The notes beneath the pieces are model-generated. The model was not told where the DNA came from. It made no database searches and saw only the letters and a list, made by a program, of their open reading frames with translations. Of a stretch of DNA of 64,000 nucleotides, positions 1 to 64,000 are shown one piece after another (position 1 is the first letter of the stretch; each line of letters opens with the position of its first letter). Made by a program: the position numbers and the translations under genes. The stretch covers positions 91,657 to 155,656 of the forward strand of contig JAAFIH010000003.1 in assembly GCA_013297755.1 (NCBI GenBank), written 5' to 3'. The DNA is from Cytophagales bacterium (GTDB lineage Bacteria > Bacteroidota > Bacteroidia > Cytophagales > UBA9547).

Positions 1-1466
1 CCTGAGGCCACAGATTCCATGTAATTAAAATCCATTTTACGTCCTTTGGCAGCCTTTGATACAAAATCTTTGTAAATTCCCTCAACTTCGGCCTGTATTA
101 CTGATTTTTCGTAAATATTGCAAGGACGAGTCATTGTACCAATATCCGAAAATTTGCCCGTTTTTACGCCATCAGAGGTTATTCCAGCTTTGTTTTTTAA
201 GAAATTTTCTATGTTTAATATCAACCCAAAAACCCCAATAGAGCCTGTAATGGCGTTGGGTTTGGCCATTATTTTGGTGCATCCCATGGCCATATAGTAT
301 CCACCAGAAGCCGCCACATCTGACATAGAAGCCACCACAGGTTTTGATTTTGTAGTTAATGTAATCTCTCGCCACATCACATCAGAGGCCAATGCACTGC
401 CACCAGGCGAATTTATACGCAAAACTATTGCTTTTACATTTTCATCTATTCTTGCTTTTCTTATTTCTTCGGCAATTACATCTGATCCAATGGTTGATTC
501 ATCGCCTTTGCCACTTTCTATATCTCCCTCAGCCACAATGACGGCTACTTTTGAGGTAGATGCTTCATTTGAGGTTATGCTTACCGAATTTTTATATTTA
601 TTATAAGAAATAAAATTAATTTTTTTGTCTTTTTCTAATTTTAATGTTTGTTTGATGTCATCCAACACTTGGTCGTAATAAGCCAAATGGGTTACAATAT
701 TGAGCCTTAGGGCATCGCCTGCATTGCGTACAAGCATACTATCAGATATATTTTTGAGTTCTATGTATGGAATATTTCTACTTTCTGATACTTTTTCGAG
801 ACAATATTTATGAATAGAATTGATAAACGAAAGCGATTGAGTACGATTGGCATCGCTCATTTTATCTAAAATCAGTGGTTCTACGGCACTTTTGAACTTG
901 CCTACCCTAAAAATTTGTGGTTCTATTTCTAATTTAGCCATAGTACCTTTCAAAAATTGGTTGTTGTAACTGATACCATTAAATTCTAAAAGACCCACAG
1001 GATTTAAAAAAATCTTGTCTGCGGCCGAGGCCAAGTAATAAGCACCTTCGCTATAAGTTTCAGAGTAAGCATACAAAAATTTTCCCTGGCTTTTAAATTC
1101 TAAAAGCGATTCTCTTATGTCATCTAGCTTGGCAGCACCAGCCTCTATATTGCCTATTTTTAAGAAAATCCCTGATATTTTGTCATCTTTGATGGCATTG
1201 GCAATGGTTGCTTTTATTTGAACAAGTCCATCAGCTGTGGCACCACTAGAAATAGGCAAGTCGAAACCTTCCAGAGGATTTTCGATTTCTAGTTCATTGA
1301 TTGGCTTGTCGAAACCAAAAACCAAGACAGATTTTTCTTTTACATCAACCAATTTGTCGGCCTGAGTAGCAGCCGAACCTATGCCAGCTAATAAAAATAT
1401 TCCCAAAAAAGCAAACAAAAATAATCCAATTATGACTGCAAAAATGGTTTTAATAAATGACCACAT
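1..1466 (-). CDS. sppA: Signal peptide peptidase SppA, 67 kDa type (C-terminus outside window)
   Basis: Membrane-bound serine protease of family S49 that degrades cleaved signal peptides in the membrane. The ATG start is at 1466; 488 codons are visible and the frame is still open at the window edge. Residues 4-30 form one N-terminal membrane anchor (MWSFIKTIFAVIIGL...). Two S49 repeats follow. The first carries GKFKSAVEP near residue 194, holding the lysine expected to be the general base. The second carries SDVAASGGYYMA near residue 387, with the nucleophilic serine. This Lys-in-N-half, Ser-in-C-half arrangement is that of the long E. coli-type SppA, so the enzyme looks complete so far. The missing end should be roughly 100 residues. 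Identification is firm. Confidence 0.93.
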   Translation of the reverse strand, partial: MWSFIKTIFAVIIGLFLFAFLGIFLLAGIGSAATQADKLVDVKEKSVLVFGFDKPINELEIENPLEGFDLPISSGATADGLVQIKATIANAIKDDKISGIFLKIGNIEAGAAKLDDIRESLLEFKSQGKFLYAYSETYSEGAYYLASAADKIFLNPVGLLEFNGISYNNQFLKGTMAKLEIEPQIFRVGKFKSAVEPLILDKMSDANRTQSLSFINSIHKYCLEKVSESRNIPYIELKNISDSMLVRNAGDALRLNIVTHLAYYDQVLDDIKQTLKLEKDKKINFISYNKYKNSVSITSNEASTSKVAVIVAEGDIESGKGDESTIGSDVIAEEIRKARIDENVKAIVLRINSPGGSALASDVMWREITLTTKSKPVVASMSDVAASGGYYMAMGCTKIMAKPNAITGSIGVFGLILNIENFLKNKAGITSDGVKTGKFSDIGTMTRPCNIYEKSVIQAEVEGIYKDFVSKAAKGRKMDFNYMESVAS

Positions 1467-1666
1467 AAAATAAAATGTTTTGATGAAATGTACGCATCAA
1501 TTACAATGCAAATGTAATGATTTGTAAGTATTAAAAAAATGTAAAGACATGAAGTTTGAATTTTGAAAAAAAAGGAAAAAATAACTTGTATAGATTATTT
1601 TAAAAAAAATTACCCAAAAAAGGCCAAAATTAATGTCAATTTTGTGTCTAGGTAGTATTAGAATAT

Positions 1667-1705
1667 AAAAAAACCGCTTTAATTTAATTTTTAAAGCGGT
1701 TTTTG
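1667..1705 (-). terminator. Rho-independent terminator after tRNA-Leu
   Basis: Inverted repeat AACCGCTTTAA / TTAAAGCGGTT with an AT loop, followed on the minus strand by a T run. It lies 5 bases beyond the 3' end of the tRNA gene, so it probably ends the tRNA transcript. Confidence 0.7.
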
Positions 1706-1709
1706 ATAG

Positions 1710-1789
1710 TGCGGCTGGAGGGACTTGAACCCCCATGGTTGCCCGCTAGATCCTAAGTCTAGTGCGTCTGCCAATTTCGCCACAGCCGC
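1710..1789 (-). tRNA. tRNA-Leu (anticodon UAG)
   Basis: On the minus strand the acceptor GCGGCTG pairs with CAGCCGC. A D-arm GCGAAATTGGCAGACGC follows, then an anticodon stem CTAGA/TCTAG around the loop CTTAGGA, giving anticodon TAG. After a variable region of about 11 nt comes a T-arm GGGGG-TTCAAGT-CCCTC. The discriminator base is A, and CCA is not encoded. Leu identity agrees with the anticodon, the discriminator A and the longer variable region. Confidence 0.95.
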
Positions 1790-1927
1790 AGCAAAAATTT
1801 TGGGATTGCAAACTTAATATTAATTTTTAATTAATTTTATTTTTACGTCAAATATTTTAAAATATTTATAAAGCTACCTCTTCTTCTTTATAAAATGCGT
1901 TATCATAACCCTCGTTTAAAACAAAAA

Positions 1928-2842
1928 TTATTGTATAGATTGTATTGTATTTCCTATTAAAAAATCTTTAATTTTTAGTCTTTTTTTGCCTTCTAACTGC
2001 AATTCTAACACAGAAATTGTCTGAAAATTTGTTTTAATATATAGATATGTTTTGTTATCTGTTTGGTAATAATTATCTAAAACAACATCAATAATTTCAG
2101 TTTTATATAATTTACATTGTTGGTTGTTTAAAATAAAATAAGTACCAGGAAATGGTTGCATACCACGAACCAAATTATGAATTTCAAAGGCATTTTTAGA
2201 CCAATTTATTTTTCCATCTTCTTTAAAAATTTTTGGGGCATGTTTTATTTCAATATTTTCGAGAGATTGAGCTATGGTTTGTATATTTCCATTTTCTATC
2301 ATTTGTACAGTTTTGAGAATCAAATCGGCACCATTGTGCATCAGTCGTTCGTACAAAGTGCCAGTTGTATCTGTTTCATAAATGGGTTCTTTTTGTTGCA
2401 AAATAATATCGCCAGTATCAATGTCATTCTTTAGAAAAAAAGTAGTAATTCCTGTTTCTTTTTCGCCATTTATTACTGCCCAGTGAATGGGTGCAGCACC
2501 TCTATACTGTGGCAATAGCGAAGCATGCAAGTTAAAAGTACCTAGTTTTGGCATATTCCATACTATTTCGGGCAACATTCTAAAAGCTACAACTATCTGC
2601 AAATCAGCTTTTAATGATTTTAGTTGAGTAATAAAATGCTCATCTTTTAGTTTTTCGGGTTGCAATACGAGCAAACCTTGCGACAGGGCATATTCTTTGA
2701 CAGGCGATGGTGTTATTACAAGTCCACGACCTTGGGGCTTGTCGGGAGCTGTTATGACTGCTACTATGTTTTTCTTACTTTCTACTAATATTTTTAAGCC
2801 TGCTACCGCAAATTCAGGCGTTCCCATATAAACTATTCTCAT
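1928..2842 (-). CDS. fmt: Methionyl-tRNA formyltransferase
   Basis: Transfers a formyl group from 10-formyl-THF to Met-tRNA(fMet) for translation initiation. The 304 residues match the usual family length of about 310. The N-terminal formyltransferase fold begins MRIVYMGTPEFAV. The active-site block FNLHASLLPQYRGAAP (around residues 103-118) supplies the family Asn and His, and the later NDIDTGDII supplies the catalytic Asp. The C-terminal OB-like domain covers about residues 205-304. The gene is alone on this strand between tRNA-Leu and the divergent hemE. No def gene is beside it, although that pairing is common elsewhere. Confidence 0.95.
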   Translation of the reverse strand: MRIVYMGTPEFAVAGLKILVESKKNIVAVITAPDKPQGRGLVITPSPVKEYALSQGLLVLQPEKLKDEHFITQLKSLKADLQIVVAFRMLPEIVWNMPKLGTFNLHASLLPQYRGAAPIHWAVINGEKETGITTFFLKNDIDTGDIILQQKEPIYETDTTGTLYERLMHNGADLILKTVQMIENGNIQTIAQSLENIEIKHAPKIFKEDGKINWSKNAFEIHNLVRGMQPFPGTYFILNNQQCKLYKTEIIDVVLDNYYQTDNKTYLYIKTNFQTISVLELQLEGKKRLKIKDFLIGNTIQSIQ

Positions 2843-3180
2843 ATCAAAATATCAAAATTATATCTACAATATTCTTACTTAAATTATTATTACTTTAAAG
2901 ATAAATAATAGTACAAAGTTGAATAAAAACTTAAAAACTTTTAAAGTAAAGCCCATTTAACTTTCATTCAGCTTGTTTTCGCCTCACGCCAACAAAATCT
3001 ATTCAATGTCTAGAACTGCTCAAGGAAAAAGGCATTTCTTTAAGGAAAAGTATTTTAATGGGGTTTTATTAAACTTTTGAATGTATATTAAAATAAACTT
3101 TTTTTGATTCAAAGTTTTTTCATTTGTCAAAAGTATTCATTTTTGATTAAAAACAATTACATTTGCAACCTTAATTTTAT
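2843..3180. other. Divergent intergenic region fmt / hemE
   Basis: AT-rich spacer with no supportable gene. The only signal is TACATTTG at 3159-3166, a -7 type box (TANNTTTG) 14 bases before the hemE ATG. No TTTG box sits at the usual 18-20 nt spacing; the nearest, at 3142-3145, is only 13 nt away. The promoter call is therefore weak. Confidence 0.35.
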
Positions 3181-4212
3181 ATGAGTACAATAAAAAACGA
3201 TTTGGTATTAAGAGCCGCACAAGGTCTTGAGGTAGAGCGAACTCCCATTTGGTTGATGCGACAAGCTGGACGCATATTGCCCGAATATAGAGCTTTAAGA
3301 GAAAAATTCCCTGATTTTAAAACTTACATCAAAACTCCAGAGGCTGTTGTAGAGGCCACTTTGCAACCTATAAAAGCCCTTGGGGTGGATGCTGCCATCA
3401 TTTTTTCGGATATTTTGGTTATCCCAGAAGCCATGGGACTAAACTATGAAATGATAGAAAAAAAAGGGCCTTTTTTTCCAAAAAAAATACAAACCAATGC
3501 TGATATTGACAATTTAAGCATTGCCAATCCAGATGAATCACTTTTGTATGTAACCCAAGCTATTTCGCTGACCAAAAAAGAATTAAACAATAGTTTACCA
3601 CTGATAGGTTTTGCGGGTGCTCCCTGGACAATATTTGCCTACATGACAGAGGGTTCTGGCTCCAAAACTTTTAGTACAGCCCGCAAATGGTTGTATTGCA
3701 ACCCAGAATATTCGCACAAATTATTAGATAAAATTACTACATCAACAATTTTATATCTCAAATCTCAAATCAGAGCTGGTGCTGATTTGGTTCAAATTTT
3801 TGATTCTTGGGCTGGGATACTGCCGCCAAGCCACTATAGTGAATTTTCTTTAAAATATATTGCTAAAATTTGTGATGCCATTACTGAAGTTCCAATTACT
3901 GTTTTTGCAAAAGATGCCTATTTTGCAAGAGCTGAAATGGCTAAATTAAATTGCCAAGTAATTGGCTTAGATTGGTGTATGGATATTGCAGAATCAAGAA
4001 CATTGATACCCAACAAAACACTACAAGGAAATTTCGATCCTTGCAACTTGTATGCTAGCAAAGAAGTGATAAAAAAAGAAACAGAAAAAATGTTAGAATC
4101 CTTTGGAAAATCAAAACATATAGCCAACCTAGGGCATGGCCTGTACCCAGATATTGAAGCTGATAAAGTAAAATATTTTGTAGATGTTGTCAAAAACTAT
4201 CAATTTAACTAA
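3181..4212 (+). CDS. hemE: Uroporphyrinogen decarboxylase
   Basis: Decarboxylates the four acetate side chains of uroporphyrinogen III to give coproporphyrinogen III in haem synthesis. The 343 residues are the standard length. The signature [10 protein letters not shown] lies at residues 22-31 and contains the Arg that contacts the substrate carboxylates. Further family blocks are [33 protein letters not shown] and [10 protein letters not shown] near the C-terminus. The ATG at 3181 sits just after a TANNTTTG box. No other haem gene is in the window, so it appears to be transcribed alone. Confidence 0.96.
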
Positions 4213-4346
4213 TTTTTTTTCAATGATATATTTTTTCATTATTTGTATTAAAAAGAATTTATATTTATTTTCTTGAAAATGAATACTTGTAAAGTATTTT
4301 TTTAATTAATTGCAATAAAATATACATGATTTTTTAATTACTTATT

Positions 4347-5741
4347 TTGAATATGCACTCATCATCAAAAAAACAAACATCAAAACTCACTTGTGGGTAT
4401 GTAGCCTTTGGTACTCAATTTTATGAACCCAAAAACTTAATTGACATATCTGCGAGAGCCGAAAAACAATTAAAAATTGCTGGATTAGAGTTGCTGCATG
4501 CAGGGGTTGTATATGGAGAAACCGATTTGCCAACCAAAGCCATCGATTTTTTAAAACAACAAGAATTTGACTACCTTTTTGTAAATATTATTAACTGGAT
4601 TGATACCAGAGGGGTTTTTAGGGTTTTGCACGAGTTCAGACATATACCTATGATATTGTATTCGTTTGGCGGATTTACTGCCAAAGAGGGCGAATTTGGC
4701 TATCCTGCTGGCACTCTTATATCACCAGCGGCTGGTGCTGGCTCTACATCGCTAAGGTACACCATGGAACAATGGGGAATTAAATTTAAGTACCTTTTCC
4801 ATGGCCCAGATCAAGCTATGGACATTGCTGGAATTTTATCATTTTCTAAAGCTGCTCATGTAGCCAAAAAACTAAAACATGCTCGTTTGGGTATGTTTGG
4901 ATTCAATGATATGGGTTTATATTCCACCAGCTATAACCCAACTAGGATGAGAGACCAATTAGGAATTGAAGTAGAAAGTGTAGATTTATTACAATTAAAA
5001 AATAAAATGGCTTCTATTTCGGATGCTGATGTAAAATCTGAAACTGCTCGTGTAACCCAAGATTGGGAATATCCTGCTGGGATGCCACAACCAGAAACCA
5101 TAGAAAAAGCCGTAAGAATGTATATGGCTACAGTGCAGATTTGTGAAGAAAAAGGGTTTGACGCTGTGTCTTACAAATGCGTGGAAGGTGTGGATCAAGA
5201 GATGGGATTGGTGCATGCTATACCTGCAAGTTTGGTAAATTCTGCTGGATACCCTTATATAGACGAAAATGATCTAGGCAATTTGGCTGCCGAACTCATG
5301 TTGAAATGGCTTACCAACCAACAAACCATGTTTATAGAACATTACGAACATCATCCAGATTATATTATTTTGGGCGAAGATGGCTACTGCCCTTTCGATT
5401 TTGTAGAAGGAAAAGTGCAAATCAAAAAAATATCAACTGTTCTTTTGGAGGGTATAGTACAATGCAGCAACATGAAAAAAGGGCGTTATACTATGGCTTG
5501 TTTGCAAGAAAATTACGATGGTTATCAAATACAAATTGTGCCTGGCGAAGCCAAAGAACGACCATCGTGGGTAGAAATGGGTGTGCCACTACCTAGTTGG
5601 CCAAGCATCACTTTTGTGCCTGATATTTCGGTACGAGAAGTACTAGACAAGGTACAATCCCAACATTATGCTTGTGTTATGGGCGACCATGCCGAAAGCC
5701 TCAAAGATTTGTGCAAATTGCTCAATATCAAGGTGTTATAG
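4347..5741 (+). CDS. L-fucose/L-arabinose isomerase-like protein
   Basis: A 464-residue protein with the two-lobed architecture of the FucI/AraA superfamily. The N-terminal part has GYVAFGTQFYEP and the lobe INWIDTRGVFRVLHEF, then YSFGGFTAKEGEFGYPAG. The C-terminal part has YKCVEGVDQEMGL, IDENDLGNLAAELML and a His-rich MGDHAESL end. Glu and His residues in the later blocks could bind the metal used by aldose-ketose isomerases. The substrate cannot be named from sequence. The next genes are two lipoproteins and an FGGY kinase, so it plausibly converts an aldose to the ketose that the kinase phosphorylates (inference). True fucI and araA proteins are usually longer (about 500-590 residues). Confidence 0.7.
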   Translation: MNMHSSSKKQTSKLTCGYVAFGTQFYEPKNLIDISARAEKQLKIAGLELLHAGVVYGETDLPTKAIDFLKQQEFDYLFVNIINWIDTRGVFRVLHEFRHIPMILYSFGGFTAKEGEFGYPAGTLISPAAGAGSTSLRYTMEQWGIKFKYLFHGPDQAMDIAGILSFSKAAHVAKKLKHARLGMFGFNDMGLYSTSYNPTRMRDQLGIEVESVDLLQLKNKMASISDADVKSETARVTQDWEYPAGMPQPETIEKAVRMYMATVQICEEKGFDAVSYKCVEGVDQEMGLVHAIPASLVNSAGYPYIDENDLGNLAAELMLKWLTNQQTMFIEHYEHHPDYIILGEDGYCPFDFVEGKVQIKKISTVLLEGIVQCSNMKKGRYTMACLQENYDGYQIQIVPGEAKERPSWVEMGVPLPSWPSITFVPDISVREVLDKVQSQHYACVMGDHAESLKDLCKLLNIKVL

Positions 5742-5799
5742 ATTTAATATATTAGCTTTGATAACTATTTTTAAAGTTGCAAAGCTAATATTTTAACAA

Positions 5800-6612
5800 A
5801 TGGCAGAAAAAATGTACATTATCTTTAAAATATTTTTTTTAACTTTTATTTCTTTTTTTCTTACATCTTGTATGACAGATTTATATGGAAGCTACACTAC
5901 TTTTGTACCTAGTATGAATAAAAAAGCAGATATAGAAATTCAAGCTAGTGCTGGTTTGGGAGGCTTAAATACAGCTTTAGCAATAGCAATAGATTCAAAT
6001 TATTTTGTTACTGGCATGGCAAATCTCGGAAAAATAGGATTTCATTCATACTACTATCGAAATTTTAGCTTAGGAATAGGAAGAAATTTGGTTAATTTAA
6101 GAGCTATTAAATCCAATATTATGGCTGGTGTAGGATTTGGAGAGGCCAAAAATAGAGCATTTTATTACTTGCCAAGTTCTAAAAACAGTGAATTTAATAA
6201 TCAAGGAACTTTTCAATTTATCTACCTTCAACCCTCTTTGTCTTATTTATTTGAAAATTATTTATATTTTATCTTTGCCATAAGAAACACATTTGTAAAT
6301 TATAGTTCATATTCTTATTTTGTAAAGAATTATGATGCAAATCATCTTAGTAAATATGATAATTTTAGGTTTAACTCTACTTCAAATATTTTTGCTTACC
6401 AACTAGAGCCTACAGCAACGATGAAACTTAAAATCGGGATTTTTGACTTTTGGGCTCAAGGTGGATGGGCATTTCCATTTTCAAATTATTATATAGAAGA
6501 AATGAATTTGGATGATTCAATAATGATAAATGTAGGTTTTTCCATTCATTTCAAAGAAAGTATGAGTATAAAAAATGGATTTAATAAAAACCGTAAATCA
6601 TCAAAAACATGA
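5800..6612 (+). CDS. Lipoprotein of unknown function, probable beta-rich envelope protein
   Basis: A 270-residue protein whose N-terminus is a lipoprotein signal: a hydrophobic stretch, then the lipobox FFLTSC with Cys at about residue 24. A start at the second Met (5812) would also work. The mature part has alternating hydrophobic and aromatic stretches (GFHSYYYRNFSLGIGRN, FIYLQPSLSYLFENYLYF) with glycine-rich turns, suggesting a small beta structure at the outer membrane. No domain is recognised. It starts 58 bp after the isomerase gene and overlaps the next lipoprotein gene by 4 bp. Whether it belongs functionally to the sugar cluster is unknown. Confidence 0.6.
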   Translation: MAEKMYIIFKIFFLTFISFFLTSCMTDLYGSYTTFVPSMNKKADIEIQASAGLGGLNTALAIAIDSNYFVTGMANLGKIGFHSYYYRNFSLGIGRNLVNLRAIKSNIMAGVGFGEAKNRAFYYLPSSKNSEFNNQGTFQFIYLQPSLSYLFENYLYFIFAIRNTFVNYSSYSYFVKNYDANHLSKYDNFRFNSTSNIFAYQLEPTATMKLKIGIFDFWAQGGWAFPFSNYYIEEMNLDDSIMINVGFSIHFKESMSIKNGFNKNRKSSKT

Positions 6613-7337
6613 AAATAATATATGTAATTATCATTTTAATAAGTGTAAACGCATGCAAACAAACTTCTAAACAAAAAACAATGACACCAGAAAATCAAAT
6701 ACAAGGTAATATTATCACATTAATGAAAAAAGAGATAGACATTTCAACGTGTAAAGTTTTATACGATGAAGAAATTACCACCAAAAGTTTGGCATCAGAC
6801 TGGGTTCAAAAGCAATCTGAATGGACAATCGAAGAAGGTTGGCTCACTGGCCGAAACCGAGGAAACTGGCCTGGCATGGCTATTTTGAAAAAAGATTTCC
6901 CAGGTAATGTCATGGTTGAATTTGAAGCTCGTACCGTTTTGCCTTGCACCCACGACATCAATTTTATGTGGAATGGCAGCTGGAACGACAGCCTCGACCA
7001 ACGTGATATAGCTTATGTAGCTGGTTTGCAAGGTTGGTGGACTGGTAAGGTTGGTATAGAAAAATCGCCAAAATACGAATTTATGTGTGGCACTCCCCTC
7101 CTCGATTTTGAGCCTGGCAAAACCTATAAAATCTTAGGCGGCAGCATAGAAGGACATTGTTTTATTTTTGCAGATGGCAAACTATTAATGGAAGCCATGG
7201 ATCCTCAACCTATCGACCATCAAAAAAATACAAAAGTGGGTTTTGAGGCCTATACAAGCCATATTCAAATAAAAAAAGTACGTATTTTACAAATAAATTG
7301 GAAAGAAAAAATAAGAAAATACGAACCTGAGTTTTAA
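6609..7337 (+). CDS. Lipoprotein with concanavalin-A-like (DUF1080/DUF1961-type) domain
   Basis: A 242-residue protein with lipoprotein signal and lipobox SVNAC (Cys at residue 16). The mature part has the look of a glucanase/lectin jelly roll: WTIEEGWLTGRNRGNWPGM, VMVEFEARTVLPCTHDINF, then FIFADGKLLMEAMDP and VGFEAYTSHIQIKKVRI near the end. Such domains bind or cleave sugars in the periplasm or at the surface. The exact Pfam family is my estimate. It overlaps the preceding lipoprotein gene by 4 bp and lies 11 bp before the FGGY kinase gene, so it is part of the same transcription unit. A role in releasing the sugar used by the isomerase and kinase is inference. Confidence 0.6.
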   Translation: MKIIYVIIILISVNACKQTSKQKTMTPENQIQGNIITLMKKEIDISTCKVLYDEEITTKSLASDWVQKQSEWTIEEGWLTGRNRGNWPGMAILKKDFPGNVMVEFEARTVLPCTHDINFMWNGSWNDSLDQRDIAYVAGLQGWWTGKVGIEKSPKYEFMCGTPLLDFEPGKTYKILGGSIEGHCFIFADGKLLMEAMDPQPIDHQKNTKVGFEAYTSHIQIKKVRILQINWKEKIRKYEPEF

Positions 7338-7348
7338 AATAATAAATT

Positions 7349-8845
7349 ATGTATAGTATAGGATTAGACATAGGCACATCGTCTGCCAAAGGAATTTTGA
7401 TAAGCAAAGATGGCAAAATTCTTGCTGTTAGTCATCAAGAATATGCCCTTGAGACCCCATCAGAAGGAATTTGTGAAGTAGAGGCTTCAATCTACTGGGA
7501 CAAAACGGTATTGATTATCAACGAATTAATAGCAATTTCAAAAGTAAATCCTATTCAAATCAAAGGCATAGCTTGTTCAACTCAAGGCGAGACCCTTATT
7601 TGTGTTGATAAATATGGAAATCCTCTTAGAAAAGCCATAGTTTGGCTCGATAATCGCACAACAAAAGAAGCCAAAATAATTGAAGACCACTTTGGACAAG
7701 ACACTATTTTGGCCAAAACTGGCCAACCAGAAATCCTACCCCTTTGGCCTGCCACTAGAATCCTTTGGATTAAAGAACACGAACCAAAAATATTTGAAAA
7801 TACTCATAAATTCTTACTTGTAGAAGATTATATTAATTTTAAACTATCGGGCAAGTATGTATCTGATTATTCGGTAAGTTCGTCTACTTTATATTTAGAC
7901 ATAGTTGAAAAAAAATGGTGGAAAGAAATGCTCGATTTCTTAAAAATATCTGAAAGCCAATTACCAGATTTGATGCCTTCTGGCACAGCCATCGGGCAAG
8001 TTAATAATAACAATATTGAACTGAATCATACTACTTTGGTGGCTGGTTGCTACGACCATGCTGCTGGAGCTGTGGGTGCTGGCAATATTTCGGCTGGCAT
8101 AATTACCGAAACTACTGGCTCGTCTATGGCCATGGTGGTAACTAGCGATGTGCCTATTTTGGATAAAAAACTAAATTTGCCATGCCAAATTCATGCAATA
8201 GAAAACAAATATTTCTTACTGCCTTATGGCCAAACTGCAGGAATGGCTTTTAAATGGTTTGCACGTGAATTTGCTCAATTTCAAGCATTAGAAGCCAAAA
8301 AAAACAAAAAAGATATTTATGACATTCTTACTTTGATGGCTTCAAAAATAGCTCCTGGTTCTGATGGATTGATTATGTTGCCACATTTGGCTGGTGCTGG
8401 CTCGCCTGAGTTTGATACCAATGCACGGGGTGCCTTTGTGGGTATTACGCTAAGTATGGGAAAGGGACATTTTGTGCGTGCATTGCTCGAATCTGTAGCT
8501 TGTATGGTGCAGCGAAATATACATTCGTTGCGTGATAAAGGCATAAATCCTAAAGAAATAAGAGCTCTTGGTGGTGGTGCCAAAAGTGATCTTTGGAATC
8601 AAATCAAGGCAGATATGTTAGAAATTCCTTTATTGAGTTTAGAAGTTCAAGAAACTCCTGCTCTTGGGGTAGCCATATTAGCAGCCGTAGGCACTGGTTT
8701 GTTTGACAATATAGAACAAGGATGTGCCATTATGGTAAAACCACTCAAAACTTATATTCCAAACGAAGATAACAAACCAGTGTACAAAAAACTTTATAAT
8801 AATTATTGTAAACTTACTAACAGTTTAGAAGGTTTTTATGACTAA
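7349..8845 (+). CDS. FGGY-family carbohydrate kinase, xylulokinase-like
   Basis: ATP-dependent sugar kinase of 498 residues. The N-terminal phosphate loop region is GLDIGTSSAKG (residues 5-15). The catalytic block is GCYDHAAGAVGAGN, whose Asp is the likely base. MLPHLAGAGSPEFD and GGGAKSDLWNQIKADM form the C-terminal ATP-binding part. The layout is nearest to xylulokinase (XylB), but gluconokinase or L-ribulokinase activity cannot be excluded. It follows the ConA-like lipoprotein gene by 11 bp and, with the FucI-like isomerase, forms an isomerase-kinase pair typical of pentose or deoxyhexose use. No transporter or regulator is nearby. Confidence 0.8.
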   Translation: MYSIGLDIGTSSAKGILISKDGKILAVSHQEYALETPSEGICEVEASIYWDKTVLIINELIAISKVNPIQIKGIACSTQGETLICVDKYGNPLRKAIVWLDNRTTKEAKIIEDHFGQDTILAKTGQPEILPLWPATRILWIKEHEPKIFENTHKFLLVEDYINFKLSGKYVSDYSVSSSTLYLDIVEKKWWKEMLDFLKISESQLPDLMPSGTAIGQVNNNNIELNHTTLVAGCYDHAAGAVGAGNISAGIITETTGSSMAMVVTSDVPILDKKLNLPCQIHAIENKYFLLPYGQTAGMAFKWFAREFAQFQALEAKKNKKDIYDILTLMASKIAPGSDGLIMLPHLAGAGSPEFDTNARGAFVGITLSMGKGHFVRALLESVACMVQRNIHSLRDKGINPKEIRALGGGAKSDLWNQIKADMLEIPLLSLEVQETPALGVAILAAVGTGLFDNIEQGCAIMVKPLKTYIPNEDNKPVYKKLYNNYCKLTNSLEGFYD

Positions 8846-8860
8846 TAATAAGTTATAACC

Positions 8861-8951
8861 CAATGTCGTTTACTTAAGAATCCTATTAACTTTCTCTTTT
8901 GGATAAAGACTAAGATAGAGGCAATAAAAAATGCTTAAGTAAACGCCATTG
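8861..8951. repeat. MITE-like palindromic element, copy 1
   Basis: A 91-bp element ending in near-perfect 17-bp inverted repeats: AATGTCGTTTACTTAAG at the left and the complement of AATGGCGTTTACTTAAG at the right (one mismatch). The interior TTTCTC..GACTAA.ATAGA.GCAATAAAAAA is shared with a diverged copy at 48747-48836. It has no coding capacity. It sits just after the kinase gene. Confidence 0.7.
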
Positions 8952-9082
8952 AGTTAAAACCCCTTATTGAATATCTTTTTTTGATTTTCATTGTAATCGA
9001 AAAAACAAAAAAAATGATAAAAACACATATTTAATTCTTTTTTGAACCTAAAAGTATTAATTTTGTTTTAAGTATAAAAAAA

Positions 9083-10189
9083 GTGTCAAAAAAAGGAAGA
9101 GTTTTAGTAGCAATGAGCGGAGGCATAGACTCTTCGTTGGCAGCCGTAATGCTACATGAGCAAGGTTACGAGGTCATAGGTATGACCATGAAAACATGGG
9201 ATTATGCTTCTTCGGGAGGTTCCAAAAAGGAAACTGGTTGCTGCAGTTTAGATTCTATCAACGATGCGCGCAATATTGCTGTTAATCTTGGCTTTCCACA
9301 TTATATATTAGATATAAGAGAAGAATTTGGCGACTATGTTATCAACCATTTTACAGACGAATACCTAGCAGGACGCACCCCAAACCCTTGTGTGCTATGC
9401 AACACGCACATCAAATGGGATGCACTTCTCAAAAGAGCCGATAAACTAGATTGCGAATTTATTGCCACAGGCCATTATGCCAGCCTTAGAGAAGAAAATA
9501 ATCGATTTGTAATATCAAGAGGATTAGATGAAAATAAAGATCAATCTTACGTGCTATGGGGAGTATCTCAAGAAAGTTTAAGCAGAACAATGCTACCTCT
9601 AGGGCAATTTCGCAAAACTCAAATTAGAGAAATGGCCACAGAAAAAGGCTTTTACGACTTAGTAAATAAATCAGAATCTTACGAAATTTGCTTTGTACCC
9701 GACAATGACTATCGTGGATTTTTGAAACGCAGAATACCCACCCTACAAGATGAGGTGAAAGGAGGAAATTTTGTAACTAAAGATGGCAAAATTATAGGCA
9801 CCCACGAGGGCTACCCATTTTATACCATCGGCCAACGCAAAGGATTAGGTATAGCCTTAGGATACCCTGCTTTTGTAACCGAAATCAGAAAAGAAACCAA
9901 CGAAGTTGTGATAGGCACTATCGATGAATTAGAACGAAATGGAATGACAGTACAAAAATTGAATTTTGTAAAGTATGCCAATATAGAAGGTCGAAAACTT
10001 GATACAATCACTAAAATAAGGTATAAAGACAAAGGCACAGAAGCCTTGATAGTACAAAAAGGAAATAAAATTGAAGTAGAATTTTATGCAAAAGTCAATG
10101 CCATAGCTCCAGGACAAGCAGCAGTTTTTTATGAAGGCGATGATGTAGTTGCTGGCGGATGGATTGAAAAAAGCTATACATTAAATTAA
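9083..10189 (+). CDS. mnmA: tRNA-specific 2-thiouridylase MnmA
   Basis: Installs the 2-thio group on wobble U34 of Lys, Glu and Gln tRNAs using ATP. The 368 residues are normal for the family. The PP-loop SGGIDSS is at residues 12-18. The catalytic cysteine of NPCVLCN and the second cysteine in YEICFVPD are both present, as are ATGHYA and FYTIGQRKGLGI. The start is GTG at 9083: the first ATG lies inside the PP-loop and would remove it. A TAATTTTG box at 9058-9065 is a candidate -7 element, close to the GTG. The ybaB-like gene follows 37 bp later. Confidence 0.95.
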   Translation: MSKKGRVLVAMSGGIDSSLAAVMLHEQGYEVIGMTMKTWDYASSGGSKKETGCCSLDSINDARNIAVNLGFPHYILDIREEFGDYVINHFTDEYLAGRTPNPCVLCNTHIKWDALLKRADKLDCEFIATGHYASLREENNRFVISRGLDENKDQSYVLWGVSQESLSRTMLPLGQFRKTQIREMATEKGFYDLVNKSESYEICFVPDNDYRGFLKRRIPTLQDEVKGGNFVTKDGKIIGTHEGYPFYTIGQRKGLGIALGYPAFVTEIRKETNEVVIGTIDELERNGMTVQKLNFVKYANIEGRKLDTITKIRYKDKGTEALIVQKGNKIEVEFYAKVNAIAPGQAAVFYEGDDVVAGGWIEKSYTLN

Positions 10190-10226
10190 TATTTAAGTAA
10201 TAATACAAAAAAAATAATCAAATAAT

Positions 10227-10553
10227 ATGGATTTATTTGGAATGATGGGCAAAGTAAAAGAAGCCCAAGAAAAAATGAAACAAGCCCAAGATAAAGCCGC
10301 TTTTTTGAGAGCTGAAGGCGAATCTGGAGCTGGTATGGTCAAAGTTACCGTTAGCGGAAATAGAAAAGTACTCAAAATAGATATAGATCAATCTATCATG
10401 GATGATAAAGAAATGGTACAAGACCTGATAGTAGCAGCTACCAATATAGCACTTGCAAACATAGAAACTGAAATAAAATCTACCCTTGCACAATCAATGG
10501 ATGGCGTTTTACCAAACATTCCAGGGTTGGATTTGAATCAATTTTTAAAATAA
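10227..10553 (+). CDS. YbaB/EbfC family nucleoid-associated protein
   Basis: Small DNA-binding protein of 108 residues, full length for the family. It begins MDLFGMMGKVKEAQEKMKQ, a charged helix, followed by a beta hairpin (MVKVTVSGNRKVLKIDID) and a C-terminal helix rich in Ala, the alpha-beta-alpha fold of YbaB dimers. The family binds DNA with little sequence preference. It is usually found next to dnaX-recR, but here it follows mnmA, so the usual link to recombination genes is absent. Confidence 0.88.
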   Translation: MDLFGMMGKVKEAQEKMKQAQDKAAFLRAEGESGAGMVKVTVSGNRKVLKIDIDQSIMDDKEMVQDLIVAATNIALANIETEIKSTLAQSMDGVLPNIPGLDLNQFLK

Positions 10554-10565
10554 TTGAATTAAATT

Positions 10566-10595
10566 TTTGATTTAATAATAAAATTACTATATTTG
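10566..10595 (+). promoter_or_regulatory. Bacteroidota-type promoter of rplS
   Basis: TTTG at 10566-10569, an 18-nt spacer, then TATATTTG at 10588-10595. This matches the TTTG / TANNTTTG consensus for the phylum's primary sigma factor. The leader before the rplS ATG is about 35 nt. Confidence 0.65.
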
Positions 10596-10633
10596 CATCC
10601 CTTTTTATACAGCAAAAAGAAATAAATAATCAA

Positions 10634-11002
10634 ATGGCTAATATATTAGATTTCGTAAATAAAGAAATAACTGGTTCAATCCTAGAAACCATACCTAGCT
10701 TTATAGCTGGCGATACAGTAAATGTTCATGTAAAAATCAAAGAAGGTGCAAAAGAGCGTGTACAGCAATATCAAGGTGTTGTGATACAAAGAAGAAGTAG
10801 CGGCCACCCAGGCGAAACTTTTACTGTACGCAAAATCTCTAATGGCATAGGTGTAGAGCGTGTATTCCCTCTTATATCTCCATCAATCGAAAAAATTGAG
10901 CTTATCAGAAGAGGTAAAGTTCGTAGAGCTAGATTGTTTTACCTAAGAGAAGCAAAAGGTAAAAATGCTAGAATTAAAGAAAAAATAGTTTTAACTAAAT
11001 AA
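10634..11002 (+). CDS. rplS: 50S ribosomal protein L19
   Basis: Large-subunit protein at the 30S-50S interface. The 122 residues match the family length. Hallmarks are [19 protein letters not shown], the [10 protein letters not shown] segment, [18 protein letters not shown] and the basic end [13 protein letters not shown]. It has its own promoter and a strong terminator, so it is monocistronic here. In many bacteria it follows rpsP-rimM-trmD, and none of these is adjacent. Confidence 0.97.
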
Positions 11003-11006
11003 TATT

Positions 11007-11043
11007 AAAAAAAACTCTTATCAAAAATAAGAGTTTTTTTTTT
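11007..11043 (+). terminator. Rho-independent terminator of rplS
   Basis: Stem AAAACTCTTAT / ATAAGAGTTTT with a five-base loop and a following run of T, starting 9 bp after the rplS stop codon. Confidence 0.85.
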
Positions 11044-11120
11044 CCTTTAAAATTCGATTATCGAATACTGTATTATCTTCTACAACAGGGATAAAAATTG
11101 GAAAGCAAGTGTTGGAGTGA

Positions 11121-11328
11121 GGTTTTAGTTGTGGAGATATGAAAATATAAGGACTTTATTTTGTTTATTTTAATCGTTACAAACGATTATTTCGACCGCC
11201 CCCGTTGCAAACGAGGGCGATTGGGTTTTAGTTGTAGAGATATGAAAATATAAGGACTTTGTTTTGTTTATTTTAATCGTTACAAACGATTATTTCGACC
11301 GCCCCCGTTGCAAACGAGGGCGATTGGG
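11121..11328. repeat. Two tandem 103-bp copies of a REP-like unit
   Basis: Two nearly identical units of period 103. Each carries the phrase GAGATATGAAAATATAAGG and two palindromes: AATCGTTACAAACGATT and CGCCCCCGTTGCAAACGAGGGCG (written here as a stem-loop, not continuous evidence of coding). A third, partial copy with both palindromes is at 53019-53100. No transposase is present in the window. Confidence 0.75.
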
Positions 11329-11344
11329 TAAATCCAAAAAATAT

Positions 11345-13822
11345 TTATTGCACCACCAATTTTACACTTTTTGAACCAATATCTGTGGTTAGTTTTACAA
11401 TATACAGCCCAGGACTGAGTTCGCTTTCTGGGATAGTATATTGATAGTTGCCTGCTTCTTCATTTTGGGTATTTATTACTGATTTGGCAAGGCTACCCAT
11501 AGCATCAAATATTTGGATATTTACTGCATTGCTATATTGGGGAATATCATAATATATAGTTGCAGAGTGCTGCATGGGGTTTGGGGCTATTTTGAGGGAG
11601 AGGATGGAGGAAAAGTTATTTGATTTTTCTAAATTTAAACTATCTTCTGCTAGTCTTGCACAACTTACAAAACATCTAAAATGTTTCATTCGTATGTTTT
11701 TTGAGATCACTTTATATTGGCCATAATACTTAAATTTCACATCTAATCTATAATAAAATTCCTCTTCTTCTTTTAAGTTTCCCCATTGCCAGTCTGATTT
11801 TGCAACTAAATTCATAGTTTTGCCTGTTGTAATAGACCAATGAGAATCTCTACCATTAGGATGTGGATAAATAATCCATTCTGGATTTTCTACGAATGTT
11901 TCACCATCTGTTGCTGAATTAACTTGATTGGATACAAATTCAAATTTACGTGCAGGAGAGGCACCTATGCTACCTGTATAATATTTTATTAAGCCTTCTC
12001 CATAAGTTTTTATTTCAAAACTTGGTTCTGTTAAATAGGCCTGAGATTTAACATTGGCATCTGGACAGTAAGCTCCAAATTTAACAGGTTCTACACAAGT
12101 ATTTTCATTAGCACTTTGTTCTGTATATGCTTCAAAAGGTAAATTGTTAGAATCAAAACCCTCAGCTAATATTACCATATCGCCTGCTACATATTTAATT
12201 TTTCTAAATATTTTAGGTATGTACTTAAATAAATCTGGTGTTAAAAGTTTCGTATTACCTACAAGTATATCTTGTCCTACTATTTTTATTGAATTCGAAT
12301 TAGCAATTTTTGTTTGTAATTTTGTCATTTTGCCAGCTGTTTTTATCAAATATAAATTATGTAATAGCATATACTCAAGTCCATTGAGATGTTCTTTGTT
12401 TTTGTTTACATTTGCATCATAAAAATTTCTTATAAATTTATTGTGTTTTTCGTCTGCGTTCCAAAGATATGTTCCTCGATCTTCGTTGTGTTTTTCTCGA
12501 CATTGCATACCATCACAAGGGGCATCTTGTAATTGTTTGTAGATATAAGGATTGATATTTTCTGAATTAAATTCATAAAGAGTGGCATTTAGCAATGGCT
12601 GTAAATAGCTTTCAAAAGAACCAAAATAACTTACTAATTCATCATAAGTTGTAGTACCTCCTTTGTAGTTTGACATGGCAGAAAGAATGCCAGCATATCC
12701 AGCAGCAAAATCGTTGCCAGAATTTTGTTTAAAGCCAAATGCATTTATGATATAAGGGCCATATTTAGATTGGTCGCTACGTGAATAATCACAAACTCTG
12801 TCAGGTTTAGTAAGTGTAGATATAAAATTTGAATAAAAAGCAGAGCTTGTAAAATTTATATCATTTGGAATTGAAACCCTATTGTTTCCAAAATTATCAT
12901 GTATTTTTGTTAGTGGATATTGATGAAGACTAATATCTGGTTCTAATCCTGCAGGATATTTATAATAAGTATAAAGTCTCCAATCAAAATTATGGGCTCT
13001 TTTTAAAATTCTTGTAATTGTTTCTTTTGCCCATTGTTGTGGTTCAAAACTTATATAAATATTGGATTCATTTTTTGCACCCATTTGAACAGGTGCATAT
13101 TTGGCAAATAAAGTCAACCCTACCAATAAATAAGTTATTTGATCTGGACTTAAAATATTACCACCTCCTTTTAAGTACCAATCAGTAATAAAATCTTTTT
13201 TGCTTCCATCGTTTATACAATCAGATTTTGAGTTTTTTATGAAAATACTTCTTAAAATATTAATACTTTCTATACTTTTCATTTGAGGATAATATCTTTG
13301 AGCAATTCTTTTTTCATCAAAAAATCGTCCTAAAAATTCTCTGGTAACATCGTCCCTTAACATCATTCCATCTTTCACTTTGTAATTTCTCTGTTCAATA
13401 AAGTCATCACCTAAAAAAACTTCAGAGTTTGCATCAAGTCTATCTAGTGCAGATAAAGCTTCAAAAATCTCTTGTTCTAAATCTGAAACATTTTCATTTG
13501 CATTTTTTAAGAGCTTCCACTCAGTAATTAAAGTTCCAAGATATAACCCAAGTAAAATAGTACAATCTCCAAATCTTATGTTTGGAAATTTAGCCATATC
13601 TATTTCGCCATATCCTGTTATGTATTCTTTAGTGCCATGAGCAATGGTTTTGATTTGTGATACAGGCAAAGAATATCCACCAATAAAGCTATTACCAAAG
13701 CCCCTGAGTATAAAATTATCATTGAAATCAGTCCTATAATTCCAATATTTTTCAGTTATGGTTTGTTGAGCAAATGAGTCAAATAGAAACATAAAGCATA
13801 AGATAAAAGTATTTTTTTTCAT
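11345..13822 (-). CDS. Secreted protein with T9SS type A sorting domain, function unknown
   Basis: An 825-residue protein with a Sec signal peptide (MKKNTFILCFMFLFDSFAQ). The C-terminal 80 residues form a type A sorting domain: IAPNPMQHSATIYYD, then VNIQIFDAMGSLAKSV and a final LSPGLYIVKLTTD..SVKLVVQ. It should be exported by the type IX system and attached to or released from the surface. I recognise no catalytic domain in the central part. It is the last gene of the operon headed by the fibre-like gene at 16725 and overlaps the preceding lipoprotein gene by 4 bp, so translation is probably coupled. The second fibre operon also contains a T9SS-A cargo protein. Confidence 0.75.
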   Translation of the reverse strand: MKKNTFILCFMFLFDSFAQQTITEKYWNYRTDFNDNFILRGFGNSFIGGYSLPVSQIKTIAHGTKEYITGYGEIDMAKFPNIRFGDCTILLGLYLGTLITEWKLLKNANENVSDLEQEIFEALSALDRLDANSEVFLGDDFIEQRNYKVKDGMMLRDDVTREFLGRFFDEKRIAQRYYPQMKSIESINILRSIFIKNSKSDCINDGSKKDFITDWYLKGGGNILSPDQITYLLVGLTLFAKYAPVQMGAKNESNIYISFEPQQWAKETITRILKRAHNFDWRLYTYYKYPAGLEPDISLHQYPLTKIHDNFGNNRVSIPNDINFTSSAFYSNFISTLTKPDRVCDYSRSDQSKYGPYIINAFGFKQNSGNDFAAGYAGILSAMSNYKGGTTTYDELVSYFGSFESYLQPLLNATLYEFNSENINPYIYKQLQDAPCDGMQCREKHNEDRGTYLWNADEKHNKFIRNFYDANVNKNKEHLNGLEYMLLHNLYLIKTAGKMTKLQTKIANSNSIKIVGQDILVGNTKLLTPDLFKYIPKIFRKIKYVAGDMVILAEGFDSNNLPFEAYTEQSANENTCVEPVKFGAYCPDANVKSQAYLTEPSFEIKTYGEGLIKYYTGSIGASPARKFEFVSNQVNSATDGETFVENPEWIIYPHPNGRDSHWSITTGKTMNLVAKSDWQWGNLKEEEEFYYRLDVKFKYYGQYKVISKNIRMKHFRCFVSCARLAEDSLNLEKSNNFSSILSLKIAPNPMQHSATIYYDIPQYSNAVNIQIFDAMGSLAKSVINTQNEEAGNYQYTIPESELSPGLYIVKLTTDIGSKSVKLVVQ

Positions 13823-14415
13823 TTTCTTAGTGTTAGTTTTACAGATTTGTCTTTATTTTCAAATATAAATTCAGTTTCGTTTAATTGTGTAAATTGCCAT
13901 ATTATCCAATTAGATCTTCTTATCTTTAATACATCAATAAATGAATTTTTCAAAGAATCTGTTGCATTTATACCAAGTTGATAGGTATTATCATTTATTT
14001 TTAAAATTTCTCTATCAGTTATAATTTTAGTACTTTTTGGCAAAAAATTTATATATATCATTTTAAAGTTTGTTACGTCTTCGTTGTTTAAACATTCTCT
14101 GTAAGAATCAGCTTCAGAACCGCCAGCTCTTTTGCACAAATCATCATAATATCCTCCAATTTCTAATTTTTGGGCATTATACTTTTTTAATGTATCATTA
14201 CTCAAAACTGAATTTATGTATACATTTGTAATGGAATAAAAGCCTTTGTATTTGTTATAAAAATCAAAAAAAGGTTCATACTTTTTTTTACATTCAGTAA
14301 TTCTTTTTTCTACAGTTGAAGATTCGCAATAATAAGGTACTTGCAATAAACCACCACAAGAGTTTACTAAACATACTAAAAATAAAATAGCTATATAAAA
14401 TTTGTATTCTTTCAT
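13819..14415 (-). CDS. Lipoprotein, paralogue of the next upstream gene, lipocalin-like end
   Basis: 198 residues with lipoprotein signal and lipobox CLVNSC (Cys at residue 20). It is clearly paralogous to the gene at 14412-15002. Shared blocks are CE.STV..RI.ECKKKY, YSIT..Y...VLSND.L.KY and the end TEFIFENKDKSVKLTL, which recalls the last strands of small lipocalin-like lipoproteins. Six or so conserved cysteines may form disulfides in the periplasm or on the surface. It overlaps both neighbours by 4 bp, so it sits inside a tightly coupled operon. Function unknown. Confidence 0.65.
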   Translation of the reverse strand: MKEYKFYIAILFLVCLVNSCGGLLQVPYYCESSTVEKRITECKKKYEPFFDFYNKYKGFYSITNVYINSVLSNDTLKKYNAQKLEIGGYYDDLCKRAGGSEADSYRECLNNEDVTNFKMIYINFLPKSTKIITDREILKINDNTYQLGINATDSLKNSFIDVLKIRRSNWIIWQFTQLNETEFIFENKDKSVKLTLRK

Positions 14416-15002
14416 TTCTTTAATTCTAATTTTACAGTACGACTTTCGTTTTCAAACACAAATTCAGTGTTACTTTTTTGTTTAAATATCCAAAATGTTT
14501 TGGTATTTTCTGTTCTAAATTTGAGAATATCTACTATGTTTATTTGTGGTGGACTTAAAGATAAAATTTCCATTTTATAGGTATTGTTACTTTCACTTAT
14601 TATTTCTTTTTTTGTTAGTAATTTTGTACCCTTCAATGCACCATTTATATAAAATATTTCAAAATAGGGAATGTCTTCGCCTTCCAAACAATTACTTTCG
14701 ATGTAATATGTTTTTCTTTTGCAAAAATATTGCCCATCAAAATCTTGTATTTCTATACTTTTTATTTTGTACTTTGATAGTGAATCGTTACTCAGTACAT
14801 TATCAAGATACAACCCAGTAATTGAATATTCGCCTACATATTTAGTTTTAAAATCTATATAACTTTTATATTTCTTTTTACATTCGTTTATTCTTACATC
14901 TAAGGTACTTGCTTCGCATACTTCTTTTTGTGAGCCTGGATAATTGCAACCACCAAAACTTAAATAAAAAATTAATATGGTAAAATTTATAAAATTTTTC
15001 AT
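14412..15002 (-). CDS. Lipoprotein, tandem paralogue of the following gene
   Basis: I choose the ATG at 15002 because it gives a proper lipoprotein signal (MKNFINFTILIFY then the lipobox SFGGC) and a length of 196 residues, almost equal to the 198-residue paralogue. The frame is open further upstream to 15059, but that would run into the preceding gene. The mature part aligns with the paralogue throughout: CEASTLDVRINECKKKY, YSITGLYLDNVLSND, NTEFVFENESRTVKLELKK. The pair therefore arose by tandem duplication and has diverged strongly. Function unknown. Confidence 0.62.
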   Translation of the reverse strand: MKNFINFTILIFYLSFGGCNYPGSQKEVCEASTLDVRINECKKKYKSYIDFKTKYVGEYSITGLYLDNVLSNDSLSKYKIKSIEIQDFDGQYFCKRKTYYIESNCLEGEDIPYFEIFYINGALKGTKLLTKKEIISESNNTYKMEILSLSPPQINIVDILKFRTENTKTFWIFKQKSNTEFVFENESRTVKLELKK

Positions 15003-15042
15003 ACAATAAAATTTAAAAATTATTCGATAAATGTTACCTAAC

Positions 15043-15972
15043 TTAATATTTGTATTCATATACAGTAGAATCAGATGTTAAAATATCTTTTCGTTTGTAG
15101 TTAGAAATACATTTATTTTTGATAGTATAGGTAAAAACTTCATTTTGTTGAAAGCCTAGTGAGGAATTATATTTTTTTGTAGCCATCAAATTTTTGTTTC
15201 TGTTTCTACCCCTTAAATATGGATTAGTGCCGCTTGGACCTAAGTCTTTGTCAAAAATTATCCATTGTGGGTGTGTAGAATAAGTGTAGTCTTCTGTGAT
15301 AGTTTCTGTTGGAATATTACTGATAACATTAAACTTATGTATTATTTTTTTTATTAAATTATTATCAGAGTTGTAGGAGTACAAAATAGAGTCTTTTCTT
15401 ACTATACTATTTTGACTAAATGTAAAATCTATTTGCCATCCTGGTCGTCCACAATCATTATAGTTTCCCATAATAATACTATCTGTGGTCTTATTTTTGG
15501 ATTTGTATACAGCATTAATGATATTTTTTTTCACATCGTAAGTATAGTTATATGAGATGGTATCCACACCTGATCCATAATCGCTAATTTCTATAAGTTT
15601 AGTAATAATACCACCTTCAATATAAGTATATATATAGTCTTGTTTTTCAGTAGCAAAATCTAAATAACTTGAAATAAGATTTTGATTGTTGTCATATTTT
15701 AGAAATTTTGTACCTAAAAGAGTAGTTTCATTAAAAAAACTAATATTCTCTATGTTTTCGCCTTTAAAAGTAAATTTTTGGGTTAAACCAAATTCATCTA
15801 TTGATAAAGTTGGTTTGCAACTATTTTCTATAATAGGGCAAAGTACCAATGGTGTATTATTGGGTAAAGGATTTTGATTATTGCCTGTATTTTTAGGATT
15901 TGCATCATCTTTTTTGCATGCAATAGTAAATATGAGGTAAAAGTAAACTGAAATTAGCTTTATATTTTTCAT
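15043..15972 (-). CDS. Lipoprotein with YD-repeat-like segments
   Basis: 309 residues. Lipobox FTIAC (Cys at residue 19) is followed by an Asp/Asn/Pro-rich linker (KKDDANPKNTGNNQNP), typical of surface-directed Bacteroidota lipoproteins. The mature part contains spaced motifs such as KFLKYDNNQNLISSY, YNYTYDVKKNIINAVY and ILYSYNSDNNLIKK, which resemble the Y-D-x-x-G-N-L units of YD/RHS-type repeats in single-domain form. It is the third gene of the operon, 33 bp after the preceding gene. Function unknown. Confidence 0.6.
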   Translation of the reverse strand: MKNIKLISVYFYLIFTIACKKDDANPKNTGNNQNPLPNNTPLVLCPIIENSCKPTLSIDEFGLTQKFTFKGENIENISFFNETTLLGTKFLKYDNNQNLISSYLDFATEKQDYIYTYIEGGIITKLIEISDYGSGVDTISYNYTYDVKKNIINAVYKSKNKTTDSIIMGNYNDCGRPGWQIDFTFSQNSIVRKDSILYSYNSDNNLIKKIIHKFNVISNIPTETITEDYTYSTHPQWIIFDKDLGPSGTNPYLRGRNRNKNLMATKKYNSSLGFQQNEVFTYTIKNKCISNYKRKDILTSDSTVYEYKY

Positions 15973-16005
15973 ATTGTTTTTTTTTGTTTTAGTAATATTT
16001 TAAAT

Positions 16006-16707
16006 TTAAGGTTTAGGGCCGTAATAGATTAACCTAGTGTGGTAGTATGTGTTCCAAAAGTAAAATTCTTTGTATAATGTGCCTACCTCTTTATTGTAAT
16101 TTATATAATCCAAACAAGATTCTTGTTTTATAGAATTATTGATATAAAGTAAACATTTTGCAATATAGGTTGAAGAAAAATTACCAGCTGGTACAGCTAA
16201 AATTGGTTTACTTTTGCAAACAACAATTTCTGTGCTACCAAATCTGTCATCTTTTTTAGAAATTGTATCATTTATTTTTAGATTAGTTTTATAAAAAATT
16301 TCTCTATAATAATAGTTAATTTCAATAGAATTTTTAAAAGAATTTTCATACCTAAATCTAAACAAGGTTCCTAAAGAGTCGAAGTATATAAAATTTGCAT
16401 TTGTATTTCCAATAGCCACATATTTTAAATTTTTGATAATAGTATCTTTAAAAAATTTTATAGTATCATAAATATTACTCCATTGAATAGTGTTGGGCAT
16501 ACCATCTACAGTTGTTGTTCCACTTTGGTATACCCAAATATTGCCAGAAGTGTATGTTTTTATGGCACCAGTATCAATTTTTGGTTGGTCTTGCTTAGCA
16601 TTGAGTGGTTTTGGGTCGTCTTTTCGGCACATCGTAAGAACTAAAGAAAATGATACCAAAACTATCCCAAAATATCGTTTTGTGTTTTTTTTCAAAATAT
16701 TTTTCAT
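16006..16707 (-). CDS. Lipoprotein of unknown function
   Basis: 233 residues with lipobox LVLTMC (Cys at residue 27) followed by RKDDPKP, a charged linker. The mature part has a beta-rich pattern (GNIWVYQSGTTTVDGMPN, FIYFDSLGTLFRFRYEN, AVPAGNFSSTYIAKC), the last resembling a VPAGTF-type motif seen in other Bacteroidota lipoproteins. It begins 17 bp after the fibre-like gene, consistent with cotranscription. No function can be assigned. Confidence 0.6.
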   Translation of the reverse strand: MKNILKKNTKRYFGIVLVSFSLVLTMCRKDDPKPLNAKQDQPKIDTGAIKTYTSGNIWVYQSGTTTVDGMPNTIQWSNIYDTIKFFKDTIIKNLKYVAIGNTNANFIYFDSLGTLFRFRYENSFKNSIEINYYYREIFYKTNLKINDTISKKDDRFGSTEIVVCKSKPILAVPAGNFSSTYIAKCLLYINNSIKQESCLDYINYNKEVGTLYKEFYFWNTYYHTRLIYYGPKP

Positions 16708-16724
16708 ATAAATTGTTTTTAAAA

Positions 16725-18725
16725 CTATTTAAGTTTATCAATTTGTTTTTTCATTTGTTCGTTTTCTTTTTTAAGGTTAATCAAATGTAATGTAAGTTCT
16801 TCAGTTTTTTTTGTAAGAATTAATATAAGATGCCCAACATCAATTCCATTTTTATCATACAAATCTCCATTATCGAAATCAGGTAAGTGATGATTTTTAT
16901 TGATATAATCTTCAGTTTCTGACAAACTCATTAGTTTATAATTTGCATCAAAAACGTAGTCAGGAAAAGTAGCACCAGGACTACAATATACCCTTTGTGT
17001 TGCAATTTTGCCCAAAACTACCATATTTCCATCCACACTCAATTTATAATCGTTGGTGGTAGGTTTTTGAGAGCCTATTTGCACACGTCCATCATTCATA
17101 ATTTTTAGTCGTTCTGTAAAATTTGTTTTTAGTGCAATGTCAGTATTATTTACTCGCTCTATGCTTTCGCCAGAGCCAGTGCCACCAAATACTATGGTAT
17201 TTCTATCTTTTATAGCATTGAGGTCGGCCATGGTAACATCGCTTGTGGGCAGTGGCTGGCTGCTAACCAGGCCAATTTCGTTTGTTACCAACATACGTGT
17301 ACCTGTGCCTGCAAGGTTGCGAACTCGTAAATTTCCATTTACATCTAATTGAGCTCTAGGATCGTCTATATTGATACCTACAAAATTGCGGGTAGGCTCA
17401 CCGCCAAAATTTTTGTTAAATATATTGATAGTTTTCGTTTTTAGACTGTTGATTTCGGCAACGATATTCATATTACCTCCAATTTCGGAGCCATCTTTGA
17501 ATCTGATAGCTCCTTGTGGAGTAATCGTAATGCCATTGCCTGCGGTATGTTGTAGTACTAGCCCAGAAATTGTATTAATAATTTCGGCTTCCGAAGATAA
17601 TACATATATTACTTGGGTAGGAGAAGTGCCACATTTTGTACTCGAATTGGAATTTGTTGGGCAATAAGGATGTATGGGCGATGTGGTAGTGAGGCTTATA
17701 CTACGCCAACTATTAGCACCAGTTTGCACGCCAAAACTATGAACATACATCAATATAGGGCTTCCTTGCAAGAGCAGTTTATTACCAATTTGCACACTAC
17801 CAGCTGTATATGCAAGTCCATTGGGCTTTACTTGCCAAGTATTAGAAAATTGAGCATTGAGTGTAGTAAATTGAGTATTGATATTAGAAAATTGGGTATT
17901 GAAGCCTGATATTGTGTTATTGATATTAGAAAATTGGGTGTTGAAACCTGATATTGTGTTATTGATATTAGAAAATTGAGTGCTGAAACCTGATATTGTG
18001 TTATTGAGGTTAGAAAATTGGGTGTTGAAACCTGATATTGTGTTATTGAAGTTGAGTATTTGAGAATTTAGACTAGAAAATTGCGTATTGAAGCCAGTAA
18101 TAGTCGAATTAATCCCCGTTTCAAGGTTTGATATTCGTAAGTTTAACCCTGTATTTGTGGCCAAAAGTTGGGTGTTTAAGCCAAGTAAACTAGCGTTTAT
18201 TGTGTTTTGTAGATTCGTTATTCGTAAGTTTAACCCAGTATTAGTAAGCACAAGATTGGTATTGGCAAGCAACATTTGGGTTTCTAGTGTGCCAATTCTA
18301 GTATTCTGACCAATGATAGAGGTAATAAAACTAGCTGAATTGATAACAGTATTGTCTGGAAATCGTATGACACCATTCATCATCAGAATGGCATTAGTGC
18401 TACCAGCCAAGCCTATGCTTACTTGCCCAGTGGCTGAGGGTTCGAGTTGAGTAATTTTATCAATAGAAGATTCTGAAATATTAAACCTAATTGTATTATT
18501 GAGTTTGAATTCTAAACCTTTAATATTCGAACTAGGCTCAGATTCTTGCTCGAAGATGTTATAGTATCGAATATAATTAGCAAAAGAACTTCCAAAATAG
18601 ATTCTATTTTCAATAGGTTCATTAAAAAAAATGTTTGGCTGAACTGATACATTTTGACTACCATTTACATTCCACTGCCCCTGAGCCAAAAATTGGTGCA
18701 ACACACATATATATATAGTTGCCAT
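16725..18725 (-). CDS. Fibre-like coiled-coil surface protein, phase-variable candidate (copy 1)
   Basis: Long frame of 667 residues from the internal ATG at 18725. The frame stays open upstream to a TTG at 18854, but that lies inside the promoter. After a hydrophobic leader (MATIYICVLHQFLAQGQ) come a beta-rich head, a central run of about 14-residue units (FNTQFSNINNTISG type), a fibre-like middle with DGRVQIG and DVNGNLRV blocks, and a C-terminal segment found in tail-fibre-like Bacteroidota proteins (PDYVFDANYKLMSL, HHLPDF, GIDVGHL, EELTLHLINLKKEN) that ends as a coiled coil. The promoter-proximal ATG at 18823 reads into the pentanucleotide array but is out of frame as sequenced: it stops at TAG 5 nt before the ATG at 18725. 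It is paralogous to 57019-58959 and heads an operon of lipoproteins. Confidence 0.7.
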   Translation of the reverse strand: MATIYICVLHQFLAQGQWNVNGSQNVSVQPNIFFNEPIENRIYFGSSFANYIRYYNIFEQESEPSSNIKGLEFKLNNTIRFNISESSIDKITQLEPSATGQVSIGLAGSTNAILMMNGVIRFPDNTVINSASFITSIIGQNTRIGTLETQMLLANTNLVLTNTGLNLRITNLQNTINASLLGLNTQLLATNTGLNLRISNLETGINSTITGFNTQFSSLNSQILNFNNTISGFNTQFSNLNNTISGFSTQFSNINNTISGFNTQFSNINNTISGFNTQFSNINTQFTTLNAQFSNTWQVKPNGLAYTAGSVQIGNKLLLQGSPILMYVHSFGVQTGANSWRSISLTTTSPIHPYCPTNSNSSTKCGTSPTQVIYVLSSEAEIINTISGLVLQHTAGNGITITPQGAIRFKDGSEIGGNMNIVAEINSLKTKTINIFNKNFGGEPTRNFVGINIDDPRAQLDVNGNLRVRNLAGTGTRMLVTNEIGLVSSQPLPTSDVTMADLNAIKDRNTIVFGGTGSGESIERVNNTDIALKTNFTERLKIMNDGRVQIGSQKPTTNDYKLSVDGNMVVLGKIATQRVYCSPGATFPDYVFDANYKLMSLSETEDYINKNHHLPDFDNGDLYDKNGIDVGHLILILTKKTEELTLHLINLKKENEQMKKQIDKLK
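17879..18053. repeat. In-frame 42-bp repeats inside the fibre-like gene
   Basis: About four tandem units of 42 bp containing the phrases GAAAATTGGGTGTTGAAACC and TGATATTGTGTTATTGA, each encoding 14 residues of the type FNTQFSNINNTISG. The period is a multiple of 3, so copy-number change would alter fibre length without breaking the frame. Confidence 0.8.
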
Positions 18726-18760
18726 AATAGCTACCCTGCTAAAAAACGAGCGAGTGTTGA

Positions 18761-18820
18761 GTTGTGTTGTGTTGTGTTGTGTTGTGTTGTGTTGTGTTGT
18801 GTTGTGTTGTGTTGTGTTGC
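18761..18820. repeat. Pentanucleotide GTTGT array (11 perfect units plus one GTTGC)
   Basis: Twelve consecutive 5-bp units (last one GTTGC) with one further degenerate unit GTTGA on the proximal side. On the coding (minus) strand the unit is ACAAC. The array lies between the ATG at 18823 and the signal-peptide region of the fibre-like gene. Each gain or loss of one unit shifts the frame. Confidence 0.95.
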
Positions 18821-18851
18821 CATAGTTTTTATAATTTCTTGGAGGTTTATA

Positions 18852-18883
18852 CAAATTTAGAAATTAGAAGTTATATTTGCAAA
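18852..18883 (-). promoter_or_regulatory. Promoter of fibre operon 1
   Basis: On the minus strand TTTG (18883-18880), exactly 20 nt, then TAAATTTG (18859-18852). The match to TTTG / TANNTTTG is perfect. The expected transcription start is about 18845, leaving a leader of about 22 nt before the ATG at 18823. The same boxes with the same spacing precede fibre operon 2. Confidence 0.75.
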
Positions 18884-18904
18884 TATTAATACAGTTATTT
18901 TTTT

Positions 18905-19135
18905 TAGGAGTTCGTAGTTAGGAGTTGGGAGTTGGGAGTTGGGAGTTGGGAGTTGGGAGTTGGGAGTTGGTAGTTGGTAGTTGGTAGTTGGGAGTTGGGA
19001 GATGGTAGTTGGGAGTTGGGAGTTGGGAGTTGGGAGTTGGTAGTTAGGAGTTGGGAGTTAGGAGTTAGGAGTTGGGAGTTGGTAGTTGGTAGTTGGTAGT
19101 TAGGAGTTGGGTGTTGGGAGTTGGGTGTTGGATGT
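18905..19135. repeat. Heptamer minisatellite (GGGAGTT / GGTAGTT), G-quadruplex prone
   Basis: About 30 consecutive 7-bp units, mostly GGGAGTT with GGTAGTT and AGGAGTT variants. From 18927 onward successive GGG runs are spaced by exactly 4 nt, the pattern of an intramolecular G-quadruplex on the plus strand. It lies 25-250 bp upstream of the promoter of fibre operon 1. Confidence 0.9.
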
Positions 19136-19214
19136 ATTTTTAAAAGTGTTACTAAACAAATCTATCCTTATTACGCCATAAACTTAGTTTATCCAACAAA
19201 TATGGTATCAAAAC

Positions 19215-19251
19215 ACAAAAAAAAGGTTTGCACAAATTGTACAAACCTTTC
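19215..19251 (-). terminator. Rho-independent terminator of the DUF3078 gene
   Basis: Stem AAAGGTTTG / CAAACCTTT with an 11-nt loop, followed on the minus strand by a run of T. It lies about 20 bp after the stop codon at 19272. Confidence 0.75.
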
Positions 19252-19271
19252 TGATAATTAGTTCAAGTTGG

Positions 19272-20165
19272 TTATTTCGTATTTTTAATTGTGTATTTTA
19301 TACCTATAGTCAAGGCTTGGCTTATTTGTAGTTCTGGAGTTTTGGATACTGGCGATAGCTGATCTTCGTTGTAAATCAAAACACCTTGTAAACTTACATT
19401 GATTATTTTATAAATTTTAGCCGAAAGCACTGCATCCAAACGGTTGGTTGTGTGTCCTAATTTTTCGTAAGCTCCAAAATGTTGGTACAACAATTTAAGA
19501 TTGATATTAGACACCAAGTCTTTGTCAAATTTAGCCAAAAAGAAATAACCAAATTCATTTTTCAATGACAGTCCTGGTTTTACACCATAATGCTCGCCTT
19601 TGGCGTTGGCCACATTCTTTTCGATTTGTCCATCAATCGAAAAAGTTTGACGAAAGGCAATAGGAGCAAAACGTGCTTCAAAATAAGGAACTGGTGCATA
19701 GATAATACCTATGGCTTCTGTAAGATAACCTGGTGCAAGAAAAGTAGAAATTCTGTTACCCTTAGGGTCGCCTCCTTGATACCCAGATGTAAATTGAGAC
19801 TGAAAATTGAAACCAGCCCATGCTCCCCAAGGTCCTTTTACGGCCAGAGCATAGATATTATCAATAAAGATTCGATCCAAATTTTTTCTCCATCCTGCAG
19901 AAGCAGCATTAATTACACCATAATCGAGGTACATAGTTGATGTAAGGCTATGTCTATTTTTTACATATTTTGAGTTGCCATAAGCATAAGTTGATATGGC
20001 CCAGTTGTTTACCCCACCAGCTGTCCAATCTTTGTTAAACCAAGCTTGATTGATATTCAAGCCCAAATCTAAACTTCTGTTCCAATAAGTAGTATCTTTG
20101 ATTTGTGCAAAAATACTGGTCGTAAACAAAGCGAATCCTGCTATGGTAAATTTAATTTTATTCAT
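19272..20165 (-). CDS. DUF3078 domain-containing protein, probable outer-membrane barrel
   Basis: 297 residues with a Sec signal peptide ending IFAQ (about residue 21). The mature protein begins DTTYWNRSLDLGLNINQAWF followed by DWTAGGVNNWAISTY, the hallmark opening of DUF3078 proteins. It continues with alternating aromatic and hydrophobic strands (YFEARFAPIAFRQTFS, NEFGYFFLAKFDKDL) to a final SQALTIGIKYTIKN. This suggests an outer-membrane beta barrel confined to Bacteroidota. Function unknown. It is monocistronic with its own terminator. A CAAATATA (TATATTTG on the coding strand) at 20204-20211 is a possible -7 box. Confidence 0.8.
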   Translation of the reverse strand: MNKIKFTIAGFALFTTSIFAQIKDTTYWNRSLDLGLNINQAWFNKDWTAGGVNNWAISTYAYGNSKYVKNRHSLTSTMYLDYGVINAASAGWRKNLDRIFIDNIYALAVKGPWGAWAGFNFQSQFTSGYQGGDPKGNRISTFLAPGYLTEAIGIIYAPVPYFEARFAPIAFRQTFSIDGQIEKNVANAKGEHYGVKPGLSLKNEFGYFFLAKFDKDLVSNINLKLLYQHFGAYEKLGHTTNRLDAVLSAKIYKIINVSLQGVLIYNEDQLSPVSKTPELQISQALTIGIKYTIKNTK

Positions 20166-20292
20166 TTTTTAGAAATATTTAATAGTTTAGGAAATTAACA
20201 CTGCAAATATAAGCTAAAAATATTTTCTGACACATTTTAAACTCGACTAAATACGCAAAAAACAAGGTATAACTTGCAAATTATAAGGTAAA

Positions 20293-21105
20293 TCAATCAA
20301 TGACATATTCTAACGATACCAAACTCGAATTGCTAAGACCGAGTTTGTTGAAAGCCATTTTACTCAATTTTACCACATTGGCATCGTTTGAGGGCAGCTT
20401 TTCTACTACTCTTACAAAAATAGACTCTTCGTTTTGATACATAATTTTAATAATTGTGCCAATAGGAGCAGTTTTGTGCATCGCAAAAAAATACAATTCT
20501 CCATCTTTGATTTCAAAAACCGAAACTGTACCTTTTTCAATAAAATGTCCATCCACTGTTTTTTTTGATTCTTTTTTTGCAGCATTTATTTCTTGATTAT
20601 TACTAGCACCAACAGCAGTATTTGAGGTTTCATTTACAGGGGTTTTCTCTTCTTTAGGTTCTGCTACAATCGTATTTTTCTCGCCTACAATGATGTAACT
20701 ACCCAATTTGAGTTCATTTGATTCTAAATTATTCCATTTTTTTATTTTTTCGACCGACACATTGTATTTTTTTGAAATTGCATACAAAGTTTGACCAGAT
20801 TCTACTTTGTGCAAAACATAACTATCATTCTGAGGTAGAGCAACTTGGCTTTTTTCTACCTCTGGCATTGGTATTTTGATTACCTGATTTGATTTGAGCC
20901 CATTGGCCAACTCAGGATTGGTTTGCTTGAGGTCTTGAATAGTAAGTTTATATTTTCGAGCTACCGAAAACAAAGTTTCGCCACTTGATATTTGATGTAA
21001 AATATATTTTTTGCCCCCAATGTCGGTTACACCTACCGAATCTTTTACTTCTGCTTGGCTCAAAACAGCCCAAAATAAACCCAAAACAATGATTTTATAT
21101 CTCAT
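20293..21105 (-). CDS. LysM protein with RlpA-like double-psi barrel
   Basis: 270 residues with a signal peptide (VLGLFWAVLSQA). Two LysM domains follow: about 33-78 (SSGETLFSVARKYKLTIQDL) and about 95-140 (ESGQTLYAISKKYNVSVEKI). After a Glu/Lys/Asn linker, the C-terminal 80 residues resemble an RlpA double-psi barrel (FFAMHKTAPIGTIIKI, IFVRVVEKLP, VVKLSKMAFNKLGL). The catalytic Asp of lytic RlpA is not obvious, so it may bind but not cut peptidoglycan. The gene overlaps the DUF4905-like gene by 11 bp and is the last gene of the gldJ operon. Confidence 0.8.
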   Translation of the reverse strand: MRYKIIVLGLFWAVLSQAEVKDSVGVTDIGGKKYILHQISSGETLFSVARKYKLTIQDLKQTNPELANGLKSNQVIKIPMPEVEKSQVALPQNDSYVLHKVESGQTLYAISKKYNVSVEKIKKWNNLESNELKLGSYIIVGEKNTIVAEPKEEKTPVNETSNTAVGASNNQEINAAKKESKKTVDGHFIEKGTVSVFEIKDGELYFFAMHKTAPIGTIIKIMYQNEESIFVRVVEKLPSNDANVVKLSKMAFNKLGLSNSSLVSLEYVID

Positions 21106-21871
21106 ATATTAACAATGTGTTTTTATCTTTGCAAAGTACCAATTTGTTTTTCAAAATACAAAATGAATTTGTAGCTACACCTACAACATTATCAGCCAAT
21201 ATTACTTTCAATTTTTCGATTTTAGTATTTTTATCCAATATATAAAAGTAATTTTTTAAATAATTATCTGCCAAATTTTCATAAAAAGAAATCAATATAT
21301 ATTCTTCAAAATCTAAATATTCTATCAATTTTACTGGCATTATGCCCGAAAAACCAAAAATAAAAGTTTGTAATTTGACAAAATAAGCATCTTCATCAAA
21401 TATTCTTAAAATTTCATTTTCAGAAATTTGATTATTTTTATTATCAAACTTAGGATTTATCTCAATGATCTGACCATTTATAAGATTTATTTTTTGTATT
21501 TCATTCTTATATTTAGCCATCAAATTGTTGTTTTCAATAGCTATAAACGTATGGTTTGGAAGCGACCAATTCTCGATTTTTTTTTTATGATCTAAACAAA
21601 AAATTCCTTTATGTTGGGCATAAAGCAAAGAATCGTAGCCATGTACATACAAATGCTGCTCAGAAACAGCCTCTATACCTACCCACCAGGGTTCTTTTAT
21701 AGATAGATTATGATTGATAAAATCGACAAAATCAAGATGTAGAACAGAAAAAAACACAGAACGCAATTCTGTATTTCTTACTTCAATAGCTAATATTCGG
21801 TTGTCGTGGCTTGGTATAATTTTCCAAATAATTCCATCAAAAATATGATTTATTACTAATTTCAACATCAA
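21095..21871 (-). CDS. DUF4905-like protein
   Basis: 258 residues without a signal peptide. It resembles the Bacteroidota DUF4905 family: FDGIIWKIIPSHDNRILAIEVRN near the start, then WWVGIEAVSEQHLYVHGYDS and HKGIFCLDHKKK. The pattern of repeated short strands with aromatic ends suggests a beta-propeller-like fold. It overlaps genes on both sides (4 bp upstream, 11 bp downstream), so it belongs to the gldJ transcription unit. The family assignment is from memory of its motifs, and its function is unknown. Confidence 0.65.
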   Translation of the reverse strand: MMLKLVINHIFDGIIWKIIPSHDNRILAIEVRNTELRSVFFSVLHLDFVDFINHNLSIKEPWWVGIEAVSEQHLYVHGYDSLLYAQHKGIFCLDHKKKIENWSLPNHTFIAIENNNLMAKYKNEIQKINLINGQIIEINPKFDNKNNQISENEILRIFDEDAYFVKLQTFIFGFSGIMPVKLIEYLDFEEYILISFYENLADNYLKNYFYILDKNTKIEKLKVILADNVVGVATNSFCILKNKLVLCKDKNTLLIYEI

Positions 21872-22464
21872 TCAAGAGTTTTTTTTTGTTGAAAATCTAT
21901 CAATAAAGAATCATTTGCAATAAAGAAAAAAGTTCTTTTTGTTTTAATTTTCAATGAATTTACGCTTTTATTGATCGTATCATACATTATCAGAATATCT
22001 TTTTTGACATTGAAAACCCCTGTATTAGACCTATCTACCACCATTACTTGTTTTATTTTATTAGATTTACTAAAAAATACACGCATTTTTATGGTTTTAA
22101 AATAACTTTTTTTGATAGGACTGTAGCTCACTAAATATACAGTATCGTTACTAAAGGCTCTGCTCGTATATTGGTCTGCAATGTCTGGTTTGTTTAGATT
22201 ATATTTGCTCAAAAAAGCTAAATCTTTGATCCATTGTGTATTATTTACTTCCAAAGTTTGCGATTGATTATCAACAGTTATTGTTTTAAAAAAAGTAATA
22301 TTTTTTGATTTTGTAATATCAAGAGTTAAATTATTCCAAGCAATAAAATCAAAATGAATATTTTGAGGAACCTTATTATCTATATTATCAGTACAAGATA
22401 AAATAGAGATTAAAAATAAGAATATTAGAATAAAATAAATTTTTGAATTATTTAAAAATATCAC
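21868..22464 (-). CDS. Small lipoprotein of the gldJ operon
   Basis: 198 residues. A hydrophobic signal with lipobox ISILSC (Cys at about residue 24) precedes TDNIDNK. The mature part has a short conserved-looking core (YTSRAFSNDTVYLVSYSPI, IKMRVFFSKSNKIKQVMVV, then a basic stretch LKIKTKRTFFF). It overlaps gldJ and the DUF4905-like gene by 4 bp each (ATGA-type coupling). The context suggests a periplasmic or outer-membrane lipoprotein working near the T9SS. This is inference from position only. Confidence 0.6.
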   Translation of the reverse strand: MIFLNNSKIYFILIFLFLISILSCTDNIDNKVPQNIHFDFIAWNNLTLDITKSKNITFFKTITVDNQSQTLEVNNTQWIKDLAFLSKYNLNKPDIADQYTSRAFSNDTVYLVSYSPIKKSYFKTIKMRVFFSKSNKIKQVMVVDRSNTGVFNVKKDILIMYDTINKSVNSLKIKTKRTFFFIANDSLLIDFQQKKTLD

Positions 22465-23831
22465 TTTTGGGTGTTGGTAGTGTCAGTTGAAGTATCAATA
22501 TCAGATTTTTCTTTTTTTGATTTTTTTTCTTTTTTTACTTTTTCAGGTTTTGTATCTTTTTTTGTAGAATCAATCACAGGTTTTTCGTACACCATATCAA
22601 GCACACATCTAAACCCAATGGTAGACGAGGACGAGTCTTCGGCCCAAAACCTTCGTGTACTTGGCGAAAGCCAATAGGCTACATCGTTCCAAGAGCCTCC
22701 TTTATATACTCTAAATCGTTGTTCTTCTAAGTAAATCTGAAAATTGTCGTTTTCCTCGTCTTCTACTGCATCTACTTTGTTGCCATCTTGGTCTTCGTGC
22801 GATTTTTTGTTATATTCATATTTTTGTACTTCGGTTGGTATAAAATCATACAAATCTGATACCCATTCGTTTACATTTCCAGCAATATTATATAACCCAA
22901 CATCGTTTGGCGGATACGCAAAAATATATTCAGTATAAGTAGCTCCATCGTTTTTGCTGCGTGCTACACCACTATAATCTCCCCTACCACGCTTAAAATT
23001 GGCAAAGAAATTGCCTTTTTTCTTAGAAAAAGGGTTTCTCAAACCTGTACCATCCCAAGGGTATACACGTTTATAAAAATCTTTTTCATCCAAATAGGGT
23101 TTGTGGTAGCTAAATGTACCTGCTGCATACATCCACTCGGCCTCTGTGGGCAATCTGTAAGTAATAATTGTTTGTTTTTTATCCTTTTGAGGTGTTCTAT
23201 ATCCTTCAAAAACCCATAAAGAATCGCCTAGCTGAATCCTTTTGCCAGTCCCTTTTTTGGGTACTGCTTGTGCATTATTTTTCACTAAAGGGTCTGATCT
23301 CCATTTGCAATATTCGTTGGCCTGCAACCAAGTAACCCCCACCACAGGATAAAATCTAAATCCTGGATGCCTCAAATAACTTTCTACATAAAAATCGTTG
23401 AACGAAAATTCACGTGCCCACACCAAAGTATCTGGTAGAGCGGCCAAATATTCTTGCTCTGATTTTTTGCGAATAAAAAATAGATATTCTAGCCAATGAA
23501 TGTTTGCAATTTCGGTTTCGTCCATATAAAATGACTCTACAGTTGCTGTATATTTTTGATTTCCTTTGGGTTCGAAATCTAAATTTTCGGATCCTACCAA
23601 AAATTTTCCCCCTTCAATCAGCACCATATTTGGTCTAAATACTTTTTCTGGTTCTAGTGGTTTGGCGGCTTTGTTATCGCTTTTGGTTGTAGTTACTTTT
23701 TGCTTTACAGTCATTTCTGCATTTGTAGAATCTCCATTGGCATTAGTACTTGGTTCGCTAGTATTATTAGAAGATTTACTGCAACTGACAAATATAAAAA
23801 AAGTAATAATAGTTAAAAATAATAATCTCAA
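22461..23831 (-). CDS. gldJ: Gliding motility / type IX secretion lipoprotein GldJ
   Basis: 456 residues. Lipobox IFVSC (Cys at residue 17) with SSN/Thr-rich linker, then an SUMF1/formylglycine-generating-enzyme-like domain from about 70 to 410. Blocks: MVLIEGGKFLVGSEN, VESFYMDETEIANIHWLEYL, LPDTLVWAREF, YPVVGVTWLQANEYCKWR, YRLPTEAEWMYAAG, RGDYSGVARSKNDGA, YPPNDVGLYNIAGNVNEWV and a final GSWNDVAYWLSP. The LPDTLVW segment and the spacing fit GldJ better than GldK. GldJ stabilises GldK and is needed for T9SS function. Several T9SS substrates in this window fit this. It is first gene of a four-gene operon with overlapping ends. The C-terminus is a Lys-rich tail. Confidence 0.85.
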   Translation of the reverse strand: MRLLFLTIITFFIFVSCSKSSNNTSEPSTNANGDSTNAEMTVKQKVTTTKSDNKAAKPLEPEKVFRPNMVLIEGGKFLVGSENLDFEPKGNQKYTATVESFYMDETEIANIHWLEYLFFIRKKSEQEYLAALPDTLVWAREFSFNDFYVESYLRHPGFRFYPVVGVTWLQANEYCKWRSDPLVKNNAQAVPKKGTGKRIQLGDSLWVFEGYRTPQKDKKQTIITYRLPTEAEWMYAAGTFSYHKPYLDEKDFYKRVYPWDGTGLRNPFSKKKGNFFANFKRGRGDYSGVARSKNDGATYTEYIFAYPPNDVGLYNIAGNVNEWVSDLYDFIPTEVQKYEYNKKSHEDQDGNKVDAVEDEENDNFQIYLEEQRFRVYKGGSWNDVAYWLSPSTRRFWAEDSSSSTIGFRCVLDMVYEKPVIDSTKKDTKPEKVKKEKKSKKEKSDIDTSTDTTNTQK

Positions 23832-23948
23832 AATATATTTATGGCTTTTAAGCTAAGGCTTTTTTTTAGGAATCTAATCAAAAACAAATATAGTCAAAAA
23901 ATATTTTTTTCAAAAAGAATTACTTTAAAGATTAAAAAATATTGATTT

Positions 23949-24635
23949 TTATAACTCTCTGATGACATCAACAGATTTTATGGGTGATTTAAAATCTAAA
24001 TAATGGCTGTACATGGCTAGTATAGCATCTAAAAAAATCGTTTTATATAGATGTGTTTGGGGGTGGGTAATAAAGTAATCCATTTTAAAAATCATAGCCA
24101 ACCAATCATTAAAACTATTGTTTTCGGAATAAGGATGAATAGATGGAAAAATAAAATTGGCGTTTAACATAAAATCATCGGCAGAATGAGGCATAAATCC
24201 AAGTTTTTGACCAAATTGTATCAAAAATTTGAGATGAAACTCTGTTGCTGATACATGATCAAAAGTAATAAACGATTGAAACAAAAAATCAAAAAGCGAT
24301 TGACTTTTGGTTTCTTCTTTCAAAGATTTGGTCAGCAATTCAGTAAGAAATGATACAATAGTTATTTTTGGAATTTGAGAATGAATTTCTTGGTACACAT
24401 AAGCCAATTTGAGTTCACTAATGCGTTGCAAATCAGCATCTTTTTTGTGATATACAACCATATCTAGTAAATTTAAAGGCTGAAAATAAGCCATATTTAT
24501 TTTTGATTTTGTACTACGAACTCCATTTTGTATATAAGACTGTATCCCATAAGATTCTGTATATATTTTAGTAATAATTGAAGTTTCTTTATATTTAATA
24601 TGTCCTAAAACTATGCCTCTGGTTTTGTATAACAT
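23949..24635 (-). CDS. recO: DNA repair protein RecO
   Basis: 228 residues, near the family's usual 230-240. The N-terminal OB fold is recognisable (MLYKTRGIVLGHIKYKETS, then SYIQNGVRSTKSKINMAYFQPLNLLDMV). The helical C-terminal part contains FLTELLTKSLKEE and FHLKFLIQFGQKLGF. RecO loads RecA on gaps with RecR and RecF. The Cys4 zinc finger found in some RecO proteins is absent, as is common in this phylum. It stands alone, followed by a repeat-rich spacer. Confidence 0.9.
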   Translation of the reverse strand: MLYKTRGIVLGHIKYKETSIITKIYTESYGIQSYIQNGVRSTKSKINMAYFQPLNLLDMVVYHKKDADLQRISELKLAYVYQEIHSQIPKITIVSFLTELLTKSLKEETKSQSLFDFLFQSFITFDHVSATEFHLKFLIQFGQKLGFMPHSADDFMLNANFIFPSIHPYSENNSFNDWLAMIFKMDYFITHPQTHLYKTIFLDAILAMYSHYLDFKSPIKSVDVIREL

Positions 24636-24830
24636 TTTTTTGAATGAGTAATGTGTAATGCGTAATGTGTAATGGTTAATGGTTAATGGTTAAAGCCCCC
24701 AAACCCCCGAAGGGGGCTTAAAAGCGGATTTTTTTAATTTTTTAGGCTTACGCCAGTTTTATTATCTGAATTATCAAAATAATCAATAATCAATTCTCAA
24801 TTCTCAATTCTCAATTCTCAATTCTCAAAA

Positions 24831-24951
24831 AGCCCCACCCCCTGCCCCCTCATCCCATAGGGAGGGGGAAATAGGATTTTTTTTAAAGCCCCCAAACCCC
24901 CGAAGGGGGCTTAGCTAACGCATTTATATAGACACGTAAGAAAATTTTAAT
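24831..24951 (+). repeat. GC-rich composite repeat element, copy A
   Basis: Starts AGCCCCACCCCCTGCCCC, continues through GGGAGGGGGAAATAGGATT and the hairpin AAGCCCCCAAACCCCCGAA..GGGGGCTT, then GCTAACGCATTTATATAGAC. Copy C (31481-31606, opposite strand) matches it over its full length. It is flanked on both sides by heptamer arrays. Confidence 0.85.
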
Positions 24952-25040
24952 CAATAATCAATAATCAATAATCAATAATCAATAATCAATAATCAATTCT
25001 CAATTCTCAATTTTAAATTCTAAATTCTCAATTCTCAAAA

Positions 25041-25134
25041 AGCCCCACCCCCTGCCCCCTCATCCCATAGGGAGGGGGAAATAGGATTTTTTTTAAAGCC
25101 CCCAAACCCCCGAAGGGGGCTTAGCTAACGCATT
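25041..25134 (+). repeat. GC-rich composite repeat element, copy B
   Basis: Identical to copy A over the first 90 or so bases but ends after GCTAACGCATTTGTA, so the last 25 bp of A and C are lacking. It is flanked by AATTCTC heptamers upstream and AATCAAT/ATAACTT heptamers downstream. Confidence 0.85.
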
Positions 25135-25217
25135 TGTAAAACTAGTTTGTACTAATTTTAATCAATAATCAATAACTTATAACTTATAACTTATAACTTA
25201 TAACTCATAACTTATAA

Positions 25218-26504
25218 TTATGCCAAAACTTGTTTTCTATTGGCATCTAAGTTTAAGAAAATCCAAAGCAAAATCGTAAACGACCACAACGAGGAGCCAC
25301 CATAACTAAAAAATGGTAAGGGTATTCCTATTACTGGGAAAAGTCCAATTGTCATTCCTATATTTACCGTAAAATGAAAAAGCATAATACTGGCTACACA
25401 ATAGCCATAAATTCGAGCAAATTTTGATCTTTGCCGTTCTGTTAAATAGACAATTCTTAAAAATAAAGTAATAAATAACCCAATCAAAATAAAAGAACCC
25501 AACCATCCCCATTCCTCACCAATGGTACAAAATATAAAATCTGTGTGTTGTTCTGGCACAAAATCAAACTTTGTTTGTGTACCTTCCAAAAAACCTTTGC
25601 CCAAAAATCCACCAGAACCAATGGCTATTTTCGATTGAGTTACATTCCAACCATATCCTAATGGGTCGGCATCTGGGTTTATGAGTGCTTTTATCCTTTT
25701 TTGCTGATGATCTTGCAATACATTTTTTATAATAAAATCAACCGAAAAAGTAATTCCACTGGATATAAATGCTATTCCTAATACTATCAAAATAGAGGAG
25801 ATTTTTCGCCTCACATTTCTATTGTAAAGAATAAAGAAAATGCTCAAAACCATATAGGTTATGCTCAGATATATTTTATCAAAAATCAAGGCCATGATAA
25901 ACAAAAACACTCCTACAATACCTATGACTAAAATTGTAGGATTCATGCCTTCACGGAATAGTACTAAAAAAAAGCTAGAAAATACAAGCGTAGAACCTGT
26001 ATCATTTTGTGCCAAAATAAGCAATGCTGGAAAAAACATAATGGCATATACTGTCATCAAATTTTTTAAATTATCTAATTTTACATACTGCCCAGATAAA
26101 TAAGCGGCCACTGCTAAGGCTGTAGCCATTTTGGCAAACTCTGATGGTTGAATAGCAAAACTGCCTATCTCTATCCAAGATTTGGAGCCTGCTACTACTT
26201 TTCCGCCAATCAAAACGCCAATTAATATGACACACAAAGCACCATAAATGACAAATGCAAAAGTTTCAAAAAATTTATGGTCTATCAATATTATTACTAA
26301 AAGCAAAACAATGGCAGTGCCTATCCAAAGCATTTGTTTGCCACAGTTGAGGCCAAGATCAAAAATACTTGGATGCAATTCTGGGTCGTATACGGCCGCA
26401 AATATATTGAGCCATCCCAAAAATACGAGTACTAAATATAGCGCAGCAGTGGGTAAATCAACCTCGCTTGTGGCGCTCCTTTGGTTTTGGTTTTGCAGGG
26501 TCAC
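25218..26504 (-). CDS. rodA: Rod-shape peptidoglycan polymerase RodA
   Basis: SEDS-family glycosyltransferase that polymerises lipid II together with PBP2. 428 residues with about ten membrane segments. Family blocks present: WIEIGSFAIQPSEFAKM, AQNDTGSTLVF, IGSGGFLGKGFLEGTQT, FVPEQHTDFIF and PFFSYGGSSLW. The Asp in QNDTGS is in the position of the catalytic Asp of RodA/FtsW proteins. It overlaps the end of mrdA by 47 bp, so the two are translated from one message, the usual arrangement for this pair. mreBCD is not in the window. Confidence 0.93.
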   Translation of the reverse strand: MTLQNQNQRSATSEVDLPTAALYLVLVFLGWLNIFAAVYDPELHPSIFDLGLNCGKQMLWIGTAIVLLLVIILIDHKFFETFAFVIYGALCVILIGVLIGGKVVAGSKSWIEIGSFAIQPSEFAKMATALAVAAYLSGQYVKLDNLKNLMTVYAIMFFPALLILAQNDTGSTLVFSSFFLVLFREGMNPTILVIGIVGVFLFIMALIFDKIYLSITYMVLSIFFILYNRNVRRKISSILIVLGIAFISSGITFSVDFIIKNVLQDHQQKRIKALINPDADPLGYGWNVTQSKIAIGSGGFLGKGFLEGTQTKFDFVPEQHTDFIFCTIGEEWGWLGSFILIGLFITLFLRIVYLTERQRSKFARIYGYCVASIMLFHFTVNIGMTIGLFPVIGIPLPFFSYGGSSLWSFTILLWIFLNLDANRKQVLA

Positions 26505-28305
26505 GTATAAAATCGCGTTTAAGAATGTAATTTTCGACCCAATCTTTTTCTATTTTATGATTGAGATATTTGGCAAATAAAAGACCAGAAATAGGAGCTG
26601 CCCACTCGGCTCCAAAGCCTGAATTTTCTACCACTACAGCTATGGCTATGGTTGGGTTGTGTTTGGGAGCAAAACCAATAAAAACTGAATGATCGGCCCC
26701 ATGTGGGTTTTCTACAGTGCCAGTTTTGCCACAACCTACAAATTCTTTGGAACGGGCCAAAAATCCAGTGCCAGAGCGAACAACTAACTCCATTCCATTG
26801 ACAATAGCCGTGTAAAATTCGGGCATAATACCAGTAGTATGTTTTTCGGTAAATGATGCTGCCACAGAATCTTTTCGACCTATACCTTTGACCAAATGAG
26901 GGGCAAAATAATGGCCTCTGTTGGCCAAAATACAAGCCACATTGGCCATTTGCACTGGAGTTATACTAAGTTCGCCCTGCCCTATTCCTAGTGAAAAAAT
27001 AGTTGTAAAAGCCCACCTATTGGCACCATAAACTTTGTCATAATAATTGCTTGAAGGTAATATTCCTTTTTTTTCGTTTGGTAAATCAATCCCTGTTTTT
27101 CCACCAAGTCCAAATTTTACAACATGCTCTCTCCAGTGGTCGTAGCAAATTTTGGCATCTTTAAAATAATTAGATGACTTGCCTTGATTGATTATTTTCT
27201 TAAAAACATTCCAATAATAAGGGTTGCACGAAAATTGAATTGAAGTTGTAAAATTGGCCGAGCTATGCTTGCCATGACAAGCTATAATGCCTCTATTACA
27301 AGGAAAAATAGTCGTTGTATCAATAATATCATTTTGTAAGGCATACAGTCCATTGATAGTTTTAAAAATTGAACCAGGTGGATACTGAGCCATCAAAGCT
27401 CTATTGAAAAGTGGTTTTAAACTATCGTGTACTAATTTATTATAATTCATAGAAAACTCTTCGCCAGTGAGCAAATTAGGATCATAGCTTGGGGCTGATA
27501 CAAAAGCCAATACTTCGCCCGTAGATGGCTCTATGGCTACTACACTGCCAATTTTATTTTTCATTAATTTTTCGGCATACTGTTGCAGATCCAAATCTAT
27601 GGACGCAATCACATCTTTGCCAGGCACAGATGCAGTATCGTAAGCCCCGTTTTTGAAACGACCTTTTTCTTCGCCTCTCACATTTACCATCACATATTTG
27701 ACCCCACGCACCCCTCTCAATTCTTTTTCATAAAAAGATTCTATACCACTTATCCCAATATAGTCGCCTGATTTATAGTTATCTTTGCCTACAAGGTTTA
27801 TTTTTTCTTTACTTATTTCGCCTATGTATCCTAGTGCATTTGCGGCCACAGATTGGGGATAATTTCTTACTGTACGGGCTTGTATATAAAAACCAGGAAA
27901 ATCCGATAACAAGTCTTGGACTCTTGCAAATTTAATATCCGACATTTGCTCAAAAAACAACGAAGGTTTTACAGACGAATATTTGGTGGCCGCTTTTAGT
28001 CTTAGTCTAAAATCGGCAGTATCTATTCCTAATAAATGGCAAAAATCTTCTAAATTTCCGTTGATTTTTAATTTTTTGGGTATAACCATCAAATCATAAA
28101 CCCCAGTATTGGCCACTAAAAGTTTTCCATTTCTATCTTTGATAATACCTCTGTATGGATATTCTGTAACCCTTTGAATAGCATTTTGAGCGGCTTCTTC
28201 TTCGTAAGATTTGTCTATAACCTGAATTATAAATAATTTTATTAAAAACACTAAACCTATGACTAAAAATATACCCTGAATAATGATTACTCTATTTTCT
28301 TTCAC
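26458..28305 (-). CDS. mrdA: Penicillin-binding protein 2 (elongasome transpeptidase)
   Basis: 615 residues. One N-terminal membrane helix (about 7-29) precedes the pedestal domain starting YPYRGIIKDRNGKLLVANTG. The transpeptidase domain has the SxxK motif in PPGSIFKT (Ser about residue 312), an SxN-type motif in the segment FSCNPYYW and the KTG box in VGCGKTGTVENPHG. All catalytic parts are present. It crosslinks the strands made by RodA, encoded just downstream. The preceding gene lies 8 bp away, so all three may be cotranscribed. The C-terminus is Lys/Arg-rich and cytoplasmically unusual, but short. Confidence 0.94.
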   Translation of the reverse strand: MKENRVIIIQGIFLVIGLVFLIKLFIIQVIDKSYEEEAAQNAIQRVTEYPYRGIIKDRNGKLLVANTGVYDLMVIPKKLKINGNLEDFCHLLGIDTADFRLRLKAATKYSSVKPSLFFEQMSDIKFARVQDLLSDFPGFYIQARTVRNYPQSVAANALGYIGEISKEKINLVGKDNYKSGDYIGISGIESFYEKELRGVRGVKYVMVNVRGEEKGRFKNGAYDTASVPGKDVIASIDLDLQQYAEKLMKNKIGSVVAIEPSTGEVLAFVSAPSYDPNLLTGEEFSMNYNKLVHDSLKPLFNRALMAQYPPGSIFKTINGLYALQNDIIDTTTIFPCNRGIIACHGKHSSANFTTSIQFSCNPYYWNVFKKIINQGKSSNYFKDAKICYDHWREHVVKFGLGGKTGIDLPNEKKGILPSSNYYDKVYGANRWAFTTIFSLGIGQGELSITPVQMANVACILANRGHYFAPHLVKGIGRKDSVAASFTEKHTTGIMPEFYTAIVNGMELVVRSGTGFLARSKEFVGCGKTGTVENPHGADHSVFIGFAPKHNPTIAIAVVVENSGFGAEWAAPISGLLFAKYLNHKIEKDWVENYILKRDFIRDPAKPKPKERHKRG

Positions 28306-28313
28306 TTTTTATT

Positions 28314-28925
28314 CTAAACAGCCACAGGCCACTCTTTAGGTTTAAATGTCTTTTTATTATTAGTGATTTTTACAGATTCTCCACTTGGTTTTATCAAAAA
28401 CAACCCTCTAGAATGAGTATATTTTTCAAGTCCATTGCCTATAATCATGGCGGCCATACCCCCAAGTAGTATTTTGCCTTCACTTGCTGGCAATGGGTAA
28501 GATTGTAGCTTTTCCATTCGTAAAAGATGATTGTCTATATCGTCTTTTTTTAGTTGATTTTTGACTTCTATTGCCACAATATAATCGGTGTTGTAAATTA
28601 AAATATCTACTTCGTATAAAAAATCATCATCAAGTCCATTTTTCACAAAATGAGTGGTCATGGCATGAACAGGAATTCCCCAAATATTAAACTTTTTTAT
28701 CAAAGCAGACTTGACTTGTTCTTCTGCATATTTTCCTAAGGTATCGCCAAACTCAGCTAATTGTTTTTGAACTTTTTTAAATTCTTTTTCAGAGCGTGCT
28801 TCAGAACGAGCTGATTCAGCAGCCGCTTCCGCAAAAGTAGTAGTTATACTCTCTTTAAGCACTTTAATTTGCTTACTATTTTCGGTAATTAGTTCCAAAA
28901 CACTTTCGTAAGTAATCTTTTCCAT
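28314..28925 (-). CDS. DUF3782-like protein with PD-(D/E)XK nuclease motif
   Basis: 203 residues. The first 80 form a charged coiled coil (FAEAAAESARSEARSEKEF, then VQKQLAEFGDTLGKYAEEQVKSA). The second half carries a PD-(D/E)XK-type core: DFLYEVDILIYNTDYIVAIEVKNQ, with the Asp and the E-x-K spaced as in these nucleases. This layout is that of the DUF3782 family, common in cyanobacteria and scattered in other phyla. Its biological role is not known. It lies 8 bp upstream of mrdA on the same strand, probably by chance of insertion rather than shared function. Confidence 0.68.
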   Translation of the reverse strand: MEKITYESVLELITENSKQIKVLKESITTTFAEAAAESARSEARSEKEFKKVQKQLAEFGDTLGKYAEEQVKSALIKKFNIWGIPVHAMTTHFVKNGLDDDFLYEVDILIYNTDYIVAIEVKNQLKKDDIDNHLLRMEKLQSYPLPASEGKILLGGMAAMIIGNGLEKYTHSRGLFLIKPSGESVKITNNKKTFKPKEWPVAV

Positions 28926-29008
28926 GTCGAATAGTTTTTACAAATTTAATATTTTATTTTGTTGATAATAATATTATTATTCTTAAAATTTTATTTTTTT
29001 GAATAAGT

Positions 29009-29038
29009 TTTGTATTTTCGTACCCTAAATTACATTTG
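29009..29038 (+). promoter_or_regulatory. Promoter of the T9SS type B protein
   Basis: TTTG at 29009-29012, an 18-nt spacer, then TACATTTG at 29031-29038. The position rules out the open-frame ATG at 29010 as the start codon and supports the ATG at 29061. Confidence 0.65.
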
Positions 29039-29060
29039 TAGTTTTAAAATGATTTTCTCA

Positions 29061-31229
29061 ATGAAAAAAAATTTAGTTTACATATTTTTAGTTCTAATAA
29101 TATGTCAAACAAATCAACTTTTTGCAATTAATGGCGGTAGAATTACCGTTGGAGGCACCAATTTTCGGCCTGGAGATGCCTGCTCCAATGATACACTTAC
29201 GTATAAATCAAATCCAAGTTTGACAAATCAAATATGGACTGCATTAAATTCAGATGGCTCCGTTTTAGCATCTGGTACTGGTTTAAATTTTAGTGTATTT
29301 GGCAATATTCCTACCAAAAATGGTTTCGATGATAATCTATTGACCGTTTTTTATGAAGCCGATTCTCTTACAGAACGTGTTAATTGGAGTATTTCATATA
29401 ACATAAACCCATCTCCAAATATTACAATGCCAAATTCTCCTACTTTATGCCAGGGTGCTGCTAGCATTTTGGTTCCTACATTTACAGGGGTGTCTTCAGG
29501 TAGTTTTACTACTTTTTGGTATGTACCATCGCTTCCACCAGCCACAATTTTGGGTGAAACACTCAATGCTTCTGTAGCTGGTGTATATTCATTCACTGTG
29601 GCCATTACTGTTGGCGCTAGATGTAAACAACGAAAAACGATACAACTGTCGCCAGTTCCATTTCCTGTTGCTACTGTAGTAGGTGGCAATTCATTATTTA
29701 GGTGTGCAGGCCAAACGCTACAACTTAATGCCCAAGACACACGCAATACAGGAGTTTTAAAAAGCATTTCTTGGTCGCCACAAGCACATCTTAGTGATCC
29801 TACGATTTTAAACCCTATTGTTGGCACTACTACTGGCACTTTACCCATCCCTTACACTGTTACAATGGTCAATTCAGGTAATTGTTCTAGCTCATTTGTT
29901 GTTCAAGTTCGATTAAACCCAGATTTTAGTGGAGGAATTCTAACCCCAAACAATAGTGTATTTTGTAGATTTCCCGCTAGTACTATCAATACAAGCATCT
30001 CGGGAGGTACCGCACCCTACAAATACCAATGGAGTCCATCGACTGGGCTTAATAGTACAACACTTGCCTCTCCACTAATCACTCCAGTTTCATTTTCTGG
30101 GGTTAATTATACCCTCGAAACTACAGATGCAGTGGGTTGCAAATTTACCAATAGTGTTATCATCAAAAGAAGCTCTTTAGAAGCCATTTCTAAATCAAAT
30201 GCTACCGAAAATATATGTATTGGCAATCAAAAAAGTTTTCGCATTGGTAGAAAGCTGGGCGTTTCGCCCTTTGTTTTTAGTGCTGATAATCGATTAGGCA
30301 AAATAAACGATAGTACTTACACTACACCAATTTTGAACACCACAGGTAGCACCATGTATGTAGTTACAATTACTGATGCTTCTGGTTGCTCAGATATTGT
30401 AGATATAAACGTAAACTCTGACTTAGCTCCCAAAGTTGTATATGGAAATCAAAATACTATTTCAGGTTGTGTAGGGCAACTGTTAGACTTAAATGTAGTA
30501 AGTGTAGTTTCTGGTCCTATTTCTGCTTTTAATTGGGAATCGAAACCAGAATTGACAGCTACAAATACATCTATTATTGGCATTACAGTAATAAATTCAG
30601 CTTTTTCGATTACACCATACAATCTAACGCTCACTGGTGCCGATATTGATTGCAAATCAATATCCACTATTTTTATTGATTCAAAACCAGTGCCACAGAT
30701 AGGTATAAATAGAATTTCAGGCGAATTATTTATCGACCAGCCCATAAATTTTAACAGTACAGGAACGAATGGACTTTCAAATTTACTTTGGCAATTTGAC
30801 GATGGCTCTACCGCTAACACCATCAATCCAAAACATACCTATACGATCAACAAAAAATATATTATTACACTCACTGGGGAAAACAATTTTGGGTGCTCGA
30901 GCAAAGATACATTGCACCTAAAAATACTAAAAAAATCAACAGGATTAATTTATGTTCCCAATGCATTTTTGCCTAATTCAGAAAATATAGATAATAAAAC
31001 TTTTAAAGTTTTTTGTGAAGACTCTGAAATAAATACTACTGTTTTTTCGGCAAAAATATACAATATTTTTGGAAAATTAGTATTCAACTCCAACGACTAT
31101 TTTGAAATGAAAACAAAAGGATGGGATGGCGAAGGTGCCAACACTGGTGTATATACTTATATTATTGAAGGACAATTTGTAGACGAAAAAAAATTTTCTT
31201 TACCTGGCAAAGTTAGTTTGATACGATAG
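29061..31229 (+). CDS. Secreted PKD-type protein with T9SS type B (gliding-associated) C-terminal domain
   Basis: About 722 residues from the ATG at 29061, chosen because it gives a clean signal peptide (MKKNLVYIFLVLIIC...LFA) and lies downstream of the promoter. The body has several Ig/PKD-like modules: PFPVATVVGGNSLFRCAGQ, YKYQWSPSTGLNSTTLA, and near the end NLLWQFDDGSTANTINPKH followed by YTINKKYIITLTGEN, a clear PKD strand pattern. The last 85 residues (IYVPNAFLPNSENIDN ... KIYNIFGKLVF ... GWDGEGANTGVYTYIIEG) are the type B sorting domain. The protein is probably a surface adhesin exported by T9SS. Type B substrates often need a PorP/SprF-like partner, none of which is nearby. Confidence 0.82.
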   Translation: MKKNLVYIFLVLIICQTNQLFAINGGRITVGGTNFRPGDACSNDTLTYKSNPSLTNQIWTALNSDGSVLASGTGLNFSVFGNIPTKNGFDDNLLTVFYEADSLTERVNWSISYNINPSPNITMPNSPTLCQGAASILVPTFTGVSSGSFTTFWYVPSLPPATILGETLNASVAGVYSFTVAITVGARCKQRKTIQLSPVPFPVATVVGGNSLFRCAGQTLQLNAQDTRNTGVLKSISWSPQAHLSDPTILNPIVGTTTGTLPIPYTVTMVNSGNCSSSFVVQVRLNPDFSGGILTPNNSVFCRFPASTINTSISGGTAPYKYQWSPSTGLNSTTLASPLITPVSFSGVNYTLETTDAVGCKFTNSVIIKRSSLEAISKSNATENICIGNQKSFRIGRKLGVSPFVFSADNRLGKINDSTYTTPILNTTGSTMYVVTITDASGCSDIVDINVNSDLAPKVVYGNQNTISGCVGQLLDLNVVSVVSGPISAFNWESKPELTATNTSIIGITVINSAFSITPYNLTLTGADIDCKSISTIFIDSKPVPQIGINRISGELFIDQPINFNSTGTNGLSNLLWQFDDGSTANTINPKHTYTINKKYIITLTGENNFGCSSKDTLHLKILKKSTGLIYVPNAFLPNSENIDNKTFKVFCEDSEINTTVFSAKIYNIFGKLVFNSNDYFEMKTKGWDGEGANTGVYTYIIEGQFVDEKKFSLPGKVSLIR

Positions 31230-31239
31230 TCTTTTGATT

Positions 31240-31480
31240 ATTGATTATAAGTTATAAGTTATAAGTTATAAGTTATAAGTTATAAGTTATAAGTTATAAG
31301 TTATAAGTTATTGATTATTGATTATTAATTATTGATTATTGACTATTGATTATTGATTATTAATTATTGATTATTGATTATTGATTATTGATTATTGACT
31401 ATTGATTATTGATTATTAATTATTGATTATTGATTATTGATTATTGATTATTGATTATTGATTGTTGATTATTGATTGTT
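31240..31480. repeat. Heptamer minisatellites AAGTTAT and TGATTAT
   Basis: About nine units of AAGTTAT (31246-31311) followed by more than twenty units of TGATTAT with TGACTAT, TAATTAT and TGATTGT variants up to 31480. The period is 7 throughout. They lead directly into copy C of the GC-rich element. A few further units follow at 31609-31630. Confidence 0.9.
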
Positions 31481-31606
31481 GATTAAAATTTTCTTACGTG
31501 TCTATATAAATGCGTTAGCTAAGCCCCCTTCGGGGGTTTGGGGGCTTTTAAAAAAATCCTATTTCCCCCTCCCTTTTGGGATGAGGGGGCAGGGGGTGGG
31601 GCTTTT
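31481..31606 (-). repeat. GC-rich composite repeat element, copy C (inverted)
   Basis: Reverse complement of copy A over the full length, including the tail GTCTATATAAATGCGTTAGC and the hairpin AAGCCCCCTTCGGGGG. One small difference is CCTTTTGGG against CCCTATGGG. Again embedded between heptamer arrays. The remaining 190 bp before 31797 are plain AT-rich sequence. Confidence 0.85.
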
Positions 31607-31796
31607 AAGATTATTGATTATTGATTGATTTTAAAACAATTCTTATTTAATTTATTTTATAAATGTAGTTTTAGCAATCAAAACTTCTATTTTAAATAAT
31701 AAAAAAATAAAAATCTTACATCAAAATATATTTATTTTAAACTATAATTTTTTAAATTTTAAATTTTAAAAATTATTTTTGTAAAAAATCTTTAAA

Positions 31797-32270
31797 ATGA
31801 TACAACGCATACAAACAATTTTTTTAGGAATCATGGTTTTGGCACTTATTAGCTTTATTTTTGTGCCAATTTGGAGCAAAACAAATACAGATGGCACAAC
31901 ATCATTAATTTTGGATGCTTTCTCGCTCTCCAAAGTCGAAAATGGAGTTATAGTTCAGTCTGTTTCTACTGTTTTATTACTTGCTTTGGCCATTGGAGCT
32001 GCTGGTTTGGGTATTTATTCTATTTTTAGTTTCCAAAATAGAATGCGACAAATGTTGATCGGTATGATAAATTCTGTGTTGATAGCTGCTCTGCTAGGTG
32101 CTATCATTTATTACTCGTTTCAAGGCGATAAATGGCTTGTCGCTACTCAAAAAGGCAATTATGGTTTAGGTTTACTTATACCTGCACTGGCTCTGATTTT
32201 AAACACTGTAGCTAATAAATTTATAAGAAAAGATGAAGAAGCAGTCCAATCATCTAACAGGATGAGGTAA
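31797..32270 (+). CDS. DUF4293 family membrane protein
   Basis: 157 residues with four predicted membrane helices at about 5-25, 58-80, 87-108 and 123-142. It opens [20 protein letters not shown], the typical start of DUF4293 proteins, which are small integral membrane proteins confined to Bacteroidota. After the last helix the C-terminus is charged and cytoplasmic ([10 protein letters not shown]). Function unknown. It is followed after 61 bp by purC, and no operon is certain. Confidence 0.8.
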
Positions 32271-32331
32271 TATTTCTTATTTTAAAAAATTTATTAATTA
32301 CAATAATCATATTCAATCACACCGACATCTC

Positions 32332-33273
32332 ATGCACATAGGATTAAAAGAAACCAATTTTAATTTTCCCAACCAAACAGGATTTTATAGAGGAAAAGTA
32401 AGAGATGTATATCATTTTGAAGATAAACTTGTGATTGTGGCTTCTGATAGACTGTCGGCTTTTGATGTAGTACAGCCCAAGCCCATACCCTACAAAGGAC
32501 AAGTTTTAAATCAAATTGCTACCAAATTTTTAAATCAAACGTCTGATATTGTTCCAAATTGGCTTATTTCTACGCCTGATCCTAATGTGGCTATTGGCCA
32601 CAAGTGCGAGCCATTCAAAGTAGAAATGGTTATTCGTGGCTACCTTTCGGGCCATGCTTGGCGAGAATACAAAGCTGGCAAACGCCTATTATGTGGGCAA
32701 AAAATGCAAAATGGTTTAAAAGAAAGTGATGCTTTTGATTCTCCTATCATCACTCCTACGACCAAAGCAGCCCAAGGACACGATGAGGACATATCTGCCA
32801 CTGAAATAATACAACAAAAAATAGTTTCTACCGCTGACTATCAACAACTCGAAGATTATACCCTAAAATTATATAAAAGAGGCAAAGAAATAGCCCTAAA
32901 ACAAGGACTTATTTTGGTTGATACAAAATATGAATTTGGAAAAAAAGATGGAAAAATTTACTTAATTGATGAAATCCATACGCCAGATTCGTCTAGGTAT
33001 TTTTATGCTGATGGTTACCAACAAAGACAAAATGAAGGACAACCTCAAAAACAACTTTCAAAAGAATTTGTGCGTCAGTGGTTGATAGAAAACGGTTTTC
33101 AAGGCAAAGAAGGACAACAAGTACCTACCATGCCCGAAAGTTTTGTAGAAACAATTACCCATAGATATATAGAACTATACGAAAAAGTAACTGGTACTGC
33201 ATTTGAAAAAGCCGATACCAAAAACATATTAAATCGAATAGAACAAAATATTTTATTACATTTGCAATCTTAA
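32332..33273 (+). CDS. purC: Phosphoribosylaminoimidazole-succinocarboxamide synthase
   Basis: Joins CAIR and aspartate with ATP to give SAICAR in purine synthesis. 313 residues, the size of the longer eukaryote- and Bacteroidota-like form. The SAICAR synthetase blocks are clear: [59 protein letters not shown] and LVDTKYEFG with [11 protein letters not shown]. It is followed 16 bp later by a STAS-domain gene, a loose neighbour with no evident link to purines. Confidence 0.96.
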
Positions 33274-33289
33274 TTTCTAAATAAAAACC

Positions 33290-33664
33290 ATGAAATACAC
33301 TATCGAGAAAACAGAGCAATACTCACTCATAGAAATTTTAGTCGAAAAAATTGATGCTATAAAAACACCACAACTCAAAACCGACCTTACTTCTTTTCAT
33401 GCAGAAGGCACAAAAAGTTTTATTTTGGATTTTTCGGCCGTAAAATATATTGATTCTTCTGGCCTTAGTGCTATTCTTTTAGCAAACAGACTTTGCGAAA
33501 CTGCTGGCGGTATGTTGGTATTGTGTGGGGTGTGCGAATCAATCATGAAATTAATTACTATCACTCAATTACAAAAAGTAATCGCCATATTACCTACCAA
33601 AGAAGAAGCCATAGATACTGTGTTTTTGCACGCCATAGAAAGCGACTTGGAAGAAGAAAAGTAA
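33290..33664 (+). CDS. STAS-domain protein (anti-sigma factor antagonist type)
   Basis: 124 residues, a single STAS domain. The motif KYIDSSGLSAILLANRL at about 52-68 contains the serine (S56 or S57) that partner-switching kinases phosphorylate in SpoIIAA-like proteins. The C-terminus is acidic (ESDLEEEK). The family controls sigma or other effectors by binding an anti-sigma kinase. No such kinase or PP2C phosphatase lies nearby, so the partner is elsewhere. It is probably cotranscribed with purC. Confidence 0.85.
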   Translation: MKYTIEKTEQYSLIEILVEKIDAIKTPQLKTDLTSFHAEGTKSFILDFSAVKYIDSSGLSAILLANRLCETAGGMLVLCGVCESIMKLITITQLQKVIAILPTKEEAIDTVFLHAIESDLEEEK

Positions 33665-33733
33665 TTTTATTGCAAAAATTGAAGTGAATAATTATAATTG
33701 TTTTAAATTAGTTGAAAAATTGTCAATTACTAT

Positions 33734-33826
33734 AGGGTACTTCTAAAAACCCATAATTTAAATTCAAAAACCCCACCCAAACCAATTTCTGTTTCGATGT
33801 CACAGAATCCAAAAGGGAGGGACTTT
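33734..33826. repeat. MITE-like element with GGGTACTTCTAAAAACCC end, copy 1
   Basis: Left end GGGTACTTCTAAAAACCC followed by a core TCAAAAACCCCACCCAAACC, then TTCTGTTTCGATGTCACAGA and AAGGGAGGG. The core is shared with 48873-48989, where a right end complementary to this left end is preserved. The right end of this copy is not recognisable. Confidence 0.6.
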
Positions 33827-33855
33827 ACATTCAACTATTTAAAAAACATTCTTTT

Positions 33856-34286
33856 TTAGTAATATTTTACTATTTTATCATATAATATTTTTAAATGCGT
33901 ATGCCCAGAAGAACAACTAACAAAATCAAGATTTGCAGTTTTAGTCTTTGGGTTGTCAATTTTGTCGTAAACGAACACGAGCAAATTATACCCAAGTCCA
34001 AATATTTTTTGTTTTGCGTCTTTAAATGGGCAAGAAGATTGAGGTTGTTTAATTGAAGTTACTTTTATATCTATATCGACAGAAGGTAAATCTATACCTT
34101 TTGCCGAAGAGCCGATTTTTAGTTCGTATTTGTCTGCAAGATGTTGCTGAAATTTATGTTCAATAGGGTTCCAACAGCTTTGCCATCAGTAACTCCGTAA
34201 AGTTCCTTATTTGGTGTCTTTGATTGAGCAATACAAAATGCCTTTGCTTTAATTATGACATTTTCTATTGTCAAATACTGTTTCAT
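33856..34286 (-). pseudogene. Frameshifted, shortened restriction endonuclease gene
   Basis: Reading from the ATG at 34286 gives MKQYLTIENVIIKAKAF..., continuing ELYGVTDGKAVGTL, then a stop. A one-base shift near 34160-34170 restores a long frame: IEHKFQQHLADKYELKIG, SSAKGIDLPSVDIDIKVTS, KQPQSSCPFKDAKQKIFG, LGYNLLVFVYDKIDNPK, ending at TAA 33858. GTLIEHKFQ plus KGIDLPSVDIDIKVTS and PQSSCP...ARQKI-like blocks are those of a widespread type II restriction endonuclease family. The expected GTLIEHK needs one extra A, so a single-base deletion is the simplest explanation. The merged product is only about 143 residues, and no methyltransferase is nearby. It is a decayed remnant, unless the shift is a sequencing error. 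Confidence 0.7.
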
Positions 34287-34392
34287 TTCGCAAATTTACA
34301 AATTTTGTCTTATTTTTTAGTCTAATTACTCACTTTTTGCACTATCTTTGAAACATACTGAGTAACATATAATTAATAAACAAAAAAACACT

Positions 34393-34756
34393 ATCCTTAG
34401 TCTTGAGTATAGGTTTTGAGCTAATCAAACTAAGGATGTGTAATAATTTGTAGTTTTCAACTACATACTCCAGCATTCCAGATATTCGACAAGTTAGTGC
34501 AGCGATTGTCGAATAACAGATAAATGCAGGTATTTATCAGAAAACAATAGCCAATTAAAAATTGGTTATTATCTTTGATACAGGATTCGTTAGGAAAACA
34601 ACCTGAACTGCAGGATTTTCATAAAAATTATGAAAAAAAGGCAAGTTGCCAAATATGTATCAGATACTAGGCAGAGCCGAGAGACTGTTGAAAATATTGA
34701 AAAATATAAAAACATATCAGAGATTTATAGCCAATTCTACATAGTCAGCGACTATG
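34393..34756. ncRNA. Hairpin-rich segment, possible structured RNA (unassigned)
   Basis: Seven inverted repeats in 364 bp: ATCCTTAGT 34393-34401 with 34429-34437; TGTAGTT 34449-34465; ATTCGACAA 34484-34514; GATAAAT 34519-34538; AATAGCCAATT 34546-34570; TTTTCATAA 34616-34636; CATAGTC 34740-34756. No gene, tRNA, tmRNA, RNase P or SRP hallmark was found. A 45-codon plus-strand frame (34630-34767, MKKRQVAKYVSD...) overlaps it and is not recognised. It sits between the restriction-enzyme remnant and the FAD oxidoreductase gene. Strand and identity are unknown. Confidence 0.3.
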
Positions 34757-34866
34757 ACAAACATTGATAATAAGTGATAAATTTAATCGACAAAATTATA
34801 AATATTACTTTTTTTTAAATATTTTAAAAAATACCTTTACATTTATAGCATTATTTTATCACTATA

Positions 34867-35880
34867 TTGAAAATAAACATCGTTGGTCAGGGGCTTGCTG
34901 GTAGTATTCTTGGCTATATGCTGAAAGAATATTATCATTGCCAAGTTCATGTTTTTAATAATGAAAAACTAAGTACTTCATCTGCCGTAGCAGCTGGTAT
35001 TTATAATCCCATTACAGGCAAAAGAATGGCAAAAACTTGGTTTGCTGATACTATTTTTCCTTTTATGTTTCAATTTTACAGTTCTATTGAATCAAAATTT
35101 AACATTAAAATTCTCCATCAAACCCCAGTATTCAAACCGTTTGCTGATGTGGCCGAACAAAATTTTTGGATGGGAAAAAGTGTTGAAGACAACTACAAAA
35201 ATGACATTGAAATTGTACAAAACCTAGAAGTAGTGGCTCAAAATATTGATAAAAATTTTGGTGGAATGATCATAAAAAATTCAGGCAGATTGGATATAAA
35301 CTTGTTTTTGGAAATCATTAAATCTTATTTTATTCATCAAAATTGTTATTTTATTACAGAAAAACTGCCCCATTTTGATGACAATGAAATTGTAATTTAT
35401 TGTGAAGGTGCTTATGCGGCCACCAATCCACTTTGGAGCTGGTTGCCCTGGCAATGCAACAAAGGCGAAATTATAGATATTGCATTAGATGCCTCTCCAA
35501 TGAATTTTATCATTAATTCAGCCGTTTTTATGATGCCAATTTCTAATGATCGATACAGGGTTGGGGCTACCTACCATCAAGATGATTTAACAGCCCAACC
35601 TAGCCAAAAAGGTATAGAAGAATTAAAAAATAAATTAGAATCCTTTTTGATAAAACCTTACCAAATCAAATCAGTGCAAAGTGGCATTAGACCAGCAGTG
35701 CAAGGGCGGAGACCATTTTTGGGGCAGCATCCAACCCAAAAGAATACATATATTTTCAATGGTTTTGGCTCAAAAGCAGTAAGCATGGCTCCCTATTTTG
35801 CCAATCATTTTGCTCAATATTTGTTACATAATCAACCATTATTACCAGATGTGCAACTCAATAGGACTGTGCAATGGTAA
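34867..35880 (+). CDS. FAD-dependent oxidoreductase of the DAO (glycine oxidase-like) family
   Basis: 337 residues. The N-terminal dinucleotide-binding motif is IVGQGLAGSIL (GxGxxG at residues 7-12), followed by AAGIYNPITGKRMAKTW, the loop typical of small amino-acid oxidases and the ThiO/MnmC C-terminal type. C-terminal blocks are YRVGATYHQDD, SGIRPAVQGRRPFLGQHP and FNGFGSKAVSMAPYFA. The start is TTG at 34867, the only initiator before the FAD motif, since the first ATG is inside the fold. Substrate unknown. It is convergent with argD, 11 bp from its stop. Confidence 0.8.
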   Translation: MKINIVGQGLAGSILGYMLKEYYHCQVHVFNNEKLSTSSAVAAGIYNPITGKRMAKTWFADTIFPFMFQFYSSIESKFNIKILHQTPVFKPFADVAEQNFWMGKSVEDNYKNDIEIVQNLEVVAQNIDKNFGGMIIKNSGRLDINLFLEIIKSYFIHQNCYFITEKLPHFDDNEIVIYCEGAYAATNPLWSWLPWQCNKGEIIDIALDASPMNFIINSAVFMMPISNDRYRVGATYHQDDLTAQPSQKGIEELKNKLESFLIKPYQIKSVQSGIRPAVQGRRPFLGQHPTQKNTYIFNGFGSKAVSMAPYFANHFAQYLLHNQPLLPDVQLNRTVQW

Positions 35881-35891
35881 TTTTTTAGGTT

Positions 35892-37025
35892 TTATTTTAA
35901 CGCTTTCTTGAAAGCATCTAAAAAAATATCGATTTCAGCATTAGTTACTGCCAATGAGGGTAGCAATCTAAGCGTATTTTTATTAGAAGAGCTACCAGTG
36001 AATATTTTATGATCGAATATTAAAGATTTTCTTACTTTATCGCAAGGTTCATAGAGTTCTATTCCTATCATAAGTCCACGTCCACGCACTTCTTTTACTT
36101 CTTTGAATGCTTTAATTTGTTCCATGGCATACTGCCCAACTTTATTTGCATTTAGGATAAGATTTTCATTTTTTATTACTTCTAATACTGCAATAGCTGC
36201 CGTACAAGCAATATGATTTCCACCAAAAGTTGTGCCCAACATACCCATTTCTGGTTTCAAATGTGGTGCTATCAAGGTGCCACCAATAGGTATTCCATTG
36301 CCCATTCCTTTGGCAGTAGTATATATGTCGGCAGTGATGCCTGCATGGTTATGTGCAAAAAATATGCCACTTCTACCATAGCCACACTGCACACTATCAG
36401 CGATAAAAACACTTCCATAATGGGTTGTAAGTTGTCGAATAGTTTTCAAAAAATCATCGCTTGCCATTTGTATGCCGCCCACACCTTGTATGCCTTCAAT
36501 AATTACAGCAGCAATCTCAAAACCTATATTTTCAAAGCATTTTTTTAATTTTTCAACATCATTAAAAGGTAAGAAAATTACATTATCTGTTTCGTTTACT
36601 GGAGCTATTATTTTGGGATTATCAGTAGCTGCCACTGCCAATGATGTGCGGCCATGAAAGGCACCAGTAAAAGAGATAATTTTTTTTCGATTAGTTGCAA
36701 AAGAAGCCAATTTGAGTGCATTTTCGTTGGCTTCGGCCCCAGAATTGGACAAAAATAGCTGAAAATCAGGCAAGCCAGATACTTCTCCTAACGACTGTGC
36801 AAGCTGTTCTTGCAGGGGCAAACGCACAAAATTGGAGTAAAATCCAATTTTTTGGAGTTGCTCGGTCAGCATTTTTACATACACAGGATGCGAATGACCA
36901 ATAGAAATCACTGCATGACCACCATATAAATCCAAATATTTTATACCTTTATCATCCCAAACATAGCTCCCCAAACCTTTTACAACAGAAATATCATAAA
37001 TGGGATATACATCAAATAATTTCAT
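35892..37025 (-). CDS. argD: Acetylornithine (or succinylornithine) aminotransferase
   Basis: PLP enzyme, class III aminotransferase, 377 residues. Blocks in order: LDLYGGHAVISIGHSHP, FLSNSGAEANENALKLA, SFTGAFHGRTSLAVAATDN, IIEGIQGVGG, FIADSVQCGYGRSG, TTAKGMGNGIPIGG with the PLP lysine, and GTTFGGNHIACTAAIAVL. The usual EVQ/DEVQ next to the cofactor reads DSVQ here. Similar proteins form arginine synthesis clusters (argC, argF, argB), but no other arg gene is in the window. Specificity for N-acetyl or N-succinyl ornithine cannot be decided. Confidence 0.85.
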   Translation of the reverse strand: MKLFDVYPIYDISVVKGLGSYVWDDKGIKYLDLYGGHAVISIGHSHPVYVKMLTEQLQKIGFYSNFVRLPLQEQLAQSLGEVSGLPDFQLFLSNSGAEANENALKLASFATNRKKIISFTGAFHGRTSLAVAATDNPKIIAPVNETDNVIFLPFNDVEKLKKCFENIGFEIAAVIIEGIQGVGGIQMASDDFLKTIRQLTTHYGSVFIADSVQCGYGRSGIFFAHNHAGITADIYTTAKGMGNGIPIGGTLIAPHLKPEMGMLGTTFGGNHIACTAAIAVLEVIKNENLILNANKVGQYAMEQIKAFKEVKEVRGRGLMIGIELYEPCDKVRKSLIFDHKIFTGSSSNKNTLRLLPSLAVTNAEIDIFLDAFKKALK

Positions 37026-37105
37026 TTTTTTTGTGCTTTAAGCCCACAAATGTAAAAAAAAAAGTGAAAATAGGGGTTAAAAATCTTTTTTTGTAAGTTT
37101 ATTTT

Positions 37106-37711
37106 CTATCTCATAAATGCAATTCCAATACCAATAACATCTTGCAAATTTCCTTGTGTTTTGAATAAAGAGCCATTAGATACATGCAATACATTAAGCG
37201 ACAATTCAATAGATTTTGAAATACTGTAAGATAACGCTAAATTATGATGCAAATTAAACCCTTTGTTTATTAGTCCATCGTTGGCAGTAGGGTTTGTAAC
37301 TTCGCTCCAAACTAATCCTAATTGGTAAGATAAGTATGCTTTTGGAAATACCAAAAAGCTAATTTTTGTGGCCAATCCAGCCGAGTAATTTCCTTTGGTC
37401 GAATGATGTATAACCACTACTGGATTTATTTTTAACAATTTTTCTTTTGCTTTAATACTGGCATAGTTCAAATCAAATTGAAAAGGCAAATATAATAAAT
37501 AAGTAAAATTCATACCTTTGAAAGACATATCTTTGCGATTGCGATATAGCCCAACTATGGCTTCAGCTTTGAATTTTTTAATATAAAGTTTAAATAATCC
37601 TCTATCACTTTTTCGTGCATCGTTAAGGCTATCTAAAACCAAATTTCTGTTTTGTGCTTTAGTAATAATTGAGCAAAATAATATTAATATAATGAATATA
37701 TTTTTTTTCAT
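37106..37711 (-). CDS. PagL-like outer-membrane lipid A deacylase (putative)
   Basis: 201 residues with a signal peptide ending ITKAQ. The mature part is a run of short amphipathic strands (LPFQFDLNYASIKA, YSAGLATKISFLVFPKAYLSYQLGLVW). Near the end, LNVLHVSNGSLFKTQGNLQDVIGIG matches the catalytic His-x-Ser-Asn segment of PagL-type lipid A 3-O-deacylases, in which the His and Ser are the nucleophile pair. The third catalytic residue (Glu) is not obvious. It is encoded 6 bp after the GT39 gene, so the pair may remodel lipid A or another envelope lipid (inference). Confidence 0.55.
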   Translation of the reverse strand: MKKNIFIILILFCSIITKAQNRNLVLDSLNDARKSDRGLFKLYIKKFKAEAIVGLYRNRKDMSFKGMNFTYLLYLPFQFDLNYASIKAKEKLLKINPVVVIHHSTKGNYSAGLATKISFLVFPKAYLSYQLGLVWSEVTNPTANDGLINKGFNLHHNLALSYSISKSIELSLNVLHVSNGSLFKTQGNLQDVIGIGIAFMR

Positions 37712-37717
37712 GTTTAT

Positions 37718-39409
37718 TTAGTTTAAAATGGTAATTTCTTCAATTTCTGAATTCAATGTTGTACCAAAAGTACTGCTACAACCAAGTGCTAATGTGTATT
37801 TGCCAGCTTCTACATCTGGGATTTTAAAAGTAATTTCGTTTTCAATTTTTTGATTAAATGCTAAAATGGTTAGATTATTTTTTGATTGCCCTTCAATATC
37901 ATAAATTTCTCCATATTTATTTATCAAAATCAAATGAATTCTTACATTAAAATCTGTGTGATAAAAATTAATACGATGATTTAGGTTGTTAGCAATCGTA
38001 AAATCTATTTTTATTTCATTACCTTTTTTAATTATTTTATTTTTTAAAACATATTTAATAGCAAGGCTTTCAGTAGTTTGAATACTATCCACAAAAAAAC
38101 CATTAATTTTTTGATTATTGACGATCAAAATATTTGATTTTCCTGGAATATTTCCAACTACAAATGTTGGTTTATCATAAAAATCTTTTTCAAATTTCCA
38201 TATTTCAAATTGATGATTTCCACGAATGGTGCTTGCTACAGAAATAGATTTTTTGCCTGTAAAAAAAGTATACAAAGCTGGATACCTATAAGACCCAACA
38301 AAGATTACAGGTTTTGTGCCAGCTATTTTGTCTATTGCTTCGTAATATTTTTGTTTTCCACTAAATTCAAATTGTTCTGGGATTAGATTTGTAACAAGTA
38401 ATATTCTGGCAATAAATATCAAAATTAGTGAACCACCAATATACTTGTAAGCATATTTACGAAGCCAAATATCAGTTTTCATTTTTTGATGTAGTAATAT
38501 AATCATTGGAATAGAGGCCGCCACTGTCCACTGAGGTTGTGCGTGTCCACGCAAAGTCATTATAGCAAAAAATAGTATAAAACCAATAATTAAATAATAT
38601 AGCGCTTTTTCAAATTTATCCACTGCACGATACTTATATAATACATACACAACAGCAATAAGTGTAAATGGATTGAAAGCCAAAAGTTGATTTGGGATGT
38701 ATTCTAGTAAAAAAAGCCATCTAAAATTCTCCTGACGGCCAATTAAGTGGTATTTAAGGCTTGGAAAATCATTTTGATACTGCCAATGAATGTGGGGAAT
38801 TGTTAAAATTATTGCCACTAAAATTGCTAATAGAAACTTACGATTTTTTAAAATAGATATATTTGAAAATAGTACAAAACCAATAACTAAAACAGATTGA
38901 TATTTGCTGTAAACCATTCCTGCGAGTGCTATTGCCATCAAAAAAGTATGATTCCAACTGATGCTTTTTTCTAAAAATTGCTTGTAAGTGTATAAAAATA
39001 AGGCCGTAAAAAACAGTAATGGTGCATCTGGTGTAGTAATAAATCCATAAACTATAAACATTACCAATGAACTAGAAATAAGAAAAAAATGAACAACAGT
39101 TTGCTTTTCAGTTTCTTTACTTTTATCTAGTTGTAGCCAAATAAGACCCAAAGTGGCTAATTGTAAAAATACTGTTACAAATCTTACTCCTAAATTTCCA
39201 TCAAAAAAAATTGAACTCAAGCCTATGAGCCAAGCTATCATGGGTGGATGGTCGTAGTAGCCCCACGCTAAATATTTGCTATACAAATAATAATAAGCCT
39301 CATCTCCCAGAATTTCAGTATAGTAAGATTGTAATAAATTTATGAATAAGCATAAAAAAGAAAATATAAAAAATAATTTTTTGGCAGTTAAACTTTTATA
39401 AAAATCCAT
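37718..39409 (-). CDS. GT39 (ArnT/PMT-like) membrane glycosyltransferase
   Basis: 563 residues with about ten membrane helices in the first 350. The first periplasmic loop carries EILGDEAYYYLYSKY and GYYDHPPMIAWLIG, the Asp-Glu acidic motif and DHPP of GT39 enzymes that use polyprenyl-phosphate sugars. The C-terminal 200 residues form a soluble domain ending in beta strands. ArnT adds aminoarabinose to lipid A and PMTs mannosylate proteins; the acceptor here is unknown. It is followed 6 bp later by the PagL-like gene, which favours a lipid acceptor. Confidence 0.78.
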   Translation of the reverse strand: MDFYKSLTAKKLFFIFSFLCLFINLLQSYYTEILGDEAYYYLYSKYLAWGYYDHPPMIAWLIGLSSIFFDGNLGVRFVTVFLQLATLGLIWLQLDKSKETEKQTVVHFFLISSSLVMFIVYGFITTPDAPLLFFTALFLYTYKQFLEKSISWNHTFLMAIALAGMVYSKYQSVLVIGFVLFSNISILKNRKFLLAILVAIILTIPHIHWQYQNDFPSLKYHLIGRQENFRWLFLLEYIPNQLLAFNPFTLIAVVYVLYKYRAVDKFEKALYYLIIGFILFFAIMTLRGHAQPQWTVAASIPMIILLHQKMKTDIWLRKYAYKYIGGSLILIFIARILLVTNLIPEQFEFSGKQKYYEAIDKIAGTKPVIFVGSYRYPALYTFFTGKKSISVASTIRGNHQFEIWKFEKDFYDKPTFVVGNIPGKSNILIVNNQKINGFFVDSIQTTESLAIKYVLKNKIIKKGNEIKIDFTIANNLNHRINFYHTDFNVRIHLILINKYGEIYDIEGQSKNNLTILAFNQKIENEITFKIPDVEAGKYTLALGCSSTFGTTLNSEIEEITILN

Positions 39410-39456
39410 TTTGGCTTTTGTTTTCCAAATAAATAACTAAAAATCTACAGTTGCAA

Positions 39457-40647
39457 TTAACTTACAGATTTTAATTTTTGAGCTAAGTATAAACTAATTA
39501 GACTACAAAAAATGGCAATATAGCCCACCAAGTCGTAATTTTGAAGTTCTCCAGTAGTAGCAGATGTAGTTACGATAATGCCTGCCAAAAACGATGATAT
39601 TCCAGAGCCAAATTGTTGCACACAAGAGTTGATGGACATGAATCCACCTCTATTTTGTGGCAAAACTACGGTAGTAGCTAGGGTCGAGGCTGGTATTGTC
39701 CTGCCTGTCAATCCAATAAAAAATAATGTATTGAAACACAAGGCCAAAGCTAATGGCGTAATTGATAAATGAGTAATAATATAAATAGGAACTAAAGTAA
39801 GTAAACAAAAGTATGTATATATTTTTATTTTACCAAATTTATCAGATAACTTACCTGAGATTGGGGCTGTAACTAAACTTGCTATGCCACCAATCAAATA
39901 AATATAAGTGAGCTGTTGTTCTGTAAAACCAACATTAGCAACCATAAATTTGCTCAAAAAAACGATTACAGTAAATTGGCCTAGCATCAAAAAAAACATA
40001 AACAACAAGGCCCTTAGCTGATTTGGGTCTTGTGATATTTGTATTAAAACTTTAAATGGCGATTCTTTGTCGGTTTTTGTTTGTATATGGGTGGTCAAAT
40101 TAGGTATAAATAATGCAATCAAAACAGCAATGATAATTGATATAATGACTAAAAATATAAATGGAGCGTGCCAAGAGTACATATTTGCTAAAAATAGACC
40201 CAAAGGCACTCCAACCACAGAAGCTACCGAAAAAGCAGCCATAACTATACCCATAGCTGATGCTCGCCTTTGGGCTGGTATGGTATCGCCTATGATAGAC
40301 AAAACTGTGGAACCAAGCATACCCCCAAAAATTCCTGTGAATATGCGTGCAGCCATCAAAAATGCAAATGTGGGGGCTAAGGCACAACCCAGAGTACCTA
40401 CCGTAAATCCAATAAAGACAAACAAAAGAACTACTTTTCTGTCAAATTTATCTACAAAAAAAGCAGAAGAAAACCCAGACACACCTGCACTAATAGCATA
40501 GGAAGCTACCAAGATACTAAAATTAGCTGGTGTTACTTCAAATACTCTCATCAACTGAGGCCCAAGAGGCATCATTATCATAAAATCAATGATGTTGGCA
40601 AACTGCACTAAGGCAAGTATAAATAATAAAAGTTTTTCGTTTTTCAA
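39457..40647 (-). CDS. Major facilitator superfamily transporter (DHA1-like)
   Basis: 396 residues with about twelve membrane helices. It opens FILALVQFANIIDFMIMMPLG, the DHA1 hallmark (D in helix 1), followed by DKFDRKVVLLF, the loop 2-3 motif A (G/DxxxDRxGRR type), and GDTIPAQRRASAMGIVMAAFSVASV, motif C-like glycine run. Such transporters are usually efflux pumps for drugs or metabolites, using proton exchange. Substrate unknown. It is separate from the GT39 gene by 47 bp with no overlap. Confidence 0.82.
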   Translation of the reverse strand: MKNEKLLLFILALVQFANIIDFMIMMPLGPQLMRVFEVTPANFSILVASYAISAGVSGFSSAFFVDKFDRKVVLLFVFIGFTVGTLGCALAPTFAFLMAARIFTGIFGGMLGSTVLSIIGDTIPAQRRASAMGIVMAAFSVASVVGVPLGLFLANMYSWHAPFIFLVIISIIIAVLIALFIPNLTTHIQTKTDKESPFKVLIQISQDPNQLRALLFMFFLMLGQFTVIVFLSKFMVANVGFTEQQLTYIYLIGGIASLVTAPISGKLSDKFGKIKIYTYFCLLTLVPIYIITHLSITPLALALCFNTLFFIGLTGRTIPASTLATTVVLPQNRGGFMSINSCVQQFGSGISSFLAGIIVTTSATTGELQNYDLVGYIAIFCSLISLYLAQKLKSVS

Positions 40648-40935
40648 ATAGATGTGATTGTTAAATGAGTCTAAGTTTTATAAATCCTATTCATTATCAA
40701 TGTCAAAGGGAGTAATTCTAAGTAAAAAAACTTATAAACACAAAGCAAACATAATTCTTTTTATTCATTGAAAAGAACAAAAAGAAAAAAAAGGTTAATT
40801 TTAAATTAAGACTTAGTGATGGTTGTATACATGGTTTCAAACTCGATAAATTCCAAAAAGTCTATTCCAATTTCTCCAGATTGACTACTAAATTCTACCT
40901 TAAAATCTCAAAGGTTTACCAAAAGTTGCGAATTA

Positions 40936-41044
40936 CTCAAAAGGTTCAGAACACCCCAAAATTACTGAACACGCTAAAATTACTGAACACCCCAAAAGGT
41001 ACAGAACACGCCAAAAGGTTCAGAACACGCCAAAAGGCGTGTTC
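40936..41044. repeat. Period 18-19 tandem repeat ending in a hairpin
   Basis: Six units of the type CCAAAAGGTTCAGAACACG / CTAAAATTACTGAACACC. The last unit folds into a perfect hairpin GAACACGCC-AAAA-GGCGTGTTC (41023-41044), 8 bp from the stop of the giant adhesin gene at 41052. On the minus strand no T run follows, so I do not call it a terminator. Confidence 0.75.
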
Positions 41045-41051
41045 CTACTGT

Positions 41052-44000
41052 TTATTCTACCACCAATTTTTGGCTCACTTTTCCTACTTTTATCAAATAA
41101 ATACCGCTTATTAGGTTGGCATTGATTTGGGTAATATTTGAAGTTAATTTTTGAGAATATACCAAAGCACCTTGGGCATTGAATATTATTAATCCATTTT
41201 CAAAATTTTCGGATTTGATAGTGAAATTACCTGAAGTACTTGGATTTGGATAGATGCTAAAGTTGGTAGATTGGTAGATCGACTGGTTGGTAGATGTCAG
41301 CGTAGCATCTCTTGGTGTGATGCTCACGGTTGTACTTGCCGCTTGATTTGGGTTTTGCACTTGGATTGTTACAGTTCCAGTGCTTGTAATTACGCCAACT
41401 GGTAATACAGCAATGATAGTGTTTGAGCCTATTACAGCAATTACTGGCACCAAAACGCCATTGATGGTTACGTTTGTGCTTGGTGTAAAGCCTATACCAT
41501 TGATTGTAATTTGTACTGGCGATGTAATTGTTACAATATTGCCCAAAACTGAAATACCTGTGGCAGTTGAAGTGGATGGCGCTGTGATTGGATTTGATAC
41601 AGTTGCTGTATTGCTAGTGAGCGTGCCACAAGTTCCCGAAATAGTGGCCATATAAAAACCTGCACTGGTTGCCACAATGCTTGTACTTGTTTCACCTGTG
41701 TTCCATACATATACTAGGTTTGAGCCTGAGGCAGAAACCGCTAAATTAGCTGTGCCATTTACCAAAACTTGGTTGCTAGGTTCTGTTACAATTGATGTAA
41801 TTTTGTTTACAATCAAATCAATAGCTGCTGTGGCGGTGCCACAAGTTCCAGTAACTGTTACTGTATATCTGCCAGAAACATTGGTGCCTAGAGTGCTTGT
41901 AGTAGCACCAGTGTTCCAAACATAAGTAAGGTTTGTGCCTATTGCAGTAACATTTAAAGGAAAAATATTACCCCCACAAATAGTTTTGTTTGGAGTTTGG
42001 CTTAAGATTTGAGTTGCTGTTGCGTTAGAAACTGCTACTACATTTGAAACTGCTACACCACAACTACCAGTAACAGTTACTTGATAATTAGAAGCTACTG
42101 TGTTTGTATTAATGCTTGCTGTAGTTTCTTGTGTATTCCACAAATAAGTTAATGTGCCAGTACCAATTGCTGTTACAGCTAATGTAGCATTGGCATTTAG
42201 GCAAACAACTTGATTTGTGGGTTGGCTTGTAATAGTTGTAATGGAATCTACTTGCAAGATGGCTTCTGAAGAAATGGCAGTACCACAGCTACCTGTAACA
42301 GTTACCAGATAAGTCCCAGAAATAGATGTTGAAATACTTGCACTCGTTTCGCCAGTATTCCAAAGATATGTTAAAGCTGCTCCTGTACCTGCTACGCTAA
42401 TAGTGGCAGTATTTCCACCACAAATTGTTTGGCTTGTTGGTTGTGTATTAATAACAGTTCCAGATACAACTTGCAGTGTAGCTACATCTGAAATAACATT
42501 GCCACAAGCGCCAGAAACAGTTACAGTATAATTTCCTGCGTTATTGGTTGTAATAGCATTTGTAGTTGGTCCATTACTCCAAGCATAGGTTAAATTAGTA
42601 CCAATGGCCGAAACTGCAAAACCTGCTGTAGTTCCAGTGCAAATAGTTTGAGAAATAGGCTGAGTTAGGATTTGTGTAATTTCATTTACATTCAAGTTAG
42701 CAGCATTAGAAATAGCTGTGCCACAACTTCCTGTAACTGTAACTGTATACGTTCCTGCTACTGATTTTGAAATACTTGCACTCGTTTCGCCAGTATTCCA
42801 AAGATATGTTAAAGCTGCTCCTGTACCAGCAACGCTAATAGTGGCAGTATTGCCACCACAAATTGTTTGGCTTGTTGGTTGTGTATTAATAACAGTTCCA
42901 GATACAACTTGCAATTTAGCTACATCTGAAATAACATTGCCACAAGCTCCAGAAACAGTTACAATATAATTTCCTGCGTTATTGGTTGTGATAGCATTTG
43001 TAGTTTGTCCATTACTCCAAGCATAAGTTAAATTAGTACCAATGGCCGAAACTGCAAAACCTGCTGTAGTTCCAGTGCAAATCGTTTGAGAAATAGGCTG
43101 AGTTAGGATTTGTGTAATTTCATTTACATTCAAGTTAGCAGCATTAGAAATAGCTGTACCACAACTTCCTGTAACGGTAACTGTATAATTTCCAGTAATG
43201 CTAGTTTGCATAGAAGTAGAAGTTTGTCCATTGCTCCAATTATAACTTAAATTATCTCCTAATGCTGATACAACAAATGAAGTTAATGCTGCTCCACAAA
43301 TAGTTTGTGAAACAGGTTGGCTTACAATCGTTGTTGGAATCGAAACTAAGGTAAACCCAGAACCCGCCACACTACATGCTACACTGCTTTGGTTTCTAAT
43401 AAATGGTGTATAAACAGCTGCTGATAATCCACCAATTACATTGTTGGTAGTCCAAGTAGAATTATCTACACTATATTCCAATGTGCCTGTACCACCCAAA
43501 CCTGTAATAGTAACAGAACCATTGGGAGAGATACAATTAGTTATGTTTGTAAAGTTTCTAGACGAGAAAGTTGGTACACTTGGCGTAGTAATTACGAAGC
43601 TAGAGCCCGTGGCACTACAAGAAATACTACTTTGATTTCTTACATAAGTACTATATGTATTTGCACTTAAGCCAGTGAAAATATTGGATGTAAACCAGTT
43701 TATGTTATTTATGCTATATTCTAATGTTCCAATTCCACCCGTACCAGATATGGTTGCTTGTCCATTTGCTAAACCACAATTTGTAATATCGCTGTCAACT
43801 ACATTTGAAATAATAGGCGTACCTGGTGCAGTTATTGTAAAGGTTGCTCCTGTAGCACTACATAAAATACTGTTTGCATTTCTAATATATGTAGTAAATG
43901 TTGCAGCATTTAAACTTGTAAAAACATTACTAGAAGTCCAAATGCTACCATTTATGCTATATTCTAATGCTCCAGTTCCACCAGTACCTAAGATTGTGGC

Positions 44001-47000
44001 ACTTCCATTTGCTAATCCACAATTTGTGATGTCCATATCTATTACACTTGCAAAAGTTGGGATACTTGGTGTGGTTATTGTAAATGTAGCACCAGTGGCA
44101 CTACAAGCAATGCTGTTTTGGTTTCTAATGTAAGTAGTATAGGTATTTACACCCAAACCAGTGAAAATATTGGATGTAAACCATGCAGTGTTATTCATGC
44201 TATATTCTACTATTCCTGTTCCACCAATTCCTGTTACGGTTGCTCTACCATTAATAAAACCACAATTGGTAATGTCATTATCAAGTACACTGCTTATACT
44301 TGGTACACTTGGTGTGGTGATGGTAAAAGTTGTACCAGCAGCACTACAAGCAATGCTGTTTTGATTTCTAATATAAGTAGAATATGTATTTGCACTTAAA
44401 CCTGTAAAAATATTGGATGTAAACCAGTTTATGCTATTGATACTAAATTCTAATGTTCCCAAACCACCTGTTCCAATTATGGTTACACGTCCATCAGTTA
44501 AACTACAATTAGTTATATCATTGTCTATTACGCTACTAATGCTAGGCGTACTTGGCACAGTGATAGCAAACCCAGCACCACTGGCACTACAAGCAATGCT
44601 GTTTTGATTTCTAATAAATGTAGTATATGTATTTGCAGATAAATTCGTAAACACATTTGTTGTAAACCAATTAGTATTATTGATACTGTATTCTAATGTT
44701 CCAGTTCCGCCAACTCCTGTAATTGTAGCAGAACCATTAGCCAATCCACAACTTAAAATATCAGAATCTAAAACATTGCTTATACTAGGAGCACTTGGCG
44801 AGGTAATGGTAAAAGTTGCACCTGCAGCACTACAAGCTATACTGTTTTGGTTTCTAATAAATGTAGCATATGTATTTGCAGATAAATTCGTAAACACATT
44901 TGTGGTAAACCAATTGATATTATTAATACTATATTCTACTATTCCAGTACCGCCTGTGCCTGTGATGGTTACTCTACCATTGCTAAGTCCACAATTAGTA
45001 ATGTCATTATCAACTACACTGCTAATACTAGGAACACTTGGAGTGGTGATTGTGAATAATGTACCACTTACTGAGCAAGAAGGAAACGATTGACTACGAA
45101 CTCTAGGTGTATATGCTGCTGCTGATAATCCACTAAATACAGTGGTTGTAAACCAAGTCGTACCATTTATGCTATATTCTAATGTTCCTACTCCACCATT
45201 TCCTGAAAGTGTAGCAACACCATTGGTTAATCCACAATTGGTGATGTGTGATAGTAAAGAAGTTCCAGAAGATATTGCTGCTGGCTGTGTAATGATAGCA
45301 CTTGTTGTTGTTCTACATAAATTTGCATCTGTAATCGTAACTGTGTAAGTATTGGCAGTTAAAGAAGAAATAGTATTGGTAGAAAGAGCTGAATTGCTTG
45401 TATTTGAACCATTTGACCAATTATAAGTGAAATTCGCAGCCCCACCAGATTGTGTTACTGTAAGAGCTCCATTAGAACCTCCATTGCAGCTTACATTGGT
45501 TTGTGAAGTAATAGATGCAGATGGAATAGCGGCTACTGAAAGTGAAGCTCCCGTAGAAGTAGAACTACAACTTCCATTTAAAATGATACATCTATAAGTG
45601 TATCCATTAAGGCCAGAAGTAGCTGCTGTTATGCCCAACGTAGATGTGTTTACGTTTGAATATACACCTGTATTTGAAAGGTTATTAAACCCAGCACCTT
45701 GATTTACTTGCCATTGAAACCCTGTTGTAGCTCCTGAAACAGTAACTCCAAAAGTTGCATTTGCTCCTGTGCAAATGGTTCTGTTTATTGGTTGGTTTGA
45801 AATGGTAGGATTTGTACAAGATGCCGCTGTAGTAAACGACCAAAAAGAATTGCTTTTGTATCCATTTCGTTCTTTGGTTACATCGTTGTAACTGCCCCAA
45901 ATAATGCCATCACTATCTTTAAAAGATTGGTCATCAAAGGCTATATAATATTTAGTACCTCCAACTAAACCAGATACAGATATGGTAATATTCGCAGTTC
46001 CCGAACCTGTAACATTTGCCGAATTAGAAGCAACTGTGGCTACTGTTACATTATCTGAAAATCGTTTGATATATATGTTATTGGCACTATTACCTGCAAA
46101 AACTGCTTTGCTAAAAGTTAAACTCAAGGTAGGATTCAAACTCACTCCTGTAGCACTATTAAGTGGCGTACGGCTTGATAGCGTAGGAGCGGTACCTCCA
46201 TTTTTGTAATATTGAATTGAACCAATTGCTCCATTTGGTAAAATATATAAATCTATATCTCCATCTGAATCGTAATCCGCTGGATATATAAGTGTTTGAA
46301 AAATATCAATGAAACTTAAACCATTGAAAGGACCACTGGTAAATAGACCAGCACCTGTAGCAGAAATGTTTGTGAACGCACCCGAACCATTGTTTAAACC
46401 CAGCACAATGCCTACACTAGCTGTGTTTATGGGTTGATACAACACATCTACATCGCCATCAGCATCAAAATCGCCAGGTACATATCGCACTCCAGGAGTA
46501 GTAACAGGTAAGCCACTTGGCAAGGGAGCATTAGCCCAACTAGTACCATCGTTTCTATAAAAATTAGTTGGAGCAACTGTTGATGTATGAAATTGAAGAA
46601 TATCAATATCTCCATCGTTGTCTACATCTACATTCTTCATACCAGGAGCAATTACATTTGTCATGCTTACACCATTGAATATACCACTACTAAAAACACC
46701 AGTAGTAGGATTGGCAGCAGTTTCTACAAAAGTACCTGAGCCATTATTTATAGCAACGCTTATGTTGTTTACGGTTGTTCCTAATTGAAATAATACATCT
46801 ATATCTCCATCATTATCATAATCTCCAGGTACAAATCTCCCAAAAGCAGGAGATACAGTTGTGGGTAAACCTGTAGGAACTGTACTAAGTGTAAACGAAC
46901 TTCCATTGCTTCTCATATATCTGCAAGAGGTAGCACTATTTGATTCATATATATCATTATCTCCATCATTATCAAAATCATACACATGATATTTTGCAGT

Positions 47001-47858
47001 GATTAAATCTGTAAAATCCATCCCAGATAGAACTCCACTGGTAATGGTAGAAGGATTTGTGTTGGTACCAAGTACTGAACTATAAGTACCATTGCCATTG
47101 TTTTGATGGTAAGTAACAGGCGTACCACTTCCTCCAAATTGAGAAAGCATATCTATATGTCCATCATTATTAAAATCTCCTAATACGACCCTGTTGTTTC
47201 CATTGGCACTTGAAGTTGCATTGTATAAACCTGGAGGAACTGTAGTAGATGCATAAGAAGTCTGCAAATTAGAAGATTTAAAATTATCTACTGCTAAATA
47301 ATCGATAGCACCTGCTGTGCTCATTTCTATGGCATCTATCAATTTATTAGAATTATCTGAGCCACCTTCAGTAGCAAAATTCACATAAGAAAATCCATTT
47401 GAACTATTGGGCCAACTTGATTTTGTAAATGAAAATATAGTAACTCCTGCTTTTTTGCCAACAAAGTTTACAGAGCCTGTAGTAGGGTTGTTTCCTCCAT
47501 TAGTCGAGATAAATACATACATCGATTTTATGGTAAAATCTACACCAGCGGTAGAAATCACATAAGTTTGAAGCATCCCATAATTTCCACCATTGTCAAA
47601 AAACTTATCAGAGGTAGAACCACATCCCTCTCCTACACAGGCATTTCCAACTCCATAACCATTTACGTTTTGATTTAAACATTGACCTGGAACAAATACT
47701 CTTAATTTATTGCTACCAAAAACAACGCCATTGTTGGTAAAAGACTGAGGACAACCCGTAGTGAAACTTTCGAAAGTTTCGGTAACTTGAGCATTTGAGA
47801 CCAGCCAAGCACTTGATAATGTTACAATTAAAGTAATTTTAAGTAATAATGGTTTCAT
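41052..47858 (-). CDS. Giant repetitive T9SS-exported adhesin (2268 residues)
   Basis: Signal peptide 1-23. Residues about 210-560 hold six FG-GAP/VCBS-like units with calcium loops (DFNNDGHID, DYDNDGDIDVLF, DFDADGDVDVLY). Then a Big_5/SbsA Ig-like domain (SATGVSLNPTLSLTFSK), one Ig module, one SprB-type repeat (SCNGGSNGALTVTQSGG), eight repeats of about 80 residues (DITNCGLANG ... GTLEYSINNINWFT ... RNQNSIACSA), eight Ig-like modules (QTICxG...LTYxWNTGETSAS) and an IPT/TIG domain. The type A sorting domain (YPNPSTSGNFTIKS ... GIYLIKVGKVSQKLVVE) ends it. It is a surface adhesin exported by T9SS, similar in plan to SprB-type proteins. A -7 box TATGTTTG lies at 47885-47892. Two Ig modules are freshly duplicated (see 42329-43184). 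Confidence 0.85.
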   Translation of the reverse strand: MKPLLLKITLIVTLSSAWLVSNAQVTETFESFTTGCPQSFTNNGVVFGSNKLRVFVPGQCLNQNVNGYGVGNACVGEGCGSTSDKFFDNGGNYGMLQTYVISTAGVDFTIKSMYVFISTNGGNNPTTGSVNFVGKKAGVTIFSFTKSSWPNSSNGFSYVNFATEGGSDNSNKLIDAIEMSTAGAIDYLAVDNFKSSNLQTSYASTTVPPGLYNATSSANGNNRVVLGDFNNDGHIDMLSQFGGSGTPVTYHQNNGNGTYSSVLGTNTNPSTITSGVLSGMDFTDLITAKYHVYDFDNDGDNDIYESNSATSCRYMRSNGSSFTLSTVPTGLPTTVSPAFGRFVPGDYDNDGDIDVLFQLGTTVNNISVAINNGSGTFVETAANPTTGVFSSGIFNGVSMTNVIAPGMKNVDVDNDGDIDILQFHTSTVAPTNFYRNDGTSWANAPLPSGLPVTTPGVRYVPGDFDADGDVDVLYQPINTASVGIVLGLNNGSGAFTNISATGAGLFTSGPFNGLSFIDIFQTLIYPADYDSDGDIDLYILPNGAIGSIQYYKNGGTAPTLSSRTPLNSATGVSLNPTLSLTFSKAVFAGNSANNIYIKRFSDNVTVATVASNSANVTGSGTANITISVSGLVGGTKYYIAFDDQSFKDSDGIIWGSYNDVTKERNGYKSNSFWSFTTAASCTNPTISNQPINRTICTGANATFGVTVSGATTGFQWQVNQGAGFNNLSNTGVYSNVNTSTLGITAATSGLNGYTYRCIILNGSCSSTSTGASLSVAAIPSASITSQTNVSCNGGSNGALTVTQSGGAANFTYNWSNGSNTSNSALSTNTISSLTANTYTVTITDANLCRTTTSAIITQPAAISSGTSLLSHITNCGLTNGVATLSGNGGVGTLEYSINGTTWFTTTVFSGLSAAAYTPRVRSQSFPSCSVSGTLFTITTPSVPSISSVVDNDITNCGLSNGRVTITGTGGTGIVEYSINNINWFTTNVFTNLSANTYATFIRNQNSIACSAAGATFTITSPSAPSISNVLDSDILSCGLANGSATITGVGGTGTLEYSINNTNWFTTNVFTNLSANTYTTFIRNQNSIACSASGAGFAITVPSTPSISSVIDNDITNCSLTDGRVTIIGTGGLGTLEFSINSINWFTSNIFTGLSANTYSTYIRNQNSIACSAAGTTFTITTPSVPSISSVLDNDITNCGFINGRATVTGIGGTGIVEYSMNNTAWFTSNIFTGLGVNTYTTYIRNQNSIACSATGATFTITTPSIPTFASVIDMDITNCGLANGSATILGTGGTGALEYSINGSIWTSSNVFTSLNAATFTTYIRNANSILCSATGATFTITAPGTPIISNVVDSDITNCGLANGQATISGTGGIGTLEYSINNINWFTSNIFTGLSANTYSTYVRNQSSISCSATGSSFVITTPSVPTFSSRNFTNITNCISPNGSVTITGLGGTGTLEYSVDNSTWTTNNVIGGLSAAVYTPFIRNQSSVACSVAGSGFTLVSIPTTIVSQPVSQTICGAALTSFVVSALGDNLSYNWSNGQTSTSMQTSITGNYTVTVTGSCGTAISNAANLNVNEITQILTQPISQTICTGTTAGFAVSAIGTNLTYAWSNGQTTNAITTNNAGNYIVTVSGACGNVISDVAKLQVVSGTVINTQPTSQTICGGNTATISVAGTGAALTYLWNTGETSASISKSVAGTYTVTVTGSCGTAISNAANLNVNEITQILTQPISQTICTGTTAGFAVSAIGTNLTYAWSNGPTTNAITTNNAGNYTVTVSGACGNVISDVATLQVVSGTVINTQPTSQTICGGNTATISVAGTGAALTYLWNTGETSASISTSISGTYLVTVTGSCGTAISSEAILQVDSITTITSQPTNQVVCLNANATLAVTAIGTGTLTYLWNTQETTASINTNTVASNYQVTVTGSCGVAVSNVVAVSNATATQILSQTPNKTICGGNIFPLNVTAIGTNLTYVWNTGATTSTLGTNVSGRYTVTVTGTCGTATAAIDLIVNKITSIVTEPSNQVLVNGTANLAVSASGSNLVYVWNTGETSTSIVATSAGFYMATISGTCGTLTSNTATVSNPITAPSTSTATGISVLGNIVTITSPVQITINGIGFTPSTNVTINGVLVPVIAVIGSNTIIAVLPVGVITSTGTVTIQVQNPNQAASTTVSITPRDATLTSTNQSIYQSTNFSIYPNPSTSGNFTIKSENFENGLIIFNAQGALVYSQKLTSNITQINANLISGIYLIKVGKVSQKLVVE
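42329..43184. repeat. Recent 438-bp tandem duplication inside the giant adhesin
   Basis: Bases 42329-42766 and 42767-43184 agree almost perfectly. For example TTGAAATACTTGCACTCG recurs at offset 438, which is exactly 146 codons or two Ig-like modules. Only a few substitutions separate the copies, so the duplication is much younger than the other repeats of the gene. Confidence 0.85.
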
Positions 47859-48746
47859 AAATTAGTTTTTTAATAATTTTATTGCAAACATACATAAAAT
47901 TATTAAACTAACATGAACTCTAAGTAATATTTCTGTAATAAAATTTAGATTTCAATCAAATAGTAAAATTTTGGTAATTTTTATTTGCAATTCGTCCAAT
48001 TATATGTATAAATATGTTGTAAGAATAAAATCATAGTATTTAAAAACCGAATAGAAAGCCATAAAAGTTTTTGAACAGGGAAAAAATACATTTAAAAATA
48101 TTATAATTTTAATAATAAAATATTACTTTCAATATAATATTTTAAGAAATATTATATTGAAACAAAAAACAAACATTTCAATTTTATTTTAAACCCCTCT
48201 TTATAATTTCTCTCCAAATGGGAGAAAAATTATAGGAATGTAATTTTAATTTTTCGGTTTGATATAGTATAAATAAATATCCTTACCTTTTGGATTCTGT
48301 GCCTTTGGGTTAAAACTAAAGTTTTGAGCCAAGTTGTGAAATTGAAAAATTGGGTTGGGTTGAAGCAAATAAAATACAGGTATTTATTTGATAATAATCT
48401 TAGAGGTATTTGCCCTGGTTTTTGAAATTCAACAAGATTATAAATTTTAGATTATTTTCAATTTTTAATTTACCATTATATCAAATTCTTACTAGATTTC
48501 TATGGACTTGAATAAAAAAGATTGATACCATCAATAATAGATTGTATAAATCAATTGCACTATGTATATGAATTATTTAAAATAAATTTCTTTTTTAAAT
48601 AAATTTTTCTAAAATCATGGAAACTAGGCTAATGTATCAATACATTCTTAAAATTTTTGGATTGACCACATTAAAAAATAATAAGAAAATATAATAGCAT
48701 CAACTACATATCAAAGCTATTTTCAAATTAATTCTATTGTTAAATT

Positions 48747-48836
48747 AATGTCGCTTACTAAGGTATCAGATTATCTTTCTCCTTTGAAGCAAGACTAATA
48801 TAGAAGCAATAAAAAAATGATTAGCTAAACGACATT
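48747..48836. repeat. MITE-like palindromic element, copy 2
   Basis: A 90-bp element, ends AATGTCGCTTACTAAG and the complement of AATGTCGTTTAGCTAATCA, interior shared with 8861-8951. Internal identity is moderate, so the two copies are old. They have no coding capacity. Confidence 0.65.
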
Positions 48837-48872
48837 GATAATTAAATAGTTATCAAAGCTCTTTAAATTTTA

Positions 48873-48989
48873 AGGAAATTTCAAAAATTCCATTTATTTT
48901 CAAAAACCCCACCCAAACCAATTTCTGTTACGATGCCACAGAATCCAAGTGGGAGGGCTTCATAGGAATTGAGGTTTTTAGAAGTTCCC
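48873..48989. repeat. MITE-like element with GGTTTTTAGAAGTTCCC end, copy 2
   Basis: Right end GAGGTTTTTAGAAGTTCCC is the complement of the left end of copy 1 (33734). The left end is degraded (GGAAATTTCAAAAATTCC). The core TCAAAAACCCCACCCAAACC and CACAGAATCCAA are shared with copy 1. Confidence 0.6.
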
Positions 48990-49011
48990 TTATATATTTA
49001 AAATATAACCT

Positions 49012-50145
49012 TTACTTACAAACCAAATTTTTGGCCACATCAGGGCTAGATTGATTTTTTATAAAACTAAAACTTTTATTTATTTCTATGCTTTTTTCTA
49101 AAACACGCATACCACCAAAAAATCCAACTGCTTTTTTGCCTTTTTCGTCTACATTCATAATATTGGTTGGCACGTTGGCTGGTGGTCTAGAGAAAAGACC
49201 CGACAAACCACCACCAGTGCCATTGCCCAGTTCTCGGTCTATACTTGCCAAAAAACTAATATGTGGTAATGTAATAGCAAATATTTTTACTTTAACTGAA
49301 TCGCCAGGAAAGTAAGTGGGGTAATCGCTGCCATTGCCCACTGGCGACATCACTGATTGAAATCTTACAGGAAGAATAAATGAAGCTGGTTTATCTTGTG
49401 CAAACTCCTCATCATTGTTTGCACCGTTAGAAATATCAAAAACGGTATTTAACCTTTGATTGCTTCTAAAAGTGCGCCAAGTGCTGTATTGCCCTGCATT
49501 TAACCCAAGTGTTGTGCTGTAAGGCGAGTTATTATCGCCATAGCGTTTTACAAAAGTTTGAATCCAATAGGCATCAGGAAAATCAAATTCTTTAGTTTTA
49601 GGCATATCAAAAGCCTGCAAATCTATAAAAGGTCCTTTTGGAACAACGCCAATGGGTGTACCCACTATTCTGCAAGTATCTGTCTGACGCAAAGCTCTGA
49701 ACTCACAATTTCTTAGTGGAATAAAAGTATTTGAGGTATATTTTTCGCCATTTGATAAAGTAATATTAAGATTGTATGAAGTACCAGGAGCCAAAAGTGT
49801 ATTCGAGGTTACATATTTCCCATTTCCTTTGTGTACTAATACATCAGTAATTGAATTGCTTCCGCTTATGGTTGGTACTCCATTGATTGTAGTCAAAACT
49901 CCAATTTGATAAGTTATGCTTACAGCTGCATCTGTTACAGCTGGCGGTGCAGTAGCCGAAGAATAGGTTGTAGAAAGGCTCAATTTTACGGTATCTCCAT
50001 TGTTTTTGAATGGCACAAGTGGATCATAAATTAAATTACCCTCTACCACAAGTTGAGCTTGTGCATTGGGTGGAGTAATGTTGTAGTTGGTGTAGCATCC
50101 ATACAAACCTACGAAAGAAACTAATATTAAAAGTAATTTTTTCAT
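49012..50145 (-). CDS. DUF4249 lipoprotein, partner of the TonB receptor
   Basis: 377 residues. Signal with lipobox GLYGC (Cys at residue 17) followed by YTNYNITPP. The mature part opens AQLVVEGNLIYDPLVPF and continues with Ig-like strands (VKLSLSTTYSSA, AAVSITYQIGVL), as in DUF4249 proteins. These occur next to TonB-dependent receptors in Bacteroidota, replacing the usual SusD-type partner, and may cap or gate the receptor (inference). It begins 45 bp after the receptor stop. Substrate unknown. Confidence 0.82.
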   Translation of the reverse strand: MKKLLLILVSFVGLYGCYTNYNITPPNAQAQLVVEGNLIYDPLVPFKNNGDTVKLSLSTTYSSATAPPAVTDAAVSITYQIGVLTTINGVPTISGSNSITDVLVHKGNGKYVTSNTLLAPGTSYNLNITLSNGEKYTSNTFIPLRNCEFRALRQTDTCRIVGTPIGVVPKGPFIDLQAFDMPKTKEFDFPDAYWIQTFVKRYGDNNSPYSTTLGLNAGQYSTWRTFRSNQRLNTVFDISNGANNDEEFAQDKPASFILPVRFQSVMSPVGNGSDYPTYFPGDSVKVKIFAITLPHISFLASIDRELGNGTGGGLSGLFSRPPANVPTNIMNVDEKGKKAVGFFGGMRVLEKSIEINKSFSFIKNQSSPDVAKNLVCK

Positions 50146-50190
50146 TGTTTTATTTTATTAATAAATTTAAAAAATTTTTTATATTTTGGA

Positions 50191-52683
50191 TTAAAATTTA
50201 AAATTGTAAGTAATACTTGGCACTATAAACGAAATCACGCTAAATTTTTGATATACTATATTTTTGCCATCTGGTGCATATCCTACGGGTACTTCGTCAC
50301 CATCAAATACTTTGTCGTTGTCTTTTACTTCTGGGTTTTCTCTGGCTACTAAAGAAAACGCATTTCTCATATTTATAGTATTATACACACCCATCACAAG
50401 TTCCCATTCGTAAGTATATTTTAATCTTTTAAATAAATTTGAAGGCAATTCTCCCATTTCAGGTTCTGGTCTTTTTTTGTTTTTAAATGTTGCCGATAAA
50501 TCTACCCTAAAAAAGTCAGGTATTCGTATGTTATTTCGTTGATTAACAGGGGTTTGGGGAATGTAATAATTGTTGTAGGCAAAACCATTGGTTGGTAGAT
50601 TGACTGGTGTGCCAGAACCATAAAACACATTGGCAGCAAAACGCCATCTATCATTAAAAATCAAAAACTTGTTTCTTACATCATAGCAAGCCACAATGCT
50701 TAGGGTATGCGTTCGGTCAAATCGGTTGGCGTACCAGTTGTTTTCGCTTATACCATTAACTTGTCGCTCTGTGCGAGCAAGGGTGTAGCTTATCCATCCT
50801 GTAAATGGTCCATTGTTTTTCTTTACATAAAATTCTAAGCCATAAGCTCTACCTCTGCCATTTAAAACTTCGCCTTCGATATTTTTGTTGAGTAATAAAT
50901 CAGCATTATCCACATAATCTAATTGATTTTTCATGGTTTTGTAATAGCCCTCTACTGAGGTTTCAAACTGATTATCGCTGCCAAAATTTCTAAAATACCC
51001 TAAAGCCACTTGGTCGGCAATTTGTGGTTTGATGTTGTTGGTTACTGGAGTCCACACATCTAGTGGAATAGATGCAGCAGTGTTTGAGATCAAATGCAAA
51101 TATTGCACTGTACGCATATAACTGGCTTTGAGAGAACTCGTTTCATTCAATTCAAATTTCAATGCCACACGTGGCTCTGGATACCAAAATTGATTCAATA
51201 CACGTGGACTAGCATACACATCAGTACTTGTAGGTTTACGTTTGATATTCATTTCTGATTGGGCAGGATCATAATTTTGGCGAGACGAATCTATAAAATT
51301 GAAGTTAGATAATCGTAAACCATACGTTGCCGTAAATCTAGGCGATAATTTTTGCTCATTGGCTATAAATACGGCATTTTCTAAGCCATATTTACTTGAT
51401 AATTTGCGTGAAAACTCTTCATTGGATGATTTAATTTTAATTTCACCTGGGAAAAAATCATAATAAGTACTTTGTCCACCAAAACTAATGGTATTGTTTG
51501 GGTTTATATACCAAGTAAATTCAGGTTTGATAGATACGTTTTGTATGCTCGATTTCCAACTAAAACCATCGCCAGACGAGTTGGTTTCGGCACCCAAACC
51601 ATAATTGTATCTGCTATAGAAACCAGTAAGATTGAAAAATAATTTATCACTAAAAATATGATTCCATCGTGCAGAGAGTGTTCTGTTGCCCCAATTGAAA
51701 CCAAAAGCACCTTGTCCAAACTCATCTTTACCTAAATAGCCTGATAAAAATACTTTATCTTTTTTGGTAATATTATAATTAGCTTTCAAAGTAAGGTCAT
51801 AAAAATACAATCTCAACCCTTTGATGTCGGGCAAGCCACCAGTAAAAGGCGCAATGAGAGCATCAATATAAGAGCGTCTGCCAGCAATTATAAAAGAACC
51901 TTTGTCTTTTTTAATGGGTGCTTCTATGGTTAATCTGCTAAAAATACTGCCTAGCCCCCCCTGTACAGCCAGTCTTTTGCTGTTTCCCTCTTTCAATCGC
52001 ACATCAAGCAAAGATGATAAACGACCGCCATATTGGGCAGGTATGCCACCTTTGTATAACTTTACATCTTTGACAGCATCTGGGTTGAAAACCGAGAAAA
52101 AACCAAATAAATGTGAAGAGTTGTAAACGGGTGCCTCGTCCAATAAAATCAAATTTTGGTCTATGCTACCCCCACGAACATTAAACCCAGATGCACCCTC
52201 GCCTACGCTAGATACTCCTGGCAATAATTGTATACTACGAACCACATCTACTTCTCCAAAAAGGGCAGGAATACGACTTATTTCTTTTATTCCCAGCTTA
52301 TTTACACTCATCTGATTGCTTCTTACGTTCATATCAGGGCGATCGGCTGTTATCTCCACTTCGGCTAGTTCTACTCTATCTTCGGCAATTTCTATATCTA
52401 TTTTTTGGTTTGATGTAAGGTCTATATCTTGGTATATGGTTTTGTAACCTACATACTGAAAAGCTATTTTGTATTTTCCTTCGGGCAACGACATCGAATA
52501 AAACCCATAAGCATTGGTAGATGTAGCAATAGTTGTACCAGTTACAACAACGGTAGCACCAATCAAATCTTCTCCATTTTTTTTGTCTTTGAGCGTACCA
52601 CTAATGGTATATTTATTTTGAGATAATGCAGCAGTAAAACAAATTAGCGTAAGTATAGCTGACAATAAATATTTTTTATACAT
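50191..52683 (-). CDS. TonB-dependent outer-membrane receptor with carboxypeptidase-like N-terminal domain
   Basis: 830 residues. After a signal peptide (TLICFTAALSQ) comes a CarboxypepD_reg-like beta domain (YTISGTLKDKKNGEDLIGAT, about 25-105), then the plug domain (FGEVDVVRSIQLLPG, GASGFNVRGGSIDQNLILLD, about 125-235) and a beta barrel to the last residue (VISFIVPSITYNFKF, aromatic end). It is the DUF4249-associated type of receptor and imports an unknown ligand with TonB energy. A promoter TTTG-N18-TAGTTTTG lies upstream at 52730-52759. Confidence 0.92.
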   Translation of the reverse strand: MYKKYLLSAILTLICFTAALSQNKYTISGTLKDKKNGEDLIGATVVVTGTTIATSTNAYGFYSMSLPEGKYKIAFQYVGYKTIYQDIDLTSNQKIDIEIAEDRVELAEVEITADRPDMNVRSNQMSVNKLGIKEISRIPALFGEVDVVRSIQLLPGVSSVGEGASGFNVRGGSIDQNLILLDEAPVYNSSHLFGFFSVFNPDAVKDVKLYKGGIPAQYGGRLSSLLDVRLKEGNSKRLAVQGGLGSIFSRLTIEAPIKKDKGSFIIAGRRSYIDALIAPFTGGLPDIKGLRLYFYDLTLKANYNITKKDKVFLSGYLGKDEFGQGAFGFNWGNRTLSARWNHIFSDKLFFNLTGFYSRYNYGLGAETNSSGDGFSWKSSIQNVSIKPEFTWYINPNNTISFGGQSTYYDFFPGEIKIKSSNEEFSRKLSSKYGLENAVFIANEQKLSPRFTATYGLRLSNFNFIDSSRQNYDPAQSEMNIKRKPTSTDVYASPRVLNQFWYPEPRVALKFELNETSSLKASYMRTVQYLHLISNTAASIPLDVWTPVTNNIKPQIADQVALGYFRNFGSDNQFETSVEGYYKTMKNQLDYVDNADLLLNKNIEGEVLNGRGRAYGLEFYVKKNNGPFTGWISYTLARTERQVNGISENNWYANRFDRTHTLSIVACYDVRNKFLIFNDRWRFAANVFYGSGTPVNLPTNGFAYNNYYIPQTPVNQRNNIRIPDFFRVDLSATFKNKKRPEPEMGELPSNLFKRLKYTYEWELVMGVYNTINMRNAFSLVARENPEVKDNDKVFDGDEVPVGYAPDGKNIVYQKFSVISFIVPSITYNFKF

Positions 52684-52729
52684 ATAATATAGGTTTGGTA
52701 ATTTGCAATGAAAGAATTGAATTGCGTTG

Positions 52730-52759
52730 CAAAACTATGGAAACTATTTTTATATCAAA
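52730..52759 (-). promoter_or_regulatory. Promoter of the TonB receptor / DUF4249 operon
   Basis: On the minus strand TTTG (52759-52756), 18 nt, TAGTTTTG (52737-52730). Leader about 40 nt. Confidence 0.6.
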
Positions 52760-52849
52760 AGTTTTTAGAGTTTTTTTATGAAATAAATTATTAAATTATC
52801 AAAAATAGAATTTGGTTGGGTATAAAAATGGATTATTGATTATTCCTTC

Positions 52850-52945
52850 CTTGTTGGTGTTTTTTTTCACCAACAAGCAATTATACTATTTTTCCACAAC
52901 TTTTTGCTTTAATTCATTGATTTGTTGGTAAAGAATACCAACAAA
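52850..52945. repeat. Two related perfect hairpins
   Basis: CTTGTTGGTG-(8 T)-CACCAACAAG at 52850-52877 and TTTGTTGGTA-AAGAA-TACCAACAAA at 52921-52945. Both are 10-bp perfect stems sharing the core TTGTTGGT. They lie upstream of the TonB receptor promoter, between it and the REP-like unit. Confidence 0.7.
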
Positions 52946-53018
52946 GGATAATTGTAGATGTTGTATAATAAACACCATTTTGATCGCCAATCCTATACTT
53001 ATCGCCTGCCATGATGCT

Positions 53019-53100
53019 AATATAAGGACTTTTTTTGTGTATTATAATCGTTACAAACGATTATTTCGACCGCCCCCGTTGCAAACGAGGGCGATAGGGG
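53019..53100. repeat. REP-like unit, third copy
   Basis: Contains AATATAAGGACTTT and both palindromes (AATCGTTACAAACGATT and the CGCCC..GGGCG stem) in the same order as the tandem pair at 11121-11328. About 80 bp. The rest of the spacer 52684-53202 holds only the two hairpins. Confidence 0.75.
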
Positions 53101-53202
53101 TTAATCAGAGACACTCCCAAACTGTTATTTTCTTAGTGAAGACTACTGAGAAAGGGAAAGAACCCATACAATAGCAAAAAATTAATTAATAAGTAAGTTA
53201 AA

Positions 53203-53727
53203 TTACTTTTCTAACAATATCAAATTGCCATATATTTGCATAGTGTCAGTCCAAGATCCAGCTAGATTTTGACACACAAATGGGTCGAAAGTGAATACTT
53301 TGCGACCTTTGGCATCTACATCTATTGTGAGAATATCGCCATTGCCCGACATAGCTGTATACACAATAGTAGCACCATTTTTGGTGTTTTGCATATTGAT
53401 ATACACATTTTTGGTGTTGATAGAATCTGGCAAATATTTGATTACAAACTTGCTTTTAGCCGCTGGTATGGCTCGTATGCCCATGTTTAAAACTCTGTAG
53501 TCGGCATTGGAAACATAATCTACTGCTGTAAGTATAATATAGGGGCTATCTTGTTGCTTTTGCAAAAAAGCATATACTTTTCGGCCATTGATATAATAAA
53601 AACTGCTGCTGTCGGCTACTGGTTTTGTAGTGTTTGGTAAGGGCGAATTGTTGGTTGGGGCTGGTGTATTGGTACTGCCACAGGCAAATAGCAAAGATAA
53701 TACTGGAATGATTATGTAATTTTTCAT
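53203..53727 (-). CDS. Lipoprotein of unknown function
   Basis: 174 residues with lipobox LLFAC (Cys at residue 16) and a Thr/Asn/Pro linker (GSTNTPAPTNNSP). The mature part contains short beta strands (FYYINGRKVYAFLQKQ, YVINMQNTKNGATIVY) and ends DTMQIYGNLILLEK. Last gene of fibre operon 2, 6 bp after the preceding gene. No family recognised. Confidence 0.55.
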   Translation of the reverse strand: MKNYIIIPVLSLLFACGSTNTPAPTNNSPLPNTTKPVADSSSFYYINGRKVYAFLQKQQDSPYIILTAVDYVSNADYRVLNMGIRAIPAAKSKFVIKYLPDSINTKNVYINMQNTKNGATIVYTAMSGNGDILTIDVDAKGRKVFTFDPFVCQNLAGSWTDTMQIYGNLILLEK

Positions 53728-53733
53728 GTTTTT

Positions 53734-54126
53734 TTATGGACGAGTTGGATAAAATATAAAGGTAACTTTTTCGTAGGAATATACCAATTCTTGCATCGTT
53801 ATACTTTTGATTTCAAATATTTTACTATCGCAAATGGTATTTATAAGTTGTATTTTGTTGAGTTTTGCATTAAAAGCCCAACGACCTTTTGTTTTTATGG
53901 TGTCGTTTAAAATGGCTGTGTAGCTATAATCTGTATCAAATTTCATTTGCCATTTTGGCTTATTAGACATATCAATTAAAGTATCTTTGTTGGATACTTT
54001 GGCACTTTGCCAAACTACTGAGGTAATAGCTTTGAACTGAAAACTATCTTTTATTAAAGTTTTGGGGGTAAAGCAAAAAAACAAAAAACTTACAAACAAG
54101 AGTACTATTTTAAAGTATGTTTTCAT
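53734..54126 (-). CDS. Small secreted lipocalin-like protein
   Basis: 130 residues with an N-terminal hydrophobic signal (IVLLFVSFLFFCFTP), in which a Cys could serve as lipobox. The mature part recalls the small lipocalin-like domain of Bacteroidota: WQMKFDTDYSYTAIL, then TKGRWAFNAKLNKIQL and the final FEIKSITMQELVYSY..TFIFYP. The same strand pattern ends the lipoproteins at 13819 and 14412 of the other fibre operon. It lies 1 bp after the protease gene. Function unknown. Confidence 0.55.
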   Translation of the reverse strand: MKTYFKIVLLFVSFLFFCFTPKTLIKDSFQFKAITSVVWQSAKVSNKDTLIDMSNKPKWQMKFDTDYSYTAILNDTIKTKGRWAFNAKLNKIQLINTICDSKIFEIKSITMQELVYSYEKVTFIFYPTRP

Positions 54127-54127
54127 A

Positions 54128-55777
54128 TTATTTTAAAATTATAAATTTTAATGTTTGAGAATAACTTTGGGATGTAAATTTACAAAAATAGGTTCCTGAT
54201 AACAAATCTGAACTGTTTATTAGAATAGATTGCAATCCTGATTGTTGCGTTTGAGTTTCTATATTTTTCAGAATAGTGCCCGTAGAATTTAGGATTTCTA
54301 TTTTTATGTATTGGTTTTCGGCTTCGTTAAATTCCAGTTTTATTTCTTTTGAAGCAGGATTTGGACTTAGAGCAATGGCATAGCTTACAGATTCCTCAAC
54401 TTCTGTAGCTTGAAACTCAGGGTCAAATTCCATGCGTGCCAAATTGCAGTTTGATAATGCATCTTCTTGGCCAGTCTCTCTGGCATTAGCTGGGCTACAG
54501 GCTTGGTTGTTCATTTCAAATGTAGCATTGGGGTCTATATCAAAATCGCCAGTACCAATGTCTATATCTGGGGCATTGATTACAAAATCTGAACCAGCAA
54601 AGGCTCTTAACCTGCCGCCATTGTGGTCGGTGCCTACACCTGTGGCTAACACTGCTCTTGTGGATGCGTTGATAGTTATTTTGTTTTCAGGTTGATAATC
54701 TTGGGCTCGAAAATAGTTGCCATTGAGTGCCAAAGGATTGCCAGAGAAGCAGTTGGGTTGCTGGCCATCTATACCTGTTACAAAACCAAAAGCATTTTCA
54801 AGGTAGGTTTTTTTGCGAGAATCTAAGGCTTGGCGCAAACTACCAGAGGCATTCCAAAAACTGTGTAGCCTGCCAAACCATTCGCCCAAAGTACCCCTTA
54901 CATCGCAGGTGCTTAAACTGCCACTTAGCATACCAGTTATTCTATTAGAAGTGGTAAATAAACTTGCACCTGAAGAACCATGTTCTAAGACCCCAGATGT
55001 AAAAAATGGAACTAAAACTTTAGGATTTTCAATATAAGTGCATAAAGTTTCGGTTCTAAATGTGGTAATCCATCCAAAAAAAAAGTTTAAAACAGCATCA
55101 ATAATTACTGTAATGGTATGGCAATAGGCATTTTGTAAAATATCTATAGAAGTAAATGTATAAGCTGATTTTTTAATGTCACCTCTTGGATGATGGATAA
55201 CATACTTAGGCAGCCCACCCACTAGTGGATTAATTGTAACATCCCATCCAGCATAATATACATTGAAATGTGGAGGAATAGGAGTAAGAATTTCAAATAA
55301 GGCTCCATCCACCCAGCCATTATTGGCTACTCTGCGAACACGGCTGGAAAACGAGTACCTATTGCCGACTCTTGCACTAATTACGTTTCTACTTATTGGG
55401 TCTATAAATGTATTTGCAGGTACTGAACTATCATCACAATTAGGACTTTGGTAATTAAAGAAAAATTCAAATTCAAAATCTAATGAATACTCTTGAAAAC
55501 AATGATCAGCTGTAATAAAATATTGCCTTAACCTACCACCAGCATCATAAAATTGATTTATCATAGTGCCTGTGCAATTGTAGCGTTTGCCGTCTGACTC
55601 TAAATGATTAAACTTAAATGTTGCCCTGACATTATCCTTATTCATATATGATGTTTGTGCATCTGCGCAATGAATATTTTTTGACCTTTGGCAATCTCCT
55701 GATGCTTGAAATGATCCTTGTGAAAAAATAATTGTAAAATTAAATGTTATTACTAAAATTGTAGTTATATACTTCAT
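54128..55777 (-). CDS. Secreted trypsin-like serine protease with T9SS type A domain
   Basis: 549 residues. Signal peptide 1-19. Trypsin-like fold with the catalytic triad visible: His92 in ITADHCF, Asp157 in GWVDGALFEI and Ser269 in EHGSSGASLF (the GxSG motif). Cysteines 29, 37, 68 and 93 suggest disulfides. The layout (short N-terminal propiece, then Cys-rich trypsin domain) resembles lysyl endopeptidase-like proteases. The final 80 residues are a T9SS type A sorting domain (IALSPNPASKEIKLEF ... DLLSGTYFCKFTSQ..QTLKFIILK). It lies 2 bp after the Cys-rich lipoprotein gene. Two truncated relatives lie upstream at 56272 and 56972. Confidence 0.87.
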   Translation of the reverse strand: MKYITTILVITFNFTIIFSQGSFQASGDCQRSKNIHCADAQTSYMNKDNVRATFKFNHLESDGKRYNCTGTMINQFYDAGGRLRQYFITADHCFQEYSLDFEFEFFFNYQSPNCDDSSVPANTFIDPISRNVISARVGNRYSFSSRVRRVANNGWVDGALFEILTPIPPHFNVYYAGWDVTINPLVGGLPKYVIHHPRGDIKKSAYTFTSIDILQNAYCHTITVIIDAVLNFFFGWITTFRTETLCTYIENPKVLVPFFTSGVLEHGSSGASLFTTSNRITGMLSGSLSTCDVRGTLGEWFGRLHSFWNASGSLRQALDSRKKTYLENAFGFVTGIDGQQPNCFSGNPLALNGNYFRAQDYQPENKITINASTRAVLATGVGTDHNGGRLRAFAGSDFVINAPDIDIGTGDFDIDPNATFEMNNQACSPANARETGQEDALSNCNLARMEFDPEFQATEVEESVSYAIALSPNPASKEIKLEFNEAENQYIKIEILNSTGTILKNIETQTQQSGLQSILINSSDLLSGTYFCKFTSQSYSQTLKFIILK

Positions 55778-55779
55778 TT

Positions 55780-56256
55780 TTATTCAATGATTAAAGCTAA
55801 TCCAGTTTCTGTTTCAAATCCTTTTGGCTGTTTGATTTCTTTATTATTTAAGTAAATCTTAAAATTACTCAATCTGTGTTGTAAACATTTGAAAGTTTGC
55901 TTAGCAAAGCACTTTTCTTCGCAAATCCCACCATTTATTACATATTCTATATTCAAAATAGAATCTTTTTTATTATTACATTTATCATAAATTAAGTAAT
56001 TAAAGTCTTTTATATTTAGCGTATTAGTGAATGTTGAATTTTTAATTTCATAATTTTTGTTGCTATCAGGTATCCATATAATAGAATCTATTACTTTATT
56101 TTCGATTTTCGATTTTTTAAAAAGTATAACACATGATTTTAAAGAATCTCTACTGATTGATACAAGTATTTTTTCGCCATCACAACAAACACAAGAAGGG
56201 CCACTACAACAAGAGCTAATAAACAAAATAAATAAAATGTTAAATAAATACTTCAT
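55780..56256 (-). CDS. Cys-rich lipoprotein next to the protease (paralogue of 56513)
   Basis: 158 residues. Lipobox ISSC with Cys at residue 16, followed by CSGPSCVCCDGEK. A second cysteine cluster lies near the end (NGGICEEKCFAKQTFKC). The gene at 56513-56953 is a paralogue with the same plan (start MKY..., twin Cys at lipobox, NGxCxxxC near the end). It lies 2 bp before the protease gene. It could be a dedicated inhibitor or immunity-like partner, but there is no direct evidence. Confidence 0.6.
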   Translation of the reverse strand: MKYLFNILFILFISSCCSGPSCVCCDGEKILVSISRDSLKSCVILFKKSKIENKVIDSIIWIPDSNKNYEIKNSTFTNTLNIKDFNYLIYDKCNNKKDSILNIEYVINGGICEEKCFAKQTFKCLQHRLSNFKIYLNNKEIKQPKGFETETGLALIIE

Positions 56257-56271
56257 GACTTAATGATTTTT

Positions 56272-56529
56272 TTAAATAAAATACTGCCTTAACCTACCAC
56301 CAGCATCATAAAATTGATTAATCATTGTGCCAGAGCAACCACCGCTACTTTGATTGCTATATAAAAAAGTTGCTCTTATATTATCTTTAATAAAGTAGCT
56401 GGTTTGAGCATCAGAACAATGTACGTTTTTTGTATCTTGACAATCACCAGAATATTCAAATGCCTGACCATAAATATTGAAAAAAGTATAGCTTAAAGTA
56501 ATTACACATATTTTAGTAGATAATTTCAT
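56272..56529 (-). pseudogene. Truncated paralogue of the protease, N-terminal part only
   Basis: 86 codons (ATG 56529; an upstream ATG at 56538 is also possible). Signal peptide, then FEYSGDCQDTKNVHCSDA, the segment IKDNIRATF and the end GGRLRQYFI. This aligns with residues 1-88 of the protease at 54128 and stops one residue before its ITADHCF block, so the catalytic His, Asp and Ser are all missing. Its stop codon is followed 15 bp later by the next lipoprotein gene. It overlaps the upstream lipoprotein gene by 17 bp. It may still be translated as a short secreted peptide. Confidence 0.75.
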
Positions 56530-56953
56530 TTCCTTCAATAGTTTTATTGTTTATATTTATTTTATAATTTTCATATAACTTGCAATTATATTTATCACCA
56601 TCGAATACAATAAAACATTTATTACAAACACCACTTGATATTCTATTTGTATTAGTAATTTTTTTTATGGTATCACTTATATTGTTGTAATTAATAATAT
56701 AAGTGTAATCTAATATTGATTTTGATATTAGATTACTAAATGAACCTAAATATAAATATGAATTTGTTATCTTTTTTTCTATTACAAGTCCATTAGATTT
56801 ATCAATAATTTTAATTGTAATTGTATCATTATCAGTATTGTTAAAAGATAGTGAAATATTCTCATTTGTAAGACATGTACAGTCTTTTTTTGTGCAACAA
56901 CTATATATAAAAAAAATAGCAAAAATCCACAAAATAAAAATAACATATTTCAT
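56513..56953 (-). CDS. Cys-rich lipoprotein, paralogue of 55780
   Basis: About 146 residues from the ATG at 56953, chosen because it matches the paralogue's start (MKYVIFILWIFAIFFIYSC). Lipobox IYSC is followed by CTKKDCTCLTNEN and near the end SSGVCNKCFIVFDGDKYNC. The body is Asn/Ile/Lys-rich with short beta strands. It precedes the truncated protease copy, so protease-fragment and lipoprotein appear as a repeated pair. Function unknown. Confidence 0.6.
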   Translation of the reverse strand: MKYVIFILWIFAIFFIYSCCTKKDCTCLTNENISLSFNNTDNDTITIKIIDKSNGLVIEKKITNSYLYLGSFSNLISKSILDYTYIINYNNISDTIKKITNTNRISSGVCNKCFIVFDGDKYNCKLYENYKININNKTIEGNEIIY

Positions 56954-56971
56954 ACTTTTAAACATTTTAAT

Positions 56972-57016
56972 AAATTAAATACTGCCTCAATTTACCTCTT
57001 GTGTTATAAATTGATT
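56972..57016 (-). pseudogene. Third relic of the protease N-terminal segment
   Basis: On the minus strand AATCAATTTATAACACAAGA followed by GGTAAATTGAGGCAGTATTT resembles the protease codons for NQFYDAGGRLRQYF (AATCAATTTTATGATGCTGG, GGTAGGTTAAGGCAGTATTT). About 32 of 45 bases agree by eye. It lies between the fibre-like gene and the lipoprotein gene, so a third copy of the protease-fragment/lipoprotein pair has decayed here. Confidence 0.5.
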
Positions 57017-57018
57017 TT

Positions 57019-58959
57019 TTATTTTTCAAGTTTAGAAGTTCTTTTTTCTATTTGGATAATATACAATGTTAATTCTTCAATTTTTTTGAGGAGTAAAGTA
57101 TTCAATTCTGTAAGTTCTATTCCACTTTTAAAAACTTCTGTTTGGCTAGGAATTTCTTTCAAATGTTTGTGCTTAGTAATAAATTTTTCTACTTCTATTA
57201 GATTTGGCAATTTGTAATTTTTGTCAAATACATCGTCTGCCCAAATAGTAGGATTTGAGCGATATCCTTTGGAAATAATTTTTCCATCAACACATAGTTT
57301 ATAATTAGTGTCTGTAGGTTTTTGAGAGCCTATTTGCACTCGTCCATCATTCATAATTTTTAGTCGTTCTGTAAAATTTGTTTTTAGTGTTATTTCAGTA
57401 TTATTTATGCGTTCTATGCTTTCGCCAGAGCCAGTGCCACCAAAGACTATTTTGTTGCCAAAGGCGAAATTGGCCATTTCTTGGCTTGTTACAAGTCCAT
57501 TGGCATCTGTAACCAACATTCTTGTACCTGTGCCTGCTAGGTTGGCTACTTTCAAATTTCCACTAATCTTTACATTTCCTGTTACATCTAGTTTTTCGGT
57601 GGGGTTGGCTGTGCCAAGCCCTAAGTTTCCTCCAATATTGGCTGCACCACTAATCTTTACATTTCCTGTTACATCTAGTTTTTCGGTGGGCGATGTGTTG
57701 CCTATGCCCACAAAAGCCTCTGAATTGTCTATGTATGTGTTGGTTTGGGCTGGTTTGGTGGCTGTGCATGTCATATTAGTGCCTGAATTATAAAAATAAG
57801 AGGAATTAGGTGTGCCTCCTGCTGCTCTGCATCTGTTTCTGTATGGGTTAGGGTCAAACTGATTGGGGGTTACATTTGCATAAAACTGGTCTGGTATAGG
57901 GTTTGAGGTAGATGAAGGCACATTGGCGGTTGTCCATATTTTGTTTGCAGCAAGGCGTGTGTTCAAATCTGAAAGCTGCGTTTGCACTCCTTGCACATAG
58001 CCTGAGCCAATTTCTGAATTATCTTTAAATTTGATACTGCCAAGTGGGGTTACTAGCACTGGGTTGGCATCTGTGTATGATAATTTGAGACCTTTGCCCA
58101 GGTCGAGGTCTATTTTGCCAATGGCAGACATTGAGGCTGTTTCAGGAAACGAATTGGCCACTTTTGAGCAATTATTATTTCTCAAATCTACTGTAGGCCA
58201 TTGACTTTTCACAACTATTACAGAGCATTTGGGTGTGCCATTGGTATTTACCCCAACCTGTACTGGGTACACGTGCACATACATACCTGTGTTGGCAGTG
58301 CCGCTTTTGGGTAATTGTATGCCATTATCAATCCTAGAACTACCACAAATGGTAGTGTTGCCACAATAATATAGCCCTGTGGGGCGAATTTGCCAAGTAT
58401 TATTTATATGAGTATTGACAATGGACATTTGAGTATTAAGCCCAACCATTGATGAAAGAAAGTTAGTTTGTTGAGCATCCAGGTCATCGAGCGATGAATT
58501 GAGATTAGATAATTGTGTGCTAAGACCCAAAAAAGAAGTATTTAAACCAACAATAGAAGTAAGAAAATTGGCAGAACGCAGTACAGTGTTGTCTGCAAAT
58601 TGAATGCCGCCATTCATTATTAGCATAGCATTGGTGCTACCAGCCAAGCCTATGCTAACTTGACCAGTGGCTGAGGGTTCGAGTTGGGTAATTTTGCCAT
58701 ATAAAGTTTCGTCTGATATTTTAAAACGTGTACTATTGTTTAGCCTAAATTGAAAGCCATTTGATGCTGTACCAGCTTCTGGGTCGCCTATGTTGTAATA
58801 TTGCAAATAATTTGAGTAGGCGTTGCCAAAGTATATTTTATTGTCGTTAGAAGAGTTGAAAAATAGATTGGGTTGGTTGGATACATTTTGGTTGGCTGAT
58901 ACACTCCACTGCCCCTGAGCCAAAAATTGGTGCAACACACATATATATATAGTTGCCAT
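57019..58959 (-). CDS. Fibre-like coiled-coil surface protein, phase-variable candidate (copy 2)
   Basis: 646 residues from the ATG at 58959. Near-identical leader to copy 1 (MATIYICVLHQFLAQGQW), a similar head (PNLFFNSSNDNKIYFGNAYSN, QLEPSATGQVSIGLAGSTNA), a shorter coiled-coil stretch, two repeated EKLDVTGNVKISG blocks, and the same C-terminal segment (DVFDKNYKLPNLIEVEKF, ELTLYIIQIEKR). The promoter-proximal ATG at 59035 reads M-I and then the ACAAC array but is out of frame and stops at TAG 13 nt before the ATG at 58959. Nine units instead of eight would join it to the long frame. Heads an operon with two Cys-rich lipoproteins, the protease and two small proteins. Confidence 0.7.
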   Translation of the reverse strand: MATIYICVLHQFLAQGQWSVSANQNVSNQPNLFFNSSNDNKIYFGNAYSNYLQYYNIGDPEAGTASNGFQFRLNNSTRFKISDETLYGKITQLEPSATGQVSIGLAGSTNAMLIMNGGIQFADNTVLRSANFLTSIVGLNTSFLGLSTQLSNLNSSLDDLDAQQTNFLSSMVGLNTQMSIVNTHINNTWQIRPTGLYYCGNTTICGSSRIDNGIQLPKSGTANTGMYVHVYPVQVGVNTNGTPKCSVIVVKSQWPTVDLRNNNCSKVANSFPETASMSAIGKIDLDLGKGLKLSYTDANPVLVTPLGSIKFKDNSEIGSGYVQGVQTQLSDLNTRLAANKIWTTANVPSSTSNPIPDQFYANVTPNQFDPNPYRNRCRAAGGTPNSSYFYNSGTNMTCTATKPAQTNTYIDNSEAFVGIGNTSPTEKLDVTGNVKISGAANIGGNLGLGTANPTEKLDVTGNVKISGNLKVANLAGTGTRMLVTDANGLVTSQEMANFAFGNKIVFGGTGSGESIERINNTEITLKTNFTERLKIMNDGRVQIGSQKPTDTNYKLCVDGKIISKGYRSNPTIWADDVFDKNYKLPNLIEVEKFITKHKHLKEIPSQTEVFKSGIELTELNTLLLKKIEELTLYIIQIEKRTSKLEK

Positions 58960-58989
58960 AATTGCTACCCTGCTAAAACACGAGCGAGT

Positions 58990-59029
58990 GTTGTGTTGTG
59001 TTGTGTTGTGTTGTGTTGTGTTGTGTTGT
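58990..59029. repeat. Pentanucleotide GTTGT array (8 perfect units)
   Basis: Eight consecutive GTTGT units (ACAAC on the coding strand) between the ATG at 59035 and the signal-peptide region of the fibre-like gene. The flanks are identical or nearly so to those of the array at 18761, including CTCGCTCG and the TATATATATA stretch downstream. Confidence 0.95.
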
Positions 59030-59061
59030 TATCATAGTTTTATATTTCTAAGAGGTTTATA

Positions 59062-59093
59062 CAAACTTAGAAATTAAAAGTTATATTTGCAAA
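59062..59093 (-). promoter_or_regulatory. Promoter of fibre operon 2
   Basis: On the minus strand TTTG (59093-59090), 20 nt, TAAGTTTG (59069-59062). Same boxes and spacing as operon 1, with strong identity in the spacer. Expected start about 59055, leader about 20 nt to the ATG at 59035. Confidence 0.75.
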
Positions 59094-59137
59094 TATTTTT
59101 TCAATTTTTTTTTGAGAAATAAATTACTTTTTTTAAT

Positions 59138-59526
59138 AGTTAGTAGTTTGTAGTTAGTAGTTGGTAGTTGGTAGTTAGTAGTTGGTAGGTTGGTAGTTGG
59201 TAGTTAGTAGTTGGTAGTTAGTAGTTAGTAGTTAGTAGTTAGTAGTTGGTAGTTGGTAGTTGGTAGTTGGTAGTTAGTAGTTGGTAGGTTGGGAGTTGGT
59301 AGTTGGGAGTTTGTAGTTGGGAGTTTGTAGTTGGGAGTTGGTAGTTGGGAGTTGGTAGTTGGTAGTTGGGGGTTGGGAGTTGGTAGGTTGCGAAGTCCTA
59401 CCAATCTACCAAGACAAAGGCAACTACCATTCTACCAAGCCAAAGGCAACTACCATTCTACCAAGCCGCAGGCGGCTACCAATCTACCAACCTACCAATC
59501 TACCAACCTACCAACTCCCAACTCTT
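59138..59526. repeat. Heptamer array GGTAGTT followed by inverted CTACCAA tract
   Basis: About 35 units of GGTAGTT (variants AGTAGTT, GGGAGTT) up to 59392, then CTACCAA-type units in the opposite orientation (59397-59520) spaced by AAGCCAAAGGC and similar. The two arms could fold back on each other. It lies between the fibre operon 2 promoter and the M23 gene. Confidence 0.85.
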
Positions 59527-59528
59527 TC

Positions 59529-60578
59529 TTACCTTATTCTCAATCTACGTCCAGGTCTAATATTTGTGCGTGCCGAAATATGGTTTAATTTCAAAATCTG
59601 TCGAATAGTTACATTATATTTATCAGCAATTTCTGAAACTGTATCACCCCTGCGAACCCTATGAAAAAATACTTTTCTGGCTTGTCGAGTGTAACTATAA
59701 TGGATGGGCATGAGTTCAAAAATGGGGTTTTTGATCAAGCTAGCCCTAAAATCAAAGATTAATTCTGGATTAAAAGCCAATCCTTGATACCTAATTTCAA
59801 AATGTAGATGTGGCCCCGAGCTACGACCAGTGCTACCACCCCAACCCACCAAATCGCCTGCCTTTACAAGTTCGCCAGCTTGCACCAAATGTTTACTCAA
59901 ATGGCCATAAACTGTTTCTAATCCATTGAAATGTCGTACTACAATATAGTTTCCATAGCCCCCATAGTCGTATTTACAAATTCTTACGATTCCATCAAAA
60001 ACCGAAAACACACTGTCGCCTGTATCTAGTTCTAAATCTACGCCATAGTGCCACCTGTATTTTCTTGGCCCAAAGTCATCTGTAAGATAAGTATTGTGCA
60101 CAGGTGCAGCCCAATATCTACTCGAAGTACTATCATAAAGCACGATTTTAATGGTATCGTTAAATTTTGTAACATCAAAACCATAAGGATTCACAGATTT
60201 ATTGTCCCAAATAGAGTAATATTCGGCAATTTTTACCCAAGTACTATCGTTTTCATCTGTATTCAGATTAAATTCTTCGTCTACCTCTACTACACTAAAA
60301 TCTTCCAAATCTATGGCATTTGTATCAGTTTCTTCTGTAATATTGAAATCTCTACGAGTGGGATCAAAGTAATATTCTACTTTTTTATTTTTTACAATAT
60401 CTATCAATCCATCTGCATCTATGGTGGTGGTATCAGGCACAGCATAGTTTATAGCAGGAGCTTTTATGTTTAAAAAATCTTTTAAAATATGTTTTTTTTC
60501 TCTGTCTGTTTTATTCTGAGCGGTCGCCAAAAGGCTACTAACAAAAAGTGTAAACAGCAATCGTAATCTAATTTGCAA
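59529..60578 (-). CDS. M23 metallopeptidase with C-terminal LysM domain
   Basis: 349 residues. Signal peptide ending LLATAQ (about residue 21). A central spacer rich in Asp/Glu precedes the LytM/M23 domain: RWHYGVDLELDTGDSV (HxxxD, zinc ligands) and, about 80 residues later, SSGPHLHFEIRY (HxH, third ligand and catalytic His). The last 50 residues form a LysM domain (RRGDTVSEIADKYNVTIRQI). It hydrolyses peptidoglycan crosslinks. Both motifs are intact, unlike the inactive regulators of division such as EnvC. Confidence 0.9.
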   Translation of the reverse strand: MQIRLRLLFTLFVSSLLATAQNKTDREKKHILKDFLNIKAPAINYAVPDTTTIDADGLIDIVKNKKVEYYFDPTRRDFNITEETDTNAIDLEDFSVVEVDEEFNLNTDENDSTWVKIAEYYSIWDNKSVNPYGFDVTKFNDTIKIVLYDSTSSRYWAAPVHNTYLTDDFGPRKYRWHYGVDLELDTGDSVFSVFDGIVRICKYDYGGYGNYIVVRHFNGLETVYGHLSKHLVQAGELVKAGDLVGWGGSTGRSSGPHLHFEIRYQGLAFNPELIFDFRASLIKNPIFELMPIHYSYTRQARKVFFHRVRRGDTVSEIADKYNVTIRQILKLNHISARTNIRPGRRLRIR

Positions 60579-60803
60579 TGTAATTGTAGTGTAAAAATCT
60601 AATTATTTGCGAATATAATACAATTTTATGTAAAGTAAAATCAAATTAAAAACTTTGGTACAGGTATTGCAGAGCTATATCATGCCAAAATGTTATGATT
60701 TTAATTTTTTAAATCGCTTTTTTTAAATAAAAATTAATTTGTAGAAAATTAAAAAAATATAAAAAATAATGATTGATGTTTGACTTTGCTTTTTTGATAA
60801 TCA

Positions 60804-60851
60804 CAAAAAAAACCGTTTAAAATATTTTATTTGAAAATTTTAAACGGTTTT
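60804..60851 (-). terminator. Rho-independent terminator of the ferredoxin gene
   Basis: Stem AAACCGTTTAAAA / TTTTAAACGGTTT (60810-60822 with 60838-60850), then a T run on the minus strand. It lies about 20 bp after the stop at 60870. Confidence 0.8.
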
Positions 60852-60869
60852 GAATATATGTCTAACTGG

Positions 60870-61223
60870 TTAGGCTACTTCTTGGTGTAACCATTGTTTT
60901 TTTACAGTCAGCTCTTCTTTTGTTTCACGCACATCTGGGTCGTCTACACAGCAATCTACTGGGCATACTGCTGCACATTGAGGCTCTTCGTGAAATCCAG
61001 TACACTCTGTACATTTGGTTGGCACTATATAATATAGGTCGTTTGACACTGGTGTTAGTTTTGTTTTGGCATCCATAGTTGTGCCATCTTCCAAATCTAT
61101 TTTAGTAAGTTTTGTACCACCTGCATAGTTCCATTCAACTCCACCTTCGTAAATAGCAGTGTTTGGGCACTCTGGTTCGCAAGCCCCACAATTTATACAT
61201 TCGTCTGTGATAATTATTGCCAT
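60870..61223 (-). CDS. 4Fe-4S dicluster ferredoxin
   Basis: 117 residues. N-terminal cluster [13 protein letters not shown] (Cys 9, 12, 15, 19) and a second cluster [22 protein letters not shown] with the interval widened by a short insertion. The interval between clusters is about 55 residues, longer than in small 2[4Fe-4S] ferredoxins and like the YfhL-type. It transfers single electrons to unidentified partners. It is monocistronic with its own terminator. Confidence 0.9.
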
Positions 61224-61367
61224 TGTATTTTTATCTATTGTAAATGAATTTGCAAAGTTATAAACAAATATTTTTAAAACTATTTTTTTATAACTTTTGC
61301 CTATAAATAACTAACTTTAGTAGTGAATTGTTTGCTGAAAATGCTTTTTTTCAAAATTAAATCTTGT

Positions 61368-61853
61368 TTAAGACTTTTTTAGAAGCAACATTTTGAGGGC
61401 AGATACTGCTGCCTCGTCTCCTTTGTTGCCATGAATACCGCCAGATCTATCTTGTGCTTGTTGCAAATTATTGGTTGTAAGCACGCCAAATATGACAGGT
61501 TTGTTATATTTTAAATTTACATCCATAATTCCTTGAGTTACACCTTGGCAAACGTACTCAAAGTGTGGGGTATCGCCCTCTATGACACATCCAAGTACTA
61601 TAATGGCATCTATTTCATTGTTTTGAGCCATCCACTGGGCTGCTAATGGGAGCTCAAATGCACCAGGCACTCTGTGAACACTAATATTTTGGCTTGCCAC
61701 TCCTTCTGCCAACAATCGCTCGAAAGCACCAATTTCTAGTGCTTGGGTAATGTTTTTGTTCCAATCGGCAGTAATAATGGCTATATTAAAATTGCTAAAA
61801 TTAAAATTTGCTTGTATAACTTGTGAGCTTAAGTTTTGTAATTCACTTGCCAT
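61368..61853 (-). CDS. ribH: 6,7-dimethyl-8-ribityllumazine synthase
   Basis: Penultimate enzyme of riboflavin synthesis. 161 residues, normal length for the icosahedral type. Blocks: IAIITADWNKNITQALEIGA, VHRVPGAFELPLAAQWM, IIVLGCVIEGDTPHFEYVC with the His used in catalysis, and KPVIFGVLTTNNLQQAQDR. It begins one base inside the end of the response-regulator gene (ATGA-type overlap at 61853), so the two are cotranscribed, though function does not link them. Confidence 0.95.
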   Translation of the reverse strand: MASELQNLSSQVIQANFNFSNFNIAIITADWNKNITQALEIGAFERLLAEGVASQNISVHRVPGAFELPLAAQWMAQNNEIDAIIVLGCVIEGDTPHFEYVCQGVTQGIMDVNLKYNKPVIFGVLTTNNLQQAQDRSGGIHGNKGDEAAVSALKMLLLKKS

Positions 61854-62251
61854 TATGAAAATTTATCAAAAATTATTTTTAAAGAATCTGGAGAAATAGG
61901 CTTTGATATGAAGTCTTTTACATACGATTTGTTCAAAAAAGTATCTAAATCGGTTTTATTATCAGAGCTTGATAGCATAATAATGTTGGTAGAGTTCTTG
62001 GCCGAGTCCTCAAATTTTTCAAATTCTTGTATAAAACCATACCCATTTACAAGAGGCATATTGATGTCCAAAAATATGATATTTGGCCATGCTGTGCCTT
62101 TGGATTGAAGTTCTTTCAGATATTCTAATCCAGCTTTTGCAGAAGTTTGAGTTGTGATAGAGCCACCAAAATTTGATCTTTCTAAGATAATTTTAGCAAT
62201 CAATAAATCTGTATCGTTGTCGTCTATGACTAGAATATGTTCAATTTTCAA
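61853..62251 (-). CDS. Single-domain response regulator (CheY-like)
   Basis: 132 residues, a receiver domain only. Acidic pair D10-D11 (LVIDDND), phosphoacceptor D62 (IIFLDINMP), the Ser/Thr switch residue in IIMLSSSDN and a conserved Lys in FISKPISP. No output domain. The partner kinase is not in the window. Its stop codon overlaps the ribH start by one base. Confidence 0.88.
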   Translation of the reverse strand: MKIEHILVIDDNDTDLLIAKIILERSNFGGSITTQTSAKAGLEYLKELQSKGTAWPNIIFLDINMPLVNGYGFIQEFEKFEDSAKNSTNIIMLSSSDNKTDLDTFLNKSYVKDFISKPISPDSLKIIFDKFS

Positions 62252-62357
62252 AATCGGGCAGTTTAAGGTTAATTCTGCAAATTTAATAAATAATAATAAA
62301 AAAAGATGTTTCCTAAGAAATAATTTAAAAAATTAAATATTTCTTTGAATTAAAATT

Positions 62358-62387
62358 AAAAAACACCTTTCTATGAAAGGTGTTTTT
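62358..62387 (-). terminator. Rho-independent terminator of the ferritin gene
   Basis: Stem AAACACCTTT / AAAGGTGTTT with a five-base loop and a T run on the minus strand. Confidence 0.8.
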
Positions 62388-62438
62388 CTGAACTTTGAAG
62401 TACTTTTAACGAATATACTTTTTGAAAGTATAATTTAA

Positions 62439-62957
62439 TTATTCTTTTAATTTCCCAATTTGATGGTCTATTTTGAATAAACCGTCAAGTTCTGTTCCAA
62501 TCAATTCATATATTTCGAGGGTACGTCTGGCCGCATCTTCTTCTTCCATTTGTTCGGTAAGGAACCATTCAAAGAATTTCACTGTTTGAAAATCTTTGGC
62601 TTTGATACACGCATCTGTCATTTTGTTGAATGATTCTGTAATGCCAATTTCCATTTCTAGATATTGTTCCAAGATGGCTTTTAGGTCTGTAAAATCGTTT
62701 TGGATATCAGTTACATCTGGCGACAAAGCACGACCGCCCATGTCTATCAAATAATCATATATTTTGAGCATGTGTGTACGCTCTTCTTCTGCTTGTTTTT
62801 TGAAATATTCTCCAGTTTCGATTAATCCTTGTTCGTGGCACCAAGCCGACATAGCCAAATATTGAGAAGACGAATGTGCTTCCATTTTCATTTGTCCATT
62901 CAACATATCTTGTACACTTTCTTGAAGCGATGATTTCAATCTTAATAGCGTTTTCAT
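62439..62957 (-). CDS. Ferritin (FtnA-like)
   Basis: 172 residues, a four-helix bundle. Ferroxidase residues are recognisable: the Glu of the first helix (KMEAHSSSQYLAM), EEERTHMLKIYDYL in the second (Glu and His), and the Glu/Gln in the third and fourth (LEMEIGITESF, LTEQMEEEDAARR). No haem-binding Met in the bacterioferritin position is seen, so it is a non-haem ferritin. It stores iron as a 24-mer. A CAAATATA (TATATTTG on the coding strand) at 62997-63004 is a likely -7 box. Confidence 0.92.
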   Translation of the reverse strand: MKTLLRLKSSLQESVQDMLNGQMKMEAHSSSQYLAMSAWCHEQGLIETGEYFKKQAEEERTHMLKIYDYLIDMGGRALSPDVTDIQNDFTDLKAILEQYLEMEIGITESFNKMTDACIKAKDFQTVKFFEWFLTEQMEEEDAARRTLEIYELIGTELDGLFKIDHQIGKLKE

Positions 62958-63061
62958 TTTCTATTTAATTTATTTATATAATGTATTAACACAATACAAA
63001 TATAATTTGGTTCAATGAAGTTACTAAAAAAAATATTAATTTAGAATTGATTTTAGAACGA

Positions 63062-63415
63062 TTAAAAAGTAGCTATACTTTCTTCCTCTGTAGGTAAACA
63101 AATATTTGATTTCTCTAAAATAGCTTGTAATTCTAGAGAAAACATGGCTTGATTGACTAAATCTCTAAGCCAAATAAATTGAATCAGCGTAAGATGAAGT
63201 TTGAAATTGTGTTTAAAAACTACAAATTCAAAATTATCGGCACTATCGCTAAGGTCGTTGAGTCTACTTTCGATATTTACACGATTCATTTTGCTCCTTT
63301 GTAGCAAAAAATCTGTTATACACATTTTAATAGATGTTTGAAGGAAATTTAACTCTATTTTTTTGTCGCTATTTGACTGAAAAATGTATCCGTAAATGCT
63401 TTCACTTAATATCAT
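63062..63415 (-). CDS. Conserved-looking small protein of unknown function
   Basis: 117 residues without signal peptide or membrane helix. A notable segment is KHNFKLHLTLIQFIWLRDLV, an aromatic-hydrophobic helix, followed by an all-Leu stretch. Start is uncertain: the first Met gives MILSESIYGYIFQSN, but MCITDFLLQR (near residue 31) is possible. No family is recognised, and the base composition and codon use look like the neighbours. Confidence 0.5.
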   Translation of the reverse strand: MILSESIYGYIFQSNSDKKIELNFLQTSIKMCITDFLLQRSKMNRVNIESRLNDLSDSADNFEFVVFKHNFKLHLTLIQFIWLRDLVNQAMFSLELQAILEKSNICLPTEEESIATF

Positions 63416-63588
63416 AGTACAAATATATAATTACATTAGAATTAATCCAAATAAGAATAAGTTTTTTTTATCATTTTTATAAATTTTGTTGTTTTAAAAA
63501 AATCAAGCTAAAATAATTTTAAAAAAAGCATAAAATTCTAATCAATCTTTTTACTTTTGTATCCAAATAGTATTAAAAATTAACTAAT

Positions 63589-63831
63589 ATGAAAATTCTT
63601 AAAACAATATCCTTGTTTTCGTTTGTATGTTTGGCTTTATCGTGCAGTAGCAAATATGCAAAAGTAAAAATTAAAGATGCCAATGATAAATCGCCTTATG
63701 TGTATGGCGAAATTGATGGCCCAGCCAAACAATTAAAAAATACTTATCCAGCAGCTACGCCAGAAACTATCGAAAAAGCTGCCAATTTTAGACTTTTAGT
63801 AGAAAGCGAGCTTGTAAGTGCTAAAAAATAA
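63589..63831 (+). CDS. Small lipoprotein
   Basis: 80 residues, lipobox LALSC (Cys at residue 19) followed by SSKYAKVKIKDAND. The mature part is charged and probably helical, ending LLVESELVSAKK. A TACTTTTG at 63552-63559 is a good -7 box 30 bp before the ATG. It overlaps the folK start by 14 bp, so the pair is cotranscribed. Function unknown. Confidence 0.65.
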   Translation: MKILKTISLFSFVCLALSCSSKYAKVKIKDANDKSPYVYGEIDGPAKQLKNTYPAATPETIEKAANFRLLVESELVSAKK

Positions 63832-64000
63832 AGACGAAATACACGCTATTTATTTTTCGTTAGGTAGCAATATTGGCGATTCTAGGCTCACAATCACAAA
63901 CGCTTACAATTTAATATCAGAAACGATTGGTAATATTGTAAGCGTTTCATCTTTTTATAAAACTCAGCCCTGGGGTAATACCAAACAATCTTATTTTTTG
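63818..64000 (+). CDS. folK: 2-amino-4-hydroxy-6-hydroxymethyldihydropteridine diphosphokinase (N-terminus only)
   Basis: 61 codons to the window edge. IYFSLGSNIGDSRLTITNAY followed by VSSFYKTQPWG is the opening of HPPK, which transfers diphosphate from ATP to the pterin in folate synthesis. The start is GTG at 63818: the in-frame codon just before is a stop (TAA 63815-63817), so no earlier start is possible, and no in-frame ATG precedes the domain. Overlaps the preceding lipoprotein gene by 14 bp. Confidence 0.85.
   Translation, partial: MLKNKDEIHAIYFSLGSNIGDSRLTITNAYNLISETIGNIVSVSSFYKTQPWGNTKQSYFL

Follow-up and report, generated by a model that had tools for sequence, protein, structure and literature searches.

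Switching through the gain and loss of repeats is familiar chiefly from pathogens, the gonococcus among them, and in the poly-C/poly-G contingency genes of Campylobacter and Helicobacter a homopolymer within the coding region sets the frame. In the opa genes of Neisseria, coding repeats with the unit CTCTT fall within the region of the signal sequence, and their register decides full translation, according to the available parts of PMC13183285 and PMC3960869. For pil1 of Streptococcus gallolyticus, excerpts of PMC3894217 describe GCAGA repeats in a separate leader peptide that act on a terminator hairpin. The Bacteroides phase variation of surface structures (invertible promoters, capsule) mentioned in a section of PMC11868660 proceeds mostly by DNA inversion. 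Among the matches listed in the open-access literature, none concerned coding phase variation through repeats in the signal-peptide leaders of Bacteroidota.

Here we analyzed a 64,000-nt stretch of a Cytophagales genome (hereafter the window), in which a gene for a fibre-like protein, F1, heads a set of lipoprotein-like genes and a T9SS cargo gene (Table 1). We propose that the pentanucleotide array of F1 acts as a translational ON/OFF contingency switch, resembling opa, with an exchangeable leader cassette; judged from sequence, this reading has a probability of roughly 0.84. The array is a pure tandem repeat near the beginning of the coding sequence, its unit length is not a multiple of three, and a promoter and a start codon are predicted upstream of it from sequence pattern and start context. 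The promoter is of the form TTTG-N20-TAAATTTG, which we take to be the Bacteroidota promoter type; this pattern alone is not rare, with four matches in the window against 3.42 expected from shuffles. The perfect repeat run is 59 nt long, and the variant AACTC unit adjoins the signal peptide.

In F1, the leader ATG (18823) and the internal ATG (18725) are 98 nt apart, the leader stop TAG (18733-18731) lies directly behind the array, and the assembled frame is OFF by one unit. Removing one unit or adding two places ATG 18823 in the long frame, for a product of 697 or 702 aa, and changes of -3, -2, 0, +1, and +3 units lead to a stop after 25, 24, 30, 29, and 35 codons; the long frame connects to the leader ATG only with the array in register. 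A sequence-only reading of this DNA had named the promoter, the leader ATG, the TAG 5 nt before the internal ATG, and the 98-nt distance, and these coordinates all check. It had also stated that one unit fewer would join the leader to the long frame, which the 697-aa product bears out. Its count of 12 units was right for the AACAC units and overlooked the additional AACTC unit. The downstream genes, which it described as overlapping or abutting, are spaced, in order, by 17, 33, -17, -4, and -4 nt.

A survey of perfect arrays in 135,818 bases of the genome covered periods 2-6 and 8 (minimum copies 6, 5, 4, 4, 3.5, and 3), period 7 being omitted as heptamer arrays abound. It yielded five rows, each of them within one of the four leader loci described below; only the two in-window rows are unbiased, since the two other loci had been chosen for their arrays. 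The idea that the heptanucleotide arrays upstream of the promoters form a second switch was set aside, as the motif is too common (270 overlapping genome matches with at most two mismatches); long intergenic heptamer arrays in Bacteroidetes have already been described (PMC4679880, within its section 12).

Table 1 Features of the F1 and F2 loci, in window coordinates.
Feature	Position	Strand	Remark
Predicted Bacteroidota-type F1 promoter	18852..18883	-	Sequence pattern; transcript start expected upstream of array
F1 leader ORF as assembled, 30 codons + TAG	18731..18823	-	ATG 18823; OFF state
F1 pentanucleotide array, 12 AACAC + 1 AACTC	18754..18819	-	GTTGT on + strand
F1 internal ATG, candidate reinitiation start	18723..18725	-	Poor context
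Fibre-like protein F1	16725..18758	-	Leader NTRSFFSRVAIMATIYICVLHQFLAQGQW, then repeats, coiled-coil-type C-terminal stretch
Lipoprotein-like gene 1	16006..16707	-	Lipobox by eye; no Pfam/NCBIfam match at E 0.1
Lipoprotein-like gene 2	15043..15972	-	Lipobox by eye; no Pfam match at E 0.1
Lipoprotein-like gene 3	14412..15059	-	Start may be 15002; 43% identity with gene 4 (174 aa compared)
Lipoprotein-like gene 4	13819..14415	-	Resembles gene 3
T9SS cargo (Por_Secre_tail, TIGR04183)	11345..13822	-	Pfam/NCBIfam matches
Two 103-bp repeats behind F1 operon	11121..11329	.	Similar sequence behind F2 and C3 operons
Predicted F2 promoter	59062..59093	-	Same pattern as F1
F2 leader ATG 59035 with its array (8 AACAC units)	58988..59035	-	OFF; 76 nt to internal ATG 58959
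Fibre-like protein F2, long frame from array end	57019..58992	-	
F2 downstream genes	53203..56965	-	Small lipoprotein-like genes and T9SS cargo
Lysyl-endopeptidase-like T9SS cargo behind F2	54128-55777	-	

Under the proposed switch, the mRNA would start upstream of the array and ribosomes would initiate at ATG 18823, while slippage during replication would be the likely source of gains and losses of 5-bp units. One register of three would lead the ribosome through the array and on into a signal peptide that is basic and hydrophobic (NTRSFFSRVAIMATIYICVL...), so that the fibre would be made and exported; in the other two, it would meet the TAG right behind the array, and no fibre would be made. 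Expression of the downstream lipoproteins and T9SS cargo would probably be lowered in the OFF registers through polarity. The leader (promoter, ATG, repeat, and signal peptide) would constitute an exchangeable cassette placed before different secreted proteins, and a cell could therefore hold several independent switches. The expected phenotype would be ON/OFF display of a fibre presumably located at the surface, which may serve in adhesion or help the cell to evade phages or grazers.

The fibre itself could not be assigned to a usable family in Pfam, NCBIfam, and PHROG scans; most of its weak family matches sit in the coiled-coil part, and the Pfam/NCBIfam ones are far below cut-offs. An AlphaFold model of F1 with two relatives was unusable (mean pLDDT 37), suggesting only a long helix at 141-306. 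Two weak coiled-coil matches (E 0.0051 and 0.0075) from a profile search against solved structures were not used. No relative of the fibre N-terminus was found in a scan of viral contigs, and weak partial fibre matches were present in genomes G130 and G236.

Four leader-array loci, F1, F2, C30, and C69, were identified in this genome, with 13, 8, 18, and 12 units and leader-to-internal-ATG distances of 98, 76, 123, and 97 nt; all three registers are represented. As assembled, C30 is ON, its leader fused to the fibre and the frame open for 232 aa up to the contig end, and the other three are OFF. Exact matches to three units number 34 genome-wide, all of them within these loci, and all four share the promoter with a 20-nt spacer, 26-28 nt upstream of the leader ATG. 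The leader DNA is nearly identical in the four paralogs and the bodies differ, which indicates exchange between loci; as such exchange would by itself keep the leaders alike, their conservation is not proof of selection. Nor are the off-frame stops behind both leaders claimed as a selected feature, an idea set aside because stops are frequent at 33% GC. The first two of the five genes downstream of F2 are separated by a 256-nt gap, so the later ones may have their own promoter.

A second tract class, poly-C, occupies the same place, behind the ATG and ahead of the signal peptide, in related genes for fibre-like proteins from two species. The tracts measure 10 C (contig C7) and 7 C (contig C36) in this genome, and 9 C (L070, ON) and 8 C (L072) in G005, a genome of the same genus; even when its register is right, L072 meets another stop 39 codons past the tract. 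The contexts of the poly-C leader ATGs rank at the 72.8, 98.6, 85.3, and 99.0 percentiles. The fibre gene of contig C36, with its poly-C leader, and a paralog on contig C9, with an ordinary signal peptide, share 94.7% DNA identity over 1,660 bp starting just behind the signal peptide; that is, two signal peptides precede one near-identical mature protein. Only one (contig C7) of the 10 genome tracts of at least 8 C, a count that leaves aside the contig C36 tract located via its protein, lies between an ATG and a signal peptide, and poly-C is thus not a general mark.

A search of 291 genomes of the order for (ACAAC)5 revealed eight loci in four genomes, all sense-strand and all with an ATG at most 35 nt upstream of the array; the six that are readable beyond the array run into a signal-peptide frame (hydropathy and eye). 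The ACAAC motif was absent from 287 of the 291 genomes, a fibre match was likewise absent from 287, and seven of the ten family genomes had none of the features searched for there (ACAAC motif, fibre match, poly-C leader). For contrast, 10 of 20 (ACAAC)-type arrays in 19 viral-contig stretches also lay no more than 38 nt from an ATG, so the nearness of an ATG says little by itself and was dropped as a test; only three of these were followed by a frame of at least 100 codons, and none of the three had a signal-peptide-like start (by eye).

Two other families of the order carry ATG-pentamer leaders, and the pentamers AACAC, AATAC, and AACAC then AATTC precede different signal peptides in three families. 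Within the genus, G006 has two ATGAGCAACACAAC... loci on contigs that end inside the array, and G005 has an AATAC leader array (7.8 copies) before a fibre gene; the genes that follow this one correspond to those behind F2, with 65-71% identity for three. In this G005 locus, a TAA stands directly behind the array in the fibre frame, so no repeat number joins the leader ATG to the fibre and no register yields the full protein from it, which speaks against the simple switch model; the ATG adjoining the array has a 57.3-percentile context, and an in-frame ATG 12 nt upstream a 96.4-percentile one. As far as the sequence reaches, one register gives a full protein and the others stop early in F1, F2, C30, and C69 and on contigs C7 and C36, and the same was found, with the same reservation, for G005 L070, G033, and G214. 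Only two of 11 assessable loci (G000, G005, G033, and G214) are ON in their assemblies, which are drafts whose homopolymer lengths may be wrong, and the repeat-number differences known here are solely between paralogs and sister species. The earlier proposal, that a gain or loss of units connects ATG 18823 with the fibre frame or cuts it off, is backed by three paralogs with other unit numbers, including C30 in the ON state, by ATG-pentamer leaders in both other genomes of the genus and in two further families, and by poly-C at the same place in related genes; the fused signal peptide that it predicted is encoded by C30.

That reading had also allowed for ribosomes in the OFF registers to stop at the TAG and restart at ATG 18725, in which case the array would tune the level or the N-terminus of the fibre and not its presence. 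The closeness of the F1 leader stop to the internal ATG fits this idea, as does the G005 pentamer locus, where an internal start would be needed if the fibre is made. We nevertheless regard it as improbable, since the upstream contexts of the four internal ATGs rank at only the 64.8-75.2 percentile of window ATGs, against 92.0-99.6 for the four leader ATGs, and at 9.9-16.0 among training starts, a set that itself contained the F1 and F2 internal ATGs. From the internal ATG, the best 12-residue hydropathy would drop from 2.64 to 1.60 with no preceding basic residue, and the poly-C gene of contig C7 has no long-frame ATG before codon 134.

The array might instead be a neutral microsatellite, or a site of recombination, spreading along with the leader through gene conversion and affecting the frame only incidentally. 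Near-identical leaders before differing bodies and the OFF state of most loci are what this would predict, but in three families this position ahead of differing signal peptides is held by different pentamer units, in related genes of the genus it is held by poly-C tracts, and the ACAAC loci are sense-strand in eight of eight cases; we find this explanation very improbable. Attenuation through a leader peptide, in which the repeat number would shift the leader stop relative to a terminator hairpin and thereby set operon transcription, shares with pil1, as partly described in PMC3894217, the outline of a promoter, a 5-bp-repeat leader peptide, and a surface operon. It seems the least probable of all, as no terminator-like site was detected on the coding strand from 18823 to 17595, leader RNA folding was no better than that of shuffles (z 0.62, 0.14, and 0.25), and the C30 leader is fused to its fibre.

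If the F1 array is a translational switch, as we favor, a single Bacteroidota genome would hold at least six leader switches in two tract classes, with the pentamer design shared by two other families of its order. It is conceivable, at somewhat under even odds, that exchangeable secretion-leader cassettes form a general class in Bacteroidota, able to stand before secreted proteins and to make independent random switches of their operons, the position being conserved and the tract chemistry (several pentamers, poly-C) exchangeable; this would be multi-locus phase variation outside well-studied pathogens. With their frames broken in the assembly, such secreted proteins may be overlooked or truncated by gene prediction. 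If the host is free-living, switching would be testable by repeat numbers in metagenomes.

Compared by description, the present loci differ from the Campylobacter and Helicobacter genes in that the tract lies between ATG and signal peptide, in secreted fibre-like proteins of Bacteroidota. With the Bacteroides systems, as far as the available section describes them, they share the phylum and the phase variation of surface structures and differ in mechanism, which is inversion there; between 18600 and 19300, no inverted repeats with arms of at least 12 nt flank the promoter, the sole one being a hairpin upstream of it with 1 nt between the arms. The excerpts on pil1 show a likeness in the 5-bp repeats and the short leader ORF heading a surface operon, whereas here no hairpin was found between the leader and the first structural gene, and the leader can fuse to the fibre. 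The closest resemblance is to opa, where the parts of the literature at hand likewise describe a 5-bp repeat close to the 5' end of the gene for a secreted surface protein, register-dependent translation, and several unlinked paralogs with exchange among them. We did not file the locus as opa, since neither F1 nor F2 had a Pfam/NCBIfam match indicating an Opa outer-membrane barrel at E 0.1, and the unit is AACAC (or AATAC, AATTC) and not the CTCTT of opa. Unlike in opa, the repeat here comes before the signal peptide's basic and hydrophobic segments, and it precedes a fibre-like protein heading a lipoprotein/T9SS gene set in a Bacteroidota host, with a poly-C version of the leader beside it.

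The leader of F1, one of two fibre-like genes (F1 and F2) on the minus strand of the window, has a promoter, TTTG-N20-TAAATTTG, upstream of an ATG at 18823, followed by an array of 12 AACAC units and 1 AACTC unit, after which NTRSFFSRVAIMATIYICVLHQFLAQGQW is encoded. As assembled, a TAG (18733-18731) ends the leader after 30 codons. The sequence-only reading had placed an array between this ATG and the long frame, and it is real; at the level of sequence, the reading that a change in unit number would join the two frames also stands, the computation giving one unit fewer or two more. On paper, TTG 18854 is a possible upstream start in the F1 long frame; it lies inside the TAAATTTG promoter box and would therefore not be expected in the mRNA.

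A search of the organism's own genome identified four fibre loci with a pentamer leader: F1, F2, and two at contig ends (C30 and C69), with 13, 8, 18, and 12 units, respectively. For C30 and C69, the missing 3' parts are probably those found at the ends of contigs C3 and C55; no common 20-mer was found between the ends of C30/C69 and those of C3/C55. The distance from the leader ATG to the internal ATG, the candidate alternative start behind the array, is 98, 76, 123, and 97 nt in the same order (modulo 3: 2, 1, 0, and 1). C30 is in frame (MATQHN...NTRSCFSRVAIMATIYLCVLHQFLAQGQW), with 232 aa open up to the contig end. All four paralogs carry the promoter pattern with its 20-nt spacer, 26-28 nt upstream of the leader ATG. 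All 34 GTTGTGTTGTGTTGT matches in the 4.24 Mb genome lie within these leaders, so that its ACAAC matches are confined to the four loci.

Starts were scored with a position matrix built on 81 long-frame starts and ranked against all ATGs of the window. The four leader ATGs reached percentiles of 97.9, 92.0, 96.7, and 99.6, and the internal ATGs 64.8, 75.2, 66.1, and 64.8. The training set is small and mechanically taken, with some starts doubled and some probably false; it contains the internal ATGs of F1 and F2, whose scores should thus be favoured. Translated from the leader, F1 has a best 12-residue hydropathy of 2.64, preceded by two basic residues; from the internal ATG (18725), the best value is 1.60 with no basic residue ahead.

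Four lipoprotein-like genes and a T9SS cargo gene follow F1 (gaps of 17, 33, -17, -4, and -4 nt). The genes behind F2 are small lipoprotein-like ones and one for a T9SS cargo resembling lysyl endopeptidase, with one 256-nt gap. Operon polarity would be expected on general grounds. Gene sets differ behind different fibres and similarity is scattered; the F1 and C3 operon ends are 97.8% identical across 272 bp of the T9SS C-terminal region, followed by a 103-bp element. With this element or similar stretches behind them, the F1, F2, and C3 operons have a 3' element in common besides the 5' leader. The heptanucleotide type found near the promoters recurs in the genome (270 overlapping motif matches, ≤2 mismatches). 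At 42270-45053, the window also contains large tandem repeats (438 and 243 bp).

Coordinates of the leaders and associated elements
Feature	Location	Strand	Detail	State
F1 leader, promoter to internal ATG	window 18883-18725	minus	from sequence	
C7 poly-C leader	L053:1900-2250		ATGACAAGTTTTAGAATTT, ten C, ATTTTCTACTTATAAG	OFF
C36 poly-C leader	L055 near 5978	minus	ATGCATCTTTTAAAATTTA, seven C, ATTTTCTACTTATAAG	OFF
G005 nine-C tract	L070		MKVTLKFTPPHFILISIFSICFAMQTNAQ	ON
G005 eight-C tract	L072		stops again 39 codons past tract	OFF
C9/C36 near-identical fibre-like pair	L054 3900-6866; L055 3447-5978	both minus		
103-bp element	window 11121-11329		two copies behind F1 operon; hairpin-like parts (by eye)	
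Stretches similar to 103-bp element	window about 53019-53106; L051		one or more after each of the F2 and C3 operons	
Long heptanucleotide arrays, CAACTCC/CAACTAC type	window 18907-19131, 59137-59386		just upstream of switch promoters	

A search with the F1 C-terminal region revealed further fibre-like genes. Poly-C tracts of 10 and 7 in the own genome (C7 and C36), and of 9 and 8 in another genome of the genus (G005; L070 and L072), all lie between the ATG and the signal peptide of fibre-like proteins, and the leader CATTTTCTACTTATAAGTATATTTA is common to the four genes, the G005 versions differing at one or two places. Their ATGs scored unevenly with the same matrix (72.8, 98.6, 85.3, and 99.0). 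The fibre genes of C36 and C9 share 94.7% DNA identity over 1,660 bp beginning just 3' of the signal peptide; upstream, C36 has the poly-C leader, whereas C9 has an ordinary signal peptide and no tract. Leader and mature protein are thus combinable as modules. C8 tracts were also seen within coding frames at two contig ends (L062, C7:104798; L063, C8:136), followed by nearly identical sequence, and in the 5' region of an ORF resembling heme O synthase by eye (L064 ~1500, G000:C9:94650), the frame of which could begin at a GTG ahead of the tract.

The family was sampled with 10 genomes and the genus with three. G005 (RDZG01000075.1, a Bacteroidetes MAG) encodes one relative, and its downstream genes match the F2 set (68% for the protease, 71% and 65% for the genes after it). 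Its array, ATGACAAATACAATACAATAC..., consists of 7.8 copies of AATAC, and four such units in a row occur only there among the three genus genomes. In the fibre frame, a TAA immediately follows the array, and every register from -3 to +3 units stops at 11-23 codons; the ATG is at percentile 57.3 and an in-frame ATG 12 nt further upstream at 96.4. Either this locus is locked off, or another start is used, or the assembly is in error. The third genome, G006, has two loci (ATGAGCAACACAAC...); in both, the contig ends inside the array and the genes beyond are absent from the contigs.

Five perfect ACAAC units were found in 4 of 291 genomes of the order, at eight loci (four in the own genome, two in G006, and one each in G033 and G214, from other families). 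All eight are sense-strand, with an ATG ≤35 nt ahead of the array. In G033 and G214, a lipoprotein-type signal peptide lies behind the array, one unit out of frame; in G033 (L079), it is separated from the ATG by an ACAAC array with a second array, of AATTC, behind it. The same motif in viral contigs, a loose contrast with mixed hosts and no matched control, gave 20 arrays in 19 stretches. Half (10/20) have an ATG within 38 nt; three of these ten have a frame of at least 100 codons behind the array, none (0/3) with a signal-peptide-like start by eye. Nearness to an ATG is thus a weak criterion by itself, and the argument rests on the signal-peptide frame and the strand.

Two of the 11 assessable loci are ON in the assemblies (C30 and the G005 nine-C tract), a count that leaves out the two G006 loci, which are cut at contig ends. 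F1, F2, C69, C7, and C36 are OFF in the own genome, as are the G005 pentamer locus (in every register), the G005 eight-C tract, G033, and G214 elsewhere. Random registers would predict one third ON, and 11 loci are too few to claim a departure. For gonococcal opa genes, the in-frame share is below chance expectation (PMC13183285).

Taken together, the leader array is real, and its interpretation as a putative register switch holds within the limits of sequence evidence. Its multi-locus nature, the second tract class, modular exchange, and recurrence in other families appear to be new. An inversion switch was considered, and no flanking repeats were found at F1. Attenuation of the S. gallolyticus pil1 type has a hairpin (PMC3894217), whereas none was found in the F1 leader. 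Membership in the Neisseria opa family is ruled out, as repeat unit and protein differ; by mechanism, opa is the closest known system.
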